Below are positions 1 through 57,587 of a stretch of 57,587 nucleotides of DNA, piece by piece. The stretch comes from Pseudomonadota bacterium (GTDB lineage Bacteria; Bdellovibrionota_B; Oligoflexia; Oligoflexales; CAIYRB01). The DNA is taken from the NCBI GenBank assembly GCA_026390435.1, contig JAPLFY010000102.1, positions 1-57,587 of the forward strand, written 5' to 3'. The stretch's first letter is position 1, and the number at the start of each line of letters is the position of its first letter. The notes beneath the pieces were generated by a model that made no database searches, was not told the origin of the DNA, and saw nothing but the letters and a program-made list of their open reading frames with translations. The position numbers and the translations under genes are program-made.

Positions 1-157
1 CCTAGCACAAGCCGATATCGACACCGTCAAGGCTGCAGCGGACAACGGGCCCAAGGCAGAACCCATATTCACCGTTTGAGTGCTGGACGGAGCTGGCGAC
101 GTGGTCGCTGAGGTCGAAAAGACGCTCTATGTTCGTCGCAAGGATCGCAAGAAGTAG
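1..157 (+). pseudogene. 3' remnant of a hotdog-fold thioesterase (DUF4442/PaaI-like), interrupted by TGA
   Basis: Reading from base 2, the frame runs to a TAG at 155-157 but is broken by an in-frame TGA at 77-79. The residues on both sides fit one protein. Before the stop comes KAEPIFTV; after it comes VLDGAGDVVAEVEKTLYVRR, which resembles the last beta strands of PaaI/DUF4442-type acyl-CoA thioesterases. The 5' part lies outside the window. The nonsense codon suggests a decayed gene next to an AbiE/ssrA island. A sequencing error or a recoded stop cannot be excluded. The family assignment rests on a short stretch and is tentative. Confidence 0.45.
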
Positions 158-377
158 GATTAACCCGCCCACAAAGGCTCGGCGGGAGTGGCATCAGTTC
201 GGGCGTCATGCCACCAGGAACGTAGGCGCATCACCACTCAAGCCTGATGTCTCATCACGAAGACGAGACCTTGGTGAAGGGCAACTTGGTTGTATGGGGG
301 GCTGGCTTTCTGCGACAAGTCGGTGAAAAGAGACAATTTGAGTTGCTAAATGTCTCCTTCCACCGCATACTTATGTC
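158..377. other. Non-coding interval with several inverted repeats
   Basis: No convincing gene is seen. Inverted pairs include 164-169 with 181-186 (CCCGCC/GGCGGG), 188-194 with 208-214 (GTGGCAT/ATGCCAC) and the promoter-proximal pair at 330-356. The first two could form a hairpin that ends the remnant gene upstream, but neither is followed by a T-run. Confidence 0.4.
330..356 (+). promoter_or_regulatory. Candidate AbiEi operator, imperfect inverted repeat
   Basis: GAGACA at 330-335 is mirrored by TGTCTC at 351-356, just before the abiEi start at 378. Characterised AbiEi proteins repress their own operon by binding inverted repeats in the promoter, so this is a reasonable operator candidate. 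Only the position and the repeat are seen. Binding is inferred. Confidence 0.35.
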
Positions 378-950
378 ATGAATAAGCAACAAGAAACGAA
401 GCTCAAGACGCTAGGTATCTTTACCCTGTCTCAAGCAGAAAATCTCGGACTGAGCCAACAAGAACTCTCCAGGCTCGTGGCCGCAGACAAACTCAAGCGA
501 GTCTCTCGCGGGATTTACCTGCATCCAGAAGCAGACCTTGAGTCAGATGTTGGGTTTCAAATTGCCTGTGCGAAGTTTGGTCCAAAGGCCGCCATCGGTG
601 GGCTCTCGGCACTCTTTCACTATAACCTTGCCGAACAAGTCCCCGGCCATACTTGGGTGATGGTTCCTACCGAGCGAAAAACTCGAGAATCGGGATACAA
701 ACTAATCCGCACTAAAGTGAGTCTTGATAAAGCCATCGTAACCGAAAATGGCTATCGCATCGTCTCACTTGAGCGGGCTATTTTAGAGGGACTCAAATTC
801 ATTACAAAAATCGGAGAGCGAACTGCTGTGAAAGCGGCCAGAGATGCTCTCGCTAAAGGACAATCAACCGAATTAAAACTTGGGAAGGTCGCCAAAGAAC
901 TTGGTCTTGAAGCTATCCTGACCAAGTATCTTGAGATGATCGTTCCATGA
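378..950 (+). CDS. abiEi: Type IV toxin-antitoxin system antitoxin, AbiEi family
   Basis: 190-residue protein whose first 55-60 residues form a winged helix (GIFTLSQAENLGLSQQELSR, then VSRGIYLHPEA, the typical beta wing of AbiEi_4-type antitoxins). The rest (about 65-190) matches the family's conserved C-terminal region (AAIGGLSALFHYNL, then SLERAILEGL). It should repress its own operon and counteract the downstream nucleotidyltransferase toxin without direct binding, as known for type IV systems. The stop overlaps the next start by 4 bases (ATGA), so the pair is translationally coupled. No strong Shine-Dalgarno is visible before the ATG. The pair sits between a broken gene and the 3' end of ssrA, a common island site. 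Confidence 0.85.
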   Translation: MNKQQETKLKTLGIFTLSQAENLGLSQQELSRLVAADKLKRVSRGIYLHPEADLESDVGFQIACAKFGPKAAIGGLSALFHYNLAEQVPGHTWVMVPTERKTRESGYKLIRTKVSLDKAIVTENGYRIVSLERAILEGLKFITKIGERTAVKAARDALAKGQSTELKLGKVAKELGLEAILTKYLEMIVP

Positions 951-1795
951 CAACAAAAGCAAAAGGCACTTCCGTTCGCCAAAAAATAACGGACCTAGCA
1001 ACAAAACTTGAAGTTCCCTTCCAGAATGTCCAAACTGCCTTCATGATCGAGCGACTTGTCGCACGACTTGTGACAGATAAAAATTTGGCCAAGCACCTTG
1101 TATTCAAGGGAGGTTTTGTTGGTCTGAGAGTTTATAATTCCGAGCGCTACACGATTGACCTTGATGCATTGCTGGTAAACGCTGACATTAAATCCACCCT
1201 TACTCTGACTAGAAAAAATGCCGAAGTTGTTTTAGACGATGGTGTTTGGTTTATATTTGAAGATCAAATGGATCTTGCGACCCAAGGTGAATACGGTGGC
1301 ATCCGCCAAACTTATCGCGCAGGAATTGGTGAAGTGCTAAAAAATCTGACTAAAGCACAGATTATTCATTTTGATTTGGGCATTGGTGACCCAATTACTC
1401 CGGGTCCACAAAAGATTGAAATGCCGTCTATGCTACCTAAGGGTGAAGACATCAGTTGGTCGGTCTACCCGATTGAAACCATTTGTGCAGAAAAAATCCA
1501 TGCACTGATCGCACACGGCAATATTAATTCGCGATCGAAAGATGTTCACGACCTATCGGTGTTTTTACCAAAGGCGGAGTCCGCTATTCTGGGCGAAGCC
1601 TTGAAAAAATGTTTTGCCTTCAGAAAAACTGAAATGCCTGAAAGCTTCTCAGAAACCATCAAGGCTATCAACACAACGAGTTTGCAGCGGGGCTGGATGA
1701 CCGCCACGACGACCGTGCCAAAAGAACGAGATTTCAAAGAGACATTCGATGATGTCGTGAAAAGCATGGGCCATCTGGAGCAGTCCTTCAAATAG
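947..1795 (+). CDS. abiEii: Type IV toxin, AbiEii nucleotidyltransferase
   Basis: 282-residue nucleotidyltransferase toxin. The DNA polymerase-beta-like motif is present: KGG (residues 54-56), then RYTIDLDALL with the metal-binding pair D71 and D73. The later family motifs appear as IETICAEKIHAL and RSKDVHDL at about 190-220. Relatives transfer nucleotides to RNA targets such as tRNA acceptor ends and halt growth or block phage. It starts inside the last codons of abiEi (ATGA overlap), giving coupled synthesis. The GG motif is followed by F rather than the usual T/S (GGFVGL for GGTAL), a minor deviation. All key residues appear intact, so it is probably active. Confidence 0.85.
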   Translation: MTTKAKGTSVRQKITDLATKLEVPFQNVQTAFMIERLVARLVTDKNLAKHLVFKGGFVGLRVYNSERYTIDLDALLVNADIKSTLTLTRKNAEVVLDDGVWFIFEDQMDLATQGEYGGIRQTYRAGIGEVLKNLTKAQIIHFDLGIGDPITPGPQKIEMPSMLPKGEDISWSVYPIETICAEKIHALIAHGNINSRSKDVHDLSVFLPKAESAILGEALKKCFAFRKTEMPESFSETIKAINTTSLQRGWMTATTTVPKERDFKETFDDVVKSMGHLEQSFK

Positions 1796-1832
1796 GCAAA
1801 ATAATGAGGTAGCCCCGAAAGTCAACGAACAA

Positions 1833-1850
1833 GCCCGGCCTTTGCCGGAC
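1833..1850 (-). terminator. Possible ssrA terminator hairpin
   Basis: A 7-bp GC-rich stem (1833-1839 with 1844-1850, 4-base loop) lies between the convergent abiEii and ssrA genes. Read on the minus strand it is followed by TTGTT, only a weak T-tract. It could serve either gene. Confidence 0.4.
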
Positions 1851-1920
1851 CCTGTCCCACTTGATCTAACCGATTTTGCTGGTGATTCTAGACCCTGGTG
1901 GACTTGCTCGGAAGAGATGA

Positions 1921-2272
1921 TGGTGGAGGCGGCGGGAATCGAACCCGCGTCCGAATACGAGACGGAAAGAGCGACTACATGCTTATTCCGTTAATTATCC
2001 TCTTACGAAGTGAGCCAACGGACAGGCTTACCTCATCGCAGCCTGATTGTCGTCATGCCGTGGTCTCCAGACGTAAGACCCTGACACCAAGTCGGATTTA
2101 TTGCGCCTCCACAGCGGGACCGACACCCTCTGCTTCGACGGCAGCTTAATTAAGCTGCGAGTGCGTAATCGTTGCCGACTAAGCGTTGTTACGCATTTTA
2201 ACGAGGTCACGTAACCACCCTCGGCATGCTCTCTAACTCATCAGCCATACCCGTCGAAACCAGAACGCCCCC
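1921..2272 (-). ncRNA. ssrA: tmRNA (transfer-messenger RNA)
   Basis: Rescues stalled ribosomes by trans-translation. The 5' end GGGGGCG (at 2272 downward) pairs over 7 bp with CGCCUCC next to the encoded CCA at 1921-1923. Conserved 5' text CUGGUUUCGACGGG and a tRNA-like T-arm (GGUUCGAUUCC) are present. The tag frame is preceded by UUAGUC, as in E. coli UAGUC-GCA, and reads GGC AAC GAT TAC GCA CTC GCA GCT TAA at 2176-2150. This gives the tag GNDYALAA, two residues shorter than the E. coli ANDENYALAA and starting with Gly. It is a one-piece molecule of 352 nt, not the permuted two-piece form. SmpB is not in the window. Confidence 0.97.
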
Positions 2273-2354
2273 ATGAGCTAACAGGGCACTATAACCCTCG
2301 ATTCGACATGTGTCTAACCTAATTAGTGTGAGACGGCCCTAAGATCCATGTAAG

Positions 2355-2393
2355 ACTAAGCCCGAACCAGCCTAGGGCTAGCTCGGGCTTAGT
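2355..2393 (-). terminator. Inverted repeat downstream of the lipoprotein gene
   Basis: Perfect 11-base arms (2355-2365 and 2383-2393, ACTAAGCCCGA/TCGGGCTTAGT) with a 17-base loop lie just after the stop of the minus-strand gene ending at 2412. A clear T-run is lacking on the minus side (GTCTTAC), so it may be a terminator or an RNA-stabilising hairpin. Confidence 0.55.
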
Positions 2394-2411
2394 TCAATTA
2401 AAAGACCCGTT

Positions 2412-3578
2412 TTACTCGACAGTAACGCTCTCGGTGCTGTCCTCGTACTTACTTGCATCCCAGCACCCGTCGCCGTCATTGTGGTCCTGATCACATGCCG
2501 CGTGACTTGCAGACATCGGGTCGAAAGTGACGTCTTCCTCGTAATCAGCACAGTCTTGCCCAGCCCAGCCAGCGGGCGCATCAGGCCTGAAGTCATCCGG
2601 CAAATAGGCTGGCATCGCCGTGGTAGCTGGCTGAAGATCTGCGCCAACGTCTGCCCCGGCAAGTGTGTCTCCTGCGCTATTGAAGAACGCCTTTCGCGAG
2701 AACTCGTAGGCTCCACCTTGATAGGACCCTTTGCTTTGGAATAATGCAGATCCCATTGTAGCGTCAAACAATGCCGCACCGCGGTCGAAAAAGGTACCCC
2801 CTCTTTCGCTGTCCGAGCCTTTGGATGCCAGCTTCAGGGAACTCACACCGCTGCTTTTCAGTGACAAGTCGATACCGTTGGTGAAGATCTGCCCACTGCT
2901 TTCGTAGCGCTGCTTTGCAATCACATTAACTATACCTGCGACGGACATATCAAACTCAACAGCACTCTCGTAGCTCTGCGGACTACTTTGACTTGACTCA
3001 GCACCGGTGTTCAAAATGGAGCCCTTCGGCCCTGCGTCACTGAGGCTGTCGATGGTAATGAGCTGCTTACCACTGTGACCGTCGCCGCTGTCTTTTTGAC
3101 AGAAGCTAATAGTAAGCTTTCCCGACGCCGCTTGCGAATTATCGACTAAAATACGCGCAAACTCACCCATGCTAGACATGAGGCGGTACTTCTTGCCGAA
3201 CTTCATGCGATCTTTTTCCACTTCGAGGTGGCAGAAAAAGCCACCAACCTCACCCAAACTACTCGTCGCTTGCCTAATGGTCTCACCCATGCGACAGGCT
3301 TCAGAGGATTTCTTGCCTGCGAGCAGGCGTAGCGCAGAACCACTCGCACCTCCCCCAAAAGCCTCAGGTAACGTAATAGCTAAAGCTCCAGCGAGCTTTA
3401 AATCGGCGATGGTGGTGGCAGAGGCAACTTTGTTTGTCGCGCTGGTACTACCGGTTCCAGTAGCAGGATTTGTGCTTGTTGTATCTTCGGTCTTCGATGC
3501 ATCTTTTGCCGCGCATGACACAGTCATAGCAACCGCAATACCCACGCCCAAAACACTGATTAATTTTTTCACTTTCAT
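2412..3578 (-). CDS. Exported lipoprotein of unknown function
   Basis: 388 residues. A signal peptide ends in a lipobox (VAMTVSC, Cys22), so it should be lipid-anchored. A Thr/Ser/Asn-rich linker (about 25-55) follows, then a mature domain with several cysteines (for example CRMGETIRQ and GGFFCHLEVEKDRMKFGKKY) and a C-terminal acidic stretch rich in Asp and Cys (DDFRPDAPAGWAGQDCADYEED). The spaced Cys residues suggest disulfides and an exported location. No family was recognised. The ATG has a good GGAGG ribosome binding site, and a hairpin follows the gene. It appears monocistronic. Confidence 0.8.
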   Translation of the reverse strand: MKVKKLISVLGVGIAVAMTVSCAAKDASKTEDTTSTNPATGTGSTSATNKVASATTIADLKLAGALAITLPEAFGGGASGSALRLLAGKKSSEACRMGETIRQATSSLGEVGGFFCHLEVEKDRMKFGKKYRLMSSMGEFARILVDNSQAASGKLTISFCQKDSGDGHSGKQLITIDSLSDAGPKGSILNTGAESSQSSPQSYESAVEFDMSVAGIVNVIAKQRYESSGQIFTNGIDLSLKSSGVSSLKLASKGSDSERGGTFFDRGAALFDATMGSALFQSKGSYQGGAYEFSRKAFFNSAGDTLAGADVGADLQPATTAMPAYLPDDFRPDAPAGWAGQDCADYEEDVTFDPMSASHAACDQDHNDGDGCWDASKYEDSTESVTVE

Positions 3579-3734
3579 GGTCCCTCCTGAAGATAATCGA
3601 ATTTCAAATCACTGTTTAAACAGGAAACCCCGCCTAGAGAATGAGTCTCGTCGGTAGGGGCTCGAAAAACTTTAGTCTTCAAAAATCAGTCAATAATCAA
3701 GAATAGTTAGCGACACAGATTCTCTTGCATCAAA

Positions 3735-5927
3735 TCACGCCGCTGCTTTTTGCGGCAAGAAAATCGACACTCCATCAACTTCGACGTTGATCCCTTGATC
3801 TACCGGCGTCAAAACAATCAACTTGCCGGCCAGGCGCAACTCGCGACGGGAATTACCCACTAGCGCCCAAGGGTCGATCGCCATGGCAGCGCCTGAAGCA
3901 AACTGCAGACTGATACGGCCATCACCGGTCAGGTCAAGGCCGGTAAATTCAAAGCCAGATGCTCCGGACTGTGCGGAACCTTCGCCGGCACTTCCAGCTC
4001 TCGGTGCAAAATTCGATGTCGCCATGTGCTTCTCCTCAAAGGTGTCAGGTTCCGTTGATTCAACCTGCGCGGCCAACAATTGCATTGTTTCGTCGCGCTC
4101 AGAACTATTGCTATCTTCAATCTCAGGAAGGTTTTCATCTTCCGCAATTTGTGCGTTTATATTCTGTTCAAAAGTATCGGCATCTGCATCATTCAACTCA
4201 TCAGCAGCGAATTCATCTTCACTAGACACGGCAGGGGGTAACAATTGAATAGTGGGCTGCAATGCCGCTACAGGTAGCACAGCATCTTCAGGCAATTTGG
4301 ATTCATCAGGCATTGGGACTTCGCCTACTTCATCAGCGCTTACTTTTGCTGCGTGAGCTACTCCCTCATCAGAGGCTACCGCTTCAATATGTTCTGCTAC
4401 TAATGGTTGCTCTTCAGCAACAAATACATCGTGCGCCAAATCCGCATCGATACTGCCAGTGCTGACAGGGTCGCTACTGAATATTTCCGGAGCATGCTCT
4501 GCATGTTCGGCATACTCTTCGTTCATATGTTCTTCAGTAATCAACTCTTCAGCAAAGACTTCGTCTAAGGGTATATCAATAATTTTTAGATCAGGTGCTT
4601 GGGCTTCTTCAGAGCGAACTTCTTCAGCGCGGACTTCTTCAGCCTGGACCTCGTGAACACGACCTTCATCGACGATACTGTCTTCACTCGTTCCAAAATC
4701 GGTTACCATAGGTTGGTCTACTGATTCTGCATTCGTGACTTCATCTATAGTTAACTCTTCGGCAGCAACAAACTCAGCATTTACCGGATGATCGGCCTCC
4801 GATTGTGCCTCTTCCAACAATGCTGGAATAGCTTCCTCTGCAAATTCTTCAATCGGCTGCAATACTTCGAGAGGCATTTCACCTTCAAAGGCCGTGTCTA
4901 CTTCAGCCTGGACTTCGACGTCTGCCTCTAAAGACTCTTCGGCGATAACCTGTTCTTCGACAACCTGTTCATCGACCACTTCTTCTTCGTAATCCTCAAG
5001 TACAGGCTCTGGAGTCAGTCCATCAACGGTGGGTTCTGATGCCAATTCGATGTCGCTAAGGTTCATGTCAATCTCAGGACCGTCATGTCGCATCTGGCTA
5101 GTGACACCTAGGTCATCAAGTTTGAGCTCTTCGTGATCGTCACCAACTTCTAGAGCTGGATTGCCGCTGCTCGAGTCACCCAAGTTTGCATCTTGGCTGT
5201 ACGGAGCCAAAGCAGCTATGAACTTGCTAGCTCCGTGCCGCTCAATGACCTCTTGTAGTGACTCGCCAGGCTCGGCGATCTCTTTATAGATAGAGACGAT
5301 TTTTGCAATTAATTTCGGCAATTTCGCCGATGGTATGCCATCTGCCATATATGCGGCCATCTCCGGAATTTGAGAGTTTTTGCCACCTATACATATGCGG
5401 TATCCACCGCTTTCACCGAGAATGGAGATATCAAGAGTATGCGACGCAACACATCCACGCGCGCAACCATTGATACCAATTTTTAATGAAGATTCGAGTT
5501 TCACTGCCGCTAATTCAGCGGCTATATCGATGCCGGCACCCATAGCGTCTTGCAGATGTTCGGGGCAAAGTTCTCCGATACAATTGATGGGCTGATGTAA
5601 GCCATCTTGATAATGCCGCACGCCTAGACCCGTCGAGCGCAAAGCGGACGCGACATGAGCTGCTTTTTCAGGTGTCACAAATAGAGCTAAACGCTGATCT
5701 TCGGTAGCCTTCGCCATGGCCGAATCGCCATCGCACAGCTCGGCAATCTTTTTCAACTGCACGGCGCTATAGACACCACCGGGTGCTTCTGTTGAAAGTA
5801 GCAACTGACCGTTTTGTAATTTAAATGGCTTGCCCATGACCCATCCATCTGCTCTTAAGTAAGCTCGATAGAGGATTCGGCCATACCAGCAAGAAGCTTT
5901 AGTCCCCGAGTCTAAAAACGCCGACAT
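3735..5927 (-). CDS. Sulfite/nitrite reductase-like domain fused to a long acidic tail
   Basis: 730 residues. About 30-240 resembles one half of a siroheme-dependent sulfite/nitrite reductase: a ferredoxin-like part (QLLLSTEAPGGVYS), then the [4Fe-4S]/siroheme cysteines C116 and C121 (CIGELC) and C155 and C159 (CARGC). Classical enzymes carry two ferredoxin-like and two cluster/siroheme segments in 450-570 residues; here one unit of roughly 240 is seen. Residues about 250-620 are low-complexity and very rich in Glu, Asp, Val and Ala, with imperfect repeats such as AEEVRAEEVRSEEAQ. A compact C-terminal domain follows (about 650-725, FTGLDLTGDGRISLQFASG). No reductase partner gene is adjacent. 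No clear Shine-Dalgarno precedes M1; M31 is an alternative start. Catalytic activity is uncertain. Confidence 0.75.
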   Translation of the reverse strand: MSAFLDSGTKASCWYGRILYRAYLRADGWVMGKPFKLQNGQLLLSTEAPGGVYSAVQLKKIAELCDGDSAMAKATEDQRLALFVTPEKAAHVASALRSTGLGVRHYQDGLHQPINCIGELCPEHLQDAMGAGIDIAAELAAVKLESSLKIGINGCARGCVASHTLDISILGESGGYRICIGGKNSQIPEMAAYMADGIPSAKLPKLIAKIVSIYKEIAEPGESLQEVIERHGASKFIAALAPYSQDANLGDSSSGNPALEVGDDHEELKLDDLGVTSQMRHDGPEIDMNLSDIELASEPTVDGLTPEPVLEDYEEEVVDEQVVEEQVIAEESLEADVEVQAEVDTAFEGEMPLEVLQPIEEFAEEAIPALLEEAQSEADHPVNAEFVAAEELTIDEVTNAESVDQPMVTDFGTSEDSIVDEGRVHEVQAEEVRAEEVRSEEAQAPDLKIIDIPLDEVFAEELITEEHMNEEYAEHAEHAPEIFSSDPVSTGSIDADLAHDVFVAEEQPLVAEHIEAVASDEGVAHAAKVSADEVGEVPMPDESKLPEDAVLPVAALQPTIQLLPPAVSSEDEFAADELNDADADTFEQNINAQIAEDENLPEIEDSNSSERDETMQLLAAQVESTEPDTFEEKHMATSNFAPRAGSAGEGSAQSGASGFEFTGLDLTGDGRISLQFASGAAMAIDPWALVGNSRRELRLAGKLIVLTPVDQGINVEVDGVSIFLPQKAAA

Positions 5928-5954
5928 TTGTTACGAAGCGATCGCCAACAAAAG

Positions 5955-5982
5955 AAAAAAGCCGGCGTGATCACGCCGGCTT
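5955..5982 (-). terminator. Intrinsic terminator of the IrrE-like gene
   Basis: A perfect GC-rich stem, AAGCCGGCGTGATCACGCCGGCTT, is read on the minus strand straight into TTTTCTTTTG, downstream of the gene ending at 6014. It is among the clearest rho-independent terminators in the window. Confidence 0.9.
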
Positions 5983-6013
5983 AGCAATTCAGAAACGTTC
6001 TGACCCCTGGGCT

Positions 6014-6916
6014 TTAATCCAGATGCTCCATGTAGTCACGGAGGCGCTGGTTCATCAGAGCTTTTGACGTCCAGAAGGTTTCTGCCAACTGCTGAATGAT
6101 ATCGATCGAGCTATCAATTTGCTCAACTTCGTTACGCAGCAACTTGCCAGGTATCAAGATCAGCCCAGCGAAGATGTTAGCTTGGATATCTAACAGCTCA
6201 GCTGGCGACTCGGCAAAGCGCTTAAAATTGGCATGCTGAGTGGTGGCCAGGTGCTTGAACAATTCCTTAGCCAGAAGGAAGCGCACGAATGGACGCTGCT
6301 CGGGACCACGGAAGCGAATAACCGTTTTGGCGGTATCACCTGAGCCTTCGGTCTCGATTTTCACTGCGCGGTCGATCGTATCGTCAGCGACTAGGGTAAT
6401 CCCGGGGTAGAGTTTAAATACTTCGGGTATGTAAATTGGCGCTTCTGTGAATTTGCCGGCATTCACCACTGCCTCGGCGGCTTTAACCACGCTTGGACGG
6501 TCCGTGTCGAACAGCTCCTCGAAGGGCTTAGTGCTGCCATCATTTTGCCAGCGTGATGGGTTTTTGAAGAATTCCTTCTTCAAATTCTCCAGGCTGCGGC
6601 CCTGCAAAGCAAAGGCGCCGTATCCGCGATATTCGAATACAGCTTCCTCTAGACCAACCTTGCCCGAGGCAATGTCAATCAACAGGCGCTCGTCGATTGC
6701 TAAGTGGTCAGCGATGCTACGCAGCGTCGCCAAAGCGCGGATATTTTTCTTGCCCTTTTTCCAGTGGCTACAATCAGCAGGATCGTAACCAAGGATTGCA
6801 CCGACGTCTTGGTCGATGACCTTGACGTTGCCCTCGTAACGGATTTCTAGGGCTTCCTTACAAAATTTAAACAACGTCGCTGAATGCGGATACCGATTTT
6901 CGGCCGTCTTCTTCAT
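6014..6916 (-). CDS. Helix-turn-helix protein with a degenerate ImmA/IrrE-like domain
   Basis: 300 residues from ATG 6916, preferred over TTG 6922 because a GGAGG lies 8 bases upstream. In the longer numbering, residues about 15-80 look like an XRE-type DNA-binding domain (VKVIDQDVGAILGYDPADCS, then HWKKGKKNIRAL). About 160-300 follows the ImmA/IrrE layout: RFLLAKELFKHLA where the zinc HExxH helix belongs, then IQANIFAGLILIP for the family's E-x-x-AN-x-FA-x-x-LLMP, and a final TSKALMNQRL helix. The HExxH histidines are not in register (KELFKH), so peptidase activity is doubtful and it may be a sensor or pseudoenzyme. Such pairs usually control phage or stress genes by cleaving repressors. Confidence 0.65.
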   Translation of the reverse strand: MKKTAENRYPHSATLFKFCKEALEIRYEGNVKVIDQDVGAILGYDPADCSHWKKGKKNIRALATLRSIADHLAIDERLLIDIASGKVGLEEAVFEYRGYGAFALQGRSLENLKKEFFKNPSRWQNDGSTKPFEELFDTDRPSVVKAAEAVVNAGKFTEAPIYIPEVFKLYPGITLVADDTIDRAVKIETEGSGDTAKTVIRFRGPEQRPFVRFLLAKELFKHLATTQHANFKRFAESPAELLDIQANIFAGLILIPGKLLRNEVEQIDSSIDIIQQLAETFWTSKALMNQRLRDYMEHLD

Positions 6917-7105
6917 GACCAAGCCCTCCCTGGAGTTAACGCCATCAAAGCAAGAAACGGCCTAATGGCCTTGGCGGCGCGGCATCTTGCCACGCATAAC
7001 TTAACGAATGATGTCTGGAGACTAGTTCAATTAGAAACGATTTTGGTGCAACGGTCAAGAAGGCGGCTGATACTTGGGGTATTTCTGGCTAAAAGGCAGT
7101 AATAT

Positions 7106-7126
7106 CCCCTCCCTAGGTGGGAGGGG
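7106..7126 (-). terminator. GC-rich hairpin after infC
   Basis: 8-bp perfect stem CCCCTCCC/GGGAGGGG with a 5-base loop, 27 bases past the infC stop on the minus strand. No T-run follows, so termination may be weak. It also lies in the leader of the next minus-strand gene, where it could act in regulation. Confidence 0.5.
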
Positions 7127-7152
7127 TAGAATCTAAAAAACAGTTTAGTTGC

Positions 7153-7629
7153 TTACTTATTGGCTTCGAGGATCGCGATGGTCATCGGGCCAGGTAGTTT
7201 GCTGACTTTACACTCAACTAGCTGAGATACTCTCGTAATCAGCATTTGAGCGCGCTCGGGAGCCTCTCTCTCACGACCCTTCAGGCGGACGGTCAGCTTG
7301 ACCTTGTCACCGCGTTCGAGGAACCGCTTGATGGCCGAGACTTTAGTCAGCAAGTCGTGATCCGAAATGTTGACCTTGAGCTGAATCTCTTTCAGTTCTG
7401 AGGTCTTACCTTTGGTCTGACGCGCCTTCTTCTTTTCGTATTCCAGCTTTTTATAGTCTTGGATCCGCACTACAGGCGGATCAGACTTATCGCTGACGAT
7501 GACCAGGTCTAACCCTTGCTCATCAGCTTGCCGTAAAGCCATATCGGCTGGAACGATATCGTTAAAGCCCTCTCCCACTAGGCGGACGCGGGTGACAGAG
7601 CGCGCCATGACGCGAGTAAAAATATCCAA
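7153..7629 (-). CDS. infC: Translation initiation factor IF-3
   Basis: 158 residues, slightly short of the usual 170-180. The N-terminal domain shows ADEQGLDLVIVSDKSDPPVV and RIQDYKKLEYEKKKA, and the C-terminal domain KEIQLKVNISDHDLLTKVSA, then FLERGDKVKLTVRLKGRE: clear IF-3 hallmarks. It binds the 30S subunit and proofreads initiator tRNA and start codons. The best start is TTG at 7629, with AGAGGAGA about nine bases upstream; an in-frame ATG at 7608 has no comparable site. A rare start is a known feature of infC autocontrol (AUU in E. coli). The usual downstream rpmI and rplT are absent, so the gene stands alone here, and the region before the EEAL-like helix is shortened. Confidence 0.92.
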   Translation of the reverse strand: MDIFTRVMARSVTRVRLVGEGFNDIVPADMALRQADEQGLDLVIVSDKSDPPVVRIQDYKKLEYEKKKARQTKGKTSELKEIQLKVNISDHDLLTKVSAIKRFLERGDKVKLTVRLKGREREAPERAQMLITRVSQLVECKVSKLPGPMTIAILEANK

Positions 7630-7829
7630 TCGAAACAGTCTCCTCTGACGTTAACGAAGATCTGACAACTACATCGTCAGGTCTCCCTTATTACCTGAAT
7701 TCGAGCAATAAATACAGACTATTTGCCGGACAAATCCCTGATTTTTGGTGAAAACTTGCCAGTTCCCCTCAGTTCACGCATAATCTTGCGAAACATCAGG
7801 ATTTTCCGACAATTCATGAGGGGTTTTAT

Positions 7830-8432
7830 ATGGTCAAGTTTGCAACCTTACTTACCGGCATGGTCTTGTCTATTGGTGGCACCGCAGCCTCTGCAGCTGT
7901 TTGGGACATCGACGCATCCCACTCGTCCGCCAGCTTTAAAATCAAACACCTGGTCGTTGCCAATGTCCGTGGCGAAATTGGCGGCCTGAAGGGCACCGTC
8001 GATATTGATGATAAGAACATCGACAAATCGAAAGTCGTAGCTACTCTAGATGCAGCGCTGATCGACACTAAAAATGCGGATCGCGACAAGCATCTGCGTA
8101 GCCCCGATTTCTTTAACGCCGACAAATGCAAAGAAATCAAATTTGAGTCCAAGGCAGTGAAAGGCACAGTCGGCAATCTAAAAGTAACTGGGCCACTAAC
8201 GTTGAACTGCATCACAAAAAACGTGGAGCTCAGCGTCGAAGGCCCAACCGCACCGGTTAAGGGCTTCAAAGGTGAATGGCACCGCGGCCTAACAGCAACG
8301 GCAACCATCAACCGTAAAGATTTCGGCATCAGCTGGAATAAAACGCTCGACGGCGGCGGCTTAGTGCTTAGCGAGAACGTCGACATCACCCTAGATATCG
8401 AAGTAGTTGGCCAAGAAAAGCCAGCTCACTAA
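7830..8432 (+). CDS. YceI-family periplasmic lipid-binding protein
   Basis: 200 residues with a signal peptide (MVKFATLLTGMVLSIGG, cleavage expected after TAASA, about residue 22). The mature protein starts VWDIDASHSSASFKIKHLVV, the classic YceI opening. SPDFFNADKCKEIKFESKAV and WHRGLTATATINRKDFGISW follow, also diagnostic. YceI proteins are lipocalin-like barrels that bind polyisoprenoid-type lipids in the periplasm. The 200-residue length is normal for the family. A hairpin terminator follows. It is transcribed divergently from infC. Confidence 0.93.
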   Translation: MVKFATLLTGMVLSIGGTAASAAVWDIDASHSSASFKIKHLVVANVRGEIGGLKGTVDIDDKNIDKSKVVATLDAALIDTKNADRDKHLRSPDFFNADKCKEIKFESKAVKGTVGNLKVTGPLTLNCITKNVELSVEGPTAPVKGFKGEWHRGLTATATINRKDFGISWNKTLDGGGLVLSENVDITLDIEVVGQEKPAH

Positions 8433-8473
8433 AATTTCTTGTTCTTGAATTTCTTGTAGGCATCGTCCTAACG

Positions 8474-8512
8474 AAATCAGCCCCAGCGCTTTTGCTCTGG
8501 GGCTGATTTGTT
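8474..8512 (+). terminator. Intrinsic terminator of the yceI-like gene
   Basis: 13-bp perfect stem (AAATCAGCCCCAG/CTGGGGCTGATTT) with a 10-base loop, followed by GTTT, 41 bases after the stop. Its AT-rich base means it could work in both directions. Confidence 0.85.
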
Positions 8513-8714
8513 TACGGCAGCCTATTAAACGCCGGGAAGAGTGCTACGCTTCGCAAAGATCTCTGGGCTCTCGCCCTGCTCTTCCTGAGCATCGAAAGAC
8601 TCATGATCAAAGTGCGTCAGCGACGCTGATAAAGCCAACCACCTTATCAAGCATAGCTGAGATCACAAAGACAAACAGCTCAAGAGTATCCGCCAATCGA
8701 CCTCGCACGCCTAC

Positions 8715-10046
8715 TTACAGAATCGTTGCGGCCGTTGTTGCCAACTCGCTGCGCTCGCCACGGTTCAGCGTGACGTGTGCCGCGATAGCCTGGTTACGAA
8801 ACTTCTCAATGACATAAGTTAGGCCGTTATTTTGCGAGTCGATGTAGGGATTATCAATCTGATAGGGGTCGCCCGTCAGAACAATCTTGGTACCCTCACC
8901 TGCCCGCGTCAAAATGGTCTTAATCTCATGCGGCGTGAGGTTTTGTGACTCATCGACGACAAAGAAGATATTCGGCAAAGACCGACCACGAATATAAGTC
9001 AACGGCTCAACCTGAAGCATGCCTTGGTTGATAAGCTCCTGGTAGTTCTTACTCAGCCGCTTTTGCCGCGTATGAGTGCCCCCGCTAAGCAACAGTTCCA
9101 GGTTGTCATAAATCGGCTGCATCCATGGGTTTAACTTTTCCTCGAGGTCGCCGGGTAAAAATCCGATGTCCTTACCTAAAGGAAACACAGGACGCGCTAC
9201 GAGCAATTTATGATACTCGTCCTCATCCGTAGTCTTGGCTAATCCCGCGGCGATGGCGAGGAGCGTCTTACCCGTACCCGCGTTACCACTGAGCGTCACA
9301 AGCTTGATGTTGTCATCGAGCAGCGCTGCCAAGGCGAAAGTCTGTTCGATATTGCGCGGATAAATACCCCACACACCCTCAGCATGATTTTCCAGCATCT
9401 GAACGACACCAGAGTGAACGTCAAATCGGCCGTAAACAACCTGATTAGGATCCTTCTCATCTTCTAAAACAATATAGTGGTTAGGCATGATCTCAATGCC
9501 GTCCAACTTAATCTGGCGCTTGGTGTAAAACTCGTTGATGGTACGAGCATCCACCTTAAGATTGAGAATACCGCTATAAAGGTGCGAGATGTCGACTTTA
9601 TCAGCTTCGAAATCCTCGGCCAAAATACCGAAGGCATCTGACTTGATCCGAAGATTCGAGTCCTTAGTAATGACGATCACAGCACGAGACTCGCCAAACT
9701 GCTTTTGCAAAGTCAGGGCGATCGCTAGAATGTGATTATCCGTTCCGTCCACTAGCAGCTCGGGCATAATCTCCATGTTGTGGCCGAGATAAACAAACAG
9801 GCTGCCACTGTCGACACGGTCCTCAAAAAGCCTCACGCCTGATGAAAGCGTCCCTCGGGTCCGCAGCCTGTCCAATATCCGGGAGACCTCACGGGCATTG
9901 CGGCCGGTCTCGCTTTGGTCTTTCTTAAATGTGTCGATCTCCTCGATCACGGAGATCGGAATCACCACATCGTTGTCGTCAAATTTGAAGATGCTGTCCG
10001 GGCTGTTGAGCAGCACGTTAGTATCAAGAATGAAGACTTTTTTCAT
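8715..10046 (-). CDS. PIN domain-PhoH ATPase (PhoH2/YlaK type)
   Basis: 443 residues from ATG 10046; an upstream in-frame start at 10073 would add nine unconserved residues. The N-terminal PIN domain starts KKVFILDTNVLL with the catalytic Asp, then ISVIEEIDTFKK and ITKDSNLRIKSDAFG. The C-terminal PhoH ATPase has Walker A SGNAGTGKT (about 253-261), a PhoH signature in RGRSLPNIFFVVDESQNLT (Walker B DE) and LTGDPYQID. PIN-PhoH proteins have RNA helicase and ribonuclease activity in studied members. The gene is divergent from prkA across about 130 bases that must hold both promoters. Confidence 0.93.
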   Translation of the reverse strand: MKKVFILDTNVLLNSPDSIFKFDDNDVVIPISVIEEIDTFKKDQSETGRNAREVSRILDRLRTRGTLSSGVRLFEDRVDSGSLFVYLGHNMEIMPELLVDGTDNHILAIALTLQKQFGESRAVIVITKDSNLRIKSDAFGILAEDFEADKVDISHLYSGILNLKVDARTINEFYTKRQIKLDGIEIMPNHYIVLEDEKDPNQVVYGRFDVHSGVVQMLENHAEGVWGIYPRNIEQTFALAALLDDNIKLVTLSGNAGTGKTLLAIAAGLAKTTDEDEYHKLLVARPVFPLGKDIGFLPGDLEEKLNPWMQPIYDNLELLLSGGTHTRQKRLSKNYQELINQGMLQVEPLTYIRGRSLPNIFFVVDESQNLTPHEIKTILTRAGEGTKIVLTGDPYQIDNPYIDSQNNGLTYVIEKFRNQAIAAHVTLNRGERSELATTAATIL

Positions 10047-10173
10047 GGAACTCTTCTGGCCGCAGCCGCACAAAAAAAATGATTGATAGCTAAATATAGA
10101 TACTTACTTAAGTATTGTCATGGGTTATTATCCGACAAAGAATTAGCAAAAGTAGCCAGCGAGGCCTTCGATT

Positions 10174-12435
10174 ATGGAACTCGACGCCGTTCAAGCCATT
10201 AACGAATTGTCGCGGCAGCATCGCGAGCATTTCCAAGAACAACGGATCATCCTACCGTTCATAGAATATTTAGATCTGGTAAAGGAAAATCCCAACACCC
10301 TGATTCGCAGCTCTGCCGAGTACATCCGCGACACTTTCGATCATTTCGGCAGGCGTGATCTAGGCAAGAATCAAGGGGTCCGCTTCAAGATCTTCGACAT
10401 TGATAGGGAAAAAACCGGCCCTATAGTCGGGGGTGAATCAGTACAAGAAGACATCTACAATATCCTCCAGTCCTTTGTCCGCCAGGGATACATCAACAAA
10501 TTAATCCTACTGCATGGTCCAAACGGCTCCGCCAAGACGTCGACCGTCGAGGCGATTGCACACGGGATGCAGAAATACAGCGAACTGCCCGAGGGAGCCG
10601 TCTACAGCTTCAATTGGATTTTCCCAAGCGAAAAAGCGGCGCCAGCACCGCTTAAAGGCGACACTGGGCCGATTGGCTTTGGCGCCCTGAAAGAATCGGA
10701 TGTCGATGCTCACGGATCCTACGCACTTCTTGACGATTCCGTGATTGTGTCGAAAATTCACTCAGATTTTAAAGACAATCCGATTTTCTTGGTCCCCATG
10801 CCTCAGCGCGAAGCTTGGCTACGTCGCTGGATTGCGGCGAGCGAAAACATCCGCCCCGAAGACGTTGAGCTACCACCGCATATTCGCCAGGCCGGCCTCT
10901 CTAAACGTAACCAATTGATCTATGAGAATTTACTCAATGCCTACGATGGCGACGTAGCGAAAGTACTGCGGCATGTGCAAGTAGAGCGCTTTTTCTTTTC
11001 GCGGCAATACCGTGTCGGCATCTCCACAGTCGAACCTCAGATGGCAGTAGATGCGGTGGAAAAGCAATTGACCATGGACCGCAATATCCAGAACTTGCCA
11101 TCGGTCCTGCATAATATTCGCTACTACGAAGCCCAGGGCGAGCTGATCGAGGCAAATCGTGGCTTACTGGAATTCTCAGACTTGCTGAAGCGCCCTCTAG
11201 AGGCGTTTAAGTATCTGTTAACCACAGTGGAAAAGTCTTCGGTGAGCCTGCCATCGTCGACAGCCAATTTAGATATGGTTTTCTTGGCTACTACGAACGA
11301 AAAACACCTAGACTCCTTCAAAACGATTCCTGACTTCAGCTCATTCCGCGGACGCTTTGAGCTGGTGACTGTCCCCTATCTCCTCCGGCCATCTCAAGAG
11401 ATGCAAATCTATAGCCGCGACGTAGAGGCACTGGCGAAGTCAAAGAAATTTGCTCCTCATTCCCTCAGATTGCTCTGTCTATGGGCTGTGATGACTCGGT
11501 ATAAACAACCGGATCCGGAATATTATGATGCCGCTCATCGTGGTCTCATCGCCCGCCTAGACCCTAGGTCAAAAGTCCATCTCTACGAAGACGAACTCAT
11601 GCGACCGATGTTTAAACAGGCCGAGGAGGCGCAGCTTCGCGAGCTTAGGTCCCGGATCATTAATGAATCCGTGGGTCTTGTAGTTTATGAGGGCCGGTTT
11701 GGCGCTTCGCCGCGGGAAATTAAACAGATCCTCCAGCGCGCCTCACAAAATCCCAATTATCAGTCCGTCCTGCCGATGGCTATCTTTGAAGAGCTCGAGC
11801 GGATCATCAAAGACCGCACAGTTTATGAGTTCCTGCAATTTGAGCCACGCGGCAAATATCATGACGCGGCACTATTCATTGGCGTTATTAAAGATGAATT
11901 CGCCGACATCTTTGAACTCGAATCACTGCGCGCGATGTCGATGGTAGCAGAAGAAGAGTATGAGAAACTGCTCAGTCGCTACATCGAAAATGTGGTGGCC
12001 GAAGTCAAACGAGAAAAAATCTACAACACCGCATCCGAGCAGTATGAACCGGCAAATCAAGCTCTGATGCTAGAAGTTGAGCGCATAGCTGGCATTCAGG
12101 GTGCTGCAGACAGGCATAGAGAGAGCCTACTCAGTCGCCTGGCAAGCTGGCGCATCGATCATCCTAAAGATGACCTAGACTTAGGAATGGTGTTCCAGGA
12201 CATCCTGAGCAAGATTCAGGAGCACTACCACACCCAGCACAAGAGTGTCGTGCAGGTCATCTATCAGGCAATGCTCCTAATTGGCACTGACGAAGAGCGG
12301 ACGTTGAGCGACAAAGATAAAGAATCAGCTCGCGAAACCTACGCTGAACTGCAGCGCAGGTTCGGCTATGATGAGCTGTCGGCTAAGGAGTCGCTCAAGT
12401 TTATGCTCAAGCACAACAAGAAGCGCAAAAAATAG
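10174..12435 (+). CDS. prkA: PrkA-family serine protein kinase/AAA+ protein
   Basis: 753 residues, about 100 longer than typical PrkA (about 640). It has an N-terminal AAA+ module with Walker A LLHGPNGSAKTSTVEAI (about residues 111-127), the PrkA-specific FNWIFPSEK, and FLATTNEKHLDSFKT in the central part, followed by a kinase-like C-terminal region. PrkA phosphorylates proteins during starvation and, in Bacillus, also acts as a Lon-like protease. In many proteobacteria it is encoded with YeaH and SpoVR; neither is seen here. ATG has GAGG 9 bases upstream. It ends 2 bases from the convergent HD gene. Confidence 0.9.
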   Translation: MELDAVQAINELSRQHREHFQEQRIILPFIEYLDLVKENPNTLIRSSAEYIRDTFDHFGRRDLGKNQGVRFKIFDIDREKTGPIVGGESVQEDIYNILQSFVRQGYINKLILLHGPNGSAKTSTVEAIAHGMQKYSELPEGAVYSFNWIFPSEKAAPAPLKGDTGPIGFGALKESDVDAHGSYALLDDSVIVSKIHSDFKDNPIFLVPMPQREAWLRRWIAASENIRPEDVELPPHIRQAGLSKRNQLIYENLLNAYDGDVAKVLRHVQVERFFFSRQYRVGISTVEPQMAVDAVEKQLTMDRNIQNLPSVLHNIRYYEAQGELIEANRGLLEFSDLLKRPLEAFKYLLTTVEKSSVSLPSSTANLDMVFLATTNEKHLDSFKTIPDFSSFRGRFELVTVPYLLRPSQEMQIYSRDVEALAKSKKFAPHSLRLLCLWAVMTRYKQPDPEYYDAAHRGLIARLDPRSKVHLYEDELMRPMFKQAEEAQLRELRSRIINESVGLVVYEGRFGASPREIKQILQRASQNPNYQSVLPMAIFEELERIIKDRTVYEFLQFEPRGKYHDAALFIGVIKDEFADIFELESLRAMSMVAEEEYEKLLSRYIENVVAEVKREKIYNTASEQYEPANQALMLEVERIAGIQGAADRHRESLLSRLASWRIDHPKDDLDLGMVFQDILSKIQEHYHTQHKSVVQVIYQAMLLIGTDEERTLSDKDKESARETYAELQRRFGYDELSAKESLKFMLKHNKKRKK

Positions 12436-12437
12436 TC

Positions 12438-14000
12438 TTAGATCTGATCTCGCATGAGCTGCTTGATTTGTTCGGGGACAGACTGACCATCTGGTAGCAG
12501 TCTGTCCTCAACATATATGCGGCTAATGTGGACACGCGTATCGCCGGTGATCAGCGAAGGCGAGGCATAGTCCTCGATGGCGAACACACGCAGAAATTGG
12601 TGATCGTCCTTCTTAATCAGACGTAAATAATTATGACTAATCTCGTGCTCACGGCGAGTGCGGAAAGTCGTAAGCGAGCTTTCGGAAGAGACTTGTTCGA
12701 AAGGCACACCCTTAGCACGAAGCAACGCCGAGGCAGCACTCATCGCCTGCTCGCCAGCGCTGCTATCTTTACCCGTGATCTCGAACACCCGCTTCCAGAG
12801 TCGGCGCGTGCGCAGCAAGCTGACCACCAGTTCACGAAACTTTTCGCGCTCGACATCGGCCAGCCGCTCCGACGCGGTCATCAATGCAGGCTCGATATTG
12901 TACTCGTCCAGATCAGCGTAGGCTGTCAGGTCCGTCGGCAAGGTCCAGCCACCCAACATCCGCGCCAGATGCTGCATCATGGCCTCTGCTGCGACAGAGG
13001 TCTTGTGAAAATAAAGCTGCAGATACATCGAGTGACGGGCCCGCAAATAATCTTCAAATGCAGCGAGCCCAGACAAGTTAATCGCTAGATGGACACCTTG
13101 ATCTCTTTCATCAAAGTAAAGCGACAGCGATTCCTGAATTCTAGTCGCATCAAAAATACCGTACACGACCCCACATTCGCGGGAATCACGAAGCAGATAG
13201 TCCATCCGATCAGTATCAACTTCGCCTGAGATCAATTCGTGACAAAGGCGGTAAACACCGTGCTTATTCAGGGGCGACCCAGGCAGCGGCGAAATGGCTG
13301 GATTGATAATACTGACGACATCACGCGGCTCAATCTTAAGACTACCTTGATAAGTCGCATTTACTTCGGTCAACAATCGATCAACTAATAGTAGAGTATA
13401 GACCTCATGCCGTACCGGCCTTGTCGCTGGATCCTTGCCTGCAGCTGCAATATTTAGACACGACTCCTCTAGGTACTCACGTAAATAAAGCGGCACGATA
13501 TTTTTGTTGGCCGTTAAGATTGCCTTCCAACTTGGCAGAAAGCGCTCCCCGCTGTGCGAAAACGGCGGATGCCCAAGGTCATGCAGCAGCCCCGCTAGGC
13601 GGATGGCCTGCAGCGTATAAGGACAGCCGAATACTTCATCAATAATTGGGAAAGTAGGTGCTAGCAGTCCATGCACCAGAGTTTTGCCACCTATGGCGAC
13701 CCCGTGCCGCTCATTCGCCGCAAAGTCTCGGTAACGGCTGCAAGTCTGAGCGAGCCGCTTTTGATTGGAGCGGATTTTGCTCCAAGTCAATCCCGTGAGA
13801 TGCATCACGCCTAAGGAATGCTCAAATCGAGAATGCGTGGCGCCGGGAAAGACGAGCGACAGAAAGGCCAGCTGACGAATGCGGCGCAGCCGCTGCATCA
13901 TCGGGTGATCGATCACCTTGTCTTCAAGAGCAGTGACATCGACCGTGCCATGGACGTTGCCGCGAATCCGACGGACAATTTCTAATTCGATATCACTCAC
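12438..14000 (-). CDS. HD-domain phosphohydrolase (dNTP triphosphohydrolase-like)
   Basis: 520 residues with a GTG start inside the end of pyrD. The HD metal site is complete: HSRFEHSLGVMH (H61), LLHDLGHPPFSHS (H140-D141) and EVDTDRMDYLLRDS with the last Asp. The layout matches the SAMHD1/dGTPase-like group of HD proteins that split dNTPs or related nucleotides; the exact substrate cannot be told. The 8-base overlap with pyrD implies coupled translation and perhaps a link to pyrimidine nucleotide pools. Confidence 0.85.
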   Translation of the reverse strand: MSDIELEIVRRIRGNVHGTVDVTALEDKVIDHPMMQRLRRIRQLAFLSLVFPGATHSRFEHSLGVMHLTGLTWSKIRSNQKRLAQTCSRYRDFAANERHGVAIGGKTLVHGLLAPTFPIIDEVFGCPYTLQAIRLAGLLHDLGHPPFSHSGERFLPSWKAILTANKNIVPLYLREYLEESCLNIAAAGKDPATRPVRHEVYTLLLVDRLLTEVNATYQGSLKIEPRDVVSIINPAISPLPGSPLNKHGVYRLCHELISGEVDTDRMDYLLRDSRECGVVYGIFDATRIQESLSLYFDERDQGVHLAINLSGLAAFEDYLRARHSMYLQLYFHKTSVAAEAMMQHLARMLGGWTLPTDLTAYADLDEYNIEPALMTASERLADVEREKFRELVVSLLRTRRLWKRVFEITGKDSSAGEQAMSAASALLRAKGVPFEQVSSESSLTTFRTRREHEISHNYLRLIKKDDHQFLRVFAIEDYASPSLITGDTRVHISRIYVEDRLLPDGQSVPEQIKQLMRDQI

Positions 14001-15093
14001 GATAATAGCTACCTATCATATCTTGAACATGGCTGATGCCACGCAGCTGCAGTTCTGCAGCTAATTCAATGAGCAACTTACTGACTACCCACGGCCCTTG
14101 ATAAACAAGAGCTGTGTATATCTGCACGGCAAGCGCACCCCTTGCCATCTTATGATAAATATCAGCACCACTCAGAACGCCGCCAGTTGCGATCATCGGC
14201 AACTCACCACGGTGCACGCTGTGCGCCCACTCAAGGCAGGCCGTCGACGGGGCCATCAGTGGGTGGCCACTTTGACCACCGACCTCAGGAAACGTCACGC
14301 GATGAGTATTACTGACGATGATGCCGCGGAATCCGCGATGAGCAATCGCAGCAATGATCGCTTGAAATTCGCTGCGCTCCATATCTGGATCAAGCTTCAC
14401 CCATACCCGGGGCAGCATGACACCAACCTCATCAGCCAGACTATGAATAAAACTTGGCGTCGCCAAGTCGCGCAAACCGGGAGTATTGGGCGACGAGATA
14501 TTGACGACAAAATATTGCGCCAGTTGCTCAAAGGTCGTCATGACCTGCAGAAAATCATCGATAGCGCGGTCATTGGGCGTGGCTTTATTTTTGCCGCAGT
14601 TCACCCCGAGCGGCACGCGATCATGGCGCCAGTTTAGGCGGCGCAGTCGTTCCGCCACAGTAGCCGCACCGTCGCTGTTAAAGCCCATCCGGTTGATAAG
14701 GGCACGCTGCTCTGGTTGGCGAAACAGCCGTGGCTTTGGATTGCCCGCCTGTGGCCTGGGCGTGACCGTACCAATCTCAAGCATAGAGAAACCCATGCGA
14801 GCGAATGCTCCTGGCACCCGCGCATGTTTATCAAATCCTGCCGCTAGACCGATCGGATGTGCCAGCTCACCAATGCCCGGCACGTTAACGCGCATACCGG
14901 CGGTAAGCGGTTCGATGAAGGGCGCAGGCAGATAGTCAAGAAGACCACGCGCCAAAAGGCTCATACCTACATCATGAGCCATCTCTGCCGGCAGTAGGCG
15001 CAAGAGCGCCGTCCCTGCGGTCCCTAGCCAAGCTGCTAGAGACGCCCGCGACGGCAAATGGGCTGCAGATAATGACTTTGCTGTCTCATCCAT
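13993..15093 (-). CDS. pyrD: Dihydroorotate dehydrogenase (quinone), class 2
   Basis: 366 residues. Oxidises dihydroorotate to orotate in UMP synthesis, passing electrons to quinone at the inner membrane. Family motifs: LAAGFDKHARVPGAFARMGF, LEIGTVTPRPQAGNPKPRLF, INRMGFNSDG, GVNCGKNKATP and NISSPNTPGLRDL (catalytic Ser), then IIVSNT and the FMN-phosphate-binding ATGGVLSGADIY. The N-terminal helical extension (residues 1-60) is the membrane/quinone-binding part that marks class 2. First gene of a two-gene unit with the HD hydrolase. Confidence 0.95.
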   Translation of the reverse strand: MDETAKSLSAAHLPSRASLAAWLGTAGTALLRLLPAEMAHDVGMSLLARGLLDYLPAPFIEPLTAGMRVNVPGIGELAHPIGLAAGFDKHARVPGAFARMGFSMLEIGTVTPRPQAGNPKPRLFRQPEQRALINRMGFNSDGAATVAERLRRLNWRHDRVPLGVNCGKNKATPNDRAIDDFLQVMTTFEQLAQYFVVNISSPNTPGLRDLATPSFIHSLADEVGVMLPRVWVKLDPDMERSEFQAIIAAIAHRGFRGIIVSNTHRVTFPEVGGQSGHPLMAPSTACLEWAHSVHRGELPMIATGGVLSGADIYHKMARGALAVQIYTALVYQGPWVVSKLLIELAAELQLRGISHVQDMIGSYYRE

Positions 15094-15298
15094 GCGGCGC
15101 AGCTTAACCTGTCAGCCCGTCGACACTCAAGAGATTAACCTACCTAGGCAGATCGTGTATAATCAGAGGAGACCAACCTTGCCCAGCGCCGTTTCTACCT
15201 ACTCAAGATGACCTAATTCCACTTTCCGTACTACTTCTAGGCTCTTAGCCAAGCTCAACAAGCACCTATATAACATTGTCATAACTGGGGGATGCACT

Positions 15299-17560
15299 GT
15301 GAACCTGAATGTGCTGCGCTATCGCGCTCGTCCTGAGGAAGAGTGGCGGACGTGGAAGTTTAACCCGACGAGCGGTCGTTTGCGTTCCTACCTGTATATC
15401 GGCGCCCCCAGGCAGGACCTCGCTGAGATTGCCGCAGGATTAGTTTATGCACTTACGGGCACTTGCGCGCCAAACAAGGTGCATGAAGTGGCCCTGCAAC
15501 TAAGCGATGACGGTGGTCACACTTGGGTGGTGCAACGTCGTGGCAACACCTCGCGAGTGATGCGTGACGGCGTCGCTCTAGCCGCTGGTGATGGCGAAAC
15601 GGCCTTGGCGGTAGCGCTCTTTGATCACGAGCAGCCCCTGCAACCGAATGCCGAGGTAGCCCAATTTGATGTCCAGAGCATCGCCGATGAACTGCGGATT
15701 TTACCCCTAGGGCCAAGCGTCGAGGGAGCCGCAGCTCACAGCGTCAAAGATATCGCCCAGCAACAAATGCTTATGTTAGCTGGGAAATGTGCTGAGAATT
15801 TTAAATTACCGCAGCTAGCAGAGCCGCGGCTGATCACGCAACTCGCCGGAAAACTGTCCCCGCTGCACATCCAGTATCACGAACTAGCACGCCAGTTTCA
15901 GGACCTAAAAGAAGAAACCCAAGGCTTTGTCGCCACGGAAACACCGCAGGTAGCCGCTCTTGCTAGTGAACTTGAACTCCTCGACAAACTTGCCGAGATA
16001 GCTGCGCCGCTGCTGCAACCAGGCGTCACCCTTAAATCACTCAAAGATGACTTAGCCAAAGTCGACGGTGATGTCGCCGACCTATGCAGCAGCATGGGCA
16101 TCGACGCCAGTGAAGGCAAAGTGCCTCCATGTGACTTCCGCTCTGCCATCGCCGTCCTCAGTCGCCTGGAAGCATATTCGCGCCTCATTCACGCCACACA
16201 AGACGCGAGACGCTACTACCAAGAACATCTAGAACCCGCCCACCAACGCTACGTACGCCTCGCCGAAAACGGTATCGCCAGCGATCGACAAGTGGCTAGC
16301 GAACTCGAGCAATGTCTCGCCTCCCTCCAAATCAGACTGCGCCAACGGAATGTGAAGGCCACCAGTCACGGCGAGGACAGCATCAAACCCAAGACTTGGT
16401 TTGAACGCTTGAAAGCCAAACCAGGTGACGTCGACCAGGCACCAGAAGACAACGTCGTCGATGCCCAAGTGGCCGCCGATCTCGAGACTGCTGAGATGGC
16501 AATCAGCTACGCGCTCAAACGGGTTAAAGAACTGAATAATGGCCTAGACGTGGCACGTCGCCAACATGACAGCGCTCTTGCCGCTATCGACAAAGCCCAT
16601 GAAGACCTCGTGCGTAGCTACGGCAAAGTGCGTGAGCAATGGCTGGCGACCGCGCGTAAATCAACTCTCCCAGAAGATCTGGATCTAAATAAACTTTTGG
16701 TAATCGCCGGAAAACACGGCAAGCTCTCGGCACTCACTGATAAACGCATCGACTTGATGCAAAAACTCCAGCGTTTCAGCGCCAACCTGGTCAAGAGCGA
16801 ACGACTCGTCCGAGACTGGCGACAACTCACGGGGAGTCAAAATGCATCTGACCTAAGTAGTCCGAATATTTTACTTGCGGAAGTGCAGGGACTTCTTCGC
16901 TACCGTGACAACAAGCGTAAGCGCTTCGAACAATTAAAAGGAGCTGCAGCTGAGGTTAAAGCCAGCGCCAGTCTGCGCGAGCTGTTAAAGGCTAGACGCA
17001 AGATGCTTTTGGCAACGTGGCAGACCGCGTTCGACGATACCGGAATCCCGGTCTTCCCTATCCACGATGACCGTTGCCCCGAGTTACTGAAATCAGCAAC
17101 TATCATCGCAGCTTTGACCATGGTTCACGTATCCCATGAGCCGACGGAGAGAAAACTCGAGATCGCCGAGCAAAGCGAGGCAGTTCTGAGCATTTACCTC
17201 TGGGATGAAGAGAAGAGCGCGCAAAAACATCGCCTAGCGATGCTTAATGCAATTGATGCGTCTACCCCGGCCGAGCCAAGGGTTTTCCTGGTAGCTGACC
17301 TAGACTTTGCCGCCATGCTAGGCCCCGCCGGACTGGGCCGCGGCCAATTGATTGAAAAACCAATACCAGCCACTGGCTCAGCGACCGTCACCGGATCCAC
17401 GCCGACAGCGAGGACGCAAACAGTCGTTAAACAACCAGCCAATATCGGACCACAAACACCAAATACCCGGGTAACTATCGGAACGATTGCACCCGCAGTC
17501 AATCCGATGTTGAGTGAACGGGCTCGCCGTGCACTGGAGACCCTGACGGTCAAAAGATGA
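15299..17560 (+). CDS. Large coiled-coil protein, possibly a degenerate SMC/YhaN-like protein
   Basis: 753 residues, GTG start with GGGGGA just upstream. The first 100 residues (WRTWKFNPTSGRLRSYLYIG, VALQLSDDGGHTW) recall the N-terminal strands of YhaN/RecN-type ATPases, but no Walker A is found. Residues about 180-560 are rich in Leu, Ala, Glu and Lys with long helical stretches (coiled coil). About 570-680 is globular and includes IYLWDEEKSAQKHRLAMLNA and RVFLVADLDFAAML, which may echo a Walker B/D-loop region. The tail (about 690-753) is Thr/Pro-rich and probably disordered. A terminator hairpin follows. Function unknown. Confidence 0.7.
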   Translation: MNLNVLRYRARPEEEWRTWKFNPTSGRLRSYLYIGAPRQDLAEIAAGLVYALTGTCAPNKVHEVALQLSDDGGHTWVVQRRGNTSRVMRDGVALAAGDGETALAVALFDHEQPLQPNAEVAQFDVQSIADELRILPLGPSVEGAAAHSVKDIAQQQMLMLAGKCAENFKLPQLAEPRLITQLAGKLSPLHIQYHELARQFQDLKEETQGFVATETPQVAALASELELLDKLAEIAAPLLQPGVTLKSLKDDLAKVDGDVADLCSSMGIDASEGKVPPCDFRSAIAVLSRLEAYSRLIHATQDARRYYQEHLEPAHQRYVRLAENGIASDRQVASELEQCLASLQIRLRQRNVKATSHGEDSIKPKTWFERLKAKPGDVDQAPEDNVVDAQVAADLETAEMAISYALKRVKELNNGLDVARRQHDSALAAIDKAHEDLVRSYGKVREQWLATARKSTLPEDLDLNKLLVIAGKHGKLSALTDKRIDLMQKLQRFSANLVKSERLVRDWRQLTGSQNASDLSSPNILLAEVQGLLRYRDNKRKRFEQLKGAAAEVKASASLRELLKARRKMLLATWQTAFDDTGIPVFPIHDDRCPELLKSATIIAALTMVHVSHEPTERKLEIAEQSEAVLSIYLWDEEKSAQKHRLAMLNAIDASTPAEPRVFLVADLDFAAMLGPAGLGRGQLIEKPIPATGSATVTGSTPTARTQTVVKQPANIGPQTPNTRVTIGTIAPAVNPMLSERARRALETLTVKR

Positions 17561-17604
17561 CCCTTTTAACCCGGCCAAATCGGTTCCGCTAAGCCTACGG
17601 TCCG

Positions 17605-17660
17605 ACAAACCCAATTTCTCTGGCACCTGTAATTGCCCGGGAAATATGGGTTTTGTTTTT
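17605..17660 (+). terminator. Terminator with T-rich tail
   Basis: ACAAACCCA at 17605 pairs with TGGGTTTTGT (one bulge) and is extended by ATTTC/GGAAAT. The stem runs into TTTTTATT, 45 bases after the coiled-coil gene. Confidence 0.65.
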
Positions 17661-17737
17661 ATTACTAAAGCTCTCTATGGCTCTAACCGAATGACCCCTC
17701 AGTAACGCGGTTCGGGTTACACAATGGGAGCCTTAAC

Positions 17738-18973
17738 ATGTCGGTTGTACGCAAACTTAGAGAAATCAGCGCCTCGAATAGCTATTCAATAGGCCTACTA
17801 AAAGGCATCATCGGTAGCTGTCTGCTAGCTAGCAGTCTAAACGCCTGCAGTAGCGCAAACTTTGCCTCACCTACTGGTGCTACCGCGTCCGGTAAAAAGA
17901 CCGGCTCCTCCGCTACGCCAAGCAAGGCTGGAAAAGGCGCCGCAGACGGTAAAGCCAAGGGTCCGAAGAACGGCTCCGATGGCTCAACTGGTGGAGATCC
18001 CGACAAAGTACCGCAGGCCTTAGCTCTCTCATGCACGGAACTAGCAGACCCAGACACCGCAAAAGTCGAACTCTTACCGACGAAACCTGGTGAACCCGTT
18101 CTTGCACAACTCACTGGCCACATGTGTCCAACCCCACAAAAGCCATCGCGAATCACGGTACTGTTTCTGATCGATTGGTCAGGCTCGATGGCAACTATGG
18201 ATCCATTGGTAGGTGGATCGTGCGGCCGTCTACAAGCTGCCAAAGCGATCACAAACTATGTTAAAAACAGCGCCGATCCTCAAACTGCAGTCCAAGAAGG
18301 GATGATTCCATTTTCTTCGACGGTAGATTTGGGCGGGATACTACCATTGTCAGATATCGATACCTTCGCATCCAATCTTACGGCTGACCGAATTTGCCGC
18401 GCAGCTGGTGGCACCAACTACATCGCGCCGCTGCAGCAAGCTCGCCAGATGCTTACGGGCGTGCAAGGCCGCGTGGTGATCTACTTCATCACCGATGGTG
18501 CACCAAATATTAACATTGATGGTCGTTACAGCTTTGATAACGATCCAGCAGTCGTCGCCCAAACTATTGGCGCAAGCCAGGACCTCAAGGCTGTCTCACC
18601 CGGTGTCACTGTGAACAGCATCTTACTCGGAGCCCAAGCTTTCATCGCTCAATCGACAATGAATACAGTCTCCGGTGATCCACAACGAGTCAAATTAGTA
18701 GCGAATGCGACCGATCTAGCGCAATCGATCCTAAAATTTGAATCACCAACCCTAGTGCCAACTTCTGCAACAGCTGAACTCAAATCCGGCGGCAAAACCA
18801 AACAAGTAGGCATTGCCTCAGTGACTCCTGACCCCGATAAACCGGGTGACTGGATCTTCACTACCGAGCCTTTCGAAGTAGATAGTAAAGACGCCACAAT
18901 CGATGTCACCGTGAAAGACAGTGACGGTGGACTTAGCAAGTCGACCGCCAAGATCGACGTGAAAGATTCCTAA
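17738..18973 (+). CDS. von Willebrand factor A-domain lipoprotein
   Basis: 411 residues. A signal sequence ends in the lipobox SLNAC (Cys37). A Gly/Ser/Lys/Thr-rich linker (about 45-95) follows, then a VWA domain from about 138. Its MIDAS motif DWSGS is at 146-150, the Thr loop is at GGTNYIAPLQQ, and the Asp strand is VVIYFITDGAPNINIDG. The C-terminal about 80 residues (SATAELKSGGKTKQVG and TIDVTVKDSDGG) look like an Ig-like beta domain. It probably mediates metal-dependent adhesion or assembly at the envelope. GGGAG lies 7 bases before the ATG. It is monocistronic, with a hairpin after the stop. Confidence 0.88.
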   Translation: MSVVRKLREISASNSYSIGLLKGIIGSCLLASSLNACSSANFASPTGATASGKKTGSSATPSKAGKGAADGKAKGPKNGSDGSTGGDPDKVPQALALSCTELADPDTAKVELLPTKPGEPVLAQLTGHMCPTPQKPSRITVLFLIDWSGSMATMDPLVGGSCGRLQAAKAITNYVKNSADPQTAVQEGMIPFSSTVDLGGILPLSDIDTFASNLTADRICRAAGGTNYIAPLQQARQMLTGVQGRVVIYFITDGAPNINIDGRYSFDNDPAVVAQTIGASQDLKAVSPGVTVNSILLGAQAFIAQSTMNTVSGDPQRVKLVANATDLAQSILKFESPTLVPTSATAELKSGGKTKQVGIASVTPDPDKPGDWIFTTEPFEVDSKDATIDVTVKDSDGGLSKSTAKIDVKDS

Positions 18974-19018
18974 TCGAGTTTTAATTAGAGAAACAGAAAA
19001 TCGTAAGAAACAGCAATA

Positions 19019-19046
19019 AGCCGGAGATCTACTACGATCTTCGGCT
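19019..19046 (+). terminator. Hairpin between convergent genes
   Basis: 11-bp stem (19019-19029 with 19036-19046, one G-U pair) downstream of the VWA gene. It overlaps the last codons of the convergent zinc-ribbon gene. No T-run follows. Confidence 0.45.
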
Positions 19047-19211
19047 GTCGCATTCGTAAGATCCATCCATTAACTCTCTAAAGCGCATGTCAATCGGCCG
19101 ACAGCAAACCTGACAATCCTCGATGTAGGTCTGCGCCCCCGCTGACGCATCAAAAAATGTAACGAAGGCCTCACCACACCAAGGGCACTGCACTGTGATT
19201 GGATCTTCCAT
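19032..19211 (-). CDS. CPXCG-motif zinc-ribbon small protein
   Basis: 59-residue protein. ATG at 19211 reads MEDPITVQCPWCGEAFVTFF and ends with TAG at 19032-19034. CPWCG (9-13) and CQVCCRPI (33-40) form a four-Cys zinc ribbon of the CPXCG family (cysteine-rich, about 60 residues). Length and both knuckles match the family. The role is unknown; members are widespread in proteobacteria, usually as single genes. It is convergent with the VWA gene. Confidence 0.85.
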   Translation of the reverse strand: MEDPITVQCPWCGEAFVTFFDASAGAQTYIEDCQVCCRPIDMRFRELMDGSYECDSRRS

Positions 19212-19282
19212 GAAAGGCTCCGCGGGCTCTTCACCCTAAATATGGATGTTGAGCTATCCTATCACTAGATAGCTAGTCCAAA

Positions 19283-20683
19283 TCATACAGCATTATCGAA
19301 GAATAATTCCTCGGTTTTAGCGATGGGGACTTCAATCGAAACTAGGAGCTTATCGTCTTCTGAGCGGCATTGTTCAAAGGCGTCCTCGCCTAGGGTATGC
19401 AAATCGTTAACGAGCTTTAGGACCTGCGAACCACGAGCGCGGGAGCCTTTATCCAATGCGCCATCTGTCCCCATAACAATGAGATGTGCTTGGGAAGGAT
19501 CCAGGTCAAATATAATAGGACTGAGTTGCAAGTCAGGAAGAACGCCAAGAATATTTCCTCGCCCCACCAGGGTGCGCATCGATTTCTGCCCGCTAAAAAC
19601 ATGCACCGGCACATGCCCCGCAGAGTAATACTTAATCTGATTTTTGCTCACAACTAGTAGGCCCATGGTCAAGGTATGGGGCTTATGTTGCCCCATGACT
19701 AGCAGGGCAGCATTGACAGAATGGAGCCAAGCAAATGGATTAAACAATGGATTGGCAAATGTCTGCGCCCAAAGAGATTGTACTGCGTGGACCACTAGTG
19801 CGGCGCTGACGCCCTTCCCCGTGACATCGGCAACGGCGAATACTAGATCACCATTACCCGTGGTCCGCAGGGCCATCCAGTCGCCACCGAGTTGATGATA
19901 TTTACGTTTGAAAAAACGTGCCTCGACGCCGCGTGGCGAGGCAAATCTTTCAGGTGGCGCCAAACAATCCTGGATATCGTTCGCCAGCAGTATCTGCTGT
20001 TCAACAGCTTCAACCCTAAGCCTTTCGCTCTGGATCAGCTGATTGCGTGTATGAAACTCTCCTAAGATCTCGCGACGGGATCTGTGGGCATTGGAATAAA
20101 ACATCCCGGCAGCGAAGGCGGAGTAGCCGAAAATCAACAACAGCAAGTTATACATTTCACCGGATGTCTTCAACGGTCCATAGGCCCAAACGCCCAGGAT
20201 TACGTTGAAGATCACACTGAAAAGAATGCGCGCACCTTGCAGTCGGAAGTTTGCCGTGACCAGTAGTAATGTGCCGATGAAGAAAGACGCAGTCATCGCT
20301 AGATCAACATCACGGTGAGGATTCTCTAGTGTGACACGCACGCTGGTCGCGGCACCGGTTATAAATATCACTCCGATCATCACAGAAATATAGCTCATTT
20401 TGTTTAACTTGATGAGCGGAGTAAAGTTCCAGATCAGCGCTAACAAGAGCAAAGCGCTGTGTGTCGAAAGCTCGACGGCACGCTGTGGCACTGGTGACAG
20501 CAAGTAGATACCAATGGTCGAAAATGTAAATACAACTAGAACAATGCGGGCCACGTAGCGCTCGAACATTCCCTGGTGTGAGCCTTGCCAAGTCTCAACA
20601 AAACTACGTTCCTCCGCGCTCAGTCCACGCATGGACAGCGTCAGAAAATCGTAAACTGTATTAACTTTAGACTTGAAGCTCAC
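19283..20683 (-). CDS. Membrane-bound SpoIIE-type protein phosphatase (PP2C-like)
   Basis: 466 residues from GTG 20683 (GGGAA 7 bases upstream); an in-frame TTG at 20707 has no ribosome binding site. The N-terminal half has about six hydrophobic helices (for example IVLVVFTFSTIGIYLLSPV and ISVMIGVIFITGAATSV). A linker helix (REILGEFHTRNQLIQSERL) leads to a SpoIIE phosphatase domain with LGGDWMALRTTGNG, FAVADVTGKGVSAALVVHAV (metal-binding Asp) and VMGTDGALDKGSR. Such proteins dephosphorylate anti-sigma-factor antagonists in partner-switching pathways. No STAS or RsbW-like partner gene is adjacent. Confidence 0.88.
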   Translation of the reverse strand: MSFKSKVNTVYDFLTLSMRGLSAEERSFVETWQGSHQGMFERYVARIVLVVFTFSTIGIYLLSPVPQRAVELSTHSALLLLALIWNFTPLIKLNKMSYISVMIGVIFITGAATSVRVTLENPHRDVDLAMTASFFIGTLLLVTANFRLQGARILFSVIFNVILGVWAYGPLKTSGEMYNLLLLIFGYSAFAAGMFYSNAHRSRREILGEFHTRNQLIQSERLRVEAVEQQILLANDIQDCLAPPERFASPRGVEARFFKRKYHQLGGDWMALRTTGNGDLVFAVADVTGKGVSAALVVHAVQSLWAQTFANPLFNPFAWLHSVNAALLVMGQHKPHTLTMGLLVVSKNQIKYYSAGHVPVHVFSGQKSMRTLVGRGNILGVLPDLQLSPIIFDLDPSQAHLIVMGTDGALDKGSRARGSQVLKLVNDLHTLGEDAFEQCRSEDDKLLVSIEVPIAKTEELFFDNAV

Positions 20684-20899
20684 GCACGTGTTCCCAAGGG
20701 ATATCAATGTAAAGATTCACATTTTCGCTCTCGGTAGAATTTTTCATCGACTTTAATAGGCACCCCGGAATAGCACACCTAAGTAGTACGATAAGTGACA
20801 AATATTCTTGGGATTTACTGGCAGGTGCGTTTAATAACCAAGGTTACATGCGCAGTTTTTTGAGAGTGAGAGATAGCATTAGCAGTAGTGGCCGACGAC

Positions 20900-21877
20900 T
20901 CAACCTTGATCCAAGGCCAAAAGAAACTCTAGTTCCTCTTTCGTCATCTTTATCACTGCTGCAATTTGATCCAAGGACATTCCGGCGTCCATGAACTTGC
21001 GAATCATCGCTGCTTGGGCCTTCTGCGCGCCCTCATCGCGCCCCTCTTCTCGCCCCTTCTGCAGACCCTCATCGCGCCCCTTCTGCAGGCCCTCATCACG
21101 AGCTTCATCTAGCTCCATGCTGACGCGAAGCATGCCAAGCTCACGAGCACGGGCAATCTGTTGCGCTTCGTCCATAGCAGAGATCTCTTTCAACTTGTCA
21201 AAAGTCTTCTTAATGATGGGATCAGACATAAGGCCCTCGCAAGAGTCTGGCTGGGTAGCCTTCATGAAGAACTCGGCCCATAAATGCAGCCTATCATGAT
21301 GGCCTTGGTGGCCTTGGTAGCCTGACTGCCCTGGGCCAGGTGAAAGTAACTTAGGTAATTCGACGAAATCCAGCCGAAAATGCTCCACCGCTGGCACCAT
21401 CAGCGGCTCCCGGTAGGCGCGGATGATGTGGTGAGCAAGCTCTGGCTCGGCCGTATATAGCGGATGTTTCAACAAAAATATGCTCCGCACGGCTCGCAGG
21501 GCAGGGTGTAGAGCGCCAATTTTGAGTTGGGCACTGTAGACCTTAGCCCAATGATACAGGGCTCGGTGCGGCAAGATCTTGCTGGTCGAGGTCTGCATCT
21601 CAAGGTTGACATGAGAACCGTCATCTAGGCGCAGCAAGAGATCCAACTCAACACCGCGCTCGTCCACTATTTGCCGCGGGACGATCGGGTTTAGGACTTC
21701 TAGACTGACGATGGGTGACGGCGGCGTGATGATGCTAGTAATTAAGTCGATCAGCCCATCGCGACAGTCTGGCGACGAGAGCAGCATCTTGCTGACGACG
21801 TCTAAACAGGGGTCCAGGATTTTGCCAGTGTTGTCGGAGTCGACATTGTTTATCTTTTTATTTCCGTCTTTAGCCAT
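20900..21877 (-). CDS. Rpn-family PD-(D/E)XK nuclease/putative transposase
   Basis: 325 residues from ATG 21877 (GAGG 6 bases upstream); an open frame extends to 22018 without conservation. Nuclease core: DLITSIITPPSPIVSLEVLN, then GVELDLLLRLDDGSHVNLEM with the Asp and the E-x-Q of the PD-(D/E)XK fold. Then a Gly/His-rich segment (GPGQSGYQGHQGHHDRLH) and the family's C-terminal helices. Near the end are tandem repeats of DEGLQKGR type (about 265-300), commonly expanded in this family. Rpn proteins promote RecA-independent recombination and some act in phage defence. An inverted repeat lies in the leader. Confidence 0.85.
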   Translation of the reverse strand: MAKDGNKKINNVDSDNTGKILDPCLDVVSKMLLSSPDCRDGLIDLITSIITPPSPIVSLEVLNPIVPRQIVDERGVELDLLLRLDDGSHVNLEMQTSTSKILPHRALYHWAKVYSAQLKIGALHPALRAVRSIFLLKHPLYTAEPELAHHIIRAYREPLMVPAVEHFRLDFVELPKLLSPGPGQSGYQGHQGHHDRLHLWAEFFMKATQPDSCEGLMSDPIIKKTFDKLKEISAMDEAQQIARARELGMLRVSMELDEARDEGLQKGRDEGLQKGREEGRDEGAQKAQAAMIRKFMDAGMSLDQIAAVIKMTKEELEFLLALDQG

Positions 21878-21892
21878 GCCAAACCTCGCTAG

Positions 21893-21941
21893 ATCATGTG
21901 AACCATGTGTCGTGCGACACAAAACTTCGTGATCACATGAT
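21893..21941 (-). promoter_or_regulatory. Nested inverted repeat in the leader of the Rpn gene
   Basis: Outer arms ATCATGTGA (21893-21901) and TCACATGAT (21933-21941) enclose an inner pair GTGTCG/CGACAC (21907-21920). The element sits 15 bases before the Rpn start and could be an operator or an RNA hairpin that limits translation. Confidence 0.5.
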
Positions 21942-22159
21942 GTACGTGATGAGGCCTGGCGAAAGCCAAGGACATGGACAGACATGGACCATAAGGTAAA
22001 GGACTTGAGCAATCCCACTGTGTGTGATGTCTCCTGACTTTAGCACCCCCAATCGCCAACTTTATATGCATCTACCCCAAATTTTGACATCCCTCCTCCC
22101 ACCTAGCCCACAAAATCCCCGCGAATTTCCGCACCATACAAACCGAAGTGCGCTGGACC

Positions 22160-22204
22160 ACCTGTTGCATAGCATTTAACCACGAGTATCACCTGGCAAC
22201 AGGT
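22160..22204 (+). promoter_or_regulatory. Inverted repeat upstream of the thioesterase-kinase cluster
   Basis: Perfect 9-base arms ACCTGTTGC (22160-22168) and GCAACAGGT (22196-22204), 27 bases apart, 37 bases before the first start of the cluster. Candidate regulator-binding site or leader hairpin. The interval 21942-22159 holds no gene. Confidence 0.45.
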
Positions 22205-22241
22205 CCTAACGCTTCTCTTTGGAATCAGATTGGAGCAACTA

Positions 22242-22652
22242 GTGATAAAGCCGATCCAGTTTAAGACAACGCACAGAGCAAGCTTTCAGGAAATAGATTC
22301 TTACGGGCACCTGAATACTCTTCACTATGTGTCTTATTTCTTGAGCCATCGCTTCACTGCGCTGCGGGAACGCTTCGAGTTGGATATGAAGAGCATATCC
22401 GAGCTAGAAATTGCGTTTTACACCAAGAATTTGGAAGTCGCATTCATTCGCCCTATTTTGGGCGATCAGCTATTTGCGATTAATTCGCTTGTATCAGAAA
22501 AAGGCGATGGTGACTGCAAAGTCAGCTGCGAAATGCTCGACAGTAAAGACCGCACCCTAGCTAAATGTGTCATGCACCTAGTATGTATCGACAAAAATAC
22601 CGGCAAACCAACTAAATGGCCCGAGGGATTTATGGATAGATTTTATGAGTGA
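22242..22652 (+). CDS. Hotdog-fold acyl-CoA thioesterase (YbgC/4HBT-like)
   Basis: 136 residues from GTG 22242 (GGAG 6 bases upstream), preferred over TTG 22230. It starts with the hotdog opening RASFQEIDSYGHLNTLHYVS, where D and the N/H pair match the 4HBT active-site loop (D-x-x-G-H-x-N). SYFLSHRFTALRERF is the central helix. It probably hydrolyses an acyl-CoA or acyl-carrier thioester. The next gene starts 8 bases before this stop, so the two are coupled. It is the first gene of a compact five-gene unit. Confidence 0.82.
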   Translation: MIKPIQFKTTHRASFQEIDSYGHLNTLHYVSYFLSHRFTALRERFELDMKSISELEIAFYTKNLEVAFIRPILGDQLFAINSLVSEKGDGDCKVSCEMLDSKDRTLAKCVMHLVCIDKNTGKPTKWPEGFMDRFYE

Positions 22653-23376
22653 TATTTGGGGAATCGCGATCCCGGGTTTAGCAATGGCCGCTAGTGAGCT
22701 GCCGTCTGTTCCAGGACTGCTGCGTCTTGACAATCCAGAGACCGGTGATGGTCCGCCTTGGGAAGCTGTCGCCTATAAACTGGAAGACGTTGCGGAGATG
22801 CATGCTAAGCACATCTCCACCCTCGGCAAAACAGATCTTGTCATCATGGGCATGAGTATGGGGGGCATGATCGTATCGATCATGGCGTCGCGGTTTCGCA
22901 GCATTCTCCCCGCAAACACTAGTTTTCGCGTGCTCGTGAGTTCTCCAAATTTGTCGTCTAATCAGGCAATAACCGCGGCAATGCTAGCTGAATGGAAGAC
23001 AGCTCAGTTAGGTAACGTCGGTGACTTCAAAAGGATACTCGGCCCATTCTTTTCTGAGCAGTTCCGGCTAGTCTCTGATAACAAGGCGCAAGATTATTAC
23101 AGCTACCGCGCCCTAGGTGGAAACAAACAAAGCCCGAAGGCATTGTACCGCCAAATTGGTGCCATCTTCAGCTATAACGGCCAAAACTATTGGCCAAACA
23201 TAGATCCTACCGAAATGACCGTCATTGGCGGTGCCGACGACTACATACTAGGCCCAACCCATAATCTGGATCTGAAGGAGTTACTACCCGGCGCAAATCA
23301 CCATGAGATCAGCGGCCTTGGGCACATGGTGAACCTAGAGATGCCGGAGCTGTTTCAAAAGGAGCTGTCGGTTTGA
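22645..23376 (+). CDS. Alpha/beta-hydrolase fold protein
   Basis: 243 residues. Nucleophile elbow GMSMGG (about 68-73), acid candidate in GGADDYIL, and terminal His in GLGHMVNLEMP: a full Ser-Asp-His set. No signal peptide, so cytoplasmic. It could be an esterase, thioesterase or acyltransferase. Substrate unknown. It overlaps both neighbours by 4-8 bases, arguing for a shared pathway with the thioesterase and diiron protein. Confidence 0.85.
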   Translation: MSDIWGIAIPGLAMAASELPSVPGLLRLDNPETGDGPPWEAVAYKLEDVAEMHAKHISTLGKTDLVIMGMSMGGMIVSIMASRFRSILPANTSFRVLVSSPNLSSNQAITAAMLAEWKTAQLGNVGDFKRILGPFFSEQFRLVSDNKAQDYYSYRALGGNKQSPKALYRQIGAIFSYNGQNYWPNIDPTEMTVIGGADDYILGPTHNLDLKELLPGANHHEISGLGHMVNLEMPELFQKELSV

Positions 23377-24089
23377 GTTTTAGGGCTAACCATCGTTTGG
23401 TCGAAAAGGTTCCGCTAGAGGTGGAATGGTCCTATTTAGTCAACGAAACGCTTGCCGGCGAACGATGCATTCTGCCTCTTTTAGAGAACTTAGCTAGCGA
23501 CATGCGGCTACCCAGATCTCTCCGCTCTCTACTTCAACAGCAAATTGCAGAGGAAGCAGATCATGTTGCGCGATATGAGGCTCTATTCCATGGGCAACGC
23601 TTCGCGAGCACTGGGTATGATAAAGAATTTAGTCAGTTCGTACGCGACATAGGCCCAATCACATTAAAGCTTTTTTCTTTGCAGGCCATACTGGAGAGTA
23701 TCTCGCTTGGGGCCCTCACCTATCGTCGGGACGCCTTCATAGACAGCCCATCCGAAATCGACGACATGCAAATATTAAAGGACGAAGAGGGTCACGTGCG
23801 CTTTGGCCTTGCTTTCCTTGGTCTCCTACGAGAAATCGACGGCGCAATTGCGTTACCTGATTTTGACGAGATCACTCATGCCTCAAATAGTATTTTCGCC
23901 CGGCATTTTAATGGCTCGAACATTGCGCATTTCCTGGATACAAATTTCGCCATCAGGACTGTCGCGGCAAGTGACATAGATCGAAGTCCAGGGATGAAAA
24001 TATTTAAGCGAATCAGCACGAAAACAATTATCAAAATTAAAAATGAGTTTATCCATCGCTATGTGAATACCAAAATAAAACAAAGCTGA
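23373..24089 (+). CDS. Ferritin-like diiron oxygenase-type protein
   Basis: 238 residues, all-helical. A complete set of ferritin-like metal ligands can be read: E30 (LAGER), E61 with H64 (EEADHVARYE), E108 (AILES) and E138 with H141 (DEEGHVRFG). This fits a carboxylate-bridged diiron centre as in AurF-type N-oxygenases, fatty acid desaturase-like or aldehyde-deformylating families. The particular reaction cannot be told. Its ATG overlaps the hydrolase stop (GTTTGAGTTT region, 4 bases). Cytoplasmic. Confidence 0.75.
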   Translation: MSFRANHRLVEKVPLEVEWSYLVNETLAGERCILPLLENLASDMRLPRSLRSLLQQQIAEEADHVARYEALFHGQRFASTGYDKEFSQFVRDIGPITLKLFSLQAILESISLGALTYRRDAFIDSPSEIDDMQILKDEEGHVRFGLAFLGLLREIDGAIALPDFDEITHASNSIFARHFNGSNIAHFLDTNFAIRTVAASDIDRSPGMKIFKRISTKTIIKIKNEFIHRYVNTKIKQS

Positions 24090-24105
24090 AGGAACCGTCC
24101 TCGAC

Positions 24106-24981
24106 ATGTTCGCGCCAATTAACACACTTCACATCAGGCAACAGAATCTCATTGGATCCAGATTGACGCGATCCACCTGTATGTTTCGGCTGAACATTGA
24201 CTTGGCATGTGTTGATTATGCGAAGGATCGATCGCTTCTGGATTTCCGTGCACTCGGTGGAGACATTGAATTCGATTCGGCGAGCTCTATACTTACCCTT
24301 AGAATAAACCACAGTCGAATGGATGCCTTTGGGGGGTTGTATGTAATCAGCAATTTTCTCGAGAAGACGGCGATAATTTCGCTCCCAAGGACCAACTTCG
24401 GCCAATCAAGCCAACTCTATGACGGTTTGTTGTTACATCACTATTGGCAAGAGGCACTGCAGGCACCGACTTTGACTGCAGGTTCAACTTTTACACAACA
24501 ATTTGCCTCCAACCTGCTAGCAGCTGACCAAACCTTAGGATCAGCGGATATTTGTGTTTCTGCAGACGATCTCTCAAAAATGTCCGCCAATGATATTGGG
24601 GGTAATAGCCTCGGCATCGTAAAAATTATGCGTTTGCGCCTAGCGGCATTGGCTGCTGCGCCGAGAAGCCAATGGACTGAATACCTCAAAAAGCGCGCTC
24701 TTCATTCTCAAAAATCGCCGGCTGCTCCCTCCGGATTTGAACCAAGTCGTGTGTTGGTGTCGTCCATCGGTGATTTAGACAAGTTGCCATGGACCTCGAA
24801 ATGCCTAAATCCATCGAACTTTATGATGTTTCCTACCCCTGCTGAGGGGTGTGTTAATGCGGTAATGTGGTCATCGCAAGGAATCCAAGCCTTAACCGTC
24901 GGTTATCACGCACAAGATTCGGCTAGATTGTCCGCAACTAACGATGCAGTCCTCTCCGCCTGGAGGAAGCTTTTTAAATGA
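24106..24981 (+). CDS. CAT/condensation-fold acyltransferase-like protein
   Basis: 291 residues. Residues 68-77 read NHSRMDAFGG, a variant of the HHxxxDG active site of chloramphenicol-acetyltransferase-like, condensation-domain and alcohol-acyltransferase proteins (catalytic His as H69, structural D73). Near 230 VLVSSIGDLDKLPW fits the S/N-x-G strand of that fold. It has only about two thirds of the length of a full condensation domain (about 450). It may join an acyl group to an amine or alcohol. The stop overlaps the kinase start (ATGA), so this gene is coupled to the sensor. Family call rests on motifs only. Confidence 0.6.
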   Translation: MFAPINTLHIRQQNLIGSRLTRSTCMFRLNIDLACVDYAKDRSLLDFRALGGDIEFDSASSILTLRINHSRMDAFGGLYVISNFLEKTAIISLPRTNFGQSSQLYDGLLLHHYWQEALQAPTLTAGSTFTQQFASNLLAADQTLGSADICVSADDLSKMSANDIGGNSLGIVKIMRLRLAALAAAPRSQWTEYLKKRALHSQKSPAAPSGFEPSRVLVSSIGDLDKLPWTSKCLNPSNFMMFPTPAEGCVNAVMWSSQGIQALTVGYHAQDSARLSATNDAVLSAWRKLFK

Positions 24982-27596
24982 GGTCTCTCGGAAAATCTTA
25001 CTTTAGAGGCACCATAGCCGAAGATCTTCCCCTTGAAATGGAAACTCTTCGCAAAGTTTTCAGACTCCATGCCCAGGGATCCCTAGTCGAAGCATTTGAA
25101 GTCGGGGAATCGATAGATCCCTACTCAATCAAAGACAAGAAGGTAAGGGCTATTTTTGTCGCTGACCATGTACTTCTAGCTGTAAAAATTGGTCGTGGTT
25201 GGCTCGAAAGCAATACCGCTTTAGCACAAGAAGATATCGATGGAAGATGTCTTCTAGAATACGCACGTTACTCCTACCACTTTTGGAACGACCATAACGC
25301 CGCTTGGCGCTCGATATGGCGCCTACTTATGCTAGCTCCACGGTCATCCTGTCCGTCTTTGATCGTGACCGTTTTATTTCTCGTTGGTCACATGCTTTGC
25401 ATTGCGGGGTGGCAGCGGATTGGTTTTTCAATCGCCACGGCTGCCTACAGTTTCTTCATACGGCAAAAAAGGCGAACACCCTCAAGTTTTGCATCAAATA
25501 TTGTCTTTGCTGCTTACCCATACACTCTTTTTGTCTCTGCTAAGATCCAGGGGCTGGAAAAGATCATTCAACCGATCATCAAAAAGCTCCCCAACGATCC
25601 ATACTATCAGAACATCTTTCAAGTCTCGTGCCTATATGCACATGCTTATTCCGGCTATATTGCCCAGACAGAGCTTTATGCTCACAGCTTCCAAAGACTG
25701 TATGAGCAAGAACGATTACTCCGCTATGTGCCAGTAACTCGTATTATGCCACTTTTACCCCTAGCGCTTCGGGGATATAGCGACCTCGTACGACAGTCAT
25801 TTGATGATGTGTTATCAAAACACGATGCAGACTCGACCGACATTGTCATTAACTCACAGTTTTATCGCGCGGCTTCGCTTATTTCTTTATGCCTTGGAAA
25901 TAAGGATCAAGCTCTAGATCTCATAAAAAGAGCTGCTGATTACAGGGAGCAATCTAATTCATTCCAGTCATGGTTGGTGATCGATAATAGGATCGAACTG
26001 GAGGCCAGAGAGTCAAAAGCTTTTGACCCCAGCGTTGATCAGATCATTCGCCTACCAACGGTTGGGGTTCCACCCCAGCTTGCGACAGCATTTATGAAAA
26101 TTATCACAACTTCCCCAACGGGGATCGTCGACCCCCTCGAGTTTCGTAACCAAGTTGTTGCCATTCTTAGTCAGCACTTCGAATGTGAAGGCAAACTCGT
26201 CAAGGACACCACAGATCCACGTGTACCAGCATTAAAGTTGGGTGATGATTTTCTAGTTTTTGATCAACTGCCTGAATTTCGCATTGACACAGTCTGGTCA
26301 ATGATAAACGTCATCGCACCATCGATTAAGGTTCTTGAGGTTAATGTTTCCAACACCAGGGCGATGATTGACAGGCTCGGCGATGCAGAAAAGCAGGGCG
26401 CCATAGCTAAAATGACCCAAATGCTAGCCCACGATGTGCGCAAGCCCTTCTCCATCTTAAAGATGGGCATCGGAATGCTAAGCAACGCCAAAGATCCGGA
26501 CGGAGTCAAAAAGGTCTTAGGGCGCCTACTCCCAGAGATAGATAAAGCCGTTGGCAGTGTCGATGGCCTTATTTCCGACGTTCTGGAGGTTGGGTCGACA
26601 TCAACTCAACTCATCCGGGAGCCGGCAAGCCCTCTGTCACTGATTGAATCAGCACTCATTGAGACCTTTCGGGTCTACCCCAAGTCCAGGATAGCGATCG
26701 GCTATGACTTCGGCCATCTGGATATGGTCAATGTGCATGTCCAAAAAGTCGGACGCGCCTTCTCCAACATCATTGGAAATGCGGTCCAAGCAATGGGACA
26801 ACAAGGAGCGATCTGGTTCAAGACAAGGCAGCGGGATGGTTTAGTTGAATTTTGTATTGGTAATTCAGGTTCCGTTATCCCCACAGAACACCTGTCAAAA
26901 CTTTTTGATACATTCTTTACCAGTGGCAAAAAAGGCGGCACTGGCCTAGGTCTCGCAATCGCCCAGAAGATGATAATCAGCCACGGTGGCAAAATTTGGT
27001 GCGAATCTAGCACGACTACAGAGCATCCTAGCGGCAAAGTAGAGTTCTATTTCACTCTACCCATGGCTGAAGGACATCGGTGCAGAACGACAGCCAAACT
27101 GCCGCTGCAAAGCTCCGAGATCACAACGGCGTTCCAGTCATTTGATAGCGCCTCCCATGCAGGGGACGGCAGCATCGAGAATAGTCACCTAAACCTGAAA
27201 GCTGAATCCCTATCACCACGGTCAGTTTCGCAACGTAAGCCGGAAGTCTTAATCGTCGACGACAACCCCTTCATGTTAGATGCCTGGGTCGAAGTTTTAG
27301 GATCCCACGCGACGGTGCATCGACTCAGCAGTTTTGAGGATCTTTCCACACGACTTGAGGCTGAGCCTGCGTTCATCAGGCATTTAGACTATGTCGTAAC
27401 TGACATGCACTTTGAGGGATCATGTGGCGATGGCTTGGACGTGGCCCGCCTTCTAAAGAAAATCAGCCCACACCTTCAAATATTACTAAGCTCAGATGAC
27501 CCTATCCCCCAAGAAGACCTCATGGGCATCATAGATTTAGCGATCGGGAAGACACCCGTGCCTTTAGCCGAGTTGATCCGCCTACCAATCGCCTAG
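24978..27596 (+). CDS. Hybrid sensor histidine kinase with C-terminal receiver
   Basis: 872 residues. About 1-420 is a helical sensor region with one or two hydrophobic segments (for example LIVTVLFLVGHMLCIAGW near 130-150) and TPR-like helices. Then the kinase core: H-box QMLAHDVRKPFS with H485, N-box SNIIGNAVQAM, G-box KGGTGLGLAIAQKM. A linker (about 695-755) and a receiver follow: EVLIVDDNPFMLD, phospho-acceptor D809 in VVTDMHF. No HAMP or PAS motif was recognised. It is the last gene in a coupled cluster of small-molecule enzymes, so its ligand may be the product of those enzymes (inference). No separate output regulator is in the window. Confidence 0.88.
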   Translation: MRSLGKSYFRGTIAEDLPLEMETLRKVFRLHAQGSLVEAFEVGESIDPYSIKDKKVRAIFVADHVLLAVKIGRGWLESNTALAQEDIDGRCLLEYARYSYHFWNDHNAAWRSIWRLLMLAPRSSCPSLIVTVLFLVGHMLCIAGWQRIGFSIATAAYSFFIRQKRRTPSSFASNIVFAAYPYTLFVSAKIQGLEKIIQPIIKKLPNDPYYQNIFQVSCLYAHAYSGYIAQTELYAHSFQRLYEQERLLRYVPVTRIMPLLPLALRGYSDLVRQSFDDVLSKHDADSTDIVINSQFYRAASLISLCLGNKDQALDLIKRAADYREQSNSFQSWLVIDNRIELEARESKAFDPSVDQIIRLPTVGVPPQLATAFMKIITTSPTGIVDPLEFRNQVVAILSQHFECEGKLVKDTTDPRVPALKLGDDFLVFDQLPEFRIDTVWSMINVIAPSIKVLEVNVSNTRAMIDRLGDAEKQGAIAKMTQMLAHDVRKPFSILKMGIGMLSNAKDPDGVKKVLGRLLPEIDKAVGSVDGLISDVLEVGSTSTQLIREPASPLSLIESALIETFRVYPKSRIAIGYDFGHLDMVNVHVQKVGRAFSNIIGNAVQAMGQQGAIWFKTRQRDGLVEFCIGNSGSVIPTEHLSKLFDTFFTSGKKGGTGLGLAIAQKMIISHGGKIWCESSTTTEHPSGKVEFYFTLPMAEGHRCRTTAKLPLQSSEITTAFQSFDSASHAGDGSIENSHLNLKAESLSPRSVSQRKPEVLIVDDNPFMLDAWVEVLGSHATVHRLSSFEDLSTRLEAEPAFIRHLDYVVTDMHFEGSCGDGLDVARLLKKISPHLQILLSSDDPIPQEDLMGIIDLAIGKTPVPLAELIRLPIA

Positions 27597-27716
27597 TGCG
27601 ACACCCCCGCACCCCACCGCCCTACCCTCCCAAAATCCATCACAAATTCACCAGCGGTCGGAATCTGACTCTAAACTCACCGATGAAAGGGTATCCAAAC
27701 GCGAGGTAACCGGCTC

Positions 27717-28364
27717 ATGAGTGACTCCAAAAACGTTCCCACACCGCAGTCAGATCTTGAAAATATGATCTCTGATTTATTCAGCGCTATACCCTCAGCA
27801 TCACCTATCAATCCGTTTACTCGCGTCAAACAGTTTAGTCGCGCTACTCCTATGACCTCTTTCCCGTCCTTTGATCCGACCTATATAAACCGCCTACTGA
27901 GCAGTGGCTACTGCGCCTACCTGAAGATGGACGGAGTCCATGCGCGCATCTATATACGCTCGGGTAATTCCGACACTGTTAAGGTTGCGGCACAGAGCGG
28001 CAAAGACTGCACCGATAAACTATCGAGCGGCATGAAAGCCAATCTACTGCGACTCTTTCCGGGCAGCTCGAGAACAGAGGTCGAGGGTTTCTACGCCATT
28101 GAATCAAAGGTGCTTTATCTGTTCGACATCACTATGTCGGACGGCAAACCTCTTCGCGAGCCGTTCGTCGAGCGCTGGCAGCGCCTACCGCGAGTTCACG
28201 GTTCAGAAGACATCGTAGTTTTACGCCTACTTAAAAACATGCGTGAAATACGCTCTGCAATCCGCGATCATAGCTTTGTCCCTGAACTTGATGGAGTAGT
28301 CCTCCGGGATATGGGGCTCAAATATTGGCACACCAATATTCGGTGTCGGTTTCCGTTGCCGTGA
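27717..28364 (+). CDS. Minimal nucleotidyltransferase domain of DNA/RNA ligase type
   Basis: 215 residues. Motif I is AYLKMDGVHARIYI, with the nucleotide-accepting K70 in KxDG. E129 and LYLFDI fit motif III. ELDGVVLRD (190-198) fits motif IV and K202 (LKYW) motif V. There is no OB-fold domain or motif VI, so it is an adenylation domain alone (full ATP ligases exceed 270). It may be a stand-alone RNA/DNA ligase or need a partner. GAGG lies 10 bases before the ATG. Flanked by short genes of unknown function and followed at 1.2 kb by an AEP-like gene on the same strand. Confidence 0.65.
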   Translation: MSDSKNVPTPQSDLENMISDLFSAIPSASPINPFTRVKQFSRATPMTSFPSFDPTYINRLLSSGYCAYLKMDGVHARIYIRSGNSDTVKVAAQSGKDCTDKLSSGMKANLLRLFPGSSRTEVEGFYAIESKVLYLFDITMSDGKPLREPFVERWQRLPRVHGSEDIVVLRLLKNMREIRSAIRDHSFVPELDGVVLRDMGLKYWHTNIRCRFPLP

Positions 28365-28445
28365 TATTAGCGAGGGAGCCTCGATTAAACTCAGCATAGA
28401 ATGATTCTGATTGAATCGGCTAATTTCAGAATGACTTTCGTAACA

Positions 28446-29003
28446 CTAAACTACCAATGCGTACTCAAGCTCGATAAGAGTCTCATCGATGTCACATTTT
28501 GCTGCCCATAAAACTCTCTCGATGACCCAAGATGCTACTTCGTTCATGTCGAGATCGAAAAGCCTAGCATTGGAGTTAATTTTCACAAATATTTTTGGGC
28601 TAATCTGGAATTGTTTTGGCACCAGCGGCCCTTCAAATCTAGGCACGATAGCATCTATTGTTTCAATTAAAGGCTTTCTGAATGCACCCAATACGAAATA
28701 CAAAGACAAGCAGGCTTGGTAGACCGCATATTCAGTGCTGTGATTTCTCAATGCTAATTCGTTAGCGAAAGCCACAAGGGAACTAGAAAGCGCTACTTTT
28801 TGAATCACAAATTTGTCCGGATTAACTCGTCTTTGTTCGCCGAGCCAAGTATGGAATTTTTCTTCGGTGTCCTGACTCCAAAGTGCGTTGCCGCATTCAA
28901 TACAGCATCTAGCTTCATAATCGAAGGTGAGCCGTCCGATATTCTTCGTAGCTTGGGTGACTTTAGTTTTAATATGTTCACAAGTCAGTTTCTGACTCTC
29001 CAA
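28446..29003 (-). CDS. Unknown protein with N-terminal Cys cluster
   Basis: About 185 residues; the best start is TTG 29003, though no well-spaced ribosome binding site is seen, so the N-terminus is uncertain. A putative zinc site is formed by TCEH near the start and CCIECGNALW (about 33-42). The remaining 140 residues look globular (VALSSSLVAFANELALRN, VYQACLSLYFVLGAF). No family recognised. One of the dispersed GTCAGTTTCTGAC motifs (28984-28996) lies inside its first codons, which suggests the 5' end may be fused from a mobile remnant. Confidence 0.6.
   Translation of the reverse strand: MESQKLTCEHIKTKVTQATKNIGRLTFDYEARCCIECGNALWSQDTEEKFHTWLGEQRRVNPDKFVIQKVALSSSLVAFANELALRNHSTEYAVYQACLSLYFVLGAFRKPLIETIDAIVPRFEGPLVPKQFQISPKIFVKINSNARLFDLDMNEVASWVIERVLWAAKCDIDETLIELEYALVV
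28984..28996. repeat. Dispersed 13-bp motif, copy 1
   Basis: GTCAGTTTCTGAC, a 5-bp inverted repeat around TTT. Near-copies occur at 29438, 37236, 38464 and (less exactly, inverted) 46985, all within the accessory part of the window. Confidence 0.4.
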
Positions 29004-29071
29004 ATCTTGAACGATTAGACCTCAATTCCCTTTTGTTCTATAGGATCATCTTTTTTCTAGAAAAAAAATCT

Positions 29072-29380
29072 TTAGATAGATTTATAGAGGTGATAATCGC
29101 TGAATCTAGCAGCGGCATCGTCCTCAATGCGAACAAATGCGCCGCATACAAAATGCTCAAATATAGTCTCCAAATAGTGATTAGACCGCCTGTAACAACA
29201 GATTCCCCAATCTTCATTCAACGGAGCAAAAAAATTGCAGCCTAGGCAGCACATTCCAGACCGGTACAGCTCGCGGGGCGTGGGATCATTCGACCACTTT
29301 TTCGGATATAGATTCTCGCTGTGTGCGTTACTGAATCCGTGGGTAACGATATGGTTTGTGTTTTGGCTTAACTTCTTCAT
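29072..29380 (-). CDS. Small Cys-rich protein of unknown function
   Basis: 102 residues, ATG with GAGG 5 bases upstream. The middle has two close Cys groups, MCCLGCNFFAPLNEDWGICC (43-62), and a further Cys in HFVCGAF. The pattern C-x2-C followed by a DWG-x-C turn and a final C resembles small proteins that bind zinc or an Fe-S cluster. It is adjacent to another Cys-containing minus-strand gene and lies between the ligase-like and AEP-like genes. No family was identified. Confidence 0.6.
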   Translation of the reverse strand: MKKLSQNTNHIVTHGFSNAHSENLYPKKWSNDPTPRELYRSGMCCLGCNFFAPLNEDWGICCYRRSNHYLETIFEHFVCGAFVRIEDDAAARFSDYHLYKSI

Positions 29381-29437
29381 TCTAACCTCGCAAATCTATG
29401 TCGTTGCAGGCTTCCATTAGTATTCGGACAATGACGA

Positions 29438-29450
29438 GTCAGTTTCTGAC
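29438..29450. repeat. Dispersed 13-bp motif, copy 2
   Basis: Identical to copy 1 (GTCAGTTTCTGAC), followed by CACCCGGG. It lies in the non-coding leader of the AEP-like gene. Confidence 0.4.
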
Positions 29451-29568
29451 CACCCGGGATTCTAAATTCAAAGACTCAAACTCTATTTGTGATGTCCGTC
29501 TGACTTCACGCAGTTGCCGTGCTATAATTTGTTATCCTGAAAACCCACAAAGTCCCGAGGACTGCCAG

Positions 29569-30528
29569 ATGCCGCGTACTAAAGCCACGAATGATTTTTC
29601 TGCCACTACCAAGCTGCACCACACTCTCGGATTGGCTCTGAATGAATTCTCTAAGGCGCGCAAATCTCTAGACCGTAAAGAATCATCGGACGCTTACTTA
29701 CGCGAAACGATCAACTGCACCTATAAATGCTGGCAACAGCTACTCCCAAAAGCTGATAGGAAAAAAGTTAAAGCCAACATCGCCACAACTCGGATGTTAC
29801 GCAAGGTCAAAAAAACTGTCGAAAAAGCGACGATAGGCGCAGAAAACCTGCTCGAAATCCTCGCACAGGAAGAATTGAACGGTAAAAAAATCACCAAAAA
29901 GCTACGCCGGGAATACACCCTAAACGCTATGAAGCATGTTCAGCGAATACTGGACAAGACATCCATGGTCACAGCCAGAATCCCGGTCGAAGAACTGCTC
30001 AGGCCCATCACGGGTAAAGGCACCGAGATTACCGATGTCTCGTTTGATATATACTGCCCCAAAGCTTATAAGCATCACACAAGGCTCACAATCTGGATGC
30101 CGCGGATCATGGCTCATGGAGATCACACGGCGAAGGCGCTAAAAAAAGGCCGGGCCATGCTCAAGGCCTGTGGTGTCAGGGGAGTCAATCAATATGTGAT
30201 CGGCATCAATAGTCGTGTCAATCAATACAAGGAACAACATCTCTTAATGCTCGATTTTGATGATTTACCGTACGAGGATCTGCCCTTGAACGTGATTAAA
30301 AGCGAGCCCGGCATACTGCTGCGAACAGAGCGTGGCTTTCACTTCCTCGGATTACACCTCTATGATCTAAACGAATGGAAGAAGAAGCTCCGCGGACTGC
30401 GTAAAGTGGCGGAGGATGATCATATCGACCTTTCTTTGCAGCGAGGTTATGGCACCCTGCGTATGTCCGCCTCGCCGCGCAAGCCGTTTGCACCGATTGT
30501 ATTCGAACGTTGGACGGGAAAAAACTGA
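29569..30528 (+). CDS. Putative archaeo-eukaryotic primase (AEP)-like protein
   Basis: 319 residues from ATG 29569 (GAGG about 9 bases upstream); the open frame extends to 29398 without a good site. Residues 1-150 are helical and basic (KKVKANIATTRMLRKVKKTV). About 220-319 contain three motifs in AEP order: LLMLDFDD (D229, D231), RTERGFHFLG (252-261, the S/T-x-x-G-x-H motif with H258) and HIDLSLQRGYGTLRMSASP (third acidic D287, then Arg). These match the metal and nucleotide-binding set of primase-polymerase and LigD-type polymerase domains. The short length and helical front are unusual. Assignment from motifs only; a replication-initiator-like protein is the alternative. Confidence 0.5.
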   Translation: MPRTKATNDFSATTKLHHTLGLALNEFSKARKSLDRKESSDAYLRETINCTYKCWQQLLPKADRKKVKANIATTRMLRKVKKTVEKATIGAENLLEILAQEELNGKKITKKLRREYTLNAMKHVQRILDKTSMVTARIPVEELLRPITGKGTEITDVSFDIYCPKAYKHHTRLTIWMPRIMAHGDHTAKALKKGRAMLKACGVRGVNQYVIGINSRVNQYKEQHLLMLDFDDLPYEDLPLNVIKSEPGILLRTERGFHFLGLHLYDLNEWKKKLRGLRKVAEDDHIDLSLQRGYGTLRMSASPRKPFAPIVFERWTGKN

Positions 30529-30910
30529 AGTCGTTGCAGAGCTATTTGCCTATAAACCTTGAGCGTAGTGCTGCGATACGTAAGACGGTCCATACTATTC
30601 CGCGGAAACCGATAATCAAGCAACGCATATTGCAATATATGATAGTCAATTTTGCTGGTTACTATATTTTTTAGTTGGTTCTTCATAGCCTGATTTTATG
30701 CCAGTAAGTGGACTGATTATCAACATACTAGCAATTCAGAGCAGACTGCCCGCAGCGCCTAGCTAAGGTTGTTACCCAGTAAGTAACCGGGTCGCAATGG
30801 CTTGGTATAGCCCTGGTTTACTTGCCGTTCCTTGCAGTTCTTCAGATTTCTCTAAACTGATCTGTCCGTCCGCCGATGAGCATAAAAGCGAGTCATGCGG
30901 AGGAAGTCTT
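30529..30910. other. Intergenic region between AEP-like and NERD helicase genes
   Basis: 382 bases without a supportable gene. It contains a 12-bp perfect palindrome ATATTGCAATAT (30627-30638) and an AT-rich stretch after it. The open frame in front of the helicase (30797-30910) is not conserved-looking and is bypassed by a strong GGAGG site at 30899-30903. Confidence 0.5.
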
Positions 30911-32689
30911 ATGGCCCGAATGTTTCCTAGCTCGTTCCCAAGTAAACCGGCCGCGACCGCCAGTGACGCGAGTGGTCAAAACTTCGAAAGAGCGGTGTAC
31001 GGTTGGTTGCAGCGAAAACTACCGGACACGGCCCTTGTATTTCATTCCTTCAGGATACCGCGCCGAGAAAGCGACAGCCTTTCATTCATCAGTGACGGAT
31101 CCGAAAGAGACGTTTTAGCGGAGATCGATTTTGTGATCGCCAATCCCGGTTGGCCGCTGATCGTAATCGAAGCGAAAGCCGGCCGCTTGCACAACACTCA
31201 CGGGCGCCTATCTCACATGCACGGTCCGAATCATTCTCCGATATTTGTTGCCGACCAGGTTCAACGAGCCATTAATCACTTGAGTCGGTTTCTAGGTGAA
31301 AATATCGCGGGCCTTCCACGCCAGATAATCGCATTTTGTTGTGTTGATGCCTGGAATAATCCAGATCTAGCTGGAGTCGGGGATCTACCAATCCTATACT
31401 TCGACAAATTCGCCCAGCACCTTAGTCCACTTGATCAGCCTGTCATCGTGAATGCTGCGAAAAGTTCAGGCCATACTCTGCTCAGCGTACTCAGCCACGA
31501 TCACATCCAAGAAACCGAACGCCTGTTCACTATTCATGTCGACCGGGAATATCGTCTCACTGCGCAGCGGATCCGTTCAGATGCGGAAGAATTGGGCGAG
31601 AACACTCAGCAGCATATCGACAGGCTCTTGACGACAGAGCTTCACAATCACAGTCGTTTGCTAATCACTGGCTATGCAGGTAGTGGCAAGACCTGGTTAC
31701 TTAAGTCGGCAGCGAAGGACTTGGCTAAGACAGCCTCAAATCATGTTCTGATACTCTGCTACAATGAGCTGCTGGCTCTCGATTTGCGTCAAAGTATCGG
31801 GGACCAGAACGTCCAAGTGTTTAACTTCCATGGTCTCTGCGAATACTTGCTAACCCAACAAAGATTGTCAGCAGAGGTTCCGAAACAATTAATCCGCGCC
31901 GTTCACAAAGACTCTCACTATTACGATGGGCTGAACACAGCTGCCAGTCTGGCGTTAGACCTTAACCCGGAATTGGGGCAACGATTTGATGCTGTAGTTA
32001 TCGATGAGGCCCAGGATTTTGATGTGGACTGGTTGACCCTGGTCGGGCGCCTAACGAAGCCTCAGGCACGCTGGTTTGTCGCGATGGATCCAACGCAAAA
32101 GTGGCGAACAGGCGACCGTGTTCTTTCGCTTGATTCAACGTTACTGACGGGATTTCACCACGTTCATATGGAGCATAACCTCAGAAATACCAGCGCCATT
32201 GCTGACCATGCCACCGCCCACTTCAACGAAGAAGCTACCGAAGATAATGTCATCCACTTGAAACATCCGACGCCAAATTGGCCACAGGGCGCTGCCGTCA
32301 CCACCGTCACCGTTGCCAACCGAAAACAGCTTTGGTCAGAACTGAAACGACAAATCGATCGCCTCATCACCCTCAACGCGCTTAGCCCGGCGGATATTAC
32401 TATTCTAAGCGCTGATTCCCACAAAACACTGAAGACCTTTGATGGGAGTTCATTGCTCACCTATGGAGACCAAGTTGGCGAGTATTTGTTGATCCCCGCA
32501 GAACAAGATGGTTCCGGCATTAGGCTCGACACCATACGACGCTTTAAAGGTCTAGAAAGTCCGGTAGTGATTGTCGTCGAGTACCCTGATACCAGTGGCA
32601 CTTTGAGATATTTAGCATACACCCGTGCTCAGGCTGAACTAATCGTGATACGGGTTGAGGGTGTCAAGTCGAGTCGCAGTGCTGCTTGA
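30911..32689 (+). CDS. NERD nuclease domain-UvrD-like helicase
   Basis: 592 residues from ATG 30911 (GGAGG 7 bases upstream). The N-terminal NERD nuclease region has FERAVYGWLQRKL, then EIDFVIANPGWPLIVIEAKA with D73, E87 and K89 of the PD-(D/E)XK fold. A superfamily 1 helicase follows: Walker A TGYAGSGKTW (254-261), FDAVVIDEAQDFDVDWL (Walker B), IRRFKGLESPVVIVVEY and YLAYTRAQAELIVI (motifs V-VI). NERD-helicases occur on mobile elements and in defence islands. It lies between the AEP-like gene and a tyrosine recombinase, all on the plus strand, so a shared mobile element is likely. Confidence 0.87.
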   Translation: MARMFPSSFPSKPAATASDASGQNFERAVYGWLQRKLPDTALVFHSFRIPRRESDSLSFISDGSERDVLAEIDFVIANPGWPLIVIEAKAGRLHNTHGRLSHMHGPNHSPIFVADQVQRAINHLSRFLGENIAGLPRQIIAFCCVDAWNNPDLAGVGDLPILYFDKFAQHLSPLDQPVIVNAAKSSGHTLLSVLSHDHIQETERLFTIHVDREYRLTAQRIRSDAEELGENTQQHIDRLLTTELHNHSRLLITGYAGSGKTWLLKSAAKDLAKTASNHVLILCYNELLALDLRQSIGDQNVQVFNFHGLCEYLLTQQRLSAEVPKQLIRAVHKDSHYYDGLNTAASLALDLNPELGQRFDAVVIDEAQDFDVDWLTLVGRLTKPQARWFVAMDPTQKWRTGDRVLSLDSTLLTGFHHVHMEHNLRNTSAIADHATAHFNEEATEDNVIHLKHPTPNWPQGAAVTTVTVANRKQLWSELKRQIDRLITLNALSPADITILSADSHKTLKTFDGSSLLTYGDQVGEYLLIPAEQDGSGIRLDTIRRFKGLESPVVIVVEYPDTSGTLRYLAYTRAQAELIVIRVEGVKSSRSAA

Positions 32690-32929
32690 GATTGGATCTG
32701 CCAGGCTTTGTTTGAAAATCAGAATTTCTTATTGTTCCAGGTAAGCCTCACGCACTTTTCAGGCATCGGAGTGCAAACCATCGCTCTAAAGATGTATTTG
32801 ATCTGCAACTCTTGCTCCCTTAAACTAAACTTGAGCGACTCAAGGCTTGACTGTCCAAAACTTTGAGCGTCCATTGCAACGCAATGTCAGAATAGCTGGT
32901 AGATTTCATAGCGGAACTGGAGTTCCTTC

Positions 32930-33886
32930 ATGAACAACCTAGATCTATATATCCCTAAAGACATAACGCTCCCCGCTGTGATTGAAGGATCTGGGGAGCA
33001 CGCAAAGCTTAGATTCATCGATTTCTTCCTAGTTACTATTCGGAACGCAAACACAAGGGCAGCCTACGGATATGCCATCGGCGCATTTTTCAACTGGTGC
33101 GAATCAAGGGGGGTGACCCTTGCTCAGATCAGCCCTATGGTAGTGTCCGCTTACATTGAGCAGCACCCGGGATCCCCGCTCACCATAAAGCAGCACCTAG
33201 CCGCGATACGATGTCTGTTTGATCACTTAGCCACCGGCGGCATCGTACCTTTTAACCCCGCCGCTCCGGTGAAAGGTCCACGTTACAAACTCACCAAGGG
33301 TAAAACTCCTGTTCTAGATCAAGACGAGGCAGTCGCCATACTTGCAGCATGTGACACGTCGACCCTTATTGGTCTGCGGGATAGAGCTTTATTTAGTGTG
33401 ATGCTCTATTCATTCGCCCGCATCTCAGCGGTGCTTTCGACAAAGGTTGAGGACTACCATCGAAAGTCCGGCCGGGCTTGGCTCAGGCTGCACGAGAAGG
33501 GCGGTCGCTACCACGAGGTGCCGCTACATCATGCTGCGGACCGGGCGCTGAGTGATTATCTTGAGGCAGCGGGAGTGAAAGAAAAGAAAGCCTGGATATT
33601 CCAGTCGACTGACGCATCCACCGGACTAGTGACCGGGCGGGCTATGAAGCGAGCTTCCGCGCTAGAGCGGGTTAAAACCGCCGCTCATTCAGCTGGCCTT
33701 GGCGACAAGATCTCAAATCACTCGTTTCGGGCCACTGGCATAACTTTATACCGCAAAGCTGGTGGCACCCTCGATAAGGCGCAGCAGATAGCGGGTCACG
33801 CTAACGCCGAGACTACCAGGTTGTATGATAGGTCCGGGGATGAGATCGCAGCGTCTGAGGTCGAGAGGATTCAGCTCGGTATTTAG
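32930..33886 (+). CDS. Tyrosine recombinase/integrase
   Basis: 318 residues. N-terminal SAM-like core-binding domain (about 25-110), then the catalytic domain with the full residue set: R164 (FARIS), K190, H264-x-x-R267 (HSFR), H290 (GHANAETT) and Y299 (RLYDR). It cuts and rejoins DNA through the tyrosine. GGAG lies 7 bases before the ATG. Length and compact layout resemble XerC/D or transposon recombinases more than long phage integrases. No attachment site repeat was found nearby by eye. It probably mobilised the accessory DNA around it. Confidence 0.92.
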   Translation: MNNLDLYIPKDITLPAVIEGSGEHAKLRFIDFFLVTIRNANTRAAYGYAIGAFFNWCESRGVTLAQISPMVVSAYIEQHPGSPLTIKQHLAAIRCLFDHLATGGIVPFNPAAPVKGPRYKLTKGKTPVLDQDEAVAILAACDTSTLIGLRDRALFSVMLYSFARISAVLSTKVEDYHRKSGRAWLRLHEKGGRYHEVPLHHAADRALSDYLEAAGVKEKKAWIFQSTDASTGLVTGRAMKRASALERVKTAAHSAGLGDKISNHSFRATGITLYRKAGGTLDKAQQIAGHANAETTRLYDRSGDEIAASEVERIQLGI

Positions 33887-34036
33887 GGTGGGATGCAGAT
33901 TAGTGGAGCGGCGCTAACAACAGCCAATTTAAGCTGGCGTTGAATACACTACAGTCTAAATGCACCTCATATATGGTGTTAGCACATTCAGACTTCATCG
34001 AAAAAATCCTACTAATTATCCATGGAGATACCTGAG

Positions 34037-34342
34037 ATGTTTCATTCCCTTGGAAACTGTCGATTACGGCTCGTAGCAGCGACCCTAACCTTACTTAGCT
34101 CTGTAGCCACAACAAGCCTCACAGCCAGCCCAAGCGCCGGGATTTTCTCAAATCTGCAGATGGGCGAGAGTGTTAGTATCAAGGAGGTAGGGGAAAAATA
34201 TGACATCAGTCGAATCCCCGGCCTGCCGCAGTTATATAAAGTCACGGCGATTGGTGCGGACTATATTGAGCTAACTATGCCTAGCATGGTCCTGCGCATT
34301 CCAGTGTATGCTGTGAGGTCTATCACAACCTTTAAAAACTGA
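34037..34342 (+). CDS. Small exported protein of unknown function
   Basis: 101 residues from ATG 34037 (GGAGA 8 bases upstream); another ATG at 34022 lacks a site. A signal peptide (LRLVAATLTLLSSVATTSL) precedes about 70 mature residues: GIFSNLQMGESVSIKEVG, then VTAIGADYIELTMPSMVLRI, which suggests a small beta barrel. No family recognised. First of a run of small exported proteins. 241 bases follow with no visible gene. Confidence 0.6.
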   Translation: MFHSLGNCRLRLVAATLTLLSSVATTSLTASPSAGIFSNLQMGESVSIKEVGEKYDISRIPGLPQLYKVTAIGADYIELTMPSMVLRIPVYAVRSITTFKN

Positions 34343-34583
34343 CGGATAAATAGGCTAAGTCGCAAAGGCAGTAAATATTCTTGGTTAATAAGATAATTTA
34401 AGCGAAAAAACTAAAGTTATTAATGTTTAATCACTCAATAAATTAGCGCTCAGCTTCAATTCACAATGACCCCTCAGCGGCCCAGAGTCTAAAACACATA
34501 TCCGCCTAGTCTCCTGTCAGCATCGTGACCACTAAAGATGCTCAAAGTTCCGGTCGATACATAGCTCATGGATAAACATAGAG

Positions 34584-35177
34584 TTGGGGGTCGGCCTGTT
34601 GCTTTACTTCGGTCCGAATAGCTGTCGACAATGTACCTTTGTGGCGACCTTTCTGATGGCACTTGGGTGGCTCGTTGTTACACCAGCAGCTTACTCCGTC
34701 GAACTTGTCGCGAGTGCTGCTCAGGTTGACGAGGGATCAGATTATTTGAGGCCGGCAGCCAATCTCAAAGTAAACGTCCTAAATTCATATTATGGCTCCG
34801 CTTCTTATTGGGGGCGCTCGTCTCCGACGGTACGACATGCGAGTTTATTAGCCTCTGGTGGATGGATTTTGAAAGTTTCAGCATCGGGACGTATTTACGG
34901 CACAGCAGGATTTGCGGTACTTGCTGAGTCGGTCAAAGCCCCCGCGGCGTCCATATCCGGCAATTCTTCTTTGAACAATGAGCCTGCAAGTGAAGCTGAT
35001 GTAAGCTACGCACCGGGAGCCAGCCTAGGTGTCGGTGCGCAACTTTTGAAACTGGGTGCTCTGACCTTGGATGCAAATTGGACCAGCCACATATTTCCGG
35101 CTGGTCTCTGGGGAGCATTATTCCTAGCTCATGATCGCCGCCAAATGTGGAGCATGGGACTCGGGGTGGAGCTATGA
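34584..35177 (+). CDS. Probable outer-membrane or exported beta-rich protein
   Basis: Up to 197 residues; possible starts are TTG 34584 or a later ATG near 34656. Hydrophobic export segment FVATFLMALGWLVVTPAAYS, then alternating short strands (ASLLASGGWILKVSASG, GTAGFAVLAESVKAP) ending in MGLGVEL with a C-terminal Leu, compatible with a small outer-membrane barrel. Its stop overlaps the next start (ATGA), forming a coupled set of three with the following gene and the protease. Confidence 0.55.
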   Translation: MGVGLLLYFGPNSCRQCTFVATFLMALGWLVVTPAAYSVELVASAAQVDEGSDYLRPAANLKVNVLNSYYGSASYWGRSSPTVRHASLLASGGWILKVSASGRIYGTAGFAVLAESVKAPAASISGNSSLNNEPASEADVSYAPGASLGVGAQLLKLGALTLDANWTSHIFPAGLWGALFLAHDRRQMWSMGLGVEL

Positions 35178-35605
35178 AGCGTTTGCTGATATTGCTTTTA
35201 AGCCTCTGGTGCCCTACCGCATTTGCCGGGCAACATGCCTTAGTGGTCGGGCCGCCGATCGCTGGCACAGGGGGATCAAATCCCATCGGGCTCCCACCAG
35301 CACTGTATGACCTTGAGTACAGTTACGTCACCGATGCCGGCTTTGAGACAAAAGTTAGCGTCATTCCGGGATTGCTCTTTGGATACCGGCAAAAAACTGG
35401 CGGACTATACGTATCGGGAGGCGGCGGCCTGATTAGTGATAATAACGGAACCGCCATCGGCGCTTACACCGCTTTTGGGTATATCACGGGCGATGGTGCG
35501 AGCGGTTGGCATTGGGTATTCGGATACACCCAGACCATTGGCAAAGGGTCGGCTGCGAATCAAATCATCAGTCCCAGCGCTCTGCGCATAGGGATCGTAT
35601 TCTGA
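35174..35605 (+). CDS. Exported protein, possible small outer-membrane barrel
   Basis: 143 residues from ATG 35174, which overlaps the previous stop. Clear signal peptide MKRLLILLLSLWCPTAFA. The mature part is Gly-, Tyr- and Thr-rich with beta-hairpin-like stretches (TKVSVIPGLLFGYRQKTGG, GAYTAFGYITGDGAS) and ends IRIGIVF-like with a terminal Phe (ALRIGIVF), the usual outer-membrane barrel signature. Overlaps the protease start by one base (TGATG). Function unknown. Confidence 0.65.
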   Translation: MKRLLILLLSLWCPTAFAGQHALVVGPPIAGTGGSNPIGLPPALYDLEYSYVTDAGFETKVSVIPGLLFGYRQKTGGLYVSGGGGLISDNNGTAIGAYTAFGYITGDGASGWHWVFGYTQTIGKGSAANQIISPSALRIGIVF

Positions 35606-36396
35606 TGGAGTCGTGTATGTTTAGCCGAGAGTACCTTGGCGTTATTCTGCTACTGTTCTTTATGTCACAAAAAGCATCAGCATTTGTCTTTATATCATCA
35701 AGCCAGGCTAAGCTTAATCTGCCAGTTGATGGAAAAGTGACATTCTTTTGGACAGGTGATGCTCCACCAATCAGTGGCAAGAAAACATACCTAGACGGCA
35801 AGTATTCAGATGCTACCGACCAACAACTTATGGAAGTGCTGTTGCTCGATGCAGCATCGAAATGGAACGAAGTCCCAGGCGTAGCCTATAATTTGCAGAT
35901 CGAGAAATTGGCTGGTGAATCTACTTTGGACAGTAGCGACGGGGTCAACCGTATCATAGTTAGTGACTTGGGTAGCGCATCGACAGCAGCCACAGCTTAT
36001 CCCGAAATAAAATCATTCGAGAATAGCGACAAGAAATATATCAGCGACTGCGATATTTCTGTTAAAGAAAGCGCCGCCTCAGCAGGTTCTCTTGCAGAGA
36101 CTATAACCCACGAAATTGGCCACTGTCTTGGCCTAGGCCACAATCACGGCAACTACAGATCCATCATGGGTTATTCGAGGCCTGTCTCATCTAATAACTT
36201 GGGTGCTGACGATCGCGCTGGCGTTCTCTACCTTTATCCCGAAGACGAAAATCTGAAATTTAAAGAGGACCTCCGCTTAGCCTGTGGCGTCGTGGGCGCT
36301 CAGAAGGATTCTCGCGGTAGCTACGGATTTTTGATCATATTTGCGCCTTTGCTGGTGTTGGGGGCTCGTTTAAGGCGCCAACACAGTAAAATATAG
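35605..36396 (+). CDS. Exported zinc metalloprotease of metzincin/matrixin type with C-terminal anchor
   Basis: 263 residues from ATG 35605, which shares a base with the previous stop. Signal peptide VILLLFFMSQKASA. Zinc site HEIGHCLGLGHNH (H169, H173, H179) and Met-turn SIMGY (M188) define a metzincin close to matrixin-like peptidases. Tail: CGVVGAQKDSRG (Cys227), a hydrophobic segment FLIIFAPLLVLGA and RLRRQH, a three-part layout like C-terminal sorting signals of the MYXO-CTERM type. It is probably a surface or secreted protease. Encoded together with two predicted barrel proteins. Confidence 0.8.
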   Translation: MESCMFSREYLGVILLLFFMSQKASAFVFISSSQAKLNLPVDGKVTFFWTGDAPPISGKKTYLDGKYSDATDQQLMEVLLLDAASKWNEVPGVAYNLQIEKLAGESTLDSSDGVNRIIVSDLGSASTAATAYPEIKSFENSDKKYISDCDISVKESAASAGSLAETITHEIGHCLGLGHNHGNYRSIMGYSRPVSSNNLGADDRAGVLYLYPEDENLKFKEDLRLACGVVGAQKDSRGSYGFLIIFAPLLVLGARLRRQHSKI

Positions 36397-36434
36397 TCGG
36401 CGTTAACAGGCGATTTTCTGTCGTCAGCGAGCAA

Positions 36435-36734
36435 TCAGTCAGAGTTTGCAAACTCATCGACGATCTCCCTACCCCGCTCGTAGGAAACTACGCGACCGTC
36501 CTCCCGAACTATATTTGCTCCGATGAGATCATCGCCAAGGTACGCTCGCCATAACTTGTAGCTGGGCTCAATGAAGGTCGAGAGGAAGATCATCGGCATC
36601 CAATAAAACATGGGATGGTAGTGCCCCGCATATTCGCCGGCCGCCATCTTTTGAAAGCGAAGCTCAGTGATGAGCTGCCCATCTTCCGTCACTTCAGTGA
36701 CATCCCAGAAAATGTCGCCGTCTTGATTGCGCAT
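36435..36734 (-). CDS. Small protein of unknown function
   Basis: 99 residues, ATG with a strong GGGAGG. No signal peptide at the start; a hydrophobic stretch HPMFYWMPMIFLSTFIEP (about 39-56) may be a membrane segment or a buried core. Many acidic residues at the end. No family recognised. Convergent with the metalloprotease. Confidence 0.55.
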   Translation of the reverse strand: MRNQDGDIFWDVTEVTEDGQLITELRFQKMAAGEYAGHYHPMFYWMPMIFLSTFIEPSYKLWRAYLGDDLIGANIVREDGRVVSYERGREIVDEFANSD

Positions 36735-36860
36735 GAATAGCCTCCCAACTACTCATCGGTAAGATAGCGTCGTGGGCTTTAGGGGATTTTAGTCGTGAGA
36801 AGGTGGGGTGGTCATAATTTGACTAGATCAAAGTGTTTTCCCTTAAGAGTCCCAAGGAAA

Positions 36861-37181
36861 TCAAAAGCCGGTAAAATCGATTCTTTGCGACCAATGCTCG
36901 TCTGCTCGTTGCATAGCAGCCACTATCCTTGCTCGGCCGCTTGGGTTCGCGGAATGCACTGCCCAAGTTAGGGGCTTTAGCAGACCGTAAAACGCCTGTT
37001 CCTCAATCCAAACGGCCACCATATAGCCAGACCGTGAGTCAGGCTGAAGTCCGAGGTCGTGATCTAGGCTTAAGTGTGTCACGTTGCCCTGTTTTAGAAG
37101 GGCAATAGCGCTCTCAGGGTCGTTGACATGTACGTCAAAGTCATATGGCTTAGGCCTTTCATCATCGAGCCAGACACGCAT
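36861..37181 (-). CDS. Cyclic-phosphate-processing receiver-like (cREC) protein
   Basis: 106 residues, ATG with GGAGG. Receiver-like fold: WLDDERPKPYDF (acidic D6-D7-E8), LSLDHDLGLQPDSRSGY (D40, H41, D42 where the phospho-Asp strand lies) and VHSANPSGRARI (H76, N79, R85). These extra His/Arg features mark the receiver-like family proposed in comparative genomics to process cyclic phosphate ends in RNA repair and conflict systems. The call fits the RNA-repair genes next door. It stands alone as a single-domain protein. Confidence 0.75.
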   Translation of the reverse strand: MRVWLDDERPKPYDFDVHVNDPESAIALLKQGNVTHLSLDHDLGLQPDSRSGYMVAVWIEEQAFYGLLKPLTWAVHSANPSGRARIVAAMQRADEHWSQRIDFTGF

Positions 37182-37235
37182 GGATGCCTCCGAGCAGTAG
37201 GCAAATGGTTGTGACTAACCATCGTCGAAGGCTGT

Positions 37236-37248
37236 GTCACTTTCTGAC
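37236..37248. repeat. Dispersed 13-bp motif, copy 3
   Basis: GTCACTTTCTGAC, one base off copies 1 and 2, in the leader between the cREC gene and the operator array. Confidence 0.35.
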
Positions 37249-37408
37249 TGTTGGTGACCACCGGCGACAGCACACGCGCGATTTGACAGCGTTACTGAAA
37301 ATTGATCACCGGCAACATATCGATCAGATTTGATGAATGCGCTTTAGGGTTTCAGGTGCCCGGACAGTTAGGGCGTTCGCCTTGCGTGGGTTCAAAGCTA
37401 GAGATCAC

Positions 37409-37465
37409 GTTGTATAGTGCCACACTCGTGTTGTATTATACAACGAAAGTGTTGTATAATACAAC
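37409..37465 (+). promoter_or_regulatory. Three-site operator array with 21-bp spacing, overlapping a promoter
   Basis: Two near-palindromes, GTTGTATTATACAAC (37430-37444) and GTTGTATAATACAAC (37451-37465), are exact reverse complements of each other. Their starts are 21 bp apart. A third copy with only the left half conserved (GTTGTATAGTGCCAC, 37409-37423) is another 21 bp upstream. Spacing of two helical turns would put three dimers on one DNA face. The third site contains a perfect -10 box TATAAT (37455-37460), with TTGTAT about 18 bases upstream. A repressor bound here would block the promoter, which is 28 bases before the ATG at 37489. The rest of the 307-base interval 37182-37488 holds no gene. 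Confidence 0.8.
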
Positions 37466-37488
37466 CTATCGCGGTCGATGGGGTTAGC

Positions 37489-37638
37489 ATGGTCGGATTT
37501 CAACCAAATGAAATAATAGCATCTTTTGACACTTATCTCGCAGAACAATCTCTTAACTTCGAGGCGATCGTAGTTGGTGGAGCAGCTTTGGCGCTTCTTG
37601 GCATCATAACGCGAACAACAAGGGACGTAGGATGGTAA
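37489..37638 (+). pseudogene. Truncated nucleotidyltransferase (DUF6036/AbiEii-like)
   Basis: A 49-residue frame with GGGG about 5 bases before the ATG. AIVVGGAALALLGIITRTTR (residues 26-45) is the start of a minimal nucleotidyltransferase fold of DUF6036/AbiEii type, where normally D-V-D-V follows. Here it reads TRDVGW and then stops, so the second catalytic Asp and the remaining 120-150 residues are lost. The following 57 bases do not restore the sequence in another frame. A deletion has probably removed the rest. Whether the fragment is still translated is unknown. Confidence 0.6.
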
Positions 37639-37695
37639 TCCTGAGTGGCCAAATCACGTTTTGACGGTGGTCGAACGTCTCAATAGGAGCTTGAT

Positions 37696-38421
37696 ATGAC
37701 ACGAAGCATTACCATATTCGACAAGCTCGCCTCGATAGGCTGTCAATTCTCGGATGTGCAACTCGTGAGTGTGGATATCGAAGAAGCGCTAGCCGAAGCA
37801 ATTGAAACGTTGCCTCATTCTAGTGACAGAGGACGTTTTTTGAAGGTGCTTTGCTCGTGGATTATGGAAAACGGCAATCACGTCATCCTGGAAAAGCTAT
37901 CAAAGATATTGGCGAAAAAATCTAACGAAGGTGCGGATATTTCCTACGCAGCGCTGCTCGGAGCTTTCGCTGTGAGCCAGAAACTGCATAAATGGGCCAT
38001 TCTCAAAAAATTCAGACCAGATGTGATTGTCGCGGTAGGAGATCCGAAAGGGAGTACGCAACTTGAGGAGTGGGCCCGTGGAGTGAACTTTTCCCTGAGA
38101 AAAGGCGGGATTCAAACTGACGTAAAATACACCCTAAGCCGTTCGCAAATCGCAAAGATTCATAAGCAGTATCGGAATCGTCTGATTTATGGCGCGCAGT
38201 ATCGGGCCGATATAATAACGGCAACTCAACTCGGTATTACGACAATCAAAGATGTTGTAAGGCTGATCGGAGTGAGTCGCGAACCCGCAAGCCGCGTACT
38301 GGCTGAACTCCGTGATGCTGGATTTATCAAGGACGAAAAAGCAGCAAAGGCTAGTGTTGGATATCTCGATACCGCCGCACCATCCGTAGGTAAGCGTAAA
38401 CCCGCAAAGGCACGCTTGTAG
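37696..38421 (+). CDS. Winged-helix DNA-binding protein, candidate regulator or antitoxin
   Basis: 241 residues, TAGGAG upstream of the ATG. A helix-turn-helix sits near residues 175-215 (ITATQLGITTIKDVVRLIGV, then SREPASRVLAELRDAGFI), typical of winged-helix proteins. The N-terminal 150 residues (FLKVLCSWIMENGNHVILEK, GADISYAALLGAFAVSQKLH) resemble antitoxin or regulator partners of nucleotidyltransferases. The C-terminal 20 residues are Lys/Pro-rich. It follows the truncated nucleotidyltransferase and so would be the surviving half of a toxin-antitoxin pair. It is the natural candidate to bind the operator array upstream (inference). Confidence 0.65.
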   Translation: MTRSITIFDKLASIGCQFSDVQLVSVDIEEALAEAIETLPHSSDRGRFLKVLCSWIMENGNHVILEKLSKILAKKSNEGADISYAALLGAFAVSQKLHKWAILKKFRPDVIVAVGDPKGSTQLEEWARGVNFSLRKGGIQTDVKYTLSRSQIAKIHKQYRNRLIYGAQYRADIITATQLGITTIKDVVRLIGVSREPASRVLAELRDAGFIKDEKAAKASVGYLDTAAPSVGKRKPAKARL

Positions 38422-38463
38422 CGCCGTCAATCTAGTTACCCGCCTTTTTGCTCGCCCCATCCG

Positions 38464-38476
38464 GTCAGTTTGTGAC
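38464..38476. repeat. Dispersed 13-bp motif, copy 4
   Basis: GTCAGTTTGTGAC, extended to 15 bp as GGTCAGTTTGTGACC, a strong inverted repeat right before the Hen1 operon. Its shape recalls the ends of IS21-type insertion sequences; no transposase is nearby. Confidence 0.4.
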
Positions 38477-38566
38477 CCTGCACATGCCGATATTCTTGAT
38501 TAGAGGCAATAAATTGAGCGTATCGCTCCGTCGAGCAGCGACGCGAGCGACGCTAAACAGAGGTGC

Positions 38567-39253
38567 TTGATGCAAAATCACATCTTGAAGATCGATATCA
38601 ACGAGGATTTACCAAAATTTTCTTCCATTTGCGCGCACTGTCTAAGATCAAGTAGCGAGCCCCTACTAAAGGACCTTTGCCAGATCGGCAATAGACTACC
38701 GTATGTCATCATATCGGCTTGTGTCGGTGAACAGCCCAATCAGGTAACGCTAGATGCCAACATTGCGCTGCTAAAAGATATCAAGTCTCGGGGATTTTTA
38801 TCCTTCCAACTGATTGGTAAATATATCCCAGGGCGCATTAGTTATGGTCAAGATCAGGTGCTGCCGATCACAGAGGTGCTTTTTATGGTGTGCTTCGAGG
38901 GGCAGGTCAGTCTTCGAGACTTTATTCATACCTTCATGGACCTTTCATCGAGTCATGGGATAAAGTCTTTCATGCTTGGACTGCCTGAGGACTATGATTA
39001 CGAAAAATGCTCCGTAAACATTGATGCCCTTAGTCCTGGGCACCACTATTTTATCAGTCCGAGCAACGGTCCAACTGTTTTGACGCAGCAATTTAATATC
39101 AACGCAGTAACTAGGTACCAAGCCATGGCCTATCGTGACCGAAGTAGTGCCGAAGTCGACTGGCGTTGGCTAGGTGTCGTGTCGCCGACGAGTTGGATAT
39201 CCGCAATGGGACACAGCTCCGTCGGACTCAGGTGGCACTTACCCAAATGTTAA
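38567..39253 (+). CDS. Unknown protein coupled to Hen1-Pnkp
   Basis: 228 residues, AGAGGTGC before the ATG. Some features are an N-terminal Cys pair (ICAHCLRSSS), a central region IGKYIPGRISYGQDQVLPIT, then SHGIKSFMLGLPEDYDYEKC and a His-containing turn SPGHHYFISPSNGP. No family could be named. Its end overlaps the hen1 start by 7 bases, which suggests coupled synthesis and a linked role. The last 30 residues (from about WRWLGVVSPTSW) could be a frame relict, since the hen1 frame also reads open there. Confidence 0.6.
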   Translation: MMQNHILKIDINEDLPKFSSICAHCLRSSSEPLLKDLCQIGNRLPYVIISACVGEQPNQVTLDANIALLKDIKSRGFLSFQLIGKYIPGRISYGQDQVLPITEVLFMVCFEGQVSLRDFIHTFMDLSSSHGIKSFMLGLPEDYDYEKCSVNIDALSPGHHYFISPSNGPTVLTQQFNINAVTRYQAMAYRDRSSAEVDWRWLGVVSPTSWISAMGHSSVGLRWHLPKC

Positions 39254-40662
39254 TCACGATAACCAATAAAACCGAGCCGGCAACTAATCTAGGCTACCTA
39301 CTCCATAAGAACCCCGCCAAGGTACACCGCGTGGAACTTAGCTTTGGCGACGCCTATATCTTCTATTCAGCGGCAACGGAGCAGTCATGCACCGTGTGTT
39401 TACTTGTCGATGTGGATCCCCTCTCTATGGTGCAAGGTCGCGGTGATTTGGGATATATCGAGGCTCCGTACGTAAACGATCGTCCTTATGTAGCGTCGTC
39501 ACTGCTTACGACCGCCCTGCATAAAGCCTTCGGCACGGCCTTGAGCGGTCGTTGTAAGGAACGCCCCGAGCTGGTCGAACAAGCCCTAGATTTAACCATC
39601 ACCCTGCCAGTCATGATCACTCGCGGTGGCTATCAGATGTTGACCAGGCTGTTCGGGCCGCTCGGTTATATCTTGGATGTGAAATCTGCGAAGTCAGATG
39701 AAGGCCAGAGTCACAGCCATCACGCGTCGCCTCAGTCTGTGACCATGCATACGATAGCTCCGATTCGCGAGGTGCTATCGCACTTGAGTCTGTTGATTCC
39801 TGTGGCTGATCACCAGAATCATCGCTGGCTCGAAGCTTTTGATGCGGAAGTCATGCTGCGCCGCGCCCAAAATTGGCTCCCGCAACATCCGGAAGCACGG
39901 CTTATCATCAGACGTGCTCTAAAGCACCAACGGCACCTCTATAAGAGCGTGATGGCTAAGTACCCAGACATAGGAACAGGGCCTGACTCTTACGGCGGCA
40001 TCTGGGATGACGAAGACTTTGATCAGGCGGCGGATCATCCCGAAAGTCTGAATCAGCAGCGCTTTGATGCTATTGGGCAAGCGACCCTGGAGATTGGCGG
40101 GAAGACCGTCGTAGATCTGGGCTGCGGCAACGGTAAATTGATCGCGCAGCTAACCGCAAATCCGAATATCACCAAACTTGTCGGCATGGATGCCTCAGTC
40201 GAGTGTGTCAGCCGTGCTAAGGATCGATTGAGCAAGGCAAAAATCAGCCCTCACCAACTAAGTAAGGTGTCTTTTAAGCAAGGGTCTTTGTTTTATGATG
40301 ATCCTGAGCTCAGCTGCTTTGATACCGCCTTATTAATTGAGGTGATCGAACATTTAGAGGTCGATAGACTCCCCACCCTAGAACGCCTGTTGTTTGGCCG
40401 GGCAAATCACTCCGCAATCATCGTGACTACCCCGAACCGGGAATATAACGCTCTCTATGCAGGCCTGGGCGAAGGTGATTTGCGTCATTCGGATCACCGA
40501 TTTGAGTGGAGCCGCGGCGAGTTTCACAAGTGGGTCTCAAGTATGTCGGCAACCTATGACTATAGTGCCGAAATAAGAGACATTGGGCTGGTGGATCCGA
40601 GTAGAGGCGCTCCCACGCAAATGGCGATCTTTCGTAAAAATCGCTCGGAGACCACCAAATGA
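39247..40662 (+). CDS. hen1: Hen1 3'-terminal RNA ribose 2'-O-methyltransferase
   Basis: 471 residues from ATG 39247; the open frame continues upstream to 39166 but family proteins start with MLITITNKTEPATNLGYLLH, exactly as here. The N-terminal domain (1-about 250) has VELSFGDAYIFYSAATEQ. The C-terminal methyltransferase has VVDLGCGNGKLIAQL (SAM) and the metal site EVIEHLE, with a later His in RANHS. It methylates the 2'-OH at the 3' end of a cut tRNA before Pnkp seals it, protecting the repaired site from re-cleavage. Its stop overlaps pnkp (ATGA), the standard coupled order. Confidence 0.95.
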   Translation: MLITITNKTEPATNLGYLLHKNPAKVHRVELSFGDAYIFYSAATEQSCTVCLLVDVDPLSMVQGRGDLGYIEAPYVNDRPYVASSLLTTALHKAFGTALSGRCKERPELVEQALDLTITLPVMITRGGYQMLTRLFGPLGYILDVKSAKSDEGQSHSHHASPQSVTMHTIAPIREVLSHLSLLIPVADHQNHRWLEAFDAEVMLRRAQNWLPQHPEARLIIRRALKHQRHLYKSVMAKYPDIGTGPDSYGGIWDDEDFDQAADHPESLNQQRFDAIGQATLEIGGKTVVDLGCGNGKLIAQLTANPNITKLVGMDASVECVSRAKDRLSKAKISPHQLSKVSFKQGSLFYDDPELSCFDTALLIEVIEHLEVDRLPTLERLLFGRANHSAIIVTTPNREYNALYAGLGEGDLRHSDHRFEWSRGEFHKWVSSMSATYDYSAEIRDIGLVDPSRGAPTQMAIFRKNRSETTK

Positions 40663-43268
40663 CTGTCCTTCAGATCCCAGAATTTGCTTTGGTGTTACTC
40701 ATGGGACCGTCGGGGGCGGGTAAGAGCACTTTTGGTCGGCGTCACTTCTTGCCGTCAGAAGTCGTATCCTCGGACCATTGCCGAGAGATGGTCTGTGATG
40801 ATGAGGGATCTCAGGAGGCCAATGTCGCGGCCTTTAAAATTCTGCATATGGTAGTAGAGGCTCGCCTTAAACTTGGCCGGTTTACTGTTGTCGATGCCAC
40901 CAATGTAGAGCCTGAAGCGCGGCGGCCATTAATTGCCTTGGCTAAGAAATATCATGCGTTTGCCGTTGCCGTGGTTTTAGACCTTCCTGCTGAGCTATGT
41001 ATTGCTCGCAATGATAACCGAGCGGGCCGAGCCCAGTCGCAACGCTACGTGGAAAAGCAGGCTCTAAACCTACGACAGTCTCTCAAACGGCTGGAAAAAG
41101 ACGGCGTCCGCTATGTTCATATATTTAAGACACCCGAGGCCATCGAGAGCCTTACGATCGAAAAACAGCGCCTCTGGACCAACCGCAGAGATGACCATGG
41201 ACCATTCGATTTAATCGGCGATATTCACGGGTGCTGCGATGAGCTGCGAGATCTCTTGGCTGGCTTGGGCTACTGCGCCGAGAGTGTCTCCGTTGATACA
41301 ACTAAAGACGGAATTATTACTGAAGACACATCTGAAATTTATCGGCATCCCGAAGGTCGGCGCGTTATCTTTCTGGGCGACTTTGTTGACCGCGGGCCTA
41401 AAGTGCTTGAGACAGCTAAACTGGTCATGAACATGACCGCAGCCGGCACGGCCCTTTGCGTCCCGGGCAATCATGAAGTTAAACTGCTCAAACACCTAGA
41501 TGGACGTCAGGTGCGAGTGAGTCATGGTCTCGAGCAAAGCATCGCGGAATTTTCCTCGGCACCGCCTGAATTCGTGGCTCAGTTCCGCGAGTTTCTCCGT
41601 GGGCTAGTCAGCCACTACGTGCTTGATCGCGGAAGGCTGGTAGCTGCACATGCTGGCCTTTCCGAAGAGTTACAAGGTAGGACTTCTGGAGTGGTCCGAT
41701 CCTTCGCACTTTACGGCGAGACAACTGGCGAAACCGATGAATTTGGTCTGCCTGTGCGGCATCCATGGGCGCGGAGCTACCGCGGCAAAGCAGTAGTCGT
41801 ATACGGCCACACCCCGGTGCCGGAAGCAGAATGGCTTAATAACACTATTTGTGTAGATACCGGCTGCGTATACGGCGGGAAGTTAACGGCACTCAGGTGG
41901 CCGGAGCGTGAACTACTCTCAGTCCCGGCTAAGCGAGTATACTGTGAGCCCGCAAAACCGCTGAAGATGCCGACTGCAGCAGAGGATCAGCGCAGCGATC
42001 AGCAAGTGGCGGACGATATTCTGGAGCTTGCGGACGTCACAGGCAAGATGCTGATTGAAACTCGTTTAAGCGGTCGCCTCGCGATTAAAGCTGAACAATC
42101 AGCCGCGGCACTCGAGACTATGAGCCGTTTTGGTGTCGATCCACGGTGGTTAATTTATCTACCCCCGACGATGTCGCCGCCTGAGACCTCTGCGTTGCCA
42201 GTTTTACTTGAGCATCCTGCTGAGGCTTTTCAGTACTATGAAAAGCGCGGCGTAAAGACTGTTATTTGTGAAGAAAAGCACATGGGATCCCGCGCGATTG
42301 TGGTGATCTGCCGCGACGCAGCTGCTGCCAAAAGGCGCTTCGGGGTCACTGATGGATCCATGGGCTTAGTTTACTCGCGAAGCGGCAGACGCTTTTTCAA
42401 GGATCTTAGCCTAGAGGCAGAGCTCCTGACCCGACTAAGTGTTGCAGCAGAGAATGCAGCAATTTGGGCTGAGCTTAAATCCGACTGGATGGTGATCGAT
42501 GCGGAAATCTTACCATGGTCGTTTAAGGCGGGAGACCTGATCCAGCGCCAGTACGCCAGTGTGGGGGACAGCGGCAAGGCCATGCTGTCGTCAGCCCTAA
42601 CAATAATTGACTCAGCGATTGACTCAGCTACCGGAAGTCGTGACGAACTGATCAGCCTTAGTGGCAAGCTCGCGGAGCGGTTAGACAGTGTCACCCGTTA
42701 CTGCGAGGCTTATAGGCGATTTGTTTGGCCGGTTCATGGACTTACCGACCTAAAGGTCGCACCGTTTCATTTACTCGCCAGCGAAGGTAGCGTGCATACT
42801 GATAAAAATCATGTATGGCACTTGAGCATCCTGAAGAGACTGGCCGAAGCCGATCCTGCGGTCTTTCAGGAGACTAAATTTCGCTTGGTCGACATCCACT
42901 CAGCTGATTCAAAAAGTGAGGCTGAAACATGGTGGCAAGAAATCACGACTGCGGGCGCTGAGGGCATGGTCGTTAAACCGTGTAGCTTTACCGCTTCGCA
43001 GCAGGGAAAATTAATTCAGCCCGCCTTGAAGGTACGGGGCGCAGAATACCTTAGGCTGATCTACGGACCTGAGTATTTGGTTGCGGATAATTTAGAGCGA
43101 CTTCGGGCTCGGTCGCTGAGTACCAAGAGGTCGCTGGCGATCAGAGAGTTTTCTCTGGGTCTGGAGGCGCTTGAGCGCTTTGTTAGGCGAGAGCCTTTGC
43201 GTAAGGTTCACGAGTGTGTGTTTGGGGTGCTGGCGCTTGAGAGTGAGGTGGTGGATGTCAGGCTGTGA
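40659..43268 (+). CDS. pnkp: Pnkp polynucleotide kinase-phosphatase-ligase
   Basis: 869 residues, the usual bacterial Pnkp length (about 850). The domains are a 5'-kinase with P-loop GPSGAGKST (16-24), and a calcineurin-like 2',3'-phosphatase with GDIHG (187-191), GDFVDRG (240-246), GNHE (270-273), HAGLS (331-335) and YGHTPVP. The last is an adenylyltransferase ligase with EEKHMGSRAIVV (nucleotide-accepting K540). It heals 5'-OH and 2',3'-cyclic phosphate ends and, with Hen1, seals cleaved RNA. All motifs look intact. It overlaps hen1 by 4 bases. Confidence 0.97.
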   Translation: MTVLQIPEFALVLLMGPSGAGKSTFGRRHFLPSEVVSSDHCREMVCDDEGSQEANVAAFKILHMVVEARLKLGRFTVVDATNVEPEARRPLIALAKKYHAFAVAVVLDLPAELCIARNDNRAGRAQSQRYVEKQALNLRQSLKRLEKDGVRYVHIFKTPEAIESLTIEKQRLWTNRRDDHGPFDLIGDIHGCCDELRDLLAGLGYCAESVSVDTTKDGIITEDTSEIYRHPEGRRVIFLGDFVDRGPKVLETAKLVMNMTAAGTALCVPGNHEVKLLKHLDGRQVRVSHGLEQSIAEFSSAPPEFVAQFREFLRGLVSHYVLDRGRLVAAHAGLSEELQGRTSGVVRSFALYGETTGETDEFGLPVRHPWARSYRGKAVVVYGHTPVPEAEWLNNTICVDTGCVYGGKLTALRWPERELLSVPAKRVYCEPAKPLKMPTAAEDQRSDQQVADDILELADVTGKMLIETRLSGRLAIKAEQSAAALETMSRFGVDPRWLIYLPPTMSPPETSALPVLLEHPAEAFQYYEKRGVKTVICEEKHMGSRAIVVICRDAAAAKRRFGVTDGSMGLVYSRSGRRFFKDLSLEAELLTRLSVAAENAAIWAELKSDWMVIDAEILPWSFKAGDLIQRQYASVGDSGKAMLSSALTIIDSAIDSATGSRDELISLSGKLAERLDSVTRYCEAYRRFVWPVHGLTDLKVAPFHLLASEGSVHTDKNHVWHLSILKRLAEADPAVFQETKFRLVDIHSADSKSEAETWWQEITTAGAEGMVVKPCSFTASQQGKLIQPALKVRGAEYLRLIYGPEYLVADNLERLRARSLSTKRSLAIREFSLGLEALERFVRREPLRKVHECVFGVLALESEVVDVRL

Positions 43269-43344
43269 GGTTTTAAAGCGATGAGTCTATGAGCGCGCTG
43301 TTTCGGAAATTTCCTGAACATTCACGCCATCATCAAGCCTAACC

Positions 43345-44049
43345 TCATGGGTGACCGACTTTTGCCAAAAGTTTGCCCTGAGGGCCTGACGTCACTTTGA
43401 TAACCGTCGGTTTATTTTCTGCCTGCCGCCCTTGCCCGCAGATAGACGCATTTACAACCAAAACACCTGTGTCACTGGTCTCAACACCCGCTCCCTCGTG
43501 AATGTGTCCGCATATTACCGCTGATAGACTCGGAAGCTTGGATATCTTGCCAGTCAGTGCCGAGCAGCCAGCATGGCGCCCCGAGTCGTCCGGAATGCAG
43601 TCACGGAGTCCGTGCGGAGGCCCATGCACGATGAGTACGTGGGTACTCTCAGGGATCAGGTCCCACTTCTCTGCCCGTTCTAGTTCATCATTCAAATTGA
43701 ATGCTAAGTTTCCGTACGAAGGCTGCCAGGGAGTGCCCCAGAAATTGATGCCGTCGATAGAGATTCCTTGGTCTTCAAGGTAGATGATCTTAGCGAGGAT
43801 GAATCGGTCCAATACCTCACGCCTATGAGCGCTGTTCAGCATGAGTAACTCGTGGTTACCGGAGATCACGATCTTGTGAGCATATGGTAGCTCATCCAGC
43901 CAATGAATGAACTCCAATGCGTCCGCAATATTTTTGCCGAACATAGTCCAGTCACCGGCATGGACCAGGATATCGCCTGGCGGCATCTCAATATTGCGAT
44001 GTTGGAGATGCGTATCGCTGATACAAACTATGGTGGCATTGACAGTCAA
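43345..44049 (-). CDS. Calcineurin-like metallophosphoesterase
   Basis: 234 residues with TTG start at 44049 preceded by GGAGGAG. Metal motifs: ISDTHLQH, VHAGDWTMFG, SGNHELLML, VHGPPHG and CGHIHEGAG. These fit the MPPED/UPF0046-like branch of metallophosphoesterases that hydrolyse cyclic nucleotides or other phosphodiesters. It follows prfH by 61 bases on the same strand, so it probably belongs to the WYL-rtcB-prfH operon and might process 2',3'-cyclic or 2'-phosphate ends (inference). Confidence 0.85.
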   Translation of the reverse strand: MTVNATIVCISDTHLQHRNIEMPPGDILVHAGDWTMFGKNIADALEFIHWLDELPYAHKIVISGNHELLMLNSAHRREVLDRFILAKIIYLEDQGISIDGINFWGTPWQPSYGNLAFNLNDELERAEKWDLIPESTHVLIVHGPPHGLRDCIPDDSGRHAGCSALTGKISKLPSLSAVICGHIHEGAGVETSDTGVLVVNASICGQGRQAENKPTVIKVTSGPQGKLLAKVGHP

Positions 44050-44110
44050 AATTACTCCTCCTAATCAAGAAATTCTGACAGATAGGCGAAAGTCATGCGG
44101 CAGTTTAGTC

Positions 44111-44740
44111 CTAGCCCCTGACGAAGTTGTCTCCGCGAAACACCCTCGACGCATTCCCCCTCACAACACCTTGGTGATTGTCCCACCTACTCTTCTCGGT
44201 GGCCATGTTTTCAGATGCGGCTTGTTCAGCTAAGCGCTGCTTCAGCTTACTAACCGCAACTTTGCGATTTTGAGTTTGTGACCTAGTCTCGCGCGCCGTA
44301 ACCACGATCCCCGACTTAGGGTCCACGGCCCGGACTGCGGAGTTGGTTTTATTCACATTTTGGCCTCCGGGACCGCTGGCTCGCATGCTTTCGAATTTGG
44401 CTGCGGCCGTCAGCTTTCCTTCTGCCACTCTCGTATCTACCTCGGATACGCTGACAAACCAGTTCTTGCGCTTGTGAGTCGGCCGGTAAGGGCTTTGCCC
44501 CACCCACTGCACAGTGCCAAGCCAAGTAGCGGCGAACGGCGCCGCCTGATCGCCAGTAAGCCGCACAACTGCAGAAAGCATCGCCGCTGGACCATCGCCA
44601 GCAAGAGGAATGCTGCTTAGGACGGTGCACTTAAGTCCCGCCGCATCCGCCTCTTTCAATAGGACCTGCAGCAGGCGCGCGACTACATAGGCACATTCCC
44701 TTGGCCCGCGTCCGGCAGTGATTTGTAAATCAAAGTTCAT
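44111..44740 (-). CDS. prfH: Release factor-like protein PrfH (RF-H)
   Basis: 209 residues, GAGG before the ATG. GGQ loop SGPGGQNVNKTNSAVRAV (GGQ at 125-127), then ETRSQTQNRKVAVSKLKQRL, as in class I release factors without domain I. It lacks the codon-reading domain, so it frees stalled peptides independently of a stop codon. In known systems PrfH partners RtcB2 to release the peptide from ribosomes with cut 16S rRNA, after which the ligase reseals it. It lies 27 bases downstream of rtcB, the classic pairing. Confidence 0.93.
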   Translation of the reverse strand: MNFDLQITAGRGPRECAYVVARLLQVLLKEADAAGLKCTVLSSIPLAGDGPAAMLSAVVRLTGDQAAPFAATWLGTVQWVGQSPYRPTHKRKNWFVSVSEVDTRVAEGKLTAAAKFESMRASGPGGQNVNKTNSAVRAVDPKSGIVVTARETRSQTQNRKVAVSKLKQRLAEQAASENMATEKSRWDNHQGVVRGNASRVFRGDNFVRG

Positions 44741-44767
44741 GGTCGACCTCTGTAGTTGAGAGTGTGC

Positions 44768-45901
44768 TCAGCCCCGATCCCGGTCAGGATCGGCTGTTTT
44801 ATAGGTGATGACAGGTTTCAACCTGGCCACCACCTTGAGCAGGCCCGGTTCGGCAAGATCATTGATCACTGTGTCTATGTTCTTGTAGGCCTCTGGTGCC
44901 TCTTCGAGTAATAGGTCTTTATTGTCACAGATGACTATGCTGCCGAGTTTCGTTTGGCGCAGCGAATCAAGGCTGACCTGACCCTTGAGCCTGGCCTTAA
45001 TGGCGCTGCGGTTCCATTTACGTCCGGCGCCGTGGGCAAGAGACCAGGCATTGCTTGTTTGGTCGCCAACGGGAACGACGAGATAACTATAAGCACCGCG
45101 TGATCCCGGGATCAGCAGTGGCCCCTGATCCGATGGCGCTGCTCCTTTGCGGTGTAGCCACCCTTCCCCACCGTCGAAGGTGCACTGGGTGACGCTGTTG
45201 TGGCACAGATCCAGCACCCGGTCACCGTCGCCGCCGATGATGTCAAGTATCCTTGACGCAATGAGCGCTCTGTTTGCAGCGGCCCAGCGCATGGCATCAT
45301 TGTGCCTACCGAGGTAGACCGCCGCCTCCGCAGAAATAACCTCAAGCCCCTTCGCGCCGTGAATACTCGTGTGACTGCGGAGTATCCAGTCCCCGAGCCC
45401 GCGTGAGCCGCTGTGCACTGCCAGCACCAGCCGGTCCTTACTCAGCCCGAGTGACTCAAGGACCTCCGTGTCTTCGACCTTGTCGATCATTTGTAGTTCG
45501 GCAAAGTGGTTGCCGGCCCCAATAGAGCCCAGCGACGATTCCCAGCTTGGTGTCGGCACGCCGTGGGCCGCTAGCCACGCCGCCGGATCGCCGTCCCACT
45601 GTTCTTCAAGAGCAACTAGCTTGGCACCCCATTTGTCGCGTTTCACCTTGGATGTTTTAATGCCTGTAGTCCACAGCCCAATACCGCAACCAATATCGCT
45701 ACCCACGAGAAAGGGATAAATATTCCCCACGGATATGAATGCGGCGCCTATCGCATGACCCTTACCAGGATGGAGATCTGGTAAGCCTACCCCGTAGACC
45801 ATCCCGGGCAGGGTAAGAGTATGGCGCAGTTGCTGGACCGCATCGCCTTCGATCCAGCTCTTCTCTGACGCGAAAATTCGTAAATTGGATTCATTAATCA
45901 T
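44768..45901 (-). CDS. rtcB: RNA-splicing ligase RtcB family, PrfH-linked type
   Basis: 377 residues from ATG 45901 (GGGAG 10 bases upstream); an in-frame TTG at 45994 adds 31 residues and has a poor site. RtcB hallmarks: PGMVYGVGLPDLHPGKGHAI, VGSDIGCGIGLWTTG (metal-binding Cys), GAGNHFAELQ, VHSGSRGLGDWIL, CHNSVTQ and HGAGRKWNRSAIK with the GMP-accepting His. It ligates 5'-OH to 2',3'-cyclic phosphate or 3'-phosphate RNA ends. At about 380 residues it fits the shorter RtcB2 group. Upstream is a WYL gene; an open reading extension and 109 bases separate them. Confidence 0.95.
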   Translation of the reverse strand: MINESNLRIFASEKSWIEGDAVQQLRHTLTLPGMVYGVGLPDLHPGKGHAIGAAFISVGNIYPFLVGSDIGCGIGLWTTGIKTSKVKRDKWGAKLVALEEQWDGDPAAWLAAHGVPTPSWESSLGSIGAGNHFAELQMIDKVEDTEVLESLGLSKDRLVLAVHSGSRGLGDWILRSHTSIHGAKGLEVISAEAAVYLGRHNDAMRWAAANRALIASRILDIIGGDGDRVLDLCHNSVTQCTFDGGEGWLHRKGAAPSDQGPLLIPGSRGAYSYLVVPVGDQTSNAWSLAHGAGRKWNRSAIKARLKGQVSLDSLRQTKLGSIVICDNKDLLLEEAPEAYKNIDTVINDLAEPGLLKVVARLKPVITYKTADPDRDRG

Positions 45902-46010
45902 GGATAGTAGTCTCCCTAACGCAGGGTGATTAGCATATGACAAGCTTGGGTCAAATTCTGACTTTGCCTCGTTTAAATGCACTAATACGTACAACTTTCC
46001 CGGCTACTCA

Positions 46011-46871
46011 TTACTTGCTCACGAACTTCGCAAAATGAGCCCTCACGAGATGGTCAATCTTCAAACCTAGCGGAACGATAAAATTGCAGCTTTTGTCCCA
46101 TTTTGCCGCAGCCAAAGTGCTGAGGGGAAATATAACGATATCTTCCATGCCAGTCTCGGGCGGCCGGCGACTCGCTGCTAAATGTAGCTCCCCATGATGC
46201 AGGATCAGTTTTAGTGGAAACAGCGTCTCGTCTGGGCTAACTACGCCAGCAGACTTGGGCCAAGTGACGGTTAGAGTTTGTTCGCGCGTTAGCGCTTCAA
46301 ATACATCATCGACGATCTCGGAACATTGCTTGGCGCTACGTTCTGGTTCGACCAAATTCATGAACTTTTTACGCTGACGTTCAAAATTCTGTTTTTCCTG
46401 CGGGCTAAGACTCGCAGTGTTACTGTCGTACACTGTTTGGAATTGATGAAATACAGTAGTCTCAGCTAATGGACTCAGTAGTTCCATGAGAAGTGGAAAT
46501 ACCGTGAAGTTGCGCGGATGCGGCGGAGCGAGATCCGGAACGGCTAGTCGGAAATAGACACGGTTATGGGCCTTAGCTGGCCTTCCATCTTCGTCTTGGT
46601 ACTCCAGACCTGGATAGCCAAGTACACGCTCACTCGCATCATCGATCACTTTGCGTATGTCGAGGAATCTGCGCCTGGATCCCCACTCCTCGTCGAAGGA
46701 GTTAATCCGTAGGCGAGACCCAGTCTTGAGCAGCTTAATGTAAACTTGAAGAGCCCTAAATGCTAAAGAGCCATCTGACCTCTTCTTGTTTTTTACTACA
46801 GCATCAGACTTGTCTACGTGACTCGACGCTGCTTTGCTTTCCGCGGATTTTTTAGTTTTCTTGCTGCCCAT
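46011..46871 (-). CDS. WYL-domain regulator, short form
   Basis: 286 residues. Lys/Ser-rich start (MGSKKTKKSAESKAA), helical wHTH-like part (about 35-120), linker (FERQRKKFMNLVEPERSAKQ), then a WYL core with LFPLKLILHHGELHLAASRR and FPLSTLAAAKW. The usual C-terminal WCX extension is missing. WYL proteins sense nucleic acid or nucleotide ligands and control repair and defence operons. It is upstream of and co-directional with rtcB-prfH, so it probably controls or is co-expressed with them. It and the gene at 47198 are paralogues (inference from layout and RKKF/LYLDRSSRKF linkers). Confidence 0.82.
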   Translation of the reverse strand: MGSKKTKKSAESKAASSHVDKSDAVVKNKKRSDGSLAFRALQVYIKLLKTGSRLRINSFDEEWGSRRRFLDIRKVIDDASERVLGYPGLEYQDEDGRPAKAHNRVYFRLAVPDLAPPHPRNFTVFPLLMELLSPLAETTVFHQFQTVYDSNTASLSPQEKQNFERQRKKFMNLVEPERSAKQCSEIVDDVFEALTREQTLTVTWPKSAGVVSPDETLFPLKLILHHGELHLAASRRPPETGMEDIVIFPLSTLAAAKWDKSCNFIVPLGLKIDHLVRAHFAKFVSK

Positions 46872-47197
46872 GTTGAAGGTCTCCGTTTGCTTTCGCTTGA
46901 TGTGCAGCCAAACAGCAAGGGCAGACTAATTTGAGTCCATGTATGCCCTGTTATTTGACGCAACAGCGTTGTCGGAGACCGGCCGATCAAAAAGTGACCG
47001 GTCTAAACGATGCAGGTGCCTTAACTACTCAAAACTATTTGATTAGTTTGTGCATGTACGATTTGTAATTTTTTCTCGTTTAGGACCCAGTCGGAACAGG
47101 CGATTAAAAGGCAAATCTGCGCTGTTTAGTTGCTGGAAATAGCGAGTAAGTCGCTGTAACTCATGGGGTATCTAATCGTCGGCACTAGCACTAAAAG
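46872..47197. other. Intergenic region between the two WYL genes
   Basis: 326 bases, no gene supported; a 35-residue open frame on the plus strand near 46938 has no features. It holds a GACCGG/CCGGTC inverted repeat (46977-46982 with 46998-47003) which encloses GATCAAAAAGTGACC (46985-46999, a diverged, inverted relative of the dispersed 13-bp motif), and an AT-rich stretch about 47030-47080 that could carry a promoter for the minus-strand WYL operon. Confidence 0.45.
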
Positions 47198-48232
47198 TCA
47201 ATAGTTACTGGCGGCATCGCTAAGAGAGGTACGAACACGGTCCCGTAGCTCTTTTGGTGCGACGACTCGAATACTCGGGCCAAAGCTTAAGACCCAGCTA
47301 GCGACTTCGGTAAGGTTATTAACCTGCATCCGCAGGAAGGTTTTTCCGGCCCGCTCTATGTACTCATCATTAGCTGTCCAGCGCCTAGCACGCAGATACT
47401 CGACGATGTCAGGGCTGAGTATTTCGATTTCTACCTTATAAATCTTGGTGGACTCACCTTGAAAGATTCCAAAGGTATCTTTGAAGAAGGCGGAAGGATC
47501 AAAATTCGCCGGATAGCGAAACTTTTTTCGGGTGCAAATAACTTCAATCAGAGTCTCGATCCTATAAGACTTAGGCCTAGCATCTGGATGGTCGGGAGAA
47601 TTAGCCAGAAGATAAAGTCCCCCTTGAAACAGTAGAATGCTCAGGGGGAGAAGATTTTCTTTTGCCTCGGTTCCGTCAGATTTTCTGCGTGTAACGCTAA
47701 GGACCTTCTCCTGAAGTAGTCCTTTGTAAACCTGTTTAACTTGCTCACTCTGTTGGCTATAGTCCTTCGCCCCTTTAATGATGTTATAAAATTTGCGGGA
47801 CGACCTATCGAGGTACAGGCGTTCCTTCTTGGAAAGGTTCTGACGCCCCTGATCGTAAAGAGTCTGAAAGTCCTGCTCCAAGAAAGTTCCCTGTAGCAGC
47901 CGCAAAAGCTGCATATACGCGGGAATCACAGCGAGGTTGCTGGTGTGCGCGAAACGGACGGCGCCGTCTCTTAGCCTGATGAAGCGGTCTTCACCCTGCG
48001 TCCAGGCCGTACCCGCGGCGTTTACGAATTCAAAGAGTAGCTCGCCACGTTCGCTTTCCCATGCCGAATTTAGGACCTTTAAAAGCCTACGAACAGTAGT
48101 GGGAGATCCCCACGCCGGATCACTGAGAAAGTCGGCTGGCACTTGGCCGTGCATCCCAAGTAATTTGACGATCAGTTTGATCGAGCGGATCAAAGTTGTG
48201 CCGTCAGCTTTCTTTTTGTTTACCTTCGCCAA
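47198..48232 (-). CDS. WYL-domain transcriptional regulator
   Basis: About 344 residues. TTG at 48232 has AAGG 8 bases upstream and starts LAKVNKKKADG; the frame opens at another TTG at 48247. N-terminal wHTH (GTTLIRSIKLIVKLLGMHGQ, then WGSPTTVRRLLKVLNSAWES), helical middle, WYL domain with LLPLSILLFQGGLYLLANSP, and a complete C-terminal extension (KVEIEILSPDIVEYLRARRW, then FGPSIRVVAPKEL). It is likely the full-length regulator of the island, with the shorter paralogue at 46011. It stands upstream and on the same strand. No DNA target was identified. Confidence 0.88.
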   Translation of the reverse strand: MAKVNKKKADGTTLIRSIKLIVKLLGMHGQVPADFLSDPAWGSPTTVRRLLKVLNSAWESERGELLFEFVNAAGTAWTQGEDRFIRLRDGAVRFAHTSNLAVIPAYMQLLRLLQGTFLEQDFQTLYDQGRQNLSKKERLYLDRSSRKFYNIIKGAKDYSQQSEQVKQVYKGLLQEKVLSVTRRKSDGTEAKENLLPLSILLFQGGLYLLANSPDHPDARPKSYRIETLIEVICTRKKFRYPANFDPSAFFKDTFGIFQGESTKIYKVEIEILSPDIVEYLRARRWTANDEYIERAGKTFLRMQVNNLTEVASWVLSFGPSIRVVAPKELRDRVRTSLSDAASNY

Positions 48233-48493
48233 GTATAGGACCTTCAAAAATCGTCGTGAGATCCGGGAGCACCAATGTGTGTATCGTCCAAATGGGGGCG
48301 AAATGTAGCAGGGGCCTGGTGTTTGTGGCGTTTGAGGCTGGATTGATTGGATTTTTGTTGGGTTTGATGCGAGTGAGTGTGTAGTGGTTTGGCTAGTTTA
48401 GCTAATAAACGGAAGGCGCATAACCGTTTGATTGGTTGCGTCACCAGATGCGGTGTGATCCCGCAAACACAAGATGCCAGATATTTTGAGGTC

Positions 48494-49033
48494 TTACTTC
48501 GGCGTCGGGTTTTCCGACCCGACCTTTGTAGAGACAACGGTCATCTTCAGCGTGCATAGCGGCAAATAGTCGAAAAAATTGGACTGAGTTACACCTGGGT
48601 CGCGGTCTACCAATTTCAATCCATTCGACGACCGGAGAGTAAAGGTTTCAGTCTTACCGTAGTACAGGGTGTAGCCGCCGTAGCTGCCAACAACTTCTAG
48701 CTCGCTGCGATAGGATTTACCACCAATGAAACAGGATGATGTGTACGTAACTTTATAGTCGAAGTCACTGCCACCCGAAGGTGCAACCTCGGGGCGTGTG
48801 ATGACACAGCCGCTTCCTAGCGATGGATTTCCACAATAGATATAGCTCTCCGGATCCTCCGGTCGCTTTGTGCTAAACACTTGTGGTGGAGTCGGCGGGG
48901 ACTTCTGCTCCAATTCAGGCGAGATCGGTGTTGAACTGGGGCTGGGTGACTGACCACTTTGTTTCGGCAAAATGCCGCAAGATGACCCCAAGCCTAAACT
49001 AAACAGTACGAAAAGTAGGTAACTTACTTTCAT
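48494..49033 (-). CDS. Lipoprotein carrying a Cys-containing domain shared with the protein at 53659
   Basis: 179 residues from ATG 49033 (GAGG 8 bases upstream). Lipobox LGSSC (Cys19). A Pro/Ser-rich linker (about 25-60) precedes a domain with GSGCVITRP, VTYTSSCFIGGKSY, LYYGKTETF and GLKLVDRDPGVTQSNFFDYL, then CTL. The order of Cys, GG, LVD-x-DP and FFDY features recurs in the lipoprotein ending at 53659, so the two carry the same, unnamed domain. It lies 131 bases after the HEAT-repeat gene, so it may be the last gene of the export operon. Confidence 0.75.
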   Translation of the reverse strand: MKVSYLLFVLFSLGLGSSCGILPKQSGQSPSPSSTPISPELEQKSPPTPPQVFSTKRPEDPESYIYCGNPSLGSGCVITRPEVAPSGGSDFDYKVTYTSSCFIGGKSYRSELEVVGSYGGYTLYYGKTETFTLRSSNGLKLVDRDPGVTQSNFFDYLPLCTLKMTVVSTKVGSENPTPK

Positions 49034-49164
49034 GGGAGACCTCGATATCTGTGGAAGGGCAAGTGTATAACGGTTAGGCACACATGGATCAGCAGGAATA
49101 TTATAGCTAGGAACTGAAGTCAACCAAGTTAAATACGTGGCTGAAAGAGGTAAAGTAACTAATT

Positions 49165-50949
49165 TTACTGACTATAACCTATCAATAAGGTCTTCGCGAT
49201 CTGTCTAACCTCAGGGTTAGGATCGCTTTGGGCTGCTTTGCGAAGTATATCCGTGGCTCTGGGGTAGTTACTTCTACTTGTCCATAGGTTTCGCAGGAGC
49301 TGGCCACGCACCAATGCCGAGGATTCTGTTTCATACATTCGTGCCTGTGCGGCAAGAACATCACTGCCACGTTTGATGTAACCTAACGCTCGTGCTGCCT
49401 CATACCGAACGCTCTCGTTCTGCTCTTTGGTCATTGTCTCAATAACCGTCATGATTTTTTTGTCGTCAGACACAAATCGGGCAACTCGCAAAGCGGCGCT
49501 TCGCACCGATGGTTCACTGTTGGAAAACCAAGTTTCTGAGGCGGACAATGCTTCGTCCGATCCAGAGTTACCTAGACCAGCGAGTGCGGCGGTTTGACGC
49601 TGAGACGATTTGGCCGTCCTAAGTTCTGTAGCAAGCATTTCAAGTACCTGCTTTGCTCTGGAGGGTTCGCTTGCCGAGATGCGGCTGGCTAAGGTACCAA
49701 GCGCAATTAATACATCGTCGCGAGATCTCATGCTTTCGAGCTTGGTTTGAGATGCCTGGTTAGGATGGGGCACCATTGCTAGTAACTGAATTAGCGATGC
49801 TTGTTTTCGGTCGTTTGCGTTGCATCCGGTAATAGCTTCGACGAGAGCTGCCTGAGCTTGGTCATGGCCGACTTGAGAAAGTGCTCCTGCTATGTATGAG
49901 AATTCGGCAGAGTCAGCATCTACCGATTGCAGAGTCTCGCCCAGAGTCGAGGATCGCTCCGGGTAAAGAGAAATATATGCGTACAGTTTAAGAACAGCAT
50001 CGCGCTTCTTGATGGATGGCGCATCTCGTCCTAGGCGGTTCAGGTCAGCTAGGCTCTCGCGGAGGGTATGCTCGTTGTCATTTCCGAGCGTATGTTCGAG
50101 TTGCCGGCGTTCGGCACGTAGTTGTGCTTGGTCACCACTAATCGTATCCGGATTGATAAAATCCAGATCGTTAACTGAAGGCGGTGTCGACGCATTGAGC
50201 ACATCAGCGTTGTTTTTGGTGGTTTTTTCGAGGACTATTTTGGTGCGCCAGGTAGCTGTCAACTGAGAGTTTAAAGCTAGGTGAAATAACTGATTGGCAT
50301 GCAGCGATTTTAGACTTCCTGTCGAAGAGGTGAGTTCAATACTGACACCGCCATCAACTCTTAACATGTTTGTAGGCACTATGAGTTTTTCAAGGAAAAC
50401 GGATTCTGAATCATCTCGCACGACCAGGTAGTGTGCTTGATAGTCGCCGTTTGTATCCTGCTCCTGCGTCTTCCAATCAGCAATATTATTGTGATCGACT
50501 ACCACTTGGATTCGAGCTAATAGCTCACGAATCAGTGCCTGGGATGTGTCGCCTACATGTTTTGAAAACCAAATCCGATTAATTCTTCCATCGCTATCTT
50601 GGCTAATTTCGAATGGTTGCTGAACATCATGTGACAAGAGGCTAGCAAGATCTCGCCCATTGAGAAGGTATCGCAGAACTGTGGGCTTAAGACTAAGGCG
50701 GACGCGGCCTATCGAGCTTCCTTCAGCCTTGATAATACCTTGAACGTCTACTGAGGTGTGCTGACTACCGCCGACTAGGTTGGCATCACCCTCTTGGCTG
50801 TATTTCAGTTCGTAGTATTGACCCGGCTGAAACCTTGGGCCCGCATCTGGTGGCAGGGCCATCAACACTTTGTGTTTTTTTGACAAAGTGACAAACGCTA
50901 CGTTCGCTAGAACAAAGATACATAAGAAAAATGAAAGATATTTACGCAT
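49165..50949 (-). CDS. Exported beta-rich and HEAT-repeat protein, vitellogenin-N-like layout
   Basis: 594 residues. N-terminal signal or anchor (YLSFFLCIFVLANVAFVTL). Residues about 40-240 are beta-rich (RFQPGQYYELKYSQEGD, IGRVRLSLKPTVLRYL). From about 300 the protein is helical, and about 400-590 form clear HEAT repeats (PSVRSAALRVARFVSDD, ESVRYEAARALGYIK, ALVRGQLLRNLW). A beta barrel followed by a helical solenoid is the layout of the vitellogenin/MTP lipid-transfer module, and the opening FQPGQYYELKY recalls it. The likeness is tentative. It overlaps the preceding gene by 8 bases. Confidence 0.65.
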   Translation of the reverse strand: MRKYLSFFLCIFVLANVAFVTLSKKHKVLMALPPDAGPRFQPGQYYELKYSQEGDANLVGGSQHTSVDVQGIIKAEGSSIGRVRLSLKPTVLRYLLNGRDLASLLSHDVQQPFEISQDSDGRINRIWFSKHVGDTSQALIRELLARIQVVVDHNNIADWKTQEQDTNGDYQAHYLVVRDDSESVFLEKLIVPTNMLRVDGGVSIELTSSTGSLKSLHANQLFHLALNSQLTATWRTKIVLEKTTKNNADVLNASTPPSVNDLDFINPDTISGDQAQLRAERRQLEHTLGNDNEHTLRESLADLNRLGRDAPSIKKRDAVLKLYAYISLYPERSSTLGETLQSVDADSAEFSYIAGALSQVGHDQAQAALVEAITGCNANDRKQASLIQLLAMVPHPNQASQTKLESMRSRDDVLIALGTLASRISASEPSRAKQVLEMLATELRTAKSSQRQTAALAGLGNSGSDEALSASETWFSNSEPSVRSAALRVARFVSDDKKIMTVIETMTKEQNESVRYEAARALGYIKRGSDVLAAQARMYETESSALVRGQLLRNLWTSRSNYPRATDILRKAAQSDPNPEVRQIAKTLLIGYSQ

Positions 50950-52516
50950 CTAGTCCCTCCAGCCATGCCTTTAAATCACGGCGTAATGCTTCGGCTGTGC
51001 CGATGATTTCATTGCCTGTTCTCGTAACCGTATCACCCTCTTGCTCTATCCCTTTCATTGTTTCTCTAAATATCTCAGTGAGTGCATTGTCCAAATTGAC
51101 CTCCTGATAATCGATCTCCGTTGGGGCGCCAGTGAGGCTATAGCCTTTGTTGTCGACGACCTTACCGAAATTGAATAGTGTCTTCTCGCCACCAGTGTCT
51201 AGACCCGCCCACTTAAAGAGTTCCCAGTTCCATTGCTTTTCATCAAACGCAGGTGTTCCAAGTGTTGGAACGAAGGCTCGGACGTAGGCATAAAGTTCGC
51301 CGGCTAGAACCACCAATTTGTTGGTACCTTTTACAGATGTCTCGATACGCGGTGCTCCGCTGGCATCAACTTCAAGGCCCATTGTACCCTCGATCTTCAG
51401 AACGTCTCGCAGGAGGATAAGTTCGCCCCCAACTCCAGCAGAAGCAATTTCGATGTCAGCGCCGACTTGCGCATATCCGCTGACATCACTATAAGCCACA
51501 GCAGAAACACCGCCTGATTTGTCACTAACACCGATGGCCCAATCGTATCCAATTTGACCAGCGGCACCGACCTCGCCGGACATGGGCACCGGTCCTACAT
51601 TAAACCGAAATTTTTGTCCGCGACGTATAGACATAGGCGGTGGTGATGATTCTTTTTTAGAAGCTATCTTGATGCCCCTGTCCTTCCAAGTCTTTCGAAA
51701 CACCTCGCTACCAATAAATTCAAGCGAAACCTCGGCCGTTGCATCGGTATCTAGTGCAGCGTCTCCTTTCACAACCCCGTCGATGAGAGGGATACCATGA
51801 GATAGAACGCTTACACTTGCGTGGCCATCGACGAGACCACTGATATGCTTCAGACTCGCTAGTACTTGTAGTGAAGCGCTACCACTAGCCGCGAATTTTT
51901 CCGGTTCCCCCTGTGAAAGGGTCCATTGTTTATTTGTGACCGTCCGCAGATCCTCTGTAGCTTCTGTAACTACTCTAGCTGGGGGTTCCGGGGCGGATAT
52001 TTTTGGTAGATCGTCACCACGATTGATGATGTCGAGATATAAAGCTTTCAGTTTGTCGCGAATACCCGATTTTCCTGCGCTGGAAAGTTTTTCATAAAGT
52101 AAGTCAGGGTCCTCAAGGTAATCCATGATTGCTGGGTCAGGTTCTTTATGGTCTTTTTTAACGACTTGTTTTTGTTCGTTGAGAAGGTTGATGTTGTTTA
52201 AAACCCTAGCAATAGTTCCAGGGTCTGCCTTCCCCTTTAGCGAGTAACCTCTCTCGTTTAGATAGGCTTGGTATGCATTTAGATTTGAGTAATAATCTTT
52301 AGCCTTCATTTTCTTTCCGCTAGGCACCGTGATTTCAGTATCGTCCGAGACCGCAACACCCGTTAGTGGGTCAACCTGAGGGAAAGGTTCGGACAAGGGC
52401 TGCCTGCGAATATCATCGACTATGTTGGGGTCGATGGTAGAGGATTCCTCCGCTTTTGCCGAATGAATCACCATCAAATTAAAAATAAATGCTGATATTA
52501 AAAATTTTGATTTCAA
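50942..52516 (-). CDS. Secreted protein of unknown function
   Basis: 524 residues. Signal peptide FLISAFIFNLMVIHSAKA. Residues 30-190 are mixed and helical (DYYSNLNAYQAYLNERGYSL). From about 200 to 450 a Gly/Ala/Val-rich beta region (GEVGAAGQIGYDWAIGVSDK, then GYAQVGADIEIASAGVGGEL) suggests a large beta-sheet or barrel. The final 70 residues are helical. No family recognised. Both ends overlap neighbouring genes, so translation is coupled through the operon. Confidence 0.7.
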   Translation of the reverse strand: MKSKFLISAFIFNLMVIHSAKAEESSTIDPNIVDDIRRQPLSEPFPQVDPLTGVAVSDDTEITVPSGKKMKAKDYYSNLNAYQAYLNERGYSLKGKADPGTIARVLNNINLLNEQKQVVKKDHKEPDPAIMDYLEDPDLLYEKLSSAGKSGIRDKLKALYLDIINRGDDLPKISAPEPPARVVTEATEDLRTVTNKQWTLSQGEPEKFAASGSASLQVLASLKHISGLVDGHASVSVLSHGIPLIDGVVKGDAALDTDATAEVSLEFIGSEVFRKTWKDRGIKIASKKESSPPPMSIRRGQKFRFNVGPVPMSGEVGAAGQIGYDWAIGVSDKSGGVSAVAYSDVSGYAQVGADIEIASAGVGGELILLRDVLKIEGTMGLEVDASGAPRIETSVKGTNKLVVLAGELYAYVRAFVPTLGTPAFDEKQWNWELFKWAGLDTGGEKTLFNFGKVVDNKGYSLTGAPTEIDYQEVNLDNALTEIFRETMKGIEQEGDTVTRTGNEIIGTAEALRRDLKAWLEGLDA

Positions 52517-53655
52517 AACTCGTCCCCCTTGGTATCGACTTCCAGTACATCCCAGGCGAGTTCAAGATTTCGAAGCTGTTGGTCTGGCATAGCCTCGACT
52601 TTCTCAGTTGTTACTTGAGAGAGCCAGGGTAGCATTTTGCAATTGAAAGCCTGAGGGGTGCTGGAAGAACAGGTAATCGAGGCATTCTTAAGTCTTCTCT
52701 GGTGAGCGCCTGCGACAAGGCGAGGAATGCTGATGTTATTAGAATGAAGATATTCGCCTTTTCCAGAGGCTTCGTCGCATGTTGCACGAATTCTTCGGAC
52801 TGCGTCTTCTTTGTATGATGAGTCGATCGGTAATGCGGCGACGTTTATTTCGCTTTCAGAGCATTGTTTTTTAAGTTCTACTAGTTCCAGGTCTAGGCGA
52901 AAAATACGGCCAGCAAGGAAATATTTCATTGTAGAGAGGTATTTCTCGCGAAGACGGGTTTCGATTGGGGCCACGACGCGCTCTGCAGCAAACATTGCCT
53001 CTACAGCAGCAATTGACTTTTCAAGATTGTCAGATCTATTACTAAGTAAGTTTGCCTTGAGGCGTTGCACTAGCGCATGATGGATGCGAGGACTCGTGGT
53101 CTCCAGACGATTATTCATGGTCTGACCTTCGTCATAAATGCGCTTTAGCGTGGCATCTAGTCTGTCTATACTGGTCTCTAGCGCACTATACTGAGCTTCA
53201 AATCCTATAATCGCGTATGATACCCGAGGGGCACTAGCGAGTTGGCGCCGTCCGGATTCAATTAAGCGACTCATGCGGCTTCTTAGATTCGAGATTTTGG
53301 CAATACGTTCGGTCTGATTGATGAGATTGATGGCGACTTTGTTTTGAACCTCACTTGGAGAAAGTCGCGTGCTCGCATCAATGAATTGATAAATCGTCTT
53401 CCATTCTTGGGACCAAGCAAGGGTTTCTTCGTTAATGGTTTGGGATAATTGAGTTATCCCTCCTTCGCCCAATAGGATCTGATCCCTTACTTTCCCGTAT
53501 GTTGCATTTAACTCTTTTACGCGTCGCAATGCATCCGCCTGCCTCTCGTATGTCAGAGATGACGCCCCGGAGTCCCGTAATGATGAATGTCGGGATTTGC
53601 GTGCACAACCAAGCCCGATTACCGAAAGAATTAGAATCATTGCTGCGATTCGCAT
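52513..53655 (-). CDS. Lipoprotein with long helical body
   Basis: 380 residues. Lipobox VIGLGC (Cys17). Residues about 30-290 are helical, with repeating Leu/Ile/Arg heptads (RIAKISNLRSRMSRLIESG, LETSIDRLDATLKRIYDEG), suggesting a coiled-coil rod. A C-terminal part has Cys in ITCSSSTPQAFNCKML. GGAGC lies before the ATG. 3 bases separate it from the upstream gene's stop, and its own stop overlaps the next start. No family recognised. Confidence 0.72.
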   Translation of the reverse strand: MRIAAMILILSVIGLGCARKSRHSSLRDSGASSLTYERQADALRRVKELNATYGKVRDQILLGEGGITQLSQTINEETLAWSQEWKTIYQFIDASTRLSPSEVQNKVAINLINQTERIAKISNLRSRMSRLIESGRRQLASAPRVSYAIIGFEAQYSALETSIDRLDATLKRIYDEGQTMNNRLETTSPRIHHALVQRLKANLLSNRSDNLEKSIAAVEAMFAAERVVAPIETRLREKYLSTMKYFLAGRIFRLDLELVELKKQCSESEINVAALPIDSSYKEDAVRRIRATCDEASGKGEYLHSNNISIPRLVAGAHQRRLKNASITCSSSTPQAFNCKMLPWLSQVTTEKVEAMPDQQLRNLELAWDVLEVDTKGDEF

Positions 53656-53658
53656 AAA

Positions 53659-54501
53659 TCAAAGCTCCAAGGCTCGCGCTGCATCAGTTATGGAATCTAC
53701 GAAAGACGTTTTGATCGATGCGTTCCAGTTGCGCATTGTATTCTGGAGATTTTGTGCTTTTGGTAGAATCTCACGGAGCGTGTCCTGGGCCGTGTCATAT
53801 GGGCCAAAGACGGAGATACTGGGTGCGCCATTCAGAATATCTTCCAATGACTTGATATAAGTCTTTATAACCTCGTCGGTGTCTGCCAGTGGGCGAAGAG
53901 CCGCGACGATCTGGTTTAATATGGCGCTTTGCTGTCCTGGATTGGAGATGTTTTTTTCGTACCAGTCCTTCACCTGGGGCTTGTATCCATAGATTTTGCT
54001 GTTGCTTTTAAGGATCGATGTGTATGTGTCGGCAGTCTCGGACCAGGCGCCGACCTGTTGGAGTGACGGCGTAATTTTATAGCTCACGGCCAATTCGCAG
54101 CCATGTCCATAGTCGAAGAACCACGAATTGGTGAGCGGTGGATCGGTGTCAACAAGCGTTAAGCCACCATCGCCATCTACTATTACTTTTTCACTGACTT
54201 TGCCAAAAATTAGGCGACGATGATTGTTGCCAAGGCGGATTTCTATTGGCGAATCAAATGTCTGGCCTCCTGTTAAGCAGGGAAAGTCATAGGTAATTTC
54301 CCAGGTGGCAGAGATACCGGTTGGTGGCGCCAAGACATTTTTTGTGATTTTGCAGAAAGTGAGTCCGGAGTTGCATTCAAAAAGCCCAGATATTGAAGCT
54401 TTAATATCGTCTGGAATCGATTTAACGTTTGATGTTTGCACCTGATTTTTTTGAATCGGTATGCAACTGCTTAGGGAAAGTAATAACGTAATGTATTTCA
54501 C
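53659..54501 (-). CDS. Lipoprotein carrying the shared Cys domain
   Basis: 280 residues from GTG 54501 (GGAG 8 bases upstream); the frame extends to 54573, which would lose the signal peptide. VKYITLLLSLSSC gives lipobox Cys13. Residues about 35-165 repeat the layout of the lipoprotein at 48494: LFECNSGLTFC, ITYDFPCLTGGQTF, LIFGKVSEKV, LTLVDTDPPLTNSWFFDYGH, then C. The last 120 residues are helical (LNQIVAALRPLADTDEVI). Second gene of the operon; no recognised function. Confidence 0.72.
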   Translation of the reverse strand: MKYITLLLSLSSCIPIQKNQVQTSNVKSIPDDIKASISGLFECNSGLTFCKITKNVLAPPTGISATWEITYDFPCLTGGQTFDSPIEIRLGNNHRRLIFGKVSEKVIVDGDGGLTLVDTDPPLTNSWFFDYGHGCELAVSYKITPSLQQVGAWSETADTYTSILKSNSKIYGYKPQVKDWYEKNISNPGQQSAILNQIVAALRPLADTDEVIKTYIKSLEDILNGAPSISVFGPYDTAQDTLREILPKAQNLQNTMRNWNASIKTSFVDSITDAARALEL

Positions 54502-54514
54502 GGTGAAACTCCAA

Positions 54515-55135
54515 CTAAGGATTTTCTGTTTGCCAGACTGCATCCACAACTGTGTTGTAGACAGAAATTTCAACTAGATGATCAGCTTTAATATCGTGCA
54601 CCCGGACCTCAAACTGCTCTAGATTGCCCTCGAAATTTGCTGTGCCGATGTCAATATCTTGGGCAGGGGTCCAAGATTCTAAAGCTATTTCCCGACTCGC
54701 GGCGATAGTCGGCGAAGCTGGATCTTGACCAGGCTTCCGATACACTAAGTCGACGACGAAAGATCCCTTTGAGGCGCGGTACTCTGAATTGAGGATAGAA
54801 ATCGTTTCGACAGGTGAAAACCAGGGTTGGAAGAAATCTGCCTTGATCTTTGCGGTTGCCCGAAAAAATCCATTAATTGCCTGAATGGGTTCCCCAGGCC
54901 CGCTCACGAAATTGCCACCTTGTGAGCCTCCTTGATAATGTCGTCGGTCTGCTAGATTTGAGCCAAAATCACCACGGAGTACTAGTGCAGGCCTCACATC
55001 ATTTACTTGAGAACGAAATTGAAATGCCTGCTTGTACCTACTAACCTCTCGAAGGTGGGAACCATGATTGGTAAATGGGCGGCACGCAGAGACTAAGAGT
55101 GAGATAAACAAGGCAAAGTAAATCTTTGCAGGCAT
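54515..55135 (-). CDS. Lipoprotein, first gene of the export operon
   Basis: 206 residues, GGAGG 6 bases before the ATG. Lipobox LVSAC (Cys18). The mature part is beta-rich (SFVVDLVYRKPGQD, FEVRVHDIKADHLVEISVYN) and may be a single C2- or jelly-roll-like domain. It contains a Gly/Ser/Gln-rich stretch (HYQGGSQGGNFVSGPGE). No family recognised. It leads a run of genes to about 48.5 kb spaced by -8 to +131 bases. Confidence 0.72.
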   Translation of the reverse strand: MPAKIYFALFISLLVSACRPFTNHGSHLREVSRYKQAFQFRSQVNDVRPALVLRGDFGSNLADRRHYQGGSQGGNFVSGPGEPIQAINGFFRATAKIKADFFQPWFSPVETISILNSEYRASKGSFVVDLVYRKPGQDPASPTIAASREIALESWTPAQDIDIGTANFEGNLEQFEVRVHDIKADHLVEISVYNTVVDAVWQTENP

Positions 55136-55331
55136 CTGGAACCTCCGGATGACGATGGATTTTGTTCTTCAGTTACATCTGAAGCAAAATACATACCAGA
55201 TGGATGCCCCTAATTTTTTTACAAAATTTCGCCAGAGATTGATGAAGTGTACGTAATATCTATACGAAGGTGTATGAATCGCAGTCACTTTGGAAAAATA
55301 AATTCTCCTGAATTAGGCCACAGCGATGTGC

Positions 55332-57542
55332 TCACATCTCATGATCTTTAATAAACCCCAAGCTTCCACCAGAGTGAATCCGCTTATACCTAGTCTCAAC
55401 CTCTAAACTCTCAATCAGTTGATCCACGCTTACGCTTCCCGCAGGTAGAAACGCGTGCTTCTGGAACACCACCTTGAAGTCGCCGGGAGCCAACTGCCCG
55501 ATACTAGCGAGGCGTCTTTGTTGGTCAGAGTTAAGCTCCACTGCTTCGTTCGCCTTAAATAGCTGGCCAAATACACGTCTGAAAAGTATTAGCTTGCCAT
55601 CCGCCTTGAGCCAGTCAAAGCGCACTTTAAGATTGAAGCGTCTGATGGCAGCCTCATCAAACATGTCCATATGGTTGCTGGCACAAACCAAAATGCCGCG
55701 GAAGTTTTCCATCTGGCATAAAAACTCATTTACTTGACTCACCTGCCAGGATTGTCCAGCTTGTGTGCGTGGCCAGAGAAACGTGTCGGCCTCGTCAATA
55801 AAGAGTACCGCCTGGTCTCGCTCGGCCTCGTCGAAGGCAGCCGCGATATTCTTTTCTGTCTCCCCTACCCACTTGCTCTGAAGCTCTGAGGCAGTGCGGA
55901 CTATAAGGTCAAGGCCAAGTGTCCTACTGAGCAGCTTTGCGAACTCCGTTTTGCCAGTTCCAGGAGGACCGCTCAGTAGTAGATTCATGTTGCGGACTGG
56001 CATAGTAGAGCCGTCTTTTTCTAATCGCTCGCTGAATAGCCGTAGCGTCTCTACGATGGATGCCAAGTCATGGTCTGCAGATAGGCCTTCGATGCTGATT
56101 TGACCATTGGGCTGCTGCCGATTGGCAGACTGATTGTAATTAGACCCATAAATCCGGTGCGCATGGCTTGACAGGCATTGCTCTAACGCTTTCCGCTGGC
56201 CATCTGGGCCCAGGCCCATATGGGCCACCTGCCGGACGGTGTCGGCGATTTGTGCTGGCTGCAGGCGGTACTGTGAACTCAGTGTGGTGATGTCTTCGGT
56301 ATTCAAGTTAGAGGCAACCTCTGGCACATCTAACAAAATCGAATTCCAGATCTCGCGGCGCTCACGGTTAGTGTAATCTTTAAACTCTAAACTGTAGCTA
56401 AAGCGGCGCATCGTCGAGCTTTCAATGCCGCTTATGCTGTTAGTGATCCAAATGATCTTGGCCTTACTTTGCTCAATAGTTTTATTGAGCCAACCCTTGT
56501 CAGTCTTTTCGCCGTGAAATATCCAGGAGTGCCTGGTACCCAGGATCTGGTCTGCCTCATCAACCACGATCAGCATGGGTTTCGTGCCTATCTCGGCGAG
56601 CTTCATGGCACACAACAGATTGGTAACTCTGGTAGACTGTTTTCCGTCTTCCGGGCTGCGAATACTGATGGCGTTAATGCCAAGCTCGGCGCTCAGCGCC
56701 AATGCCAACGTGGTTTTCCCTGTGCCTGGTGCTCCGTGCAGGAGAATATTGGCACCCATAGGCATCTTCAGCATGGTCAGCATCAGGTGCCAGTCGTGTT
56801 CAGTAACGTTAACAGGACGCTTGATGGCTTGATGAGTGGGCAGGGGTTCAAAAAGAGCCTCAGAAAAATCTGGTGATTTGGCGCTGCCCCCTAGAAACCT
56901 GTGTAGTTCGTGGTGCATTTCGATATGATCGTTCTGATCGTCTTTGCTTAGCATCCCTGTTTTAAATAGGGGATTGTCGTCTCTTAGGAGAAATTGGGCG
57001 TCTGCCTCACTGATATCCAGGAATGCTGCGAGATACATGCGGAAGTTTTTGTACTTCCAGATGGTCATGTCATTGAAGGAATCGTTGAAGATCCCGTGCC
57101 TCTGAATATAAAAGTAAACTAGCTTAGTGAGTTCAGCTTCATGGGCAGTGAGTCCCATGCTTGTAGCCATGTTCGCGTGTCTGGCTTCGAACGAAGAGGC
57201 GTTGTGGTGATCACTAACTGCGCTGATAGCTGCATTCAAAAACTTCAGGATGATCTGGGCAACTTCCCTGTGGTTACCACAAATAAAGCGACTTGTGCAG
57301 GACATCAGACGAGCGCCATTTAAAACAAAATCCGAAATATCCTCTGAGATTTTTTCATTAATTTTTGGCAAATTCAGTAGAGATTCTAACAGCTGCGAAT
57401 TCCGCTCACTGTCAAGGAGCAAGCGTACTGAGGTAAGTACATCGCTTAGGTCGATATTTGCCCTAAGGACCGAGGGTTTGTTTTTTAAAAGGTTGGAGAC
57501 AAAGCGAATAGACTCGGCTTCATAAAAGTCAATTTTCACCAT
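55332..57542 (-). CDS. Tandem AAA+ ATPase
   Basis: 736 residues. The N-terminal helical domain (1-about 240) is not recognised. First AAA+: HGAPGTGKTTLALAL (Walker A 270-277), LIVVDEADQILG (Walker B about 324-331), IWITNS (sensor 1). Second AAA+ from about 515: LSGPPGTGKTEFAKLL (Walker A), VLFIDEADTFLWPR (Walker B), LVCASNHMDMFDEAAIRRF (sensor 1, Arg finger). Both sites are complete. The pore-like loop is not an obvious aromatic-hydrophobic pair, so it may be a remodelling ATPase rather than an unfoldase. Separated by 196 bases from the export operon. Confidence 0.88.
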   Translation of the reverse strand: MVKIDFYEAESIRFVSNLLKNKPSVLRANIDLSDVLTSVRLLLDSERNSQLLESLLNLPKINEKISEDISDFVLNGARLMSCTSRFICGNHREVAQIILKFLNAAISAVSDHHNASSFEARHANMATSMGLTAHEAELTKLVYFYIQRHGIFNDSFNDMTIWKYKNFRMYLAAFLDISEADAQFLLRDDNPLFKTGMLSKDDQNDHIEMHHELHRFLGGSAKSPDFSEALFEPLPTHQAIKRPVNVTEHDWHLMLTMLKMPMGANILLHGAPGTGKTTLALALSAELGINAISIRSPEDGKQSTRVTNLLCAMKLAEIGTKPMLIVVDEADQILGTRHSWIFHGEKTDKGWLNKTIEQSKAKIIWITNSISGIESSTMRRFSYSLEFKDYTNRERREIWNSILLDVPEVASNLNTEDITTLSSQYRLQPAQIADTVRQVAHMGLGPDGQRKALEQCLSSHAHRIYGSNYNQSANRQQPNGQISIEGLSADHDLASIVETLRLFSERLEKDGSTMPVRNMNLLLSGPPGTGKTEFAKLLSRTLGLDLIVRTASELQSKWVGETEKNIAAAFDEAERDQAVLFIDEADTFLWPRTQAGQSWQVSQVNEFLCQMENFRGILVCASNHMDMFDEAAIRRFNLKVRFDWLKADGKLILFRRVFGQLFKANEAVELNSDQQRRLASIGQLAPGDFKVVFQKHAFLPAGSVSVDQLIESLEVETRYKRIHSGGSLGFIKDHEM

Positions 57543-57587
57543 ATGATTGCCCCATGTTTGAGTTTGTATTGTTGTGACGTGCTTAAT

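Follow-up and report, generated by a model that had tools for sequence, protein, structure and literature searches.

In the alpha-hydroxyketone systems CqsA/CqsS and LqsA/LqsS, the gene of a single dedicated synthase is clustered with that of a sensor histidine kinase with six membrane helices, and the signal is derived from acyl-CoA (PMC3376566); CqsS and LqsS, like LuxN, are membrane sensors (PMC3376566, PMC5007282). The RpfF/RpfC system pairs a synthase gene with that of a hybrid kinase and uses an acyl-derived signal, DSF (PMC4504480). The ham diazeniumdiolate cluster, the source of fragin and of the signal valdiazen, contains an AurF-homologous diiron N-oxygenase and a free-standing condensation enzyme (HamC, HamF), is built around the NRPS HamD, and has no kinase among its seven listed genes (PMC11659414). 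Gram-positive bacteria are known to use cytoplasmic TPR proteins as signal receptors (PMC5007282). In PlcR, Rap and NprR a cytoplasmic TPR solenoid reads the signal, and these proteins are peptide binders and not histidine kinases.

The cassette described here resembles CqsA/CqsS and LqsA/LqsS in its clustering of dedicated enzyme genes with a sensor kinase gene, but it has four enzymes instead of one synthase, and a TPR-like solenoid in place of the six membrane helices. In the RpfF/RpfC pair the enzyme has a crotonase fold, of which the cassette holds no example, and the kinase is a membrane protein. With the ham cluster it shares the combination of AurF-like and condensation-like enzymes, although it lacks an NRPS and includes a kinase. 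The cassette is a further form of the synthase-plus-sensor-kinase theme, with a putative role in signalling. It is rare and present in some members of Oligoflexales, a little-studied order for which no described quorum-sensing system was found in titles and abstracts, and a literature search combining AurF, hybrid kinase and quorum sensing found no such cassette.

The window (the whole stretch of 57,587 nucleotides that was analysed) makes up contig C7 in a draft genome of 4.28 Mb. Five open reading frames, all on the + strand, follow one another in it: a hotdog-fold acyl-CoA thioesterase of the YbgC/FadM type (22242-22652 with a GTG start, or from a TTG at 22230), an alpha/beta hydrolase (22645-23376), a ferritin-like, distantly AurF-like diiron protein (23373-24089), a probable small CAT/condensation-type acyltransferase (24106-24981) and a hybrid histidine kinase (24978-27596), with junctions of -8, -4, +16 and -4 bases in this order. 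The sole sizeable intergenic stretch, upstream at 22019-22229, is the probable regulatory region of the unit, and a sigma-70 promoter consensus was not found in it. The unit is flanked by an Rpn-type PD-(D/E)XK transposase gene that lies outside it (20900-22018, - strand; PF12784, E 1.7e-24), and downstream by primase-like, NERD-helicase and integrase genes, while its GC content is unremarkable. The cassette encodes neither an exporter nor an importer, and neither an ACP nor a CoA ligase; PADLOC matched no defence model to the five proteins.

The hotdog thioesterase (4HBT_2, E 2e-14) has an intact DxYGHLN motif, in line with the DxxGHxN of 4HBT_2, and its PDB profile matches are YbaW/FadM and YbgC; the match to TIGR00051 (E 1e-9) is below the cut-off and too weak for any specific TIGRFAM. 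Its orthologue in G003 is 57% identical and its homologue in G014 26%. The alpha/beta hydrolase (Abhydrolase_1, E 3.5e-12) has an intact triad, with a GMSMGG nucleophile motif and conserved Asp199 and His227, and homologues of it are present in the cassettes of G030 and G014. The diiron protein carries the ligands E30, E61xxH64, E108 and E138xxH141, all six of which are conserved in the G014 homologue, so that two E...ExxH sets of the ExnExxH diiron pattern are found in both proteins. In Pfam the window protein has no match, AurF (PF11583) included, and the G014 homologue reaches AurF with E 1.4e-4 (21.5 bits against a gathering threshold of 29.6); we call the protein AurF-like, and not AurF. 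The fourth enzyme, of 291 residues, is plausibly a CAT/condensation-type acyltransferase: the HxxxD(G/A) motif (here HxxxDA, His69 and Asp73) is invariant in a three-way alignment of all three homologues, and the order of strands and helices fits the CAT/condensation fold. It had no match in Pfam/HMM scans and its AlphaFold model is poor (pLDDT 36); hhalign against stand-alone condensation-type acyltransferases of related genomes gave a weak match (P=0.048) in which the motif lines up with their HHxxxDG, and an NRPS-dominated condensation set lent no support (P 0.27). The original prediction of a tightly spaced five-gene unit (-8 to +16) whose last enzyme gene overlaps the kinase start, and of a hotdog thioesterase, an alpha/beta hydrolase and a diiron protein with a full ligand set, is therefore borne out, whereas its CAT/condensation-fold protein has the motif and the element order, and the fold itself is plausible. 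Pfam and NCBIfam scans of the four enzymes name no LuxI, LuxM, LuxS, CqsA, RpfF or PhcB. The enzymes fit no known primary pathway and their product is putative.

The set recurs, packed every time, in two further Oligoflexales families, represented by G014 and by G030, an Oligoflexaceae MAG (CANGNB010000290.1) from which we take the order of the window's genome. Since the genes are packed together in these genomes too, with overlapping or short junctions, the arrangement is not a matter of chance. There are three gene orders, namely hotdog-hydrolase-diiron-CAT-kinase in the window, diiron-hydrolase-hotdog-CAT-kinase in G014 and diiron-CAT-hydrolase-kinase-receiver in G030, and the kinase gene follows the enzymes in all three. 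The survey for the original five-gene order thus returned the same set packed in G014 and most of it in G030, but in a different order. The G030 cassette is cut at both contig ends; its 5' end is missing, so that a hotdog gene does not appear on the contig, and of the diiron gene only the C-terminal part, identified by reading, lies there. In G014 the kinase is divided between two contigs, C577 and C651. Cassettes with a kinase number only three, two of them on short contigs. As the cassette proteins are only about 20-35% identical to their window homologues, the set has long been kept together while its order was shuffled.

A profile of the sensor region of the kinase matched in three of 383 genomes (that of the window, G030 and G014), with the enzymes alongside in each; the same three were returned by a separate sensor search of 58 genomes of the phylum, and by the CAT-like profile in the 383 genomes. 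A fourth CAT-like match (G208, E 0.004) contained internal stops and was rejected. The diiron search alone (96 genomes) retrieved the genome of the window, G014 and a remnant in G003. A kinase found mostly without the enzymes, the case originally named as speaking against the idea, was looked for, and in the 383 genomes the sensor never occurred without them. Scanning GTDB contigs for the sensor profile with two narrow patterns gave G030 alone, which is weak evidence of absence, and viral contigs and plasmids gave no cassette matches. Across the relatives dedicated enzyme genes are linked to the sensor gene, as in a synthase/sensor kinase system.

The remnant in G003, a congener, consists of the hotdog gene, a frameshifted hydrolase gene and 57 codons from the start of the diiron gene; it adjoins an Rpn-like gene (a neighbour assigned by reading) and is a decayed or mis-assembled copy. 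Contig C37 of the window's own assembly carries a 310-base hydrolase piece, 95% identical, beside an Rpn 3' end, which may come from a strain mixture in the assembly. Such decayed pieces, together with the Rpn transposase upstream and the primase-like, NERD-helicase and integrase genes downstream, could be taken to mean that the five genes are unrelated passengers of a mobile region, gathered next to transposase and integrase genes, with no functional link. We strongly disfavour this and consider it very improbable, since the set is found in three families with its order shuffled and its junctions short or overlapping each time, and since in the 383 genomes the sensor region is found nowhere else.

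The kinase has 872 residues and is, as predicted, a hybrid, with an intact HisKA-HATPase-REC arrangement. Its core and receiver (26346-27596, + strand) match HATPase_c (1.4e-19), Response_reg (1e-5) and HisKA (9e-4), and although the HisKA and receiver scores are below the Pfam gathering thresholds, the motifs are intact, with H485, the N and G boxes, the receiver Asp pair, phospho-Asp 809 and the Lys all present. In its core the kinase is 54% and 49% identical to two kinases of the same genome (C73 and C60, respectively), 49% identical to the G014 kinase and 29% to that of G030. The C73 and C60 kinases have sensors unrelated to that of the window; the sensor part of C73 has several hydrophobic segments, and C60 has membrane segments. 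The G030 core resembles kinases of G022 and G004 that have sigma-54 response regulators as neighbours. The output architecture varies as well: the window has a kinase with one receiver, G014 a kinase with two receivers, and G030 the different core followed by a receiver ORF which resembles receivers of sigma-54 regulators. In G022, related kinases are packed behind solute-binding-like protein genes and, on contig C11, behind a YcaO-TfuA locus.

The N-terminal sensor region (residues 1-456; 24978-26345, + strand) has a different history. Between the window and G030 it is 35% identical, and local scores from the window are 598 for G030, 118 for G014 (a distant match) and at most 40 for C60 and C73. 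In these comparisons the N-terminus is common to the cassette kinases while the core is not, and on that ground it is the sensor, not the kinase core, that is inherited with the enzymes. The simplest account would be that the core was exchanged at least once, with the N-terminal region belonging with the enzymes. This decoupling of sensor and core is the strongest evidence in this analysis, and it suggests that the sensor reads something connected with the enzymes.

The AlphaFold model of the sensor (mean pLDDT 72) is mostly helical, with a solenoid across most of residues 1-400, and in Foldseek it best matches proteins with PPR/TPR repeats, Rap and NprR among them, with no match at E<=1e-3. 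From this model the sensor appears to be a generic TPR-like alpha-solenoid, and the likeness to PlcR, Rap and NprR is to be read with the matches being weak and of generic TPR type. The sensor is likely cytoplasmic and soluble, and the hydrophobic stretch at residues 125-143 is probably no membrane anchor, because G030 and G014 do not conserve this stretch as a hydrophobic one and the model shows it as a single solenoid helix. It could be that the TPR domain docks the enzymes themselves, and that the kinase reports enzyme occupancy or flux instead of a small molecule. Proteins and peptides are common ligands of TPR solenoids (PMC5007282), and the joint inheritance of sensor and enzymes would suit docking; yet partners that diverge would need to preserve their interface, and we regard this as quite improbable. 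TPRs bind proteins more often than small molecules, which counts against a small-molecule ligand.

Taken at the level of genes and predicted proteins, the results suggest that these bacteria measure a small molecule of their own making. We lean, with a little less than even confidence, towards a mobile-looking accessory cassette that produces a small molecule and detects this product, or an intermediate on the way to it, with a dedicated cytoplasmic TPR sensor. Judging from the enzyme classes, the CAT/condensation-like enzyme would acylate a small acceptor with an acyl thioester from the CoA/ACP pool, the AurF-like protein would oxidise the acceptor or the product (N- or C-oxygenation), and the thioesterase and the hydrolase would release or trim acyl groups. 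The TPR-solenoid N-terminus would then recognise the product, an intermediate or the enzyme complex inside the cytoplasm, for which the comparisons above give support. Binding would switch the kinase, and phosphate would presumably move from His485 to the Asp of the receiver and from there into the network of the host; the core would be exchangeable between cassettes. In the pair formed by the C60 kinase and a solute-binding protein, the core is closely related and the upstream partner gene likewise overlaps by 4 bases, although the partner is a binding protein and the kinase has membrane segments. Kinases coupled to an upstream input gene are seen repeatedly in the order, which is compatible with the four enzymes forming the input side.

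The original prediction went further, to a private signal made and sensed by the same cassette, in the manner of autoinducers. The sensor domain staying with the enzymes is what making and sensing within one cassette predicts, and this part stands; an extracellular autoinducer-like signal is not supported so far, as the sensor appears soluble, there is no exporter, and a biosynthetic or detoxification pathway that regulates itself would look alike. Possible, though rather doubtful, is a new kind of signalling cassette, in which the diiron protein, acyltransferase, thioesterase and hydrolase form a pathway to an acylated, oxidised signal of a new class, a cytoplasmic histidine kinase of the TPR type reads this signal, and the sensor-plus-enzyme unit moves between hosts and is joined to a core of the host network. 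If true, bacterial chemical communication would gain both a signal chemistry and a sensor type, namely a histidine kinase that carries a TPR solenoid. The cassette would also show in nature how a sensor is kept with its pathway across an exchange of the kinase core, and core swaps could test the link between product and sensor directly.

The main rival is self-regulated biosynthesis, where the metabolite serves another purpose (antibiotic, pigment or siderophore-like) and the kinase, sensing an intermediate or the end product, only tunes its own operon with no intercellular signal. The gene anatomy would be identical, neither an exporter nor a receptor for extracellular signals is present, and the same order holds an AurF-plus-condensation natural-product locus (G011, C78) and the YcaO-TfuA locus on C11 of G022, which also has a kinase and a sigma-54 regulator. 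On the other hand, a carrier protein, a ligase and an assembly line are absent from the set, and a sensor kinase of 2.6 kb is rather large for a mere feedback loop over four small enzymes; we consider this rival unlikely, if still to be taken seriously. Next comes a catabolic or detoxification operon, in which an external compound is sensed by the cytoplasmic sensor and degraded or modified by the enzymes. Soluble hybrid kinases of the TodS/StyS type control aromatic catabolism, and the soluble sensor, the patchy distribution and the resemblance of the hydrolase to enol-lactonases (PcaD profile, E 6.8e-11, far below the cut-off) would agree with such a role. It seems improbable, however, with ring-cleavage, CoA-ligase and transport genes absent, a sensor that is TPR-like and not PAS, and a CAT-like enzyme that points to synthesis or conjugation.

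The true AurF genes of the relatives lie in separate loci with neither this kinase nor the CAT-like gene. Two of these loci adjoin an alpha/beta hydrolase gene and a peptidase-like gene.

A remnant of the cassette was found in the congener genome G003 (contig C171, locus L022, 3465-5008), where the hotdog gene is intact and is followed by a frameshifted hydrolase gene and a diiron gene with a stop after 57 codons, and then by the start of another, different hotdog gene. In the window's own assembly (G000), contig C37 carries a 310-base fragment with 95% identity to the cassette hydrolase gene, in reverse orientation (219-528, L002), and an Rpn-type transposase 3' end lies about 110 bases away; the fragment is either a decayed second copy or a product of strain mixture.

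Beside the cassette, window positions 29398-33886 encode a primase-like protein, a NERD-UvrD helicase (match to the PADLOC NERD+UvrD model, 8.9e-27) and a tyrosine integrase, a neighbourhood of mobile or defence-related character.

On contig C60 of G000 (328-3857, L024), a solute-binding protein gene (SBP_bac_5, 2e-20) overlaps by 4 bases a gene for a membrane hybrid kinase, the core of which is 49% identical to that of the cassette kinase. Besides the cassette, biosynthesis genes and a kinase also occur together in G022, of the same order (contig C11, L071 and L074), with consecutive genes for methyltransferase-like, YcaO, solute-binding-like and TfuA proteins, a membrane kinase and a sigma-54 response regulator.

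In G011, also of this order, contig C78 (102000-115000, L048) encodes an AMP ligase, PabB, PabA, a condensation-like enzyme, a reductase and a true AurF, together with a small helical protein (AurF and condensation enzyme assigned by HMM, the remainder by reading); the set appears to be a cluster for a natural product derived from p-aminobenzoate.

Elsewhere in the window, ORF reading assigned to 39166-45994 a Hen1-like methyltransferase with a Pnkp-like kinase/phosphatase/ligase, followed by a PrfH-like release factor with an RtcB-like ligase, probably an RNA-repair island. The tmRNA gene (1921-2272, minus strand) encodes the tag GNDYALAA.

Follow-up and report, generated by a model that had tools for sequence, protein, structure and literature searches.

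Hen1/Pnkp and RtcB2/PrfH RNA-repair modules adjoin in one gene island with cREC and WYL proteins

Genes and features of the island

The island lies in a window of 57,587 nucleotides (the whole stretch of DNA that was analysed). Profile searches and ORF reading verified its genes in place; the right edge is at 48247, not at 48232 as originally predicted. Core genes of the original prediction stand, but the HTH protein, the decayed nucleotidyltransferase gene and the tandem palindromic operator had been missed. Features of the island, in window coordinates:

36861..37181, minus strand: cREC (cyclic-phosphate processing receiver), 106 aa (PF20274, 82.5 bits, E 3.7e-23)
37391..37418, plus strand: promoter-like site TTCAAA-16-TATAGT, a weak consensus match immediately 5' of the operator
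37430..37465, plus strand: tandem operator of two 15-bp palindromes, GTTGTATNATACAAC, start-to-start 21 bp, a perfect inverted pair
37489..37695, plus strand: decayed DUF6036 nucleotidyltransferase gene (PF19502, E 2.4e-4 on a 49-aa stretch)
37696..38421, plus strand: 241-aa protein with a C-terminal winged HTH (HTH matches E 2.5e-4 to 0.02, under cut-offs; coding signal present)
38567..39253, plus strand: orphan ORF, 228 aa (codon usage supports coding)
39247..40662, plus strand: Hen1, 3'-terminal RNA ribose 2'-O-methyltransferase (TIGR04074, 501 bits; PF12623)
40659..43268, plus strand: Pnkp, kinase-phosphatase-ligase, 869 aa (TIGR04075, 1290.6 bits, residues 3-869)
43345..44049, minus strand: metallophosphoesterase of PADLOC family PDC-S10 (E 3.7e-69)
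44111..44740, minus strand: PrfH, peptide chain release factor H (TIGR03072, 225.6 bits; GGQ intact, GPGGQNVNK)
44768..45994, minus strand: RtcB2-type RNA ligase (PRK09588, 497 bits; TIGR03073, 451 bits)
46011..46871, minus strand: short WYL-like protein, 16 bp upstream of rtcB2 (PADLOC WYL, E 0.0015, marginal)
47198..48247, minus strand: long WYL/WCX transcription regulator (WCX, E 1.3e-14; PADLOC WYL, E 1.2e-23)

As predicted, the orphan ORF, hen1 and pnkp all overlap on the plus strand (orphan/hen1 by 7 bp, hen1/pnkp by 4 bp), and rtcB2, prfH and the metallophosphoesterase, all present by family matches, face them from the minus strand. The flanking cREC-like protein is likewise confirmed, at the left edge. 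Own reading frame scores best by codon usage for every ORF tested. Catalytic motifs are retained in all enzymes. All four core proteins pass curated family cut-offs (340 bits for Hen1, TIGR04074; 750 bits for Pnkp, TIGR04075; 166.65 bits for PrfH, TIGR03072; RtcB2 likewise).

The plus operon is headed by a promoter-like site, an operator and the remains of a gene. Promoter-like sites are no more numerous in the region than expected by chance. The exact operator pattern occurs once in the window and in none of 100 shuffles, and was not found in the other loci compared. The nucleotidyltransferase gene has a 49-aa N-terminus followed by a stop, with a C-terminal-like end in another frame, the stop of which overlaps the HTH gene's start; the PF19502 match to the 49-aa stretch (21.4 bits) is slightly below the cut-off of 23.6. 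The structure model of the 241-aa HTH protein yielded no useful match. This protein is a candidate autoregulator, once the partner of the nucleotidyltransferase. Searches with the orphan ORF in Pfam, NCBIfam, PADLOC, PHROGs, plasmids, phages and 55 other phylum genomes gave no credible match. Its fold model is of low confidence (mean pLDDT 40.8), and the best matches, to AdoMet decarboxylase, phage SAM lyase, CutA and HPPK folds, all lie above E 1e-3; because of the weak model and such matches, no fold was assigned.

Hen1 has the ligase-activating N-domain (Hen1_L, PF12623, E 1.8e-76) and a C-terminal methyltransferase, in operon with pnkp. Motifs EVIEHL and DHRFEW are present, and solved bacterial Hen1 relatives are 4dqz and 3jwh. 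Pnkp is full length, with kinase, phosphatase and ligase motifs intact and solved relatives for each domain. RlaP, a common neighbour of Pnkp/Hen1, was not found in the island. Short Pnkp fragments occur in sister genomes.

On the minus strand, rtcB2 immediately precedes prfH (gap 27 bp); the rtcB2 start may in fact be about 90 bp further downstream. RtcB2 retains the active-site residues in alignment to solved RtcB, clusters in trees with PrfH-linked RtcB2 proteins and is the sole RtcB detected in the assembly. The solved PrfH structure 9mor matches the island PrfH with E 9e-51. The PDC-S10 phosphoesterase has a metallophosphoesterase fold with metal-site motifs, including the GHIH histidine, and is related to MPPED2 class III phosphodiesterases (E 1.3e-42 to MPPED2). 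A bacterial class III phosphodiesterase specific for 2',3'-cyclic substrates is SpdA (PMC4222275).

The cREC protein keeps both aspartate motifs (LDDERP, DHDLG), has no histidine-kinase gene beside it and, of 56 phylum genomes, was found in this one only. Two WYL regulators had been predicted. The long protein has both WYL and WCX (Pfam WYL E 0.0018, under cut-off) and is accepted as such; the short one, 30% identical to it, lacks the WCX region and a Pfam match, and so is kept only as WYL-like. Published work places both cREC and WYL in the context of RNA repair and cyclic phosphates (PMC7824862, PMC9503650).

Recurrence and ancestry of the pairing

Neighbourhoods of 60 PrfH loci were scanned, up to 10 kb per side. 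Hen1/Pnkp is near PrfH in three: the window, a second genome from its taxonomic order (G033) and plasmid pSR-1 of Skermanella rosea. The remaining 57 (some ended by contig ends) have no Hen1/Pnkp nearby, which counts against a composite reading of the island. Among 80 Pnkp loci in other genomes, not one had PrfH in its flanks; PrfH was found in 3/50 Pnkp genomes searched (one copy 2.5 Mb away, two on other contigs). It is rare in general (3/58 phylum genomes, 1-7% of samples elsewhere), so three joint loci out of 60 PrfH loci are more than random placement would give. The joint loci fall in two phyla. Pairing of the two modules is thus rare but recurrent; a widespread union is ruled out by the 3/60 and 0/80 counts.

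The search for other genomes with adjacent modules, proposed with the original prediction, was positive: Hen1-Pnkp lies no more than about 2.5 kb from RtcB2-PrfH in both G033 and pSR-1. Conservation of gene order, also looked for, is ruled out, since the three loci differ from one another in gene order and orientation. In G033, MPE, WYL, Pnkp, Hen1, RtcB2 and PrfH are inside 8.2 kb, in an order unlike that of the window; in pSR-1 the order is hen1-pnkp-(hyp)-(hyp)-(hyp)-rtcB2-prfH. The PDC-S10 phosphoesterase and the WYL/WCX regulator are common to the window and G033, both joint loci of the phylum, and are not recurrent neighbours of either module in the other loci scanned. cREC was not found in G033 or pSR-1. 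The case for predicted membership of cREC and the WYL proteins in the island unit is weaker, with WYL in 2/3 joint loci and cREC in 1/3.

Tree topology tests do not support one common origin for the three joint loci. A clade of window and Skermanella PrfH is rejected (AU p 0.004), and a clade of the three RtcB2 is borderline (p 0.047). PrfH proteins of the window and G033 are sisters in trees (support 92-98%), and a window-G033 clade is not rejected for RtcB2 (p 0.13), Hen1 (p 0.41) or Pnkp (p 0.58). Window Hen1 and Pnkp group with those of a locus that has Hen1-Pnkp only (G035).

Upstream of the island are an integrase gene and a NERD-helicase gene. In the search for an integration site, no clear attachment repeat with the tmRNA gene was found. 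Hen1 was found in no phage record and relatives of RtcB2 in no viral contig, so RtcB2/PrfH or Hen1 as phage cargo was rejected; Pnkp is present in two viral contigs. Neighbours of the phosphoesterase in viral contigs include nothing RNA-repair-like save one poly(A) polymerase-type gene.

Interpretation of the island

The preferred reading, with a probability of about 0.6, is a composite island of RNA repair and ribosome rescue directed against ribotoxins that leave 2',3'-cyclic phosphate and 5'-OH ends. The observed part consists of the genes with their intact motifs, the operon-like overlaps and the recurring pairing. The chemistry of each module would be that of published relatives: complexes of the Pnkp-Hen1 type mend cut RNA and methylate it (PMC4411300), and the E. 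coli relative of RtcB2-PrfH acts on colicin E3-cut 16S rRNA (PMC9223846). RtcB2-PrfH shields E. coli from colicin E3 but gives no protection against colicins E5 and D, which cut tRNA (PMC9223846), and the modules are for this reason complementary. The predicted broad answer to both tRNA and rRNA damage fits this published complementarity (PMC9223846, PMC4411300). The same pairing is found in two other bacteria and therefore has the look of a rare joint response to toxins that cut the translation machinery. Both modules are already known individually; the variation lies in their combination.

Ribotoxins would cut RNA by transesterification, producing 2',3'-cyclic phosphate and 5'-OH ends. Ends of cut tRNA would be healed by Pnkp, and Hen1 would 2'-O-methylate the 3' end and switch on the Pnkp ligase; by virtue of this methylation the repaired tRNA would resist a second cut. 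PrfH would enter ribosomes cut in the decoding centre of 16S rRNA and free the stuck peptide, after which the 16S rRNA would be resealed by RtcB2. Residual 2',3'-cyclic phosphates, whether at RNA termini or in small nucleotides, are probably opened by the MPPED2-like phosphoesterase and cREC. WYL proteins, predicted sensors of cyclic-ended RNA fragments, probably govern the minus operon; the plus operon is probably under the separate HTH protein at the tandem palindromic operator. Joint protection and a shared induction of the two operons are postulated, as are the roles given to the phosphoesterase, cREC, WYL and HTH proteins. A bolder form of the composite reading, held tentatively and at less than even odds, is one regulated programme, triggered through WYL proteins by cut RNA ends, that mends tRNA and 16S rRNA, clears 2',3'-cyclic phosphates and was assembled more than once in bacteria.

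Independent systems that came to adjoin in a defence island, acting alone with no common signal or product, are rather unlikely. The modules are convergent here, with separate promoters, which speaks for independence and against the composite reading, as do the different order in each joint locus and the many loci, most for either module, in which the other is missing. A shared landing place may explain adjacency, because defence genes cluster anyway: the integrase and NERD-helicase genes lie upstream here, an AbiEi gene is in the G033 locus and a candidate defence gene in the Skermanella locus. However, these modules, both rare, are joined in three loci from two phyla, a phosphoesterase family and a WYL regulator are common to two of the three, and the known targets are complementary (PMC9223846).

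Repair across modules with shared substrates is improbable. Pnkp/Hen1 would then act on PrfH-freed 16S rRNA, for example, or RtcB2 would seal tRNA, the phosphoesterase and cREC choosing the ligase. Ends with 2',3'-cyclic phosphate and 5'-OH start both ligation routes, and mixing of repair parts is common, because RtcB-family ligases of another type adjoin Hen1/Pnkp in 6/80 loci and the RlaP nucleotidyltransferase makes up 14/92 neighbours scanned; yet RtcB2-PrfH gave E. coli no protection from tRNA-cutting colicins (PMC9223846). A relic or partly decayed element, non-functional as a whole, would agree with the broken nucleotidyltransferase gene, the short WYL protein without WCX and the Pnkp fragments of sister genomes, but is very improbable against core enzymes that are all full length, keep their motifs intact and show normal codon usage.

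Each repair system covers part of ribotoxin damage, and a natural union, as in the composite reading, would show that bacteria protect the entire translation machinery in layers. The island is a compact gene set for asking if WYL proteins sense cyclic RNA ends. It also lets one ask if an MPPED2-like enzyme works in bacterial RNA repair; MPPED2 is known from animal brain.

Comparison with known systems

Bacterial Pnkp/Hen1 of the Clostridium thermocellum type has the same three-domain Pnkp, Hen1 with N-domain and methyltransferase, and overlapping genes. The island differs in the upstream orphan and HTH genes and the adjoining RtcB2/PrfH, and RlaP was not found in it. The Pnkp1-Rnl-Hen1 complex works by the same chemistry and 2'-O-methylates the repair junction, but its ligase is a separate protein, whereas here it is fused in Pnkp.

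The RtcB2-PrfH operon of E. coli ATCC25922 also has rtcB2 directly 5' of prfH on the same strand, with GGQ and active-site residues kept; the island differs in the PDC-S10 phosphoesterase after the pair, the short WYL-like gene before it and the adjoining Pnkp/Hen1. The pSR-1 joint locus of Skermanella rosea likewise has Hen1, Pnkp, RtcB2 and PrfH within 8 kb. It differs in having the four core genes on one strand and core proteins of other branches; WYL, phosphoesterase and cREC were not found there.

Operons rtcBA and rsr-yrlBA-rtcBA under RtcR are similar as regulated, RtcB-based RNA repair. The island is without RtcA, RtcR and Rsr genes, its ligase belongs to the RtcB2 subfamily and is accompanied by PrfH, and WYL proteins lie near its repair genes, in contrast to the CARF-sigma54 control of RtcR-type operons.

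Composition of the island

The island, predicted originally as a union of the Pnkp/Hen1 and RtcB/PrfH systems, lies at 36861-48247. All genes named in that prediction are present, the cREC protein included. Features with coordinates are as follows.

30797-32689, NERD-UvrD helicase gene, upstream of the island (PADLOC NERD+UvrD, E 8.9e-27)
32930-33886, phage-type integrase gene, upstream of the island
37489-37695, decayed nucleotidyltransferase gene that has lost a large internal part and whose end overlaps the HTH gene start
38567-39253, plus strand, orphan ORF
39247-40662, plus strand, hen1, curated family cut-off exceeded by a wide margin
40659-43268, plus strand, pnkp, curated family cut-off exceeded by a wide margin

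The start of hen1 overlaps the end of the orphan ORF by 7 bp, and the start of pnkp overlaps the end of hen1 by 4 bp. Minus-strand order is short WYL-like gene, rtcB2, prfH and phosphoesterase gene, with gaps of 16, 27 and 61 bp. A long WYL/WCX gene lies on the same strand, 326 bp upstream of the short one. Pnkp has kinase, phosphatase and ligase motifs. Metal-site motifs are kept in Hen1 and the phosphoesterase, RtcB motifs in RtcB2, the GGQ loop motif in PrfH and aspartate motifs in cREC. RtcB2 is the sole RtcB detected in the assembly.

The plus operon begins further upstream than the orphan gene, with features that the original prediction did not include. A pair of perfect 15-bp palindromes (GTTGTATNATACAAC), their starts 21 bp apart, lies downstream of a promoter-like site; this tandem pattern never arises in shuffles and is absent from the other loci compared. 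The 49-aa start of the decayed nucleotidyltransferase matches DUF6036 (E 2.4e-4, 21.4 bits; cut-off 23.6). A C-terminal-like piece is in another frame, and its stop overlaps the start of the 241-aa HTH gene. The arrangement looks like what is left of a nucleotidyltransferase-HTH pair. As binder of the palindromes, the HTH protein would be the simplest candidate.

The helicase, which resembles defence-associated proteins, and then the integrase stand 3-6 kb left of the island; the region may therefore be an acquired defence island.

Recurrence and layout of the joint locus

With a PrfH search threshold of E <= 1e-45, PrfH is found in 3/58 genomes of the window's phylum, 4/385 Alphaproteobacteria, 21/296 Bacteroidota, 13/398 Pseudomonadota, 3/274 Planctomycetota and 7/266 genomes of the phylum of a Myxococcales genome. 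In the window's phylum, 3/56 genomes have full Pnkp. Gene neighbourhoods were examined at 60 PrfH loci (3 in that phylum, 7 plasmid-borne, 50 elsewhere). Hen1/Pnkp is near PrfH in three of the 60, a lower bound because contig ends cut some loci, that of genome G010 included. Besides the window's own, these are the loci of G033, a genome of its order, and of Skermanella rosea plasmid pSR-1. The two beyond the window compare with roughly 0.01 chance cases in 60 loci, assuming that ~5% of PrfH genomes have Pnkp and random placement over ~4.5 Mb, without defence-gene clustering, which would raise the expected value.

Across 80 Pnkp loci, drawn from many phyla, no flank contains PrfH (0/80), and 6/80 have an RtcB of another type. 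PrfH is present in 3/50 Pnkp genomes, once 2.5 Mb from Pnkp and twice on separate contigs. A single plasmid of Rhizobium leguminosarum (NZ_CP140867) has PrfH (~409 kb) and Pnkp (~580 kb) far apart.

Layout of the three joint loci (MPE, metallophosphoesterase; WYLl, long WYL/WCX regulator; WYLs, short WYL-like protein)
Window: hen1-pnkp (+), facing WYLl and WYLs-rtcB2-prfH-MPE (-)
G033: MPE-WYL (+), pnkp and hen1 (-), rtcB2-prfH (+); AbiEi, sirtuin-like and PIN-type genes also in the stretch
Skermanella: hen1-pnkp, two small unknown genes, one opposite-strand unknown gene, rtcB2-prfH; then an AAA ATPase gene (resembles a candidate defence family) and a PD-(D/E)XK nuclease gene

Window and G033 share six gene families but differ in order; gene order is not conserved across the three loci. 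Their phosphoesterases have no match in other Pnkp or PrfH loci. In pooled Pfam scans (92 Hen1/Pnkp and 110 PrfH neighbours) WYL and phosphoesterase are not among the commonest families; RlaP is a common Hen1/Pnkp neighbour (14/92). In these comparisons, the PDC-S10 phosphoesterase and WYL are not recurrent beside the modules elsewhere.

Window and G033 PrfH are sisters in trees (92-98%). Tree tests do not reject a window-G033 clade for Hen1, Pnkp and RtcB2. Window Hen1 and Pnkp group with the stand-alone Hen1-Pnkp of genome G035 (97%). Skermanella PrfH as sister of the window's is rejected (AU p 0.004); at least two separate assemblies of the joint state are therefore likely.

Loci L030, L031 and L032 (related genomes G001, G003 and G027) have the Pnkp kinase-phosphatase half without ligase. 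Short ligase-part matches (L033, L034) lie on other contigs of two sister genomes. Hen1/Pnkp loci L041, L057, L072, L075, L078 and L090, of other phyla, have a non-RtcB2 RtcB within a few kb, ending ~20 bp 5' of hen1 in L041. In L169 (genome G972) a 589-aa open frame containing PrfH directly follows RtcB2, possibly an RtcB2-PrfH fusion. In L174 and L166 prfH has no RtcB2 detectable nearby; directly upstream of it lies a long gene of another kind in L174 and a GTPase-like gene (by eye) in L166.

Predicted roles and known systems

A relative of vertebrate MPPED2, the phosphoesterase falls into PADLOC family PDC-S10 (E 3.7e-69). It has the GHIH histidine, as in entry 3rl4 (GGIH in 3rl3 and 3rl5). 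Action on cyclic phosphate ends is plausible, since the bacterial class III phosphodiesterase SpdA acts specifically on 2',3'-cyclic nucleotides (PMC4222275). In Marinobacter plasmids (L197, L198) PDC-S10-like genes are directly 3' of, and overlap, a 3'-5' exonuclease gene.

RNA cut by most ribotoxins ends in a 2',3'-cyclic phosphate and a 5'-OH; Pnkp-Hen1-type complexes mend these ends and add a protective methyl group (PMC4411300). Published work links cREC and WYL to RNA repair and to the sensing of cyclic ends (PMC7824862, PMC9503650). The theme common to the island parts is therefore the 2',3'-cyclic phosphate end. E. coli RtcB2-PrfH protects from colicin E3, not from the tRNA-cutting colicins E5 and D (PMC9223846). 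Combined, the modules would deal with damage to tRNA as well as 16S rRNA. The genes, their motifs, the layout and the recurrence of the pairing are seen directly, and from them we infer joint regulation and joint protection.

No description of PrfH and Pnkp/Hen1 in one locus was found in the literature searched. Every island part is already known singly, and mixed RNA-repair parts are a known theme, reportedly treated in a 2016 NAR review on RNA repair.
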